Shown: in pieces, positions 1 to 36,795 of the stretch
Position numbering within the stretch: the stretch's first letter is position 1
Layout: every line of letters begins with the position of its first letter
Assembly: GCA_020851855.1 (NCBI GenBank)
Contig: JADZBY010000695.1
Span: 1-36,795, forward strand
DNA: 36,795 nucleotides
Source of the DNA: Anaerolineae bacterium
Lineage (GTDB): Bacteria; Chloroflexota; Anaerolineae; Aggregatilineales; UBA2796
Direction of reading: 5' to 3'
Position numbers and translations under genes: made by a program
The notes under the pieces: generated by a model
The model's database searches: none
Seen by the model: only the letters and a program-made list of their open reading frames with translations
Told to the model about the DNA's origin: nothing

Positions 1-78
1 CATGACGGGCACAACGGCAGGGCTATCGCCGCGCCCGGTGAAGTGATCGACATGCCGCTGGAGAAGGAGCCGGTCTGA
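1..78 (+). CDS. C-terminal end of an upstream ORF (...HDGHNGRAIAAPGEVIDMPLEKEPV*), probably another subunit of the same operon
   Basis: Open frame from base 1 to TGA at 76-78, overlapping the ATG at 78-80 (TGATG coupling). Too short to identify. Confidence 0.5.
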   Translation, partial: HDGHNGRAIAAPGEVIDMPLEKEPV

Positions 79-389
79 TGTTCGACTCGCCGCTTTCTAT
101 CGCCCTGGTGGGCGTATTGGGCCTGTTCGGCGTCGGGCTGTACGGGCTGCTGCTCACGCGGAACCTGATCAAGGTCGTGGTGGCGCTGCAAATCCTGGTC
201 AAAGGCGCGGTGCTGGCGCTCGTGGTGGCCGGGAATGTGAGCGGCAAGCTGCAGATCAGCCAGAGTCTGGCCATCACCGTGATCGTGGCCGATACGATTG
301 TCGCCGTGGTGGCGCTGGCGCTGGTCATGCAGGTCAAGCAGCGCGTCGGCACGCTCGACGTGCGCGCCCTTTCCGAACTGCGCAAGTAG
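78..389 (+). CDS. NuoK/MrpC-like small membrane subunit of hydrogenase/complex I-like complex
   Basis: 103 aa with three hydrophobic helices, NuoK-like layout, directly followed by NuoL- and NuoM-like genes. Confidence 0.75.
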   Translation: MFDSPLSIALVGVLGLFGVGLYGLLLTRNLIKVVVALQILVKGAVLALVVAGNVSGKLQISQSLAITVIVADTIVAVVALALVMQVKQRVGTLDVRALSELRK

Positions 390-427
390 CTGGCTAGAAC
401 AGCCTAAAGTGTAGGGATTTGTTGCTC

Positions 428-2188
428 ATGACAGCCCTGTTGATTTTGGCGGCGCTCTTGTTACCCTGGCTCGGCGCGTTGAGCGTGCTGGTGGCCGGGG
501 ATAGCCGCCCGCGCGAGCAGCACATGCTGGCCGTGGCCTTTTCGGTCGCCGGGGCGGTCGCCGCGCTGGCGCTCATTCCTCTGGCCCAGACCGGCGCAGC
601 GCTGACCGTCGCGTTGGGCGGCGTATTTGGGGACTTCACCTTCGTGCCGGACGGCATGGCGGTGTTCCTCACGGCGGTGGCCGAGGTGATCGGCTCGCTG
701 GCGGTGATCTTCTCCATGGATTACATGAAGGGTGAAAAGAGCCTGGGGCGGTATTACGCGCTGGTGCTCCTCTTCATCGGGGCGATGGCCGGGCTGGTGC
801 TGGCCGGAAGCCTGCTGATGCTCTTCATCTTCTGGGAGATCACGGCGCTGTGTTCGTATGCGCTGATCGCGTTCCACAACGACGATCCGAAGGCGGTGGC
901 GGGCGGCGTGCGCGCGCTGGTCATGACCCAGATCGGCGGCGCGGGACTTCTGGCGGGCATTTTGCTCGTCCAGAGCACGCTGGGCACGTATGACATCGCC
1001 ACGTTCCTGACGAGCGCGGAGACGTTGCCCGCCGCGACGCTGGCGCTGGTCGGCTTCGGCTTCCTGCTCGGCGCGGCGGCCAAGTCGGCGCAAGTACCGT
1101 TCCAGACGTGGCTGCCGGGCGCGATGGAAGCGCCCACGCCGGTCAGCGCGCTGATCCACGCCGCGACGATGGTCAACGCAGGCGTGTACCTGCTAGCGCG
1201 TTTCTACCCGGCTTTTGAGGGCATTCCCGGCTGGAAAGAGACGGTCATCGCCGTCGGCGCGATCTCGGCGCTGCTGGCGGCGCTCATGGCGCTCGTGGCG
1301 CACGATTTGAAGCGCGTGCTGGCCTATTCGACGGTCAGCCAGCTTGGTTACATGGTGTACGCCGTGGGCGCGGGCGGCATTTTCGCCAGCCAGATGCACC
1401 TGTTCAGCCATGCCGTGTTCAAGGCGCTGTTGTTCCTCGGCGCAGGCGCGGTCATTCACGCCGCCGGCACGCGGGACATGCGCGAGATGGGCGGGCTGGG
1501 CAAGCAGATGCCTATCGTGCGCAACGTGTTCATCATCGGCGCGCTGGCGCTGGCCGGATTGCCCGTCCTGAACGGCTTCTGGAGCAAAGAACTGATCCTG
1601 GAAGCCGGTCTGGCGCACAGCCCGACGTGGTCGCTCGTGATCATGGTCGCGGTGGCGGGCATCACGGCGCTGTACGCGACGCGCATGGTGTGGCTGGTCT
1701 TCTTTGGCGGCGAGCGCGTCAAACGGCGCGTGCACGACGCCGGGCCGGCGATGCGCGTCTCCTTGATCGTGCTGGCGGCGGGCACGTTCCTGACCTGGCT
1801 CTTGGCCGGGCCGTTCGCGGCTGTGCTGCACAACACGCTGCCGACGCACGACATTCACGCGCTGACCACGGGCGACATGATCACGGAAGTGGTCGGCGCG
1901 CCGATCACGCTCATTGCGCTGGCGGTGATCGCCGTCGGCATCCTGCTCTGGTTCGGGCGGGGCGCGTTCAAAAGTCTCACAACACTGCTGGACGTACCCG
2001 CGCAATGGGCGGCGCAGGACTTTGGCTTTAGCTGGCTGACGCGCAACGCGGTGAAGCTCACCCAGGATGCGGCGGGCCTGTTGCGCCTGACGCAAACCGG
2101 CGTCCTGAGCTGGAATGTGGCGGGCATTACGTTGGGGTTGATTGGCCTGATGATCGTCCTCTTTATCCTGGCGGGAGGCGCGCTATGA
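428..2188 (+). CDS. NuoL/MrpA-type proton-translocating antiporter-like subunit
   Basis: Proton_antipo_M motifs: FWEITALCSYALIAF, AAKSAQVPFQTWLPGAMEAPTPVSALIHAATMVNAGVYLLAR, HDLKRVLAYSTVSQLGYM, HAVFKALLFLGAGAVIH. ATG at 428 preferred over TTG at 419. Confidence 0.92.
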   Translation: MTALLILAALLLPWLGALSVLVAGDSRPREQHMLAVAFSVAGAVAALALIPLAQTGAALTVALGGVFGDFTFVPDGMAVFLTAVAEVIGSLAVIFSMDYMKGEKSLGRYYALVLLFIGAMAGLVLAGSLLMLFIFWEITALCSYALIAFHNDDPKAVAGGVRALVMTQIGGAGLLAGILLVQSTLGTYDIATFLTSAETLPAATLALVGFGFLLGAAAKSAQVPFQTWLPGAMEAPTPVSALIHAATMVNAGVYLLARFYPAFEGIPGWKETVIAVGAISALLAALMALVAHDLKRVLAYSTVSQLGYMVYAVGAGGIFASQMHLFSHAVFKALLFLGAGAVIHAAGTRDMREMGGLGKQMPIVRNVFIIGALALAGLPVLNGFWSKELILEAGLAHSPTWSLVIMVAVAGITALYATRMVWLVFFGGERVKRRVHDAGPAMRVSLIVLAAGTFLTWLLAGPFAAVLHNTLPTHDIHALTTGDMITEVVGAPITLIALAVIAVGILLWFGRGAFKSLTTLLDVPAQWAAQDFGFSWLTRNAVKLTQDAAGLLRLTQTGVLSWNVAGITLGLIGLMIVLFILAGGAL

Positions 2189-3696
2189 ACCCGGCAGCAC
2201 TGTTGAGCCTGATCGGGCTGCCCATCGCGCTCTCGCCGCTCGTGTACCTGGAAGGGCGGCTGGAATGGCGCGCTGCGCGGCGTGAGCACGACGCGGGCCA
2301 TGTTTCCGGCGCGCGTTGGCTGGCGCTGGCGCTGCTGGCGCTCACCTGGGCCGCCTATGGGCTGGCCGCGCGGGATTTTGCCGCGTCGGGCCAGCAAATC
2401 GTCACCGTCGGGGCGGTCGCGCTCCGGCTGGACGGCATGAGCCTGCTGCTCTCCGGGCTGGCGCTCGGCCTGGGCACGGCGGTGGTCCTGTTCTCCGGCC
2501 CGTACATGGCCGGCGAGGCGGGGCAGGAAAAATACTACACGATGCTGCTGGTCATGATCGGGGCCATGATCGGCCTGTCATGCGCCGCAGACGTGTTCAA
2601 CCTGTGGGTGTGGTTCGAGACGATGGCCGTCTCGTCGTACCTGCTGGTCGCCTTCTACAAGGATCGTAGCGCGTCGCTTGAGGCGGGCGTGAAGTACCTG
2701 GTGCAGAGTGCGGTCGGCTCCGGGCTGGTGCTGCTGGGCGTCGCCGTGGTGCTGGCCGGGACGGGCGACCTGAGCCTAAGCGGCGTCCGGTTCGCGGATC
2801 GTGGGCTGGCCATCCTGGCGGGCGCGCTGTTCACCATCGGCTTTGGCGTGAAGATCGCCATGATCCCGATGCACACGTGGCTGCCCGACGCGCACTCGCA
2901 AGCGCCGAGTGGAATCAGCGCCATGCTGTCCGGCGTGGTCATCGAAGCCGGGCTGATCGCCCTGCTGCGCACGTTCGGGGCGCTGGCCGGGGCGAACGTG
3001 TCGTGGGGCGTCGTGTTGATGCTCTTCGGCGCGATTAACATGATCGGCGGCAACCTGCTGGCGCTGCGCCAGACGCAGGTGAAGCGCCTGCTCGCCTATT
3101 CGAGCCTGGCGCACATGGGTTACATGCTGATCGGCCTCGGCGCGAGCCTGCACAGCGGCGATGCGACGGCGGCGCAGGGCAGCTTTTTCCACATGCTCAA
3201 CCACGGGCTGATGAAAGGGCTGGCGTTTCTTGCCGTCGGCGCGCTGATGTACGGCCTGCTCATCCGGCGCGGGCGGCATGACGTGCTCACCGCAGAGCAC
3301 CTGAACGGCGCGGCGTCGCGTTATCCGCTGCTGGCGCTGTGCCTGAGCATCGCGCTGCTCGGCCTGGGCGGTCTGCCGCCGCTGGCCGGGTTCATGTCCA
3401 AGTGGCAGATCTTCGTCGGCGGCTTCGGGACGGGCGACGCCTGGATTCAGGCGTTGATGGTCTTCGCCGCGCTCAATAGCGTGCTGTCGCTGGCCTATTA
3501 CGCGCCGCTGGTGAACGCCATGTACCGCCACGAGCCGTCGCCCGAAGTGAAAGACGGCGCGCCGCTGCGCTGGGAGTTGCTCGTCCCCGTCGTGATCCTG
3601 GCGGCAGCGGTCATCATCCTGGGCGTTGCGCCGTCGTTAGCCGGTGGGCTGAGCGGCGATGCGGCTTCGGCGCTGATGCTGGGCCTGGGCATGTGA
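2185..3696 (+). CDS. NuoM/NuoN/MrpD-type antiporter-like subunit
   Basis: WFETMAVSSYLLVAFYKD, KIAMIPMHTWLPDAHSQAPSGISAMLSGVVIEAGLIALLRT, KRLLAYSSLAHMGYMLIGLG, HGLMKGLAFLAVGALMYG. ATGA overlap with the preceding gene. Confidence 0.92.
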   Translation: MNPAALLSLIGLPIALSPLVYLEGRLEWRAARREHDAGHVSGARWLALALLALTWAAYGLAARDFAASGQQIVTVGAVALRLDGMSLLLSGLALGLGTAVVLFSGPYMAGEAGQEKYYTMLLVMIGAMIGLSCAADVFNLWVWFETMAVSSYLLVAFYKDRSASLEAGVKYLVQSAVGSGLVLLGVAVVLAGTGDLSLSGVRFADRGLAILAGALFTIGFGVKIAMIPMHTWLPDAHSQAPSGISAMLSGVVIEAGLIALLRTFGALAGANVSWGVVLMLFGAINMIGGNLLALRQTQVKRLLAYSSLAHMGYMLIGLGASLHSGDATAAQGSFFHMLNHGLMKGLAFLAVGALMYGLLIRRGRHDVLTAEHLNGAASRYPLLALCLSIALLGLGGLPPLAGFMSKWQIFVGGFGTGDAWIQALMVFAALNSVLSLAYYAPLVNAMYRHEPSPEVKDGAPLRWELLVPVVILAAAVIILGVAPSLAGGLSGDAASALMLGLGM

Positions 3697-3719
3697 AACA
3701 GGGAAGTGATGAGGCTGTA

Positions 3720-4481
3720 ATGACTGTGAAATATGCAGCGCCGGTCCCGGAGAGGCCCCGGACGTACGAGTCCGAGGTCGATCACCACACCCGGCGCGAC
3801 CCACACCGCCGCGTTTCGTCGCTCTCGGACATCATCCTGGGCGGGCAGGACGGGCTGGTCAATGTGTTGGGCGTGATCCTGGGCGTGGCGGCGGCCACAT
3901 CCGATACGCGCATCGTGCTGGTGGCCGGGCTGGCCGCGACCTTTGCCGAGTCGGTGTCGATGGGCGCGGTGGCGTACACCTCGACGCTGGCCGACGCCGA
4001 CTTCTACGAGAGCGAGCGGGAGCGCGAATACCGCCACCTGAGCCATGCGCCCCATGTCGAGCGCGAGGAAATCTACGACATCTACCGCGCCAAAGGCTTT
4101 GAGGGCGAATTGCTCGATCACATCGTGGACACCATCACGGCTAACCCGGATGTGTGGGTCGCGGTGATGATGGCCGAAGAGCACCAGTTGCGCCCGGTGA
4201 ACCGCCGGACGGCGCTGCGCTCCGCGATCATCGTCGGCCTGTCCGCCGTGATCGGCTCGCTCATCCCGCTGATGCCGTTCGTCTTCCTGCCGGTGAGCGT
4301 GGGCATGGTCGTCGCCATCGCCATCTCGGCGCTGGTGCTGTTCCTGGTCGGCGCGTACAAGGCGCGCATCTACGTCGGCAATCCGGGCAAAAGCGGGCTG
4401 GAAATGGCCATCATCGGGACGGCCAGCGCGCTGGTCGGTTACCTGGTCGGGCTGCTGTTCCGCGTGCCCGTTGTGCCGTAA
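3720..4481 (+). CDS. VIT1/CCC1-family Fe2+/Mn2+ transporter
   Basis: LSDIILGGQDGLVNVLGVILGVAAATSD, GLAATFAESVSMGAVAYTST, Glu-rich cytoplasmic segment (ESEREREYRHL...EREEIYDIY), then three C-terminal helices. ATG at 3720 preferred over GTG at 3693. Confidence 0.88.
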   Translation: MTVKYAAPVPERPRTYESEVDHHTRRDPHRRVSSLSDIILGGQDGLVNVLGVILGVAAATSDTRIVLVAGLAATFAESVSMGAVAYTSTLADADFYESEREREYRHLSHAPHVEREEIYDIYRAKGFEGELLDHIVDTITANPDVWVAVMMAEEHQLRPVNRRTALRSAIIVGLSAVIGSLIPLMPFVFLPVSVGMVVAIAISALVLFLVGAYKARIYVGNPGKSGLEMAIIGTASALVGYLVGLLFRVPVVP

Positions 4482-4508
4482 GGCAGTGAGGGAACAAAGA
4501 GGACACTT

Positions 4509-4823
4509 ATGGAAGGCATTCTGCTCGCGCCGCCGCTGGCGTTCCTGATCTACATCGGGCTGGTGGCCATCCTGAACCGGGCCGGGCGCACGCTGGCCGG
4601 GCCGGGCACGACGAATGCGCTGAAAATCAGCGCGTATGCGGGCGGTGAAGCGCCGCCCGACGTGCAGGGCATTCCCGGCTACCGGCCCTTTTTCGTCATC
4701 GCCCTGTTTTTCGCCATGCTGCACCTGGGCGTGCTGATCCTGGCGACGAGTGGGCTGACGCCGCTGGCGGGTGTGTATCTGGTCGGGATGATCCTCGTGC
4801 TCGTCGCGCTCATGCTGGGGTAG
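4509..4823 (+). CDS. NuoA-like small membrane subunit
   Basis: 104 aa, three TM helices, loop KISAYAGGEAPP...YRPFFVIALFFAMLHLGVLILATS aligns by eye with the NuoA K-L-S-P-Y-E-C-G...F..RFY..ALLFL.FDVE region. Confidence 0.7.
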   Translation: MEGILLAPPLAFLIYIGLVAILNRAGRTLAGPGTTNALKISAYAGGEAPPDVQGIPGYRPFFVIALFFAMLHLGVLILATSGLTPLAGVYLVGMILVLVALMLG

Positions 4824-4838
4824 AAGGGACCACGGATT

Positions 4839-5312
4839 ATGCTCTCTTTGGGCGAAACAATGCAGAACGCGCTGGAACAGATCAAGAGCTGGGCGCGCAT
4901 CAACTCCCCGTGGCTGGTGCACTTCAATAGCGGCTCGTGCAACGGCTGCGATATTGAAATCCTGGCCACGCTCACGCCGCGTTACGACGTGGAGCGCTTT
5001 GGCATCAAGCTCCAGGGCAGCCCACGCCATGCCGACGTGCTGGTGTGCACCGGCCCGGTGACGCTCCAGGCGCGCGACCGGCTGAAGCGCATCTACGAGC
5101 AGATGCCGGAGCCGCGTTTTGTGGTAGCCGTCGGCTCGTGCGCCATCTCCGGCGGCGCGTTCCAGGGCTGTTACAACGTGGTCGGGCACATTGACGAGGT
5201 CATCCCGGTGGATGTGTACGTGCCGGGCTGCCCGCCGCGCCCGGAAGCCATCATCGACGGCGTGGTGAAACTGTTGGGCAAGTTAAAGGAACCGGCGGCT
5301 CATGAGCAGTGA
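4839..5312 (+). CDS. [NiFe]-hydrogenase small subunit, NuoB/EchC/HycG-like
   Basis: NSGSCNGCDIEILATLTPRYDVERFG, VAVGSCAISGG, VDVYVPGCPPRPEAIIDGV; hydrogenase-type CxxC rather than the complex I tandem Cys. Confidence 0.93.
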   Translation: MLSLGETMQNALEQIKSWARINSPWLVHFNSGSCNGCDIEILATLTPRYDVERFGIKLQGSPRHADVLVCTGPVTLQARDRLKRIYEQMPEPRFVVAVGSCAISGGAFQGCYNVVGHIDEVIPVDVYVPGCPPRPEAIIDGVVKLLGKLKEPAAHEQ

Positions 5313-5829
5313 ACCTGAACAGACGACGAGCGAGGCGAGCGCCGCTCCGGCGCTGAGCACGGATCGGCCCTTGCAGCAGGCAGGCGAGCTATTGCTGCCC
5401 TGGACGAAGAAGAGCGACCTGCCGGAGCCGGGCCGCCTGGACCTGAGCATCGAGGCCGGCGACCTGCTCGCGGCGGTGAAAGCGATCCTTGACGCGCGCT
5501 GGGGATACCTGATCGCCATCACCGGGCTGGACCTGGGCAAAGCGGGGCAGTTCGAGGTGCTGTACCAGTTCGGGCAGGGCGCGGCGGTGCTCACACTGCG
5601 CGTGGCCATCCCGCACGACGCGGCGAGCGTGCCGACCGTGTGCCGCCTGATCCCGTCCGCCAGCTTCTTTGAGCGTGAGCTGGCCGAGATGTTCGGCATC
5701 ACGGTCGAGGGCACGCCCGATCCGAGCAAGCTGTTTCTGCCGGACGACTGGCCGAACGGCGCGTTTCCGCTGCGCAAAGACTTCACAGCGCCCGCGCTGC
5801 CCAAAGAGGCCACGCCGGAGACGGCATGA
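5302..5829 (+). CDS. NuoC-like 30 kDa subunit
   Basis: SASFFERELAEMFGITVEGTPDPSKLFLPDDWPNGAFPLRKDF is the Complex1_30kDa signature. Confidence 0.93.
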   Translation: MSSEPEQTTSEASAAPALSTDRPLQQAGELLLPWTKKSDLPEPGRLDLSIEAGDLLAAVKAILDARWGYLIAITGLDLGKAGQFEVLYQFGQGAAVLTLRVAIPHDAASVPTVCRLIPSASFFERELAEMFGITVEGTPDPSKLFLPDDWPNGAFPLRKDFTAPALPKEATPETA

Positions 5830-5891
5830 CGCGCGTCCGCATGGCACGCAGACCTTAAAACACGGTGGAACCAGGCGCGAGGAGAGAGGTT

Positions 5892-7088
5892 ATGTCGGAA
5901 AAGCAAGCAATCGGGACGCGGCTCGACAAATTCATCGTCCCTATCGGCCCGCAGCACCCGGCCTTGAAAGAACCCGGCCATTTCGAGTTCAGCGTCGATG
6001 GCGAAGTCGTCACCGGGGCGACGGCGCGCCTGGGCTACGCGCATCGTGGCATCGAGAAGGCGTGCGAGCAGCGCAATTTCACCCAGGACATCTACCTGCT
6101 GGAGCGCGTGTGTGGCATCTGTTCGCACGTGCACGCCACGGCCTTTGTGCTGGGCGTCGAAAAGCTGGCGGGCGTCGGTGCGCCGCCGCGCGCCCAGGCC
6201 ATCCGCACGCTGGTGGCCGAATTGGAGCGCGTTCATAGCCATATGCTCTGGCTGGGAGTCGCCGCGCACGAGGCGGGCTTTGATACGCTGTTCATGTACT
6301 CGTGGCGCGACCGCGAGACGGTCATGGACATCCTCGAAGCGCTGACCGGCAACCGCGTGAACTACTCCGCGAATGTGCTGGGCGGCGTGAAGTGCGACGT
6401 GACGCCGGAGATTGCCGAGTCGATCCGCAAGGGAATCGACTTCCTCGAAGAGCGGACCAAACACTACCTGGACGAAGTGACGAACGACCCGCGTTTCCGG
6501 GCGCGCACACACGGCATCGGCGTCATGACGGCGCTCCAGGCCGAGCAGCTTGGCGTGGTCGGCCCGACGGCGCGCGCATCGGGCGTGGCCCGCGACATTC
6601 GCCTTGACGCGCCGTATGCCGCGTATACCACCTTCGTCCCGGAGTTGATCCTGGAGAGCGAAGGCGACCTCGAAGCGCGTTTCAGCGTGCGCCTGCGGGA
6701 GCTTTTTGAGGCGTACCGGCTCATCCGCGCCATCCTGGACAACCTGCCGGCGGGCGATCTGACGGTGCGTATGCCGCGCAAGATCAAAGCGGGCGAGACG
6801 GTGAGCCGGGTCGAAGCGCCGCGCGGCGAGTTGTTCTACTTTATCCGCAGCAACGGGACCGACATGCCGGAGCGCGTGAAGATCCGCACGCCCACGCTGT
6901 GCAACATGCCGTCGGTGCTGGCCACGTCGCTTGGGCATCAGCTGGCGGACGTGCCGATGATCCTGGTCGGCATCGACCCGTGCTTCTCATGCAACGACCG
7001 GGCCGTCGTGTTGCGCCGGCGTGGTCAGGATAACCCGGCGCTCCTCGATTGGGACGCGCTGCGGCAGTTGGGCCAGTCTGGGCGTTAG
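5892..7088 (+). CDS. Group 4 [NiFe]-hydrogenase large (catalytic) subunit, NuoD-like
   Basis: PIGPQHPALKEPGHF, RVCGICSHVHA (N-terminal CxxC), DPCFSCNDR (C-terminal CxxC), followed by a 28-aa C-terminal extension. ATG at 5892 follows GGAGAGAGG. Confidence 0.94.
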   Translation: MSEKQAIGTRLDKFIVPIGPQHPALKEPGHFEFSVDGEVVTGATARLGYAHRGIEKACEQRNFTQDIYLLERVCGICSHVHATAFVLGVEKLAGVGAPPRAQAIRTLVAELERVHSHMLWLGVAAHEAGFDTLFMYSWRDRETVMDILEALTGNRVNYSANVLGGVKCDVTPEIAESIRKGIDFLEERTKHYLDEVTNDPRFRARTHGIGVMTALQAEQLGVVGPTARASGVARDIRLDAPYAAYTTFVPELILESEGDLEARFSVRLRELFEAYRLIRAILDNLPAGDLTVRMPRKIKAGETVSRVEAPRGELFYFIRSNGTDMPERVKIRTPTLCNMPSVLATSLGHQLADVPMILVGIDPCFSCNDRAVVLRRRGQDNPALLDWDALRQLGQSGR

Positions 7089-7114
7089 CAGCGCAGCGGG
7101 CGGGAGCGCAGGCC

Positions 7115-7666
7115 ATGTCACGCAAGGCACTCGTTGCTTACGCGACGCGCCTCGGCTCGACCATCGAAGTCGCCGAAACGGTGGGGGCCGTCCTGTGCCA
7201 GGCGGATGTCTTCGTCGATGTGCGGCTGGCGCAGGATGTGACGGGCCTGGACGAATACGTCGCCGTCGTGCTGGGCAGCGCCATCCGGGATGGGAAGTGG
7301 CTGCCCGAAGCGGTTCACTTCCTGAAGCGCCACCAGAAGGCGCTGGCCGTCCGCCCGCTGGCGCTGTTCGTGGTGAGCATGACGATGGCGCAGGACACGC
7401 CCGAAAACCGTGAGACGGTGCTGGGCTACCTTGAGCCGGTATTGGGCGACCTGCCCGACCTGAAGCCGGTGGACATCGGCCTGTTCGCAGGGGAGATCGA
7501 CGCGGCGCGCCTGGGCTATTTCGCCCGCCGGGCCGTGCACAAGCTCGGAGCGCCGCCGGGCGACTTCCGGGACTGGGACACCATTCGAAACTGGGCGGCC
7601 CGCATCAGCCCGCTGTTGCTGAGCGCAACGCCCGGCAAGCCCCCGCGTGGGGCATCGGGAGAATAG
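7115..7666 (+). CDS. Flavodoxin-domain protein (HemG-like fold)
   Basis: N-terminal FMN-loop-like ALVAYATRLGSTIEVAETVG, VVLGSAIRDGKWLPEAVHFL, FVVSMTMAQDTPENRE. Confidence 0.8.
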   Translation: MSRKALVAYATRLGSTIEVAETVGAVLCQADVFVDVRLAQDVTGLDEYVAVVLGSAIRDGKWLPEAVHFLKRHQKALAVRPLALFVVSMTMAQDTPENRETVLGYLEPVLGDLPDLKPVDIGLFAGEIDAARLGYFARRAVHKLGAPPGDFRDWDTIRNWAARISPLLLSATPGKPPRGASGE

Positions 7667-7681
7667 GACAAAAGAGCGATT

Positions 7682-8617
7682 ATGGACGTGGTCATTCGTG
7701 ATCTGGCCGTCTTGTTGTTCTTTCCGGGTGGGCTGTTCCTGCTCGCCAGCGGATTGGCCTACCAGTGGGCGGACCGCAAGCTGGTGGCGCGCCTGCAAAA
7801 CCGGGTCGGGCCGCGCTGGTTCCAGCCGCTGGCCGACGTGCTCAAGCTGCTGGCCAAAGAAGAAGTGGTCCCGGCGGGCGTCAACCGGTTCCTGTTCGTG
7901 GCCCTGCCGGTGATTGCGCTGGCGGGCGCGCTGACGGCGGCGCTGTACGTGCCCATCCTCGGCCTGGGGCCGGCCTACAGATTCCCCGGCGACCTGATCG
8001 TCGTGGTCTACCTGCTCAGCCTGCTCACCATCGGGCTGGGGCTGGCCGGGTCGAACGTGGCGAGTTACTTCGCCCGCATCGGCGCAACGCGCACGCTGAC
8101 GCAGTTGTTCTCGTATGAAGCGCCGTTCTTGCTGGCGCTGCTCGGCCCGGCGCTCGTGGCGGGCACGTGGCAGATCGCCGGCGTGAACGACTTTGCCGCC
8201 GCGCGGCCCCTCATGCTGCTCACCCAGCCCATCGGCTTCGTGGTCGGCCTGTTCGGGCTGATGGGCAAGCTGGAACTGGCCCCCTTTGACGCGCCGGAAG
8301 CCGAAACCGAGATCGTGGCGGGCGCGCTCACCGAGTACAGCGGGCGGGGGCTGGGCATCTTCCAGCTGGCGCGGGCCGTCGAGCTGGTGATCGGCCTGAC
8401 GCTGATGGCGGCGTTCTACCTGGGCGGCGTGAGCGACCCACTCGGCTGGCTGGTCAAGACGCTGGCCCTATTGCTCGTCGTCGCTGTGGCGCAGAGCGTG
8501 CTGGTCCGGCTGCGCATCGACCAGACCGTCGGCTCCTGGTGGCGGTACGGGGCGCTTCTGGCGCTGGCCCAATTCCTGATCCTGATTGTGTTGAAGAGTG
8601 CAGGGGTGAACCTGTGA
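7682..8617 (+). CDS. NuoH/HycD/EchB-like membrane subunit
   Basis: RVGPRWFQPLADVLKLLAKEEVVP and PFDAPEAETEIVAGALTEYSGRGLGIFQLA signatures. Confidence 0.94.
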   Translation: MDVVIRDLAVLLFFPGGLFLLASGLAYQWADRKLVARLQNRVGPRWFQPLADVLKLLAKEEVVPAGVNRFLFVALPVIALAGALTAALYVPILGLGPAYRFPGDLIVVVYLLSLLTIGLGLAGSNVASYFARIGATRTLTQLFSYEAPFLLALLGPALVAGTWQIAGVNDFAAARPLMLLTQPIGFVVGLFGLMGKLELAPFDAPEAETEIVAGALTEYSGRGLGIFQLARAVELVIGLTLMAAFYLGGVSDPLGWLVKTLALLLVVAVAQSVLVRLRIDQTVGSWWRYGALLALAQFLILIVLKSAGVNL

Positions 8618-9051
8618 AGCGCGAAATCCGGCTCAACGCTGTGCTACGTGATGCGCTGCGGTCGCTGTTCCGGCGGCCCGCGACGGAGCGCTATCCCTTC
8701 GAAAAGAACCCGGCCCCGGAAGCGCTGCGGGGAAAGCTGGTGTGGGACCCCGAAAAGTGCACCGGCTGTCAGCTGTGCATCAAGGATTGCCCGTCGAACG
8801 CAATCGAGCTGATCACGATTGACAAGGCCAACAAGCGCTTCGTGATGCGCTATCACGCCGACCGCTGCACGTTCTGCGCGCAATGTGTGCAAAATTGCCG
8901 GTTCGCCTGCATCGACATGTCCGATGAGCAGTGGGAGCTGGCTTCCACCGGCAAACAACCCTTCACTGTGACCTATGGCAGAGACTCCGACCTTGAATCG
9001 CTGCTGGCAAAATCTACTGAGAAGCACCCTGAGCCGGCTGCCGAAACTTGA
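8614..9051 (+). CDS. NuoI-like ferredoxin subunit with two [4Fe-4S] motifs
   Basis: CTGCQLCIKDCP and CTFCAQCVQNCRFAC; GTG start at 8614 overlaps the stop of the NuoH-like gene. Confidence 0.9.
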   Translation: MKREIRLNAVLRDALRSLFRRPATERYPFEKNPAPEALRGKLVWDPEKCTGCQLCIKDCPSNAIELITIDKANKRFVMRYHADRCTFCAQCVQNCRFACIDMSDEQWELASTGKQPFTVTYGRDSDLESLLAKSTEKHPEPAAET

Positions 9052-9523
9052 CAGCGCAGACGGCCCGCCGCGTGTAGCGGTGGTGGGCGTGGGCCATGAA
9101 TTTCGCGGGGACGACTTCGCCGGACCGGCGGCGGCGCGCGCCTTGATGGCGCGTGTCACGCCGGGCGGAAGTTTGCTCGTGCTCGACGCCGGCGCAGCGC
9201 CGGAGAGCTTCACCGGGCCGCTGCGCCGCTTTGCGCCCCACCTGATCCTGATCCTGGACGCCGCCGAGATGGGCATGGAGCCGGGCGGAATCGGCTGGAT
9301 CGACCCGGACGAGGTGGCGGACGTGGGCGGGCCGACGCACGCGCTGCCGCTGCCATTGTTCGCCGGGTTCCTGAGCGCCAGCCTGGGCTGCCCGGTGCGC
9401 ATCCTGGGCATCCAGCCCGCCGCCGACGATTTCGACACGCCGCTTTCCGAGCCGGTCCAGGGCGCTGTCGAGGCGCTCGCGGCGGGCCTGGCGGAGATTC
9501 TGGGCAATTCCGCCGCCGAGTAG
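8975..9523 (+). CDS. Hydrogenase maturation endopeptidase (HycI/HyaD family, M52)
   Basis: RVAVVGVGHEFRGDDFAGPAAARAL, LVLDAGAAPESF, LILILDAAEMG; immediately after the hydrogenase subunits. Start codon uncertain because of the 77-bp overlap with the NuoI-like gene. Confidence 0.85.
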   Translation: MAETPTLNRCWQNLLRSTLSRLPKLDSADGPPRVAVVGVGHEFRGDDFAGPAAARALMARVTPGGSLLVLDAGAAPESFTGPLRRFAPHLILILDAAEMGMEPGGIGWIDPDEVADVGGPTHALPLPLFAGFLSASLGCPVRILGIQPAADDFDTPLSEPVQGAVEALAAGLAEILGNSAAE

Positions 9524-9535
9524 CAACCGGCAGCC

Positions 9536-10258
9536 TCAGCGGTGGCGGGCCAGCCGGAATCCGAGGTAGTCGAAGCGGTCCGCCGGGTGGTTGAAGCTGC
9601 GGAAAGCCACCTGGGCGTTGTGCAGGCTGAGTCCATACGAGCCGCCGCGCATGGCCCGCGCTTCCCCGCCGGAAAACGTGGCGATGTCCAGCTCGTCGGG
9701 CACGTTGAAGGCGTTCAGGCACCACTCCGACACGTTCCCGCTCATATCGAACACGCCGAACGCGCTCGCGCCCGTGGGGAACGCATCCACCGGCGTCAGG
9801 CGCTTGATGCCGCTCTCGCTGGCGTTGCAGCGCGAGATGTCCGGCGCATCTCCCCAGGGAAACGTGCGGCCATCGTCGTCTTCCGCCGCGCGCTGCCATT
9901 CCTGCTCCGTCGGCAGGATGACATTCTCGCCCGTCCTGGCGCTCAACCACTGGCAAAAGGCCACCGCCTCGTACCAACTCACGTAGACGCGCGGCAGCGT
10001 GGCTGCTGAGTCGGGAACGTCCGAGGCGGCATGGCTCTGTCGCCAGCGCGCCGCCTTTGGTGAGAAGCTCCACCACTCGCCGGATGCATAACCATCGGCG
10101 TCGTCCAGGAACAGCTGAAACTGCGCGTTGGTGACCGGGTACTGGGCGAGTTCAAACGCGGCTACGTTCGCTTCTTCACCGCCGCGCAGCGTCACGACGC
10201 CCTGGGGAATCACACACCAGCCGAACGGAGAGGGGAAAATGTCGTGCACCGATACCAT
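9536..10258 (-). CDS. FGE/SUMF1-fold (formylglycine-generating enzyme-like) domain protein
   Basis: YPVTNAQFQLFL, VSWYEAVAFCQWLSARTGENVILPTEQEWQRAAE, FPWGDAPDISRCN, FGVFDMSGNVSEWC, RAMRGGSY...GFRLAR. Confidence 0.9.
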   Translation of the reverse strand: MVSVHDIFPSPFGWCVIPQGVVTLRGGEEANVAAFELAQYPVTNAQFQLFLDDADGYASGEWWSFSPKAARWRQSHAASDVPDSAATLPRVYVSWYEAVAFCQWLSARTGENVILPTEQEWQRAAEDDDGRTFPWGDAPDISRCNASESGIKRLTPVDAFPTGASAFGVFDMSGNVSEWCLNAFNVPDELDIATFSGGEARAMRGGSYGLSLHNAQVAFRSFNHPADRFDYLGFRLARHR

Positions 10259-10360
10259 TCAATACTCCAGATAGCCTGCGGGGGTGGACTCCGGTCAAGT
10301 GAGAAGCTCGCGGTCAGGCAGGCGCGCCGCCCAGAGTGTATCTGAAAATGCGGAGAAGAA

Positions 10361-10502
10361 CCTCACCCCCAGCCCCTCTCCACGCCTGCCACCCCAAAGG
10401 GGACCCCGGCAGCCGTAGAGAGGGGAGTTCGCCGGCCCTACCGCCGCGCCGTTCCCCCTCTCTACGCGGTACGCCGCGTGGAGAGGGGGCCAGGGGGTGA
10501 GG
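10361..10502. repeat. Nested palindromic GC-rich intergenic repeat (copy A)
   Basis: Outer arms cctcacccccagcccctctccacg (10361-10384) and cgtggagagggggccagggggtgagg (10477-10502); inner arms ccgtagagagggga and tccccctctctacgcgg. Confidence 0.85.
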
Positions 10503-10522
10503 CTCAGAGTTCACGACAGCGT

Positions 10523-12415
10523 CTACGGGCAGCCGCCCTGTTGCAGCGTGTACTCAACTTCGCGGATGTTGTCGCCCTCGTTCGTCTCCGGGATTTGGTT
10601 CAGCCCGTCGATGATGAGCGAGAAGCGGTGCGTCTCGTTGTAGTAGGTGCTGATGTTCAGCGGGAAGTTGACGCGCACCGTCTGGCCGGGCGCGATGGCC
10701 GGGAACTGCGCCGCCGTGTCGATGACGATCTGGCCGTCCGCAACCCGGATGTCGCGCATACTGACCCAGCCGCCGGGCGACGCCTGCGTGCCCAGGTTGG
10801 CCACGTCAAAGCCCAGCGTGAACGGCACGTTACAGGTCGGCGTGCCGTACTCGACGATGCCCGCCACCAGGTTGATGGCCGTGATAGGCGTCGCCGTGGC
10901 GATGGGCGTCGGGGTGGCAATCGGCGTCGGCGTGGCCGGGATGGGAACCAGCGGCAGCGAGAACACGTCGCCGAAGAGGCTGAGCAGCGTTGGGTCGCCG
11001 GAGATCCACGCCTGCTGGCCGCGGAAGTTGATGACGAACCACTGGTAGCCCTGGACTGTGCCGAGCAGCTGCACTTGCTCGCCGCGCTGAAGCTGGCCGA
11101 GCACCGGCTGATAGACAACGCCGGGTCCGGGCCGTACGTTGAGGAAGTCGCTCAGCACCGTGCCGATGACGCCGGCGGGCGTCGGGCTGGCCAGGGGCGT
11201 GGGCGGCAGCGGCGGCTCGGTGGGCGTGGCGCTCGCTTCGGGCGTGGGCGTGGCGGGCGGCGTGACATCCAGCGTCAGGCGCTCCGCGCCCGCGTAACGG
11301 GCCACTGGCGATGGCGCGCCGTTGAGGTTCGTCTCGAAGATCAGCACGTCGTTCGTCGTCTCGCCGCCGCCCAGGGCCGGGTTAAACGTGCCCTGGAGCG
11401 ATTCTTGCGGCGGCGTGGACAGGATCGAAGCCAGCACGGCGCTGGGCGTCGAACCGGCGCGCTCGATGATGGCGATCAGGCCGTTGGCGGCGTCGTAGGC
11501 GGCGGCGGCCTGCGCATCGGGCAACTCACCGAAGGTGCGCGCGTAGTTGAGCAGGAAATCCGTGTTTGCATCGGTCGGCCAGGCGTAAGACCAGGCCGCG
11601 ATGCCGTAGATGCCGCTGCGCTGCATGGGCGGGAGCGCGGCCTTGAAATCCGGGTCGGCGGCGACATCCGTGGCGAACGCGCCCGCAAAGCCCGCTTCGC
11701 GCAGGGCAACGTATAGCTGGCCGACCTGGGCCGGCTCGCCAAAGGCCACCACCGCATCGGGCTGGTTCTGGAGCAGGACCGGCACGGCGTCCGCAACCGG
11801 GCGCGTTGGGTCCTGCAATACCGGGCTGGCCGCAATGCCGCGTGTGGCCAGCGCCAGCGCGAAGGCGGCGGTGGGCGATCCGGCGTCGTCGTTGCCCTGG
11901 TAGACCGTGAAGTTCTGCGCGCCCACATCGTTGAGCATGAAATCGGCCAGCGCGTTCATCCGCACGTTATCCGAGGCGCGCGTGCGGAACAGGAAGCCGC
12001 CGGTGCGGACGTCGGTCGAGGTCGCGGCGGTGAATACCGGCACATCGGCGGTGGACATGGCGACGAGGTTCGCCACAGCGCCCGCGTTGTCGTCCGGACC
12101 GAAAAGCGCTACGACGTTGGTCTGTACAAGCTGGCGGATGGCGGCTTCCACCTGGTCACCCGCATCAATGGCGACCACCTGAAGCGTGAACGGCTCCCCG
12201 GTGGGCAGCGTGACGCCGCGCGCGTTCGCGTCGTCAACCGCGAGCGAGACGCCGCGCAGCGTGGGGCCGTCCACCGGCCCGATGACACCGATGGTCAGCG
12301 TTTGTGAGCCTTGAAACAGCGCGGCCCGCGTTGGCGTCACGCCTACGACGAGCGCGGCGACGGCCAGCACGGCCCATAGGGTACAAAGAGCGGCCAGAAT
12401 TCTCTTACGAGGCAT
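10523..12415 (-). CDS. Periplasmic-binding protein (LIVBP/branched-chain amino acid type) with SH3b and C-terminal CARDB-like domains
   Basis: Signal peptide MPRKRILAALCTLWAVLAVAALVVG; TLTIGVIGPVDGPTLRGVSLAVDDANARG...VVALFGPDDNAGA; Pro/Thr linkers; SDFLNVRPGPGVVYQPVLGQLQRGEQVQLLG (SH3b); NLGTQASPGG...LIIDGLNQIPETNEGDN (CARDB). ATG at 12415. Confidence 0.82.
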   Translation of the reverse strand: MPRKRILAALCTLWAVLAVAALVVGVTPTRAALFQGSQTLTIGVIGPVDGPTLRGVSLAVDDANARGVTLPTGEPFTLQVVAIDAGDQVEAAIRQLVQTNVVALFGPDDNAGAVANLVAMSTADVPVFTAATSTDVRTGGFLFRTRASDNVRMNALADFMLNDVGAQNFTVYQGNDDAGSPTAAFALALATRGIAASPVLQDPTRPVADAVPVLLQNQPDAVVAFGEPAQVGQLYVALREAGFAGAFATDVAADPDFKAALPPMQRSGIYGIAAWSYAWPTDANTDFLLNYARTFGELPDAQAAAAYDAANGLIAIIERAGSTPSAVLASILSTPPQESLQGTFNPALGGGETTNDVLIFETNLNGAPSPVARYAGAERLTLDVTPPATPTPEASATPTEPPLPPTPLASPTPAGVIGTVLSDFLNVRPGPGVVYQPVLGQLQRGEQVQLLGTVQGYQWFVINFRGQQAWISGDPTLLSLFGDVFSLPLVPIPATPTPIATPTPIATATPITAINLVAGIVEYGTPTCNVPFTLGFDVANLGTQASPGGWVSMRDIRVADGQIVIDTAAQFPAIAPGQTVRVNFPLNISTYYNETHRFSLIIDGLNQIPETNEGDNIREVEYTLQQGGCP

Positions 12416-12620
12416 AGTCAACTCCCTGATCCTGTCCAATTCTGAGCCACATGGCGTGCTGCACCGGCACAAAGCATGACAGGCACGACGAACGCCGCCC
12501 CGGCCCTTCATCCGTGTGTGCCATCTGGGCATCCTGCCGGATGAGCGGACCAGAGGCGGCGTGACGCAACACGACACGAGCAGTAGACCTAGTCTACCAC
12601 GTTCCGCCGCACGGACTGCA

Positions 12621-15600
12621 CTACTTGTCGCCGGATTCCGCCGTTTCAGCCTGCGTTTCGGCTTCGCTGCTCTCCTCGGCGGCGGTCGCGGCCTCTGGCA
12701 GCGGCTCGCAGGGCATGGTCAGGCTGAAGGTCGAGCCGACGCTCACCTCGCTGACCACCCAGATGTCGCCGCCCTGCTTGCGAATGAGCTTGCGGGCGAT
12801 GGGCAGGCCCAGACCGGTGCCTTCGTACTGGCGCGCCGGGCTGTTTTCCGCCTGCTGGAACGGCTCGAAGATGCTCTCCAGCTTGTCTTCGGGCACGCCG
12901 ATGCCCGTATCGGTGATCGACACCTGGATGTACTGCCGCCCGTCGCGCTCGATGCGGAAGGCCGAGGCGGTGATGCTGCCCTGCTGCGTGAATTTCGCCG
13001 CATTGGACACCAGGTTGAGCAGCGCCTGCCGCGTGCGGAACTCGTCGCCCCACACCGGCGGCAGATCGTCTTCGATCTCCTGGTGCAGCTTGATGGGCTT
13101 GTCCTTGACCAGGCCGACGGCGGTAGACATGACGCCCTTGATCAGGTCGACCATCGAGAAGTAGGCCGAGGTGAACTCCATCTTGTCGGCCTCGATCTTG
13201 GCCTGGTCGAGGATGTCGTTCACGAGGCCGAGCAGGTGCTTACCGCTGTCGTAGATGGTGGTCAGGTCTTGCTCCTGCATCTCGGTCAGCGGGCCGTCGA
13301 TGCCCTTCAGGATCACGCGCGAAAAGCCGATGATCGAGTTGAGCGGCGTGCGCAGCTCGTGCGACATATTGGCCAGGAACTGGTTCTTGAGCCGGTCAAG
13401 CTCCATGAGGCGCGTGTTCGCCGTCTGGACCTCGCGCAGCAGCCGGGCGTTCTGGAGCACCGCGGCCAGCGACGAGCTGAGCGTTTGCACCAGCCGGATC
13501 GAGTCGTCGTTGAACCCGTTCATGGTCAGTTTGGCCACACACAAGATGCCCAGGAAGTTGTCGCCGGACGCCAGCGGGATGAGCAGCGCCGACCCGGCGT
13601 CGGGCAGGATGCCCTGCAGGTGCTGGATCAGGCGGCCCTGGCCCAGCCGCGACGTGGTTTGCGCCAGCAGCATGGCGGCGGGCACGTCGTTCACGATGAG
13701 CGGCTCGTGCGACGAGGCGAAAGACTTGAGGTACGGGCCGCTGAAATCGTAGTGATCGGGCGGCGTGAGCTGGAGTTCGGGCACGCTGACCCAGTACGGG
13801 ATCAGCTTCGACTGCGTCTCGTCCAACAAGAGCAGCGCCGACGACGAAGCGCCGAGGTTGTCCAGGATTAGCGTGGCGACGCGGCGCACTGCCGGCTCGG
13901 CGTCGTCCACGATGCCAGTGGCGGCGCGCGTTACGTCGAACAGGAAGCGCATCTCTTCCGCGCGCTGCGACGAGGTTTCGAACAGGCCGGCGTTGTCGAT
14001 GGCGATGGCGATCTGGTCAGCCAGCGTGGAGAGCACGGCCACGTCGTCATCGGTGAACGCTCCCGGCTCGTTGCTTTGCACATCGAGCGCGCCCAGGATG
14101 CGGTTCCGCGCGATGAGCGGCAAGGCCATCTCGGCGCGCGTGCGGGGCAGGTACGGGTTGGGCCGGTGCACCGAGCCGGGCGCGGCGGTGTCGGACACAA
14201 TCTGCGGCTTGCCGTTGCCCGTCACCTGACCGATGACCGAGCGCGAGCCAACGCGCAGATGGTGGCCGACGGCGATGAGCTGCTTACCGGCCTCGCCGGT
14301 GGCCGCCACGACGCGCGCATCGCGACCGTCGGGGCTGATTCGGAAGACCTGCACGTGGTCGTAGTTGAAGTTGTCGCGGATCAGGTTCACCGTCCGGTCG
14401 AACAGCTCGTCCAGGTTCAGGATCGAGGTCGCGGACTGGGCGATCTGGGCGCTCAACTGAAGCTGGCGGGCGCGGCGGTCTGTCTGTTCGAGCAGGCGCT
14501 GGCGCTCCATCGAGATGGCGACCAGGTCGGCCAGCGAGGTGTAGACGCGCACCTCACGCTCGCTGTACGGCCACGGCTGGCTGGAGCCGAAGAGCAGCGC
14601 GCCGACCGGGCGGCCAGCCGAGGTGAGCGGGAAGACGAGCACGGAGCGGAAGCCCATGAGCCGGTAGATCGTCTCGTCCGTCGCGGAAGGCTGTGTGATG
14701 AGCGACATGTCGTCGATCCACACCACATCGCTGGATGAAATCTCGCGCCACGCCGGGAACTGGTCCGGCGTGAAGCGGATGCCGGTCAGGTCCATGCCGC
14801 CGTCTTCGTCCATGCGATGCCAATTTGCCACGATCTCGATGGATGCATCCGGGCCGGTCCAGGCGTCGGACAGCAGGCGGATGAGCAGCGCGCCGGTGAC
14901 GATGGGCTGCACGGCGTAGTCGATGATGGCCGCCAGTTGCTCGGTCATGTCTGCCGCGTTCGAGATGGCGCGGCTGGTCTGATACAGCACCGCCGTCTCG
15001 TCGAGCGTTTCCTGCGTTTGCTGCACCAGCATGAAGTTGTCGATGGCGATGGACGCCTGGTCGGCCAGCGTGGTCAGGATTTGCTGCTCGGCGATGTCAA
15101 AGAGGTGTGGCCGGACGAAGCTGATGGCCATGCGCCCGATCATACGGCCCTTCACGGCCAGCGGAACGGACGCATGGGCCTTGAACTGGCCCCAGTTCGG
15201 CAGCGTGCGCAGCACGGCGGTAAGGTGGCGGTCGATGGCGCTCACGTTCTCGATGTAGAGCGCGTCCGACTCCAGGAATGCCCAGTTGTCGAAGGTATCG
15301 CCCTCGGACAGCTGCACGTCGCCGTCGCCGTCCGGGTCATGGGCATCCCAGGCGACGACGCGCTCGGCGACCCGCGCTGCGCCTTGCGTATCAAACATGA
15401 AGATGTCGATTTGTGATGGGTTGAAGAGCTTCAGCTGGTCCCGGACTGCGCCGAGCACGCCTTCGATGCTGTCGCCGCGGCTGATGGTGAGGTTGGCGTC
15501 GTAAAGGCGCGTCGTCGTCTCAAGCGCCTGGGCCGTTTCTTCGGCAAGGCGCACGCCTTCCGCTGCGATGGCGGTCTGGTCCGCGATGGCGGCGAGCATC

Positions 15601-18600
15601 CGCTGCTCGTCCGCGCCGAGCGCGCGGCGCGTGGTGAAGCCCATGACCAGCCAACCGACGGCGTGGCTGCGCGCGCTCAGCGGCAGCACACTCACCGAGG
15701 CGATACGCAGCGATTCCAGCCGTGGATCATGGGCCAGGTCCGGGTTTTTGCGCACATCCGGCTCGATAACCGGCTCCTGCGGGTTGAGCAGCACGGGCGG
15801 CACGGGCGTGGCTTCGTCCATAGCCACCGGCGTGATGCCCATGTCCCCGACGTGCAGCGCATAGGACTGCACCGGGCGGCCATTGGCATCGCTGAAGACG
15901 GCGAACAGGTGATCCGGCTCGTAGAGCTGGTAAAGCTGCAAGGCCATTGCGGACAGGATGCCGATCAACTCGTGCTCGGCGGCGATGGACCGCGTGATCT
16001 CGTACAGGATCGTGGTTTCGCGCAGGCTCTCCTGAAGCACGGACTCCAGCTGGCGGAGTTGAGTCACGTCCTGGAACACGGCCACGGCGCTGATCAACTG
16101 GCCGTCGCGGAAGACGGGAACCGCGTTGATCAGCATGTCGACGCGCGTCCCATCGGGCTGAACGGCGCTGACGTCCTGCGCGAAGATTGGCTCTTGCGTG
16201 CGCAGGACGCGGAACACCGGCAGTTCGTCGGCTTCCAGCGGCGTATCCGTGCCGGTGTGCACCAGTTGGGCGGCGTCCGGGTTATCCAGGCCGAGCAGAT
16301 CGCGCGCCTGCTCGTTGCTCAGCGTGACGTTCCCGGTCGCGGCGTCGGCCACGACGACGCCCGTCGGCAGCGAGTTCAGCACGGTTTGCAGCGTCTCACG
16401 CTCCGTCTCCGCGACCTGGAACAAGCGCCGGTTCTCCAGCGCGATAGAGATCTGGCTGGCGACTGTCAGCACAAGCTGGATGTCGCTATCGGTCAGATCG
16501 TGGCCGTCAACGGGCCTGCCGACGAGCAGCGCGCCCACCGTGTTGTTGCCGGTGCGGACCGGGATGGCGACATGTTTGCCCAGGCCGCGCTGCATGTCGG
16601 GCGGAAGGTCGCGGCCCGGCTCATCTGCCGACGGGTTATTGATGAGCGCCACCGTGCCCAAACGCGCCGCCTGGGCCAGCGACATGGCGCTGTTGTCCAG
16701 GTCGATGATGTCGAGCGCGGCCAGCGGCGAGTCGGCGGGCGCATCGGCGGCGGTGCGCTCCAGGCGGACGCGCCGCCCGCTGAGCCGCACCTGGCCGAAC
16801 CACCAGCGATCAAATTCGGCGGCGGCAGCCACCGTCTCCACCAGGCTGCGCACGCCCGTTTCCACGTCGCCGCCGATCTGGCTGGCCGCCTGGGCCGCTT
16901 CGGCCAGCGCGCGGTTGCGGTTGGCTTCCGCCTGGGCCTGCTGGAACAAGTAACGATTCTCCAGCGCGATGGCGACCTGGTCGGCCAGCGCGGACACGAA
17001 CTGCGCGAAGGTCAGGTTGAAGCTGCGCGGCTGGCGGCTCAAGAGCAGCAGGACGCCGAACCAGCGGCTTCGTGTGGTCAGCGGGATGGTCATTGCACTG
17101 CGGACATGCAAAGTGCCCAGACCGGTGCGCAGTTCGTGGAAGCCCACCACATCGGCGGGCATCTCGGCAATGTAGGGGTCGCGGGACTCGCCAGCCGCCC
17201 ACATGGGCGGCCACTGCTCACGTGCAGTGCGCGAGCTGCCGGCCACCTGGAAGCGCTGGTCCGTATCCCGGCTCCACAGGTGTTGCAGGTCGAAGTACGG
17301 CGCGCTCGGCGTCGGGTCGGGTCCGGCGATCAGCGCGACGATATAGTCGACCACCGGATAGCGGGCCAGCCGCTCTGCGGTGAGTTGGTAGACTTCCTCA
17401 ACCGTCGCGCTCGCGCCCAAGGCGCGGCTGGTGTCGTACAACTGCTCAACGCGGCTGAGCGCGCTTTGCGTCTGCTCGACGAGGCGGACGTTTTCGACCG
17501 CCAGCGCGACGCGCTCGGCCACCGCCTGCACGATAGCTCGTTCTTCGCCGGACAGCGGCGATTCCGGGCTGCCCACGACGCTCAGGCTGCCCACCGTCTC
17601 GCCACGGACGCGGATCGGCGCTTCGATGCCGCCGCCCTGCGTTGCCGTGCGTCCGTCGCCGCCCGCGCCCGGCGCGATCTGCTGAAGGTCGTACTGATAA
17701 GCCATCGCCACGGCGGAGCGCTCGTCGAGGAACTCTTCCCACGTCGCGCGGGTGAGCATCCGGTTCAGGTTGTCGATCTGATCGACGCGCTGTTGCTGGT
17801 CGCGTAGCAGGCGCGCACTGTCAATGGAGATGGCAAGCTGGTCCGCCAGGATTTGGAAGATCTGCACGTCGTCTTCGCTGAATGCGTCCGGCTCCACGCT
17901 CTGGACATCCAGCGCGCCGATCAGGTTGTTGCCGACCTGGAGCGGCAGCGCCATCTCCGACCGCGTGAGGGGCAGGATCGGGTTGAAGCGGTGCGGAATC
18001 TCGGACTGTTGCGTATCGAGCGTGACGAACGTGCGGCGCTTGTCCGCCACCTGACCGACGATAGACGGCGAGCCGACGGCCAGACGGTGCTTGCGGGCGA
18101 GCATCTCGCGGCCTGCCTCGCCGGTGCTGACCACCAACACGGCGTATTTGCCCGCCTCGTCGACGAAGAAGATCTGCACGTGATAGAGCTTGAACCGCTC
18201 GCGAATGGTGTCAACCGAGAATTGCAGCAGCTCGTCAATGTTGCGCAGTTGCGCGGCCTGACGGCTGATGTCCGCCGCAAGCTGGATGTTACGGGTACGC
18301 TCGGCGACGCGCGTCTCCAGCGTGCCGACCAGGTCTTCCAGGCGCGCCGTCATGCTGTTCATGGCCTCGGCAAGCTCGCCAATCTCGCCGCCCGCCCGGA
18401 TTCGGATGCGCGTGCTCAGGTCGCCCTGGGCGATCTGGCGGGCGCTGGCCGTCAGGCGGCTGAGCGGGCGCACGATGGTTTGCGCGCCGAAACTGATGAA
18501 GATCAGCGCGCCGACCAGCACGAGCAGCGAGCGCGTCGTCGCCAGATTGACGACGTCGCCGATGTTCGAGATGGGCTGTTCGTCCACCGATTTGCTGACC

Positions 18601-19589
18601 ACCATGCGCCAGCCGGTGTTGATCAGGCCGTCGCGGGACAGCGTATCGTAGAGCAGCGTGCTGTACGTGCGTGGGCCGACCGTCAAGAGCGTTTGCTCAC
18701 CGCCGGAGAGCACCTCTTCGGGCAGCGCCGGGTGCTCAAAGCCGCGCTGGCCGAGCACCTGAACTTGCGGCTCGGCAAGGCGGTCTGCAACGACGAAGGG
18801 CGTGCCGTTCGTATCGACCAGCACGGTCTGGAAGTTGAAGGCGGCATACGTGCCCGGTTTCAGGTTTTCGCCCAGGTAGTCTACCGGGCTGAGGGAGCCG
18901 AGCACATAACCGAGAAGGACATCGCCGTTGTAAACCGGCACGCCGATCTCCATGGACAGGACATTGGCGTTGCTGCCCGTGTTATCCGCCCACGCGGCGC
19001 GCCGCATGGTGAGCGACGAGTAATACACCTGATCGGGAGCGAGGTCTGTCAGCGCCCGGAAATAGGGCCGCCCGGATTCGGAGATGAGTTCCGTGCGGGG
19101 CACGGCGCGAACGGTCGTGCCCTGGGCATCCTGGGCCTCGATCACGCTGGTCTGTTCGCCCGCCGGGTTCAGAAAGCGCAAGTTCGTGAAGGTGAGGTCC
19201 TTGCCGGCCAGGTTCGAGGTGAACAGCAGGCGCAAGGGCACGAGATATGCGCCCGCAGCGGCGGTGTTTCCCTGGTCCAGGGCGTTGCCGTAGCGTTGCG
19301 TCTCTTCGCTGGCCGCCAGCTTGCGCATGATGCGGCTGGTGTCTTCGAAAAACTCCACCACGCGCGCGTTGACGCTGTCGATATGGGTGCTGAAGCCGAC
19401 CTGCGTCGCCTCGGTGACAAAACCTTCGAACAGCGGCGGCAGCAGGAAGGCGAAGATGGCCACCAGGATGATGAAAGTGACCACCACCGGCGTGAGCAGC
19501 TTGACGTTGACCGGGAGCCTGCGCCACAGCGCCCGAGGGCTGAACCGGCCAGATCGGGCGTGGACTTTTTGCGCGTGCATCGTGCTCAT
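12621..19589 (-). CDS. Giant (2322 aa) membrane sensor histidine kinase: extracytoplasmic Cache-like region, HAMP, about eight GAF domains plus a degenerate GAF, one PAS, HisKA, HATPase_c
   Basis: Two TM segments flanking an approximately 320-aa sensor; HAMP [22 protein letters not shown]; repeated ...GALDVQS..F..DD....LADQ.AIAI.NARL GAF ends; PAS [24 protein letters not shown]; HisKA [24 protein letters not shown]; N box [31 protein letters not shown]. No receiver domain seen. Confidence 0.93.
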   Translation of the reverse strand: [2322 protein letters not shown]

Positions 19590-21844
19590 CGCGTCCCCTC
19601 TAGCTTCATCCCAACCGTGTCCGGCGCTTCAGGGCTATCCTCGCCGCCCTGCGGAAGCGCTTCGGTGACGATCTCCGCGCTTTCTTGCGCCAGGGTCAGC
19701 CGGATCGTCGTCTGCGGGGCCTGCAAGGCCAGACCCAGCTCGCGGACCGCCGTTTGCAGCACCTGCGACACGTCCAACTGCTGCACGAGCTTGCCGGCGA
19801 TATCGCTCACCAGGCGCTCGCGGTAGGCCAAACGCTGCGTGTGCTCCAGCAGGCGCGCGTTGTCCGCCGAGACCGCCAACCGGTCGGCCAGTTCGCGGGC
19901 GAGCAGTCGGATGTTCTCGTTGTAATTCTGGCGGCCCACCATCCATTCGACCGCGCCAAAAATCTGGTCGCGCAAAATGACCGGGACGGCGAAGACCACC
20001 AGATCGTTCTCGATCCGCTCGACCAGATCGCGGCGCTCGACCGCCTGCCGCTGGAGTTCGGACCACGTCTCCGGCCCAGTCTTCACGCCCTGCCGGATGC
20101 GGCGAGAGGCCGCGTAGCCCTGCCACGCCTCGCCGAGCAGGCGGCGGTTCAGGTCTTCGATCTCGGACAGGCGCGCCTGGGACTCTTCAAAAAGCCGCGC
20201 GTTGGTGATGGCAATCGCCAGCTCGTCCGCAACGCTCTGGAACAGGCGCACGTCCGAGTCGGAGAACGACTCGGGCCGCCTGCTCTGCAGGTCCAGCGCG
20301 CCGATGATGCCATCCCGGGTGCGGAGAGGCAGCGCCAATTCGGCGCGCGTATCGGGCAGAAGTTCGTTGGCGCGGTGCACGTTGCTCGTGGACGTGTCGA
20401 GCGCGACCACGGCCTCACCATCCGCCGTGGCGCGCCCGATCACGCTCTGGCTGCCCACCGGGAGCCGGTGGCCACGCGCCAGCAGCGCCTTGCCGGCGTC
20501 GCCGGTGGACACGCGCAGCACCGCATATTGCCGCGTCGGGTCGAGCAGGAAGACCTGGGCATGATAGACATCCGGGAAGCGCGTGCGAATCAGCTCGATG
20601 ACCTCGCTCAGCAGGGCGTCCAGGTCGCGGATGCTGGAGATGAACTGCGCGATGTCGCGGGTGGCCTCGATGTCGCGCGTGCGCTGGGCGATACGGGCTT
20701 CCAACGCGCGGATGTCCTGCCGGGCCAGTTCCGTGATGCTGTTGAACGACTGGGCGAGCACGCCGATCTCGTCGTTCTGCGCCGGGGTCTCCATTTCTGC
20801 GATGTCCTGGCCCTGGGCAGCTCGTGCGGCGATCTGCGTCAGGCGGCGTATGGGCACGATGACGGTCATCTCATAGAAATACCAGACGCCGACCAGGACA
20901 ATGCCCGCGCCGACCAGGTACAGGCCCATCTGAATGAGGAACGGGCTGGCTTCGATGGGCGCAGACGCGATCTGCACGGCCCGCGTCTCGGCGACGATGC
21001 GGCGGCCCAGGTTGCCGACCACCGAAACGTAGGTGAGCACGCGCCGGTTGATGATCGGGCTGAGCAATTCGGTGGGCGACGCGCCGGCGCGCGATCCAAG
21101 CGCACGGGCTGCCGCCCGCGTCTCTTCGGTGGTGACCACCGGCTCGGAAAACGGCGATTGCACCCTGCTGTTCTGGTCGACGAGGTAGAAGAAAATCTGG
21201 CCTGCCTGGGTGTTGATTGGCCGGAGTGCGTCGTACACGCCGGGCACAGTCGATACCGGGCCGCGTGATGGGTCCACGTCGAAATACAGGAAGCCCACCC
21301 GCGCGCCCGCATAGTCGAGCGGCACGAGCACATCCAGGCGCGGCTCCGGCTCGGTGATCAGCGGCCCGATGTGAAGCCCGGACGTGATAGGTTCGCGTAT
21401 CAGCGCCTCGTGGTCGACCGGGTGAAGCGGCGACTCGCTGACGCCCTGTTGAACCGTGACCAGCGGCGCGCCGTAGATGGTCAGGTACGTGACTTCCCGG
21501 ATGTTCGCGTTCGCGTTGACGAAATCGCGCGCTGCGAGCCGGACCGCCACATACGCGACGCCTTCCGTAGTGCCCGTATTCAACGTGGTGAAGTGCTGTT
21601 GGAGCGTCTCATTCTGGGCGAAGCCCTGCACGGCGGTGACGAGCGCGTTCACGCCTGCGCTGAGCGCGTTCGCCCGCTCTGCCGTTACCGTGCGCATCAA
21701 CTGCCCGGCCACCGGCTCCGCCGATTCCAGGTAACGCGAGATGGCGAAGGCAGCGACGATCATCAGGACCAGCGCCGCGACGCCCAGGCCGAGGACGAGC
21801 TTGACCCGAACCGAAAGCGAAGCAAAACGCGCGGCGATGTTCAT
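19586..21844 (-). CDS. Membrane sensor protein, Cache-like/HAMP/GAF plus degenerate GAF, no catalytic output domain
   Basis: Two TM helices with extracytoplasmic region, HAMP-like VPIRRLTQIAARAAQGQDIAEM, GAF (YHAQVFLLDPTRQYAVLRVSTGDAG...LPDTRAELALPLRTRDGIIGALDLQSRRPESFSDSD), LNRRLLGEAWQGY motif, C-terminal LQAPQTTIRL. ATGA overlap with the downstream kinase gene. Confidence 0.85.
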   Translation of the reverse strand: MNIAARFASLSVRVKLVLGLGVAALVLMIVAAFAISRYLESAEPVAGQLMRTVTAERANALSAGVNALVTAVQGFAQNETLQQHFTTLNTGTTEGVAYVAVRLAARDFVNANANIREVTYLTIYGAPLVTVQQGVSESPLHPVDHEALIREPITSGLHIGPLITEPEPRLDVLVPLDYAGARVGFLYFDVDPSRGPVSTVPGVYDALRPINTQAGQIFFYLVDQNSRVQSPFSEPVVTTEETRAAARALGSRAGASPTELLSPIINRRVLTYVSVVGNLGRRIVAETRAVQIASAPIEASPFLIQMGLYLVGAGIVLVGVWYFYEMTVIVPIRRLTQIAARAAQGQDIAEMETPAQNDEIGVLAQSFNSITELARQDIRALEARIAQRTRDIEATRDIAQFISSIRDLDALLSEVIELIRTRFPDVYHAQVFLLDPTRQYAVLRVSTGDAGKALLARGHRLPVGSQSVIGRATADGEAVVALDTSTSNVHRANELLPDTRAELALPLRTRDGIIGALDLQSRRPESFSDSDVRLFQSVADELAIAITNARLFEESQARLSEIEDLNRRLLGEAWQGYAASRRIRQGVKTGPETWSELQRQAVERRDLVERIENDLVVFAVPVILRDQIFGAVEWMVGRQNYNENIRLLARELADRLAVSADNARLLEHTQRLAYRERLVSDIAGKLVQQLDVSQVLQTAVRELGLALQAPQTTIRLTLAQESAEIVTEALPQGGEDSPEAPDTVGMKLEGTR

Positions 21845-23556
21845 GAATCAGCCCCTCCGTTCCGGTTTGGCGATGCCGCATCCGTCGGGGCGGGCATGCC
21901 CAGGCGGATGCTGGTTCGGGTAGCGCCCAGCGCCTGCTGGAACGCATCGGTGGCCACCTCGATGAGCGAGTCCATGTCGCTGCGCGCCTGAAGCATGGTC
22001 GCGATCTGGTTGGCCACCTGTTCCCGCGCGACCGTCATCTGGGCTTGTTCGAAGAGCCGCAGGTTATCGAGCGACAGGGCGAGGCGCTGGGCGATGGCGC
22101 GCGCCAGTTCCAGGCTGCGCTGGTCCCAGACCCGGTCGCGCGGCGCTTGAAATTCCATGACGCCCAACACCTGCCCGCGCGAGTGGATGGGCACGACGAG
22201 CACCTGCGTGCCGTCGCGCGTCTCGATGCGCGGGTTGGCCGCGCCGACCAGCCCTGGCACAGGCGTGGCCGTCGGCACAATCGTGCCGCTCACCCAGTCG
22301 AAGCCGATGAGCTTGTCGGGGCGGCTTTCCAGGTAATGCACCCAGGACCGGCCCCGAATCTCCTGGTTCAGGCGCTCGATCTCGTAGCTGGTGGAGCGCA
22401 CCTGTTCCAGAAGGGTGTGGCGCTCGCGGTTGAGTTCCTGCTGCGCTTCGGTCAGGCGCAGGTTGTCGATGGCCATCGCCGCCTGCGTCACGATCGCCGT
22501 CAAGGTCTGGATGTCCTCGTCGCCAAACACGTTCTCCTGGACGCTCTGCACGTCCAGCACGCCGATGACCTGCGGCCCACGCCGGAGCGGCACGAGCAAT
22601 TCGGAGCGCGTGGCCGGCAGGAACTCCGAGCGGTGCTCCTCTGGCGATGTGAGCGTGACGTGCTGCATCTGGCCGGTGCGCACGGCCTCGTTGACCGCCG
22701 TTGCGCCGTCCGGGGCGATGCGCCTTCGGGGCAACTCGCCGCCGCCGCGCGCTTCGGTATTGCCCGTGGCAAGGCTGATGACGCCGGTCTTTTCCTGGAC
22801 GAGAAACGCCTGGACGTGGTAGTAACCCAGCTGCATCCGGATCATCTCGACGGTGCGCGCCAGCAGGTCCTCGACAGACTGCGCCTCGCCGATAGCATGG
22901 CTGGTGGCGGCCATGGTGCTCACCTCGGCGGCGAGCGCCTCATTGCGCTGGGCCAGCGCGCGTTGCTCGCTCAGGAACAGGATCAGCGTGATGCCGATGA
23001 GCGACAGCGACAGCGTGGCAAAGGAAATCTGTGTGGCGAGCGCCAGCGGCTGGATGCGCTGGAACGCGAGCAGGCCCAGCGCGCTGAACAGGAACACGAC
23101 GATGACGGCGAGCAGCGTGAGCATGACCGTGACCAGCAGGCCGCGCCGCGTGAGCAGCACCGCCGCCGACACAACCGGGACGGCCAGGCCGAGCGCGAAC
23201 AGGCTATCCAGGCCGCGAAAGATATACAGCCCAAAGCCCAGGGCGAAGAGCATCATGACGTACAGCACGCGGGCAGAGTGCAGGTTGCCCCGGCTGGTCA
23301 TGATCGCGACGACGAGCACGCTTGCGGCGACGACAAGCTGCAACGCGACGAAAAAGGATGAGGTGATGAGGACGGGAATATTCGCCAGAAACAGGATGTT
23401 CGGCGCGCTCGGCAGAAGCGGCGTCTGGAACAAGCCCACCAGGAGCAAAAGGAACAGCACGAGCGCCATCGCGGTCAGGCCGCGCGCCTGGCGCTGCTCC
23501 AGGGGGTTCGCATACTTGTGACGGACCTGGAATGGCCACCGGAGCCTTCTGAACAT
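21841..23556 (-). CDS. Polytopic membrane GAF-domain protein, no catalytic output domain
   Basis: About six N-terminal TM helices, GAF (YYHVQAFLVQEKTG...LPATRSELLVPLRRGPQVIGVLDVQS), LNQEIRGRSWVHYLESRPDKLIGF, degenerate GAF, C-terminal LGATRTSIRLGMPAP. Confidence 0.85.
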   Translation of the reverse strand: MFRRLRWPFQVRHKYANPLEQRQARGLTAMALVLFLLLLVGLFQTPLLPSAPNILFLANIPVLITSSFFVALQLVVAASVLVVAIMTSRGNLHSARVLYVMMLFALGFGLYIFRGLDSLFALGLAVPVVSAAVLLTRRGLLVTVMLTLLAVIVVFLFSALGLLAFQRIQPLALATQISFATLSLSLIGITLILFLSEQRALAQRNEALAAEVSTMAATSHAIGEAQSVEDLLARTVEMIRMQLGYYHVQAFLVQEKTGVISLATGNTEARGGGELPRRRIAPDGATAVNEAVRTGQMQHVTLTSPEEHRSEFLPATRSELLVPLRRGPQVIGVLDVQSVQENVFGDEDIQTLTAIVTQAAMAIDNLRLTEAQQELNRERHTLLEQVRSTSYEIERLNQEIRGRSWVHYLESRPDKLIGFDWVSGTIVPTATPVPGLVGAANPRIETRDGTQVLVVPIHSRGQVLGVMEFQAPRDRVWDQRSLELARAIAQRLALSLDNLRLFEQAQMTVAREQVANQIATMLQARSDMDSLIEVATDAFQQALGATRTSIRLGMPAPTDAASPNRNGGADS

Positions 23557-23594
23557 GGTCTGATCCCCTGCGCCTTGTCCTTACGCCTGTGTCC

Positions 23595-25337
23595 CTAATT
23601 CCGCCCGTTTGCGCTGTCCGCCGGATCGGGCGGCGCGGCCCCGTTGTCGCCGCTGGGAGCCGTGCCGAGGCGGATCGAGGCCTGTGCAGCGCCCAGCGCC
23701 CGGCTCAACTCGTGAATGGTCGCCCGCGCCAGCGAGTCGATGTCGTTGATGCCCTGCAGATTGCCCGAAATGGTGTTCACTTCAAGCTCGCGTTGGGCCA
23801 ACTCCTGCGCCTGTTCGAAGAGGCGCGCGTTGTCGATGCTCAACGCCAGCCGCTGCGCCACCGACTGCAACACGTCGAGCGTCTCCGCCTGCCGGACCGC
23901 GCCGCCCATCTCGACTTCGATAGCGCCGATGGACCGCCCGCGCAGCTCGATGGGCACGGACAGGACCAGCCGCTCGCCCTCGCTGCTGCGAATGACCGGG
24001 CGGCGCTTTCCGGCGGCTTCGTCCAGGCCCGCCGTCCACGACGAGTCGCGCTGAAGCCGGTTATCGGAGAGCGTGTAGCCGATGGTCTGGTCGCTGCGCG
24101 CCTTCAGGTAATCTTCCCAGGCTTTGCCGGTCAGGCGCTGGTTCAGGCGTTGCGTCTCGCGCAGGTTGATCTCCGTTTCGAGGAACATCCGGCGCGTATC
24201 GCTCAATTCGACCTTCAAATCTTCCAACTGGCGGGTCTGGTTGATCGCCACGCCAACCTGAATGGCCAGGATGCGCAGATTTTCAACCACATCGGCGGTG
24301 AAAGTGCCCATGCGCGTGCTCTGTACGTCCAGCGCGCCGATGACCTGGTCGCCGATGACCAGCGGCAGGACCAGTTCGGAGCGCGTATCGCGCAACAGCT
24401 CGTTCACGCGGTGACCGGCGAAGACATCCATGCCCAGCTCGCCCGTGGTGATCGCGTTCGGCTCGCCGGTCAGCAGCGCCCTGCCGATGGCGCTCTGCGG
24501 CCCGACCGCCAGCCGGTGACCACGCTCCATGAGCATTTCGCCGATCTCGCCTGTGCCCGCTACCAGGCTGGCGTAACGTTTGTCGTTATCGACCAGGAAG
24601 ATTTGCACATAGTAGAAGCCGAAGCGGTCGCGGATATAGTCCACCGCGCGCTGAAGCAGAGCATTCGGGCTGTTTGCCGTGGCGGCGATCTCCGCGATCT
24701 CCGCCGTGGCGCGCAGCTGGGTCATGACGCGGGCGCTGGAGAACAGCACGCGCTGAAACTCGTTGGAGTAGACCGCCGCCAGCACGCCGACGATGATCAG
24801 CAGCATGGCGGAGAGCAGCGTCGAGCCGAGCAGCGGCCCCTGGGCGAGCGGCGTCGGGCCGAGCGGGCCGAGCACCCCCTGCCACTGCAGGATGGCGTAC
24901 ACGATCAGGATGGTCACCACCGTGACCATAACGGCCAGTGCGCGCCGCCAATCCCATACCAGGCTGGCGTAGATCAGGGGCAGCGTCAGGAGCAGCACCG
25001 CCGAAGCGCTCGGCCCGGATACAAACAGGACCGACACGGCGAAGGCCAGCAAGAAGGCAAACATGACGCTCATCGCCGGGCGCAACTGGCCGGAATGGAC
25101 CAGCCCTACGATGGCCAGCAGGATGAGCATTCCCGCCAGTGCGCCGGCCAGCAGGCTGTTCACGAAGGTGGTGCGTTGGTCGGTGGAAGCCAGGGCGACG
25201 AGCAGGGCAAAACAGCCCGCCGCTGTGAAGATGGCGAGCAGAAGCGTGGCGCGCGCCCGCACCGCGCTGTGATCGTCCGCGTATCGGTGGCGGGGCAGGA
25301 ATAAGGCGCTGTAGAAGTCGAACAGCAGGGATTGCAT
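23595..25337 (-). CDS. Polytopic membrane GAF-domain protein, no catalytic output domain
   Basis: About six TM helices, GAF ([26 protein letters not shown]...[26 protein letters not shown]), [24 protein letters not shown], C-terminal [15 protein letters not shown]. Confidence 0.85.
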   Translation of the reverse strand: [580 protein letters not shown]

Positions 25338-25343
25338 GTCGCA

Positions 25344-27038
25344 TTAACCTCCGGCGGCCTTGTCCCCATTTTTGCCCGCGGCAGGCACGCCTAGCCGGAT
25401 GGCGACTCGCGGGGCCTCAAAGGCATCGGCAAGACTCTGCGTGGCGGCGGCGATGACCGACTCGACATTGGTCGCCGCCTGCATACGCGCCGTGATCTCG
25501 TTCACCATCGCTTCACGCTGGGCGATGCGCTGCGCCTCGTCCAGCAGGCGGATGTTTTCGGCAGCCAGTCCGAGCCGCTCGACCACCTGCCGCAGGATGA
25601 CGAGGTGATCCGGGCCGAGATACTGGTCGGGCGACAGCTCAAACTCCATCGCGCCGATGACCTGCCCACGCACGCTGATCGGGAAGCTCACTACCTTGTT
25701 GGTCGGGTTGCTGCGGGTGATGACCTGCGCGCGCCGGATGGCCTCGCTCATGGTCGCCGTGCGCTCGGCGGCGTCTTCCACACGCCCCGTTGAGGGATCG
25801 ACGGTGTAGGCGGGCGTCTGCGGCAGTCCGCGCAGGTATTCGGCCCACGCGCCGCCGGTCAGTTGTTGGTTCAGCCGCTCGATCTCGCGCAGGCTGGCGC
25901 TGGCTTGCTCGTACAGGCGCTGGTTTTCGGCCAGCCGGGCCTGCGCATCCGCAAACAGCCGCGCGTTGTCGATGGCGACGGCGATCTGGTTGGCCAGCGT
26001 CTCGCACGTTTCAATGTCTTCGGGCTGAAAGGCCTCGATGTTCTTGCTCTGCAGGTCCAGCGCGCCAATCGTCTCGTTGCCGACGCGCAGCGGGAGCACC
26101 AGCTCGGCGCGTGTGCCTTCCAGGAACGCCGAACGCCGGAAGGACTGCTCTTCGGGCGTGTCGCGCACGATGACCTGTTGCCCGCTGACCGTCACGCGGC
26201 CAATCACGTTCAGGCTGCCCACGCCGACCTGTTGCCCGATGGCCGGCCCGCCGCTCTGGTTGGTGCTGGCCACGAGCGTGGCGCTCTTGCGGTCCATATC
26301 GACCAGGAAAAGCTGCACCTCGTTGGCGTCGTCGAACGTGTCGCGCACCAGCCGGACCGTCTCTTCGAGCAGCGTGTTGAGGTCCATGCGCGCGATGAGC
26401 AGCCGCCGCGCCAGCGCCGCACTCGCCCCGGCCAGCCGCATGTTGCGCTGCTCTTTCGCGGCGGTGATCTGGCGGGCGGCGCTGTGCAGGCTCTGCGCCA
26501 GGGCATAATTCACGCCGCACAGCACCATCAGGAGCGCCAGGTTGAGGGCGAGCAGGTCGCGCCCTTCGGCGGGCGTCAGCGCCGGGTCAAACCAGATGCG
26601 CGCAAAAAGCACGAGCGCCGTGAAGACGCCCGCGTAGAGAATAGTCCAGTGCCCGATGAGCAGCGTGGCGAGCGAAATGCCGACCAGCAGCGCGGCAAAG
26701 GCGACCTGCAGCGCGATGTGGTTCATCAAGAGCAGCCCGGCGATCATCACGAACCACGCGCCGACCAGGATCAGCGCGCCGACGGTCTGCTGGCGGCGGC
26801 GGGTGAAGACCATGGCGGCCAGCGCCACGCCCAGCAGCAGCGCGCCGACCAACAACAGGCCGGGCAGCTCTGCGACCGCCAGCTGGCCGCCCAGCGCGCG
26901 CAGCAGCGTGCTGATCGCGCCGATGGCCAGCGCGGCGAGCAGCAGCGCGCTGACCACGTAGGCGCTCGCTGCGCGGCGGCGCTCCAGCGGGCCGGTGTAT
27001 TTCGAGAGCCGGAAGATGTGCGTGATCAGATCGCGCAT
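25344..27038 (-). CDS. Polytopic membrane GAF-domain protein, no catalytic output domain
   Basis: About six TM helices, GAF (NEVQLFLVDMDRKSATLVASTNQSG...LEGTRAELVLPLRVGNETIGALDLQSKNIEAFQPED), LNQQLTGGAWAEYLRGLP, C-terminal FEAPRVAIRLGVPAAG. Confidence 0.85.
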   Translation of the reverse strand: MRDLITHIFRLSKYTGPLERRRAASAYVVSALLLAALAIGAISTLLRALGGQLAVAELPGLLLVGALLLGVALAAMVFTRRRQQTVGALILVGAWFVMIAGLLLMNHIALQVAFAALLVGISLATLLIGHWTILYAGVFTALVLFARIWFDPALTPAEGRDLLALNLALLMVLCGVNYALAQSLHSAARQITAAKEQRNMRLAGASAALARRLLIARMDLNTLLEETVRLVRDTFDDANEVQLFLVDMDRKSATLVASTNQSGGPAIGQQVGVGSLNVIGRVTVSGQQVIVRDTPEEQSFRRSAFLEGTRAELVLPLRVGNETIGALDLQSKNIEAFQPEDIETCETLANQIAVAIDNARLFADAQARLAENQRLYEQASASLREIERLNQQLTGGAWAEYLRGLPQTPAYTVDPSTGRVEDAAERTATMSEAIRRAQVITRSNPTNKVVSFPISVRGQVIGAMEFELSPDQYLGPDHLVILRQVVERLGLAAENIRLLDEAQRIAQREAMVNEITARMQAATNVESVIAAATQSLADAFEAPRVAIRLGVPAAGKNGDKAAGG

Positions 27039-27044
27039 GGTCGC

Positions 27045-28748
27045 TCACTCCTGGCGAGCGTCGCCGGGTTTGCCGGCGGCGCGTGTTGCCGCTTCCGCGC
27101 GCAGGGCCATATCCGCCGGTTTGTTCGGCAGCTCGAGGCGAATCCGCGCCCGCCGCGCGCCCAGCGCCTCGGCAATCTCTTGCACCGTGCCCAGACGGAT
27201 GCTTTGCAGGTCGCCACGGCTCTGCAGGTTGCCGCTCAGCCGGTTCATCAGGCGCTCTGTCTCGGCGCGCTGCGACGTTTCCGTGTACAGACGGGCGTTT
27301 TCCAGCGCGATGGCCAACTGGTTGCCGATCTGCTCCAACACGGCGAGGTCGATGGACACGTAATGCCCGGCTTCGCGGTGCAAGACGCAGTACGCGCCGA
27401 TGGTCCGGCCACCGGCGATGAGCGGCACGATGGCGGCGGCGCGCATCTGCGACGAGGCCAGCAGGCGGTAGTCCGGGTCTTCGGAGCCGCTGATATCGTC
27501 CAGGACGAGCGGCTCTGCCGTGTTGAAGACGAAGCGCAACGCCGCCCGCTCGGTCGGGAAGTCGGCCACGACGGGCATGCCTTCGACGAGCAGGTACATG
27601 TTCAGCGTGGCGCTCTCTGTGTTGCGCAGCGCGACGACGATCAGGTCGGAATCGATGATCTTCTGCGTCTCTTCTTTGGCGATCTGGAAGATGCGGCCCC
27701 GGTCAAAGGTGCTCGTCACGCGGCGGCTGAGTTCGGTGATGCGCTCCAACTGGTTGGCGCGGCTGCGAAGCTCGTCGTAAAGCTGGGCGTTGTGCGCGCT
27801 GATGGCCAGTTGCGCTGTGACGGCGGACGCGGCTTCCAGTTCTTCCGAGGTGAAGTCGTGCACGTCGTAAAAGGCATCCAAGCCGACGCTGCCGATCAAA
27901 CCGCCCTGCACAATCATGGGCAGGATGGCGATGGACTTGATCCCGATTGTCTGCCACAGTTGCCGCTCCGGCCCCAGGTCGACCGCCTTCTCGACGTTGT
28001 TCACGACGACGGGCTGCCGCTGCTCCATCAGGCGCTCCTGGAGCGGGCTGACCATCGAGATGCGTGTGCCCAGGATGCCGTTATCCGGGTATTCGGAGAT
28101 GACCGTGCCGATGCGTTCTTTGTAATCGAAGACGACGATGCCGACGTGGTCGATGCGCAGCGTTTCCACGAGGCTGCGGGCGGCGCGCTTGAGCATCTCC
28201 GGGCTATCCAGCGCCGAGCTAAAATCCCGCGTGACCTCGTACAGCGAGCGCATCATGTCGATTTGCCGGATCAACCGCCCGGTGCGTGGGCTGGGCGCTT
28301 TCAAGTGCTGGAGCATGGCCGGGCCAAGCTGCATGGCCAGTACGGCCAACGCCTGGTCGAGCAGCGCAACGTTGGCCTTCGACTCGTCAATGTAGGCCAG
28401 CATCGCGCCGATGCCATCGTTGCCCACCGCGACCGGGTAAATGCGCGCGTTGGGCATCGTGCCCATCTGCCGCTCGCGGATGACCGGGATGAGCGGCGAG
28501 GACTCGTCCACGATGTTCTGAGCCGAGGCTTCGGCGGGGACCGCGCCCGCCGCGCCGACCTGCAGGCTGACATTGCCGATGACCTGGATGCACTGCACGC
28601 CGCGCACGCCATGCCCCGCAAAGCGCTCGCACAGCATGGTCAGAAACGACGTCACCCAGCCTTCCACGGGCGGGTTGGCGAACGCCTGACGGTTCAATTG
28701 GAGCGAGAGCGAGAGCACGTCTTCGAGCAGCGGGCTAGCTGTGCTCAT
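27045..28748 (-). CDS. Soluble multi-GAF protein
   Basis: 567 aa without TM helices; GAF-like segments around RIDHVGIVVFDYKERIG...GLIGSVGLDAFYDVHDFTSEELEAASAVTAQLAISAHNAQLY and DSDLIVVALRNTESATLNMYLL...TIGAYCVLHREAGHYVSIDLAVLEQIGNQLAIALENARLY; C-terminal EALGARRARIRLELP tail shared with the membrane paralogues. Confidence 0.8.
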   Translation of the reverse strand: MSTASPLLEDVLSLSLQLNRQAFANPPVEGWVTSFLTMLCERFAGHGVRGVQCIQVIGNVSLQVGAAGAVPAEASAQNIVDESSPLIPVIRERQMGTMPNARIYPVAVGNDGIGAMLAYIDESKANVALLDQALAVLAMQLGPAMLQHLKAPSPRTGRLIRQIDMMRSLYEVTRDFSSALDSPEMLKRAARSLVETLRIDHVGIVVFDYKERIGTVISEYPDNGILGTRISMVSPLQERLMEQRQPVVVNNVEKAVDLGPERQLWQTIGIKSIAILPMIVQGGLIGSVGLDAFYDVHDFTSEELEAASAVTAQLAISAHNAQLYDELRSRANQLERITELSRRVTSTFDRGRIFQIAKEETQKIIDSDLIVVALRNTESATLNMYLLVEGMPVVADFPTERAALRFVFNTAEPLVLDDISGSEDPDYRLLASSQMRAAAIVPLIAGGRTIGAYCVLHREAGHYVSIDLAVLEQIGNQLAIALENARLYTETSQRAETERLMNRLSGNLQSRGDLQSIRLGTVQEIAEALGARRARIRLELPNKPADMALRAEAATRAAGKPGDARQE

Positions 28749-29124
28749 TGGGACGCCCCTTCTGGATAAAACCCAGGATTTCGCCGGGAAAACGGTCGAT
28801 GTCGATGGGCTTGGGGATGTAGCCGTCGCATCCGGCTTCGAGGGACTTCTCCCGGTCGCCCTTCATCACGTTGGCGGTGAGCGCCACAATCGGGACGGCG
28901 TCAAGCTCTGGCAGGCGGCGAATCTCGTTGGTGGCGGCGTAACCGTCCATGCCGGGCATGCTGATGTCCATCAGGATCAGGTCCGGCTTGTGTTCCACGG
29001 CGAGGTTGATGCCCTCGTGCGCGTCGCCGGCCTCGATGACTTCCATCCCTTCGGCCATCAGCACCCGTTTTACGAGCAGACGGTTATCGTTGCGGTCCTC
29101 GATGTACAGAATGCGCGCAGTCAT
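28735..29124 (-). CDS. Stand-alone CheY/DivK-like response regulator receiver
   Basis: ILYIEDRNDNRLLVKRVLMAEG, PDLILMDISMPGMDGY, VPIVALTANVMKGDREKSLEAGCDGYIPKPID; no output domain. Confidence 0.95.
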   Translation of the reverse strand: MTARILYIEDRNDNRLLVKRVLMAEGMEVIEAGDAHEGINLAVEHKPDLILMDISMPGMDGYAATNEIRRLPELDAVPIVALTANVMKGDREKSLEAGCDGYIPKPIDIDRFPGEILGFIQKGRPNEHS

Positions 29125-29484
29125 GCCCGAAGCACCCCTTTTCTCGCGCTGGCGCTCGCAGTCCGGCAGAAGGCGTCGGGCCAGCGAGGCGAGTTACTCT
29201 TCGTAAGGGCCGTGCGGGTCAGTGGGAGTACGGCCCATCCAGGCGATCCATACCAGCGCTTCACGTTAACATACCATAGAAATGCTCTCGTAGGCATCAC
29301 GATGTATAAACTATTTGTCACAGCTTTTCTGGAGTGTGCCGCCGCGACGCCTCTACGTTTCATTATACTCACCGCCCGAATCGTAAACCGGTCCACGTCT
29401 CTCAATCCTGTCGCAGTTCCGCGCGTCGGGTAGAATGGACATGTTTATGAATGCTGCCACCCGTGCCACCCGCGAGGCGAGAAG

Positions 29485-29802
29485 ATGCCGTACATTGTCG
29501 TGCTCATCGTCCTGGTCTGGCTGCCCATCACCGGGCTGGCTTATCTATTGCGGGGCCGCTTCTGGCGCGGATTCATCCTGCGCATGGGCATCTCCGTGGC
29601 GGCGCTGGTCGCGCTGGCCGCGCCGTGGATCAATTACCTCACGGCGTCGCGGGTGTGGTATTACGATACGAGCCTCATCCTGGGGCCGACATTCTTCTAC
29701 GCGCCCTTCGAAGAGTACCTGTACTTCCTGCTGCTGCCGATCCTGTGCGCATTGGTCCTGCTCTGGGTCTGGCGGCGCGCCTACCCGGAAGATTTCACGT
29801 GA
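29485..29802 (+). CDS. Lycopene cyclase-domain (CrtYc/CrtYd-like half) membrane protein
   Basis: 105 aa, three TM helices, RVWYYDTSLILGPTFFYAPFEEYLYFLLLPIL matches the W.Y....LG...  P.EE..F....P pattern of heterodimeric lycopene beta-cyclases. Confidence 0.72.
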   Translation: MPYIVVLIVLVWLPITGLAYLLRGRFWRGFILRMGISVAALVALAAPWINYLTASRVWYYDTSLILGPTFFYAPFEEYLYFLLLPILCALVLLWVWRRAYPEDFT

Positions 29803-29808
29803 TGTGCC

Positions 29809-32133
29809 TCACCGCCCCGTGCTGATCCACAGCTGACGCCCGTCGGTGGCGATCTCGACCGTGCCGTCGTAGTCGGTTCGAAACAGCGGCGTCTCGCCTA
29901 GCGCCCGCACGACGGATTCGGCGGGCATGGCGGCCCGGTTGCCCGCTTCGGCAAAGACGACGGCGACCTGCGGACGCAGTCTGGCCAGGAACTCCGGCGG
30001 GTTGGCGCTCGCCGCGCCGTTCGAGGGCAGTTGCACGACCACCGCACCCGCATCGCCGTGCGCCCTGGCGACGTCCGCCGCACGCTCCGCCGTCATCTCC
30101 GCCATGAACAGGAACGTGGCGTCGCCGTGCGCCAGCCGCAGCGCCAACGAGGAGCGCTCCGGGCCGTCGTCGGGCGCGTAGAGCACGTCCAGCCGTACGC
30201 CGTCATCCGTCTGGGCCGAATACCCGGCGCGCACCGGCGCAATCGCCGTGTTCCGGGCGCGCAGCGCATTTTGTACGGCCACCGCCTGCGACTCATCCGG
30301 AATGAGCGCGGCTTGCACGGCGTAGCGTTCCACGAGCGGGCCGAGCGCGGCGGTGTTCGCCGGCTTGTCGCCCGTGATGACGAGCAAATCGAGCGCCCGC
30401 TTGTGAAAGGGCAGCCGGTCGCCCAGCGCAGTCAACAGCCGGGTCGGGTTTTCGCCGCCGTCGATGAGCACGTGCGCGCCGTTGGGCGTCTGGATCAGCA
30501 CGGCGTCGCCTTCGCCCGTGTCCAGGAACCAGACGTGCAGCCTTCCGTCCGGGCGGGAGCGCAGCAGCGCGCCGATCAGGACCAGTAACGCGAGCGCACC
30601 GGCCAGTGGGGCCGCCGTCGGGATGTGCAGCCGGGCGAGCAACTCCCGGCGGCGCTCCGGTGGGCGCGACAGGGTGGCCGTCGCGCCGAACAACACGGCG
30701 TAATAGGCCAACACCGCGCCTGCACTTGCATCGATGGGCAGGCCCGGTCCCGCCGCCGCGCGGATGATGGCCAGCGTGTAGGCCAGCGGCAGGGCCGCCA
30801 TCCAGGCCATGATCTGGCCCAGCGGCAGGATGACCGCGCCGGCTGCCACGGCGAGCAGGCCCAGCGTCATGATCCACGCCTGCGCGGGCGCGACGAGCAC
30901 ATTCACCGGCAGCGCCGCGAGCGAGAACTCCGGGTTGAGCAGCAGAAGCACGGGCAGGACTGTGAGCTGCGCCGCCAGCGTGACGAGCACCGTATCCGCT
31001 GCCAACGCCGCGAAACGCCGCGCGGTGTTCTTGGCGAATAGCCGGGCGGCCAGCGCTTCGGTGAGGCGGCGCATCGGCCCGTAGTACAGGATCAGGCCCA
31101 GTGTGGCCATGACACTGAGAATCAGCCCGGCATCAAAGAGCGCCATCGGGTCGGCCAGCGTGAGCAGCCACGCCGAGGCGGCGAGCGCTGTCAGCCCGTC
31201 CGACTGGCGGCCAAAACGTAGCGCGGCAATGCTGAAGGTGACCATGATCGCGGCGCGCACGACGGGCGGGTCCGCGCCGACCAGGGCGGTATAGGCCACG
31301 ATCCCGGCCAACGTGAGCATGGCGGACGGGACGCGCCCGATCAGGCGCGCCGTCAGCGCAGTGAGCAGCCCGGCCAGCACGGCGATGTTCGCGCCGGAGA
31401 TGACCAGCAAGTGCGCCGCCCCGGTCTGGCGAAAGGCGGCGTCGGTGTCGGGCGCGATGCCGCTGCGCTCGCCGAGGAGTACGCCTGCCAGCAGCCCGGC
31501 GTGAGGCTCCGGCAGCAGACGATTGATCAGGCTGTGCGCCGACTCGCGCACGCCGTACAGCGCGCCGAGCAGCGGATTGCCTTCGCCGCGCGCCTGAACC
31601 GCGACCTCGGCCCGGTACACGACGGTGTACACGCCGCTCCGCGCCAGATAGTCGCGCCACGAGAAGGCATCGAACGCGCCTGGCGTCTGCGGCCATCCAT
31701 AGACGCGCACGCGGTCGCCGTAGTGGTAATCGCCCACCCGGTCGGCGTACACGAGCGCCGCGCCGTGCGCCGGGCGCGCCGATTCGCCCACCGGGCGGAT
31801 CGTCTCCACCTCGACCCGAAGCCGGGTATTGGCGTCGCGCACGTCGGGCGGCTCCGTCACCACGCCGAACAGTACGGCGGGGTTGCCGTCGTTGTACGCG
31901 ACGAGATGCGACTCGTCCAGGATTGGCTGAACGGCAGCATAACGCGCCGCGCCCAGTCCGGCGGCCAGCGCGCACAGCCCGATCAATCGGAGCTTCGCAT
32001 CGCGGCGGAAGAGCACAGCCATTCCCAGCCCGGCCAGGATGGGCAGAACCGGCCACGCGCCAGAATCGAGGGCGAGACGTGAGGCGAAAAAGATGCCAGC
32101 CGCCCAGGCGAGCGCCATGTAGAAGAGGATCAC
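29809..32133 (-). CDS. comEC: ComEC/Rec2-family competence protein with DUF4131, Competence and metallo-beta-lactamase-like regions
   Basis: FSWRDYLARSGVY, GERSGIAPDTDAAFRQTGAAHLLVISGANIAVLAGLL, GADPPVVRAAIM, C-terminal VWFLDTGEGDAVLIQTPNGAHVLIDGGEN. Confidence 0.9.
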   Translation of the reverse strand: MILFYMALAWAAGIFFASRLALDSGAWPVLPILAGLGMAVLFRRDAKLRLIGLCALAAGLGAARYAAVQPILDESHLVAYNDGNPAVLFGVVTEPPDVRDANTRLRVEVETIRPVGESARPAHGAALVYADRVGDYHYGDRVRVYGWPQTPGAFDAFSWRDYLARSGVYTVVYRAEVAVQARGEGNPLLGALYGVRESAHSLINRLLPEPHAGLLAGVLLGERSGIAPDTDAAFRQTGAAHLLVISGANIAVLAGLLTALTARLIGRVPSAMLTLAGIVAYTALVGADPPVVRAAIMVTFSIAALRFGRQSDGLTALAASAWLLTLADPMALFDAGLILSVMATLGLILYYGPMRRLTEALAARLFAKNTARRFAALAADTVLVTLAAQLTVLPVLLLLNPEFSLAALPVNVLVAPAQAWIMTLGLLAVAAGAVILPLGQIMAWMAALPLAYTLAIIRAAAGPGLPIDASAGAVLAYYAVLFGATATLSRPPERRRELLARLHIPTAAPLAGALALLVLIGALLRSRPDGRLHVWFLDTGEGDAVLIQTPNGAHVLIDGGENPTRLLTALGDRLPFHKRALDLLVITGDKPANTAALGPLVERYAVQAALIPDESQAVAVQNALRARNTAIAPVRAGYSAQTDDGVRLDVLYAPDDGPERSSLALRLAHGDATFLFMAEMTAERAADVARAHGDAGAVVVQLPSNGAASANPPEFLARLRPQVAVVFAEAGNRAAMPAESVVRALGETPLFRTDYDGTVEIATDGRQLWISTGR

Positions 32134-32163
32134 GGGCGGAGTCCTTGTCTTGAACAGTAAGTA

Positions 32164-33267
32164 TCAGAGCACGACGAGGTTATCCCGGTGAATGACCTCG
32201 TCGCCAAAGGTATAGCCCAGCACGCTGGCAATGCGCGACGAGCGCACGCCGAGCAACTGCCGGACTTCCGCGCTGCCGTAGTTGGTCATGCCCACCGCGA
32301 TGGGCTTGCCGTCCGGCGCGTGCACCCGGACCACCGCGCCGCGCTCGAACTTGCCGGTGAGCGCCGTGACGCCGACGGGCAGCAGGCTCGCGCCGCCATT
32401 GGCCAGCCGGTCCGCCGCGCCCTGGTCAACCTTGAGCGCGCCGTGCGCTTTTTCGGAGAGCAGCCAGCGCTTGCGGCTCTCCAGGTGGGTGGTCTGCGGC
32501 GCAAAGTACGTGCCCAGGCTTTCGCCCGCCACGACGCGCGGGATGGCGTTGGGCAGGTCGCCGCTGGCGATGACTGTCGCCGCGCCGCTGTGGCCGGCCA
32601 GTTGCGCCGCCTGCAACTTGGTGATCATGCCGCCCGTGCCCAGGCCGGTGGACGTGCCGCCCGCCCGCGCCCAGATGCCCTCGTCAATGACCTCAACGCG
32701 ATGAATCAGCTCGGCGGTCGGATCGGTGCGTGGATCGGCGCTGTACAGGCCGAGCTGGTCGGTGAGCAATACCAGCAGGTCGGCGTCGATCAGGTTGGCG
32801 ACCAGCGCCGAGAGGTTGTCGTTGTCGCCGACCTTGATCTCTTCTGTGGCGACCGTGTCGTTTTCGTTGATGATGGGCACGATGCGGTGCGCCAGCAGCG
32901 TCAGCAGCGTATCGCGCGCGTTCAGGTAGCCGGTGCGGTGCGTCAGGTCGCCGCGCGTGAGCAGGACTTGCGCCACGCGGATATCGAACAGGCCAAACAT
33001 CTCGCTGTAGAGCTGGATCAAGCGCCCCTGACCGACGGCGGCGAGCATCTGCCGGGCGGGCACAGAACGGTCAAAGGCGGGATTATTGAGCGCCTCGCGG
33101 CCCGCCGCAATCGCGCCGGACGACACGAGCGCAATCCACGCGCCCTCGTCGTGCACCTGGACCGCCTGCCGGACGATTTCCAGGATGCGCCGCCGGTCCA
33201 GCCGCCGCGTGCCGCCGGTGAGCACACTTGTGCCGAGTTTGACGATGATGCGTCGTGGTTCAGCCAT
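32164..33267 (-). CDS. proB: Glutamate 5-kinase with C-terminal PUA domain
   Basis: RRIIVKLGTSVLTGG, VSSGAIAAGREAL, AAVGQGRLIQLYSEMF, VPIINENDTVATEEIKVGDNDNLSALVANLIDADLLVLLTDQLGLYSADPR, GTGGMITKLQAAQLAGHSGA. ATG at 33267. Confidence 0.95.
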   Translation of the reverse strand: MAEPRRIIVKLGTSVLTGGTRRLDRRRILEIVRQAVQVHDEGAWIALVSSGAIAAGREALNNPAFDRSVPARQMLAAVGQGRLIQLYSEMFGLFDIRVAQVLLTRGDLTHRTGYLNARDTLLTLLAHRIVPIINENDTVATEEIKVGDNDNLSALVANLIDADLLVLLTDQLGLYSADPRTDPTAELIHRVEVIDEGIWARAGGTSTGLGTGGMITKLQAAQLAGHSGAATVIASGDLPNAIPRVVAGESLGTYFAPQTTHLESRKRWLLSEKAHGALKVDQGAADRLANGGASLLPVGVTALTGKFERGAVVRVHAPDGKPIAVGMTNYGSAEVRQLLGVRSSRIASVLGYTFGDEVIHRDNLVVL

Positions 33268-33362
33268 GCTTCTACCCTTGCGCAGCGGCGAATCCCGATG
33301 CCGAGCCGGAGCCAATCGTAGCGCTAGCAGTTTATCCGGACAGGGCGGATTTGACCATCTTC

Positions 33363-33407
33363 ATAACAAAACAAGGCCGGACATCGCGCGGTCACGACAT
33401 CCGGCCT
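33363..33407 (-). terminator. Candidate Rho-independent terminator
   Basis: On the minus strand: ggccggatgtcgtgaccgcgcgatgtccggcc followed by ttgttttgttat. Confidence 0.75.
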
Positions 33408-33436
33408 CGAAGACCTGGGCATTGCACTGCGGCGTG

Positions 33437-33529
33437 CTACTTCTTCTTGCCGCCCTTCTTGGCGGTATCCTTCTCGCCGCCCTTGTCCGCCGTCTTGCCT
33501 TTGGTCGTCCCAGCCTTACCCTTGCCCAT
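33437..33529 (-). CDS. Very small Lys/Gly-rich basic protein (30 aa: MGKGKAGTTKGKTADKGGEKDTAKKGGKKK)
   Basis: ATG at 33529 preceded by GAGGAG Shine-Dalgarno; own promoter-like element upstream and terminator downstream. Confidence 0.6.
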   Translation of the reverse strand: MGKGKAGTTKGKTADKGGEKDTAKKGGKKK

Positions 33530-33584
33530 GCCGCTGCTCCTCTTCTGGAGTCGTCCGCGCACCATCGCACGGATCGTATTTGCT

Positions 33585-33612
33585 ATTGTATGCCAACGCC
33601 GATCCGAGTCAA
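33585..33612 (-). promoter_or_regulatory. Candidate sigma70-type promoter
   Basis: Minus strand TTGACT - 16 nt - TACAAT. Confidence 0.6.
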
Positions 33613-33663
33613 TAGGGCTGCAGGGGGATGCGGCGCTTCTTACCGCATTGTGACGCGCGCGTA

Positions 33664-35937
33664 TCACGTTTCGCGTCTTCTGCGCTGTCGGAAGAGCGTC
33701 AAGGCGGTCAATATACCCGTCACCATCAGGGAAAAGCCGGTTAGCGCCAGGCCCGCCGTGAAACTCGCAGGCCGGTAACGCATGTCTACCTGGTGTGACC
33801 CGGACGGCAACGCGAGCGCGCGGAAGTTCAGGTTAGCGCGGGCGATGGGCACGGGCGCGCCGTCGAGTGTGGCTTCCCAACCCGGATAGAACGTGTCGGC
33901 CAGCACGAGATAACCGCCGCCGGGCGAATCGACCGCGATCTGCACCCACTGCGGCTCGTCGGCCACGATACGCGCCGTACCGCCTGAGAACGGCGCAACG
34001 GGCGGCGCGGAAGCCGTCTCCAGCATAACCGTCCGGCGTGGGTCAAAACTGGGCGCGGCCATCGCCTCGACGGCGGCGTCCAGGTCCGGCGCGGCGACAG
34101 CCTCACCCACCAGCCAGACGCGCGGCGCATCACGCTCCAGCCCGACCGCCGCCGCGAGCGCCAGCACGTCGCGGCGCGGGGACGAGTCCAGCAGCCGGGT
34201 AAGGCGCTCGAAACCATCCGGGCGCAGCGGATCGAAGTTGTTCAAGCTGGATTGTCCGTCGAGCAAGTTCACGTTGGCCAGCCCGGAGCGCCGGAACGTG
34301 TCCAGCCGGTCGGGCGGCAGGCGGTAGTCGGAGAAGGGCAGGAACTCGTCGTACACCAGCCGCTCGAACTCGTCCTGCGGGGTATACGTGCGCGTCGCGG
34401 GCGACGAATCAGGCAGCGCGTCAGGCAGTGGGGCAAAAAAGTCCGCGCCCGTCGTCGGGTTGCTGCGCCCATTGGCCCAGGTCAGGTCCAGAGCCAGCAG
34501 GATGAGCACCGCCGCACTCCATAAGCGCTGGCGCGGGTGGCCGGGACGCGGGCGCTGGCCGAGCAGCCACAGTCCGGCGGCGACCAACGCGCCGAGCGTC
34601 GCCAGCCCTTGCGCCAACTGGCCGAGTAAGGGCGCCTGATCGCGGACCAGCGCCCCGCCCATCAGCCCGGTCAGCGCCAGGCCGAGCGCCGCTGCCAGAC
34701 CGAGCCGCCGGGCGCGTCGCGCGGCGGGCGTGTGCGGTGCGCGCAGCAGCGCTGGCGCGCCCAGCGCGGCGATCATGACCAGGGCGAAGGCCGTCGCCAG
34801 CAGGAAGCGCGCCGGGGCCTGAAACAGGTTGAAGCCGGGCACATGGCGGTACAAAAAGGGGAAGATCGGCGTGTAACTGCCAAAGGCGAGCAGCAGCGAC
34901 AAGCCGCCCACAGCACCGAAGAAACCGATCAGCCCGTCGTGCGCCGTGCGCGACTGCCGCGCGCGCCGCCGGAATCGCCCGCTCAGCGTGGGCAGCGCGA
35001 TGAGCGCGGTGATCACGCCCACGTAGGCCGCCGTCTCGAAATACGCGCCGCCGATGGCATACGTGCCGTCGCCGGGGTTGCCGAAGAAGTCCGGGTTGAA
35101 GAACGTGACGAGTGAGGGCACGGGAAATGAGAAATTCAGGGCGAAGGCTTCATCCACGCCGCCCGCTCGCTGCGACAGGCGCTGCAATTCGAGCGTGGGC
35201 GCGAGCTGCACGCCGGCCAGACCGACGCCGAGCGCGACCGCGACAAGTACCGGCGCAAGGCGTCGCACCGGCCAGCGCGCCGCCCAGACGCGCCACGCCG
35301 CATACGCGCCGCCCAGCCCCAGGCCGTACGCCGCCCACTGGGCATGCCCGGCGAGCAGCAACATGGCGGTGACCAGCGCCGCGCCGAGCATACGCAGCAC
35401 GCCGGGCCGTGCGATCAGCGCGTCCAGGGCCAATAGCAGCCAGGGCAGCCACGCCGCCACGTCGATCATAGGCGGCGTGCCCAGCCGGGCGATGAGCGTC
35501 GTGCTCAGTGGGAAGGCCAGCACGGCGATGCCGCGCCCCAGCGCGGGAAGTCCCAGGCGGCGGGTGTACAACTCCATGCCCAGCCCGGCCCACAGGATGT
35601 GCACCACGCCGAGCAGCCCGACGAGCGGCGCGGGATTTTTGACCAGGAGCAGGACCAGGTGCGGCGGGTAGAGCACCGCGCTCTGGTAATTGGCCAGAAA
35701 GGGTGCGCCCGCGCCGTTGTACGGATTCCAGAGCGGCAGGCGTCCGGCGGCGATCTCGGCGCTGGCGAAGGCGCGCCACGGGCCGAACTGGAGCGCGGGC
35801 AGGCCCCAGTACAGCGCGTCGCCCAGCGCCAGCCGGTGAAAGAGCGCCAGCAGGGCGGCGACCAGCAGTACCAGCGGCAGTCCGCGCGGCAGATCGGCGG
35901 TCTGGACGGTTGGGGAGTCGGTTGAAGGGTGTGCCAC
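33664..35937 (-). CDS. YfhO-family polytopic membrane protein
   Basis: Many TM helices; PLWNPYNGAGAPFLANYQSAVLYPPHLV; C-terminal GGGYLVLADTFYPGWEATLDGAPVPIARANLNFRALALPSGSHQVDMRYRP. In-frame GTG at 35937 preferred: the upstream extension to 36120 reads through a repeat. Confidence 0.85.
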   Translation of the reverse strand: MAHPSTDSPTVQTADLPRGLPLVLLVAALLALFHRLALGDALYWGLPALQFGPWRAFASAEIAAGRLPLWNPYNGAGAPFLANYQSAVLYPPHLVLLLVKNPAPLVGLLGVVHILWAGLGMELYTRRLGLPALGRGIAVLAFPLSTTLIARLGTPPMIDVAAWLPWLLLALDALIARPGVLRMLGAALVTAMLLLAGHAQWAAYGLGLGGAYAAWRVWAARWPVRRLAPVLVAVALGVGLAGVQLAPTLELQRLSQRAGGVDEAFALNFSFPVPSLVTFFNPDFFGNPGDGTYAIGGAYFETAAYVGVITALIALPTLSGRFRRRARQSRTAHDGLIGFFGAVGGLSLLLAFGSYTPIFPFLYRHVPGFNLFQAPARFLLATAFALVMIAALGAPALLRAPHTPAARRARRLGLAAALGLALTGLMGGALVRDQAPLLGQLAQGLATLGALVAAGLWLLGQRPRPGHPRQRLWSAAVLILLALDLTWANGRSNPTTGADFFAPLPDALPDSSPATRTYTPQDEFERLVYDEFLPFSDYRLPPDRLDTFRRSGLANVNLLDGQSSLNNFDPLRPDGFERLTRLLDSSPRRDVLALAAAVGLERDAPRVWLVGEAVAAPDLDAAVEAMAAPSFDPRRTVMLETASAPPVAPFSGGTARIVADEPQWVQIAVDSPGGGYLVLADTFYPGWEATLDGAPVPIARANLNFRALALPSGSHQVDMRYRPASFTAGLALTGFSLMVTGILTALTLFRQRRRRET

Positions 35938-35980
35938 TGTGGTTCCGTTTCGGCTACTCGGGTCTATTCCCGCGAAATTC

Positions 35981-36091
35981 CGTCCCTTACTCCCCCGACC
36001 CCTCTCTCCCAGGGGGCGAGAGGGGAGAAAGGCGATGCGGCGCGCTTCTTTCACCCCTCGCCATGAGGGAGAGGGGCCGGGGGTGAGGGTT
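35981..36091. repeat. Nested palindromic GC-rich repeat (copy B)
   Basis: cgtcccttactcccccgacccctctctccc...gggagaggggccgggggtgagggttt; 130-bp period with copy C. Confidence 0.9.
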
Positions 36092-36110
36092 TGTAGGTGC
36101 ACTTTCGTAC

Positions 36111-36222
36111 CGTCCCTCACTCCCCCGCCCTCTCTCTCCCAGGGGGCGAGAGGGGAGACATCCGACGCTGCGCGCTTCTTTCACCCCTCGCCATGAGGGA
36201 GAGGGGCCGGGGGTGAGGGTTT
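36111..36222. repeat. Nested palindromic GC-rich repeat (copy C)
   Basis: cgtccctcactcccccgccctctctctccc...gggagaggggccgggggtgagggttt; near-identical to copy B. Confidence 0.9.
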
Positions 36223-36250
36223 TTTCCCGGCGCGCCATCCACGAAAGACG

Positions 36251-36259
36251 TGCTAAGAT
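36251..36259 (+). promoter_or_regulatory. Possible extended -10 element (TGCTAAGAT) upstream of the prepilin peptidase-like gene
   Basis: TGnTAAGAT, about 50 bp before the ATG at 36311; no convincing -35. Confidence 0.35.
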
Positions 36260-36310
36260 AGTACACCGTCTTTTCGGACACACGCCGCACAGGTTCATCA
36301 CAGTCAATCT

Positions 36311-36795
36311 ATGCACCTGCACCCACTCGCCGCGCTGGCCGCTATGCTCGCCGGATTCCTTGCCGGAGTCGCCGTCAACCTGCTGGCCGACTACCTGCCG
36401 GCGCGGCGGCATTACGATCTGGCCCGCCGCAGCCCATTCACGACGGTCAAAGCGCAGCGCCCGTTTTTTCGCCCGCGCCTGCCGGATGGCCGTATCGCGC
36501 CGGTCTGGGCCTGGTCGGGGATGCTGGCGGTGGTGGGCCGCGCCGGGCGTCCGGTGCGGCATACGGCGCGACATATCGCCGTCGAGATCGGGCTGGCGGC
36601 GGCGTTTTTGCTGCTAACTGCTGTGTACGCTGGCGCGCCATTCCTGCCATTTTACCTGTTCTATGCGGCGTGCATGGCGCATGTGGCCGTGACGGACATC
36701 GAGCACCGCTGGATCATGGCCGAAACGATCGGGGCGGGCCTGATCGCCGGACTGGCCGAGTCGCTGGTTGTGGGGCGCATCCCACTCGCGGACGC
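36311..36795 (+). CDS. Prepilin peptidase-like (A24 family) integral membrane protein, truncated by the window end
   Basis: MHLHPLAALAAMLAGFLAGVAVNLLADYLPARRHYDLARRSPF...CMAHVAVTDIEHRWIMAETIGAGLI; the DIEHRWI segment fits the first active-site Asp motif. Confidence 0.7.
   Translation, partial: MHLHPLAALAAMLAGFLAGVAVNLLADYLPARRHYDLARRSPFTTVKAQRPFFRPRLPDGRIAPVWAWSGMLAVVGRAGRPVRHTARHIAVEIGLAAAFLLLTAVYAGAPFLPFYLFYAACMAHVAVTDIEHRWIMAETIGAGLIAGLAESLVVGRIPLAD

Follow-up and report, generated by a model that had tools for sequence, protein, structure and literature searches.

The window analysed here is a stretch of 36,795 nucleotides from the genome of an Anaerolineae bacterium, a 5.1-Mb draft in 817 contigs with a GC content of ~66%. 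On its minus strand, a 396-base gap separates the gene of a YfhO-like membrane protein (33664..36120; PF09586) from proB, encoding glutamate 5-kinase (32164..33267; TIGR01027, 439.8 bits). This gap holds a small gene-like unit in the same orientation, here called the mini-gene, with the YfhO-like gene as its upstream neighbor and proB as its downstream neighbor. The unit opens with a sigma-70-like promoter, TTGACT-16-TACAAT (33585..33612, minus strand; 10 of 12 matches), in which the -35 hexamer TTGACT occupies 33612-33607 and the -10 hexamer TACAAT, after a 16-nt spacer, 33590-33585. A Shine-Dalgarno (SD) sequence, GAGGAG (33537..33542, minus strand), precedes the ATG at 33529-33527 by 7 nt, and the ORF that begins there, MGKGKAGTTKGKTADKGGEKDTAKKGGKKK, comprises 30 codons and a TAG stop at 33439-33437 (33437..33529 overall, minus strand). 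Downstream lie an intrinsic terminator stem-loop of 17 pairs, GT pairs allowed, with a loop of 4 (33372..33409, minus strand) and its T-rich tail, TTTTGTTATG (33362..33371, minus strand). The original prediction had described this arrangement as well placed, and promoter, SD, ATG, 30 codons, stop, hairpin and T-rich tail were each found base for base, in the correct order and with the correct spacing. The predicted 11 Lys residues and net charge of about +8 for the 30-aa peptide held on recount. At this locus a promoter, SD, start codon, stop codon and terminator of its own follow one another as in an independently transcribed small-protein gene, and the unit occurs as a single copy in the genome rather than as a repeat.

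A ComEC-like competence protein is encoded 30 bases after proB on the same strand (29809-32133), and the two genes possibly form an operon. The YfhO-like frame opens with 50-60 codons (LTPGPSPSWRGVKEARRI...) that belong to a dispersed repeat, seen at 35930-36120 and 36059-36223 on the minus strand and in dozens of copies in the genome; most of the 94 matches of the YfhO-like protein in its own genome are to this part. The gene itself probably begins further downstream. Elsewhere in the window, a complex I/hydrogenase-like subunit cluster (two antiporter-type, 20-kDa, 49-kDa, NADHdh) occupies 419-8617 on the plus strand and is interrupted by a VIT1-family transporter gene (3693-4481). Six consecutive GAF-domain genes, including that of a 2322-aa histidine kinase with eight GAF matches, span 12621-28748 on the minus strand, beside a response regulator at 28735-29124.

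The composition of the ORF is that of a coding sequence. Its third-position GC is 0.87, versus 0.871 in 17 genes of the window, with 0.47 and 0.50 at positions one and two. Its synonymous codons fit the window's genes to a degree matched by only ~0.02% of draws (chance 0.0002, about 1 in 5000) in which the same amino acids were encoded at the flanking, local base composition. A reference set was compiled of 914 SD-preceded ORFs of 20-60 codons, listed from 679 kb of the same genome. Codon use resembles that of the genome's genes, as in a small-protein gene, although against the whole-genome base composition the ORF ranks only 108 of 914 in this set, which is unfiltered for ORFs within real genes. 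Upstream of the ATG, no stop interrupts the frame as far as a GTG at 33667, which overlaps the preceding stop codon; read from there, the product would have 76 aa. The extension has a third-position GC of 0.61 and shows no codon bias, 36% of draws doing as well; the 76-aa reading was rejected as not coding-like in its added part, and ATG 33529 is for that reason the likely start. Both the elements and the coding-like composition can be read directly from the DNA.

Among the signals, the promoter is the only sigma-70-like match in 28700-36795, and since 0.7 are expected by chance in these 8 kb it is weak and not significant by itself; its weight comes from its position. A promoter of at least 10/12 matches lies upstream of 5 of the 914 SD-preceded short ORFs, the mini-gene among them. 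Strong terminators follow 6 of the 914, and the 17-pair stem of the mini-gene is the longest of the six. The region surrounding the terminator folds at z -4.15, that is, 4.15 standard deviations below shuffled sequences, none of 200 being as good. Lys makes up 37% of the residues of the mini-gene; the next highest value in the set of 914 is 13%, and Lys accounts for 1.25% of codons in the window's genes. ORFs of 25-60 aa with SD and ATG and at least 30% Lys were absent both from 3 Mb simulated from local intergenic sequence and from 3 Mb simulated from whole-window sequence. The mini-gene unit exceeds chance.

Relatives of the mini-gene were sought at several taxonomic depths. A DNA search of 60 relatives matched only the window itself, and a peptide search of these and 395 class members found no homologue, the best matches having E values of 0.26 or worse; two weak matches that were inspected fall inside or antisense to other long frames. 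The pattern of an SD followed by MGKGK gave six matches in 153 members of the order, none a homologue: some mark the N-termini of EF-Tu and of what looks like ribosomal protein L16, and the others are dissimilar 17-codon frames. A tighter form of the pattern, applied to 399 members of the phylum, gave a single match with a stop after six codons. Within the family, a KKxxKKK-stop pattern returned mostly the tails of HU proteins, and also a SET-domain-like protein, but no homologue. Plasmids and viral contigs yielded no homologue of the mini-gene. The position upstream of proB was also compared. proB is present in 8 of 10 other family members, at 68-73% identity, and in all eight the sequence upstream differs from the window and has no comparable Lys-rich short ORF; in some of them TTGAC-like and TATCGT- or TAGAAT-like boxes are visible by eye close before proB. 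No SD-preceded short ORF above 20% Lys was found in 810 kb of family sequence, mostly from the closest relative by proB, nor any short ORF above 20% Lys upstream of proB or next to YfhO homologues.

The search for a conserved peptide or DNA in related genomes, proposed with the original prediction, thus returned no relative. The nearest genomes compared belong to other genera, so that the absence of homologues marks the mini-gene as lineage-restricted and does not disprove it. A large catalogue of small ORFs (smORFs) cautions that artefacts are over-represented among those observed a single time and that searches recover very short sequences poorly (PMC11364881); both cautions apply here. The claim of a complete gene-like transcription unit is well supported by the codon choice, the outlier values and the strength of the terminator, with no relative found at the DNA or peptide level.

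After the initial Met, the peptide consists only of G, K, T, A, D and E, with no Arg, aromatic or Pro residue. Since Ala is the largest hydrophobic residue past the start, it should be unstructured, a disordered polycation of 30 residues. The closest stretches to it in the family are mostly the Lys-rich C-terminal tails of HU, which recur across the family; the genome's own HU ends KNGKEKGKGKGRGGKK. The genome encodes two HU proteins, one with this Gly/Lys tail and one without, and such pairs of tailed and tail-less HU recur in other family members. Derivation of the peptide from an HU tail is not supported: its score against the genome's own HU is equalled by 14% of shuffled peptides, and that against the best of five tails by 4%. 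Because the likeness is one of composition only, electrostatic binding of polyanions is the best-supported mechanism. A nucleic acid- or ribosome-associated role, as originally suggested, is compatible with the comparable Lys/Gly tail that the genome's HU carries; having no support from homology, it stays a guess.

We propose that transcription begins near 33578 from a sigma-70-type promoter, that the RNA would be translated from ATG 33529 into the 30-residue peptide, and that it would terminate in the hairpin at 33372, leaving ~100 nt to proB. As a short free polycation, this peptide would most likely bind polyanions electrostatically, be they nucleoid DNA, RNA, ribosome or polyphosphate, in the way expected of the Lys/Gly tail that HU carries. 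Transcription and translation of the mini-gene, and the stability and binding of its peptide, are what we infer from these sequence features. That the mini-gene yields a translated product we consider fairly probable. To the full mechanistic statement, of a genuine lineage-specific small-protein gene, transcribed from near 33578 and yielding an unstructured, polyanion-binding polycation, we assign an even chance.

Other explanations bear on whether the peptide is the product at all. The transcript could be a regulatory RNA of ~210 nt, non-coding or dual-function like SR1 of Bacillus, with the peptide incidental or a second product. The original prediction had named such an sRNA as the alternative, and it retains some support in the unit's own promoter and strong terminator and in the body upstream of the terminator, which folds somewhat better than shuffled sequences (z -2.28; 5 of 200 shuffles as good). 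We regard it as unlikely, because a coding sequence would account for the codon bias, the third-position periodicity and the good spacing of the SD, and because no Rfam family reaches its gathering score in the window. Doubtful, too, is that the small ORF simply arose in the 3' region of the YfhO-like gene, as a proto-gene or by chance, with the hairpin being that gene's terminator and translation weak or absent. The YfhO-like gene is indeed followed by the hairpin, in the same orientation and without another gene in between, and no conservation was seen; yet the 6 Mb of simulated sequence contained nothing comparable, the 679 kb of real genome contained no other case, and the synonymous codons are gene-like.

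Since a terminator follows the small ORF ~100 nt ahead of proB, in the same orientation, and the scan found no further promoter at its threshold in front of proB, the unit would also suit a leader peptide and attenuator, in which the position of the ribosome on the Lys codons decides termination at the hairpin before proB. We judge this very unlikely, as the leader has 11 Lys and no Pro codons ahead of a proline-pathway gene, family relatives lack any such ORF before proB, and no antiterminator better than shuffles exists: the best leader pairing of the terminator's 5' arm reaches -12.1 kcal/mol versus a shuffle mean of -15.0 kcal/mol, with 93% of shuffles as good or better. Membership in one of the known families of small basic ribosomal proteins, such as bTHX or the COX24 type, is suggested by the MGKG start, the Lys residues at the end and the similar length, in which the peptide is like bTHX. 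It is extremely improbable, given a peptide free of Arg, aromatic and Pro residues that matches no family in Pfam or NCBIfam at E values up to 1 and nothing in the PDB at E values up to 10.

We therefore return to the small-protein gene as the preferred reading. This kind of gene is already well known. The present one is of interest as a gene-like unit whose length falls below what most annotation pipelines handle and which, having no known relatives, can be judged only from codon choice, signals and outlier composition. If translated, it would add to a little-studied group one Lys-rich micro-protein specific to the lineage, with few consequences beyond this. A broader idea, that a free-standing, lineage-specific polycationic micro-protein does in trans what the Lys tails of HU or H1-like proteins do in cis, namely condense or organise nucleoid, RNA or polyphosphate, is speculative and appears rather improbable to us.

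Several known systems resemble parts of this arrangement. bTHX, a basic protein of about 26-30 aa, likewise starts MGKG, but the mini-gene peptide differs in its lack of Arg and aromatic residues and of any family-library match. SR1/SR1P of Bacillus subtilis, a dual-function sRNA, shares a short transcript with promoter, small ORF and terminator; the likeness is one of layout alone, with neither homology nor a base-pairing target behind the comparison. AlgP-type H1-like proteins are far longer than the mini-gene peptide and built of Ala/Pro-rich repeats. As histone H1-like Lys-rich bacterial proteins they are nevertheless, like the predicted peptide, lysine-rich disordered polycations, a comparison made by description and not by sequence (PMC9239181). 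The Lys-rich C-terminal tail of HU is similarly Lys/Gly- or Lys/Ala-rich, of low complexity and very basic, with Lys residues at its end; it is fused to the HU domain, whereas the mini-gene peptide is free-standing and has a promoter and a terminator to itself.
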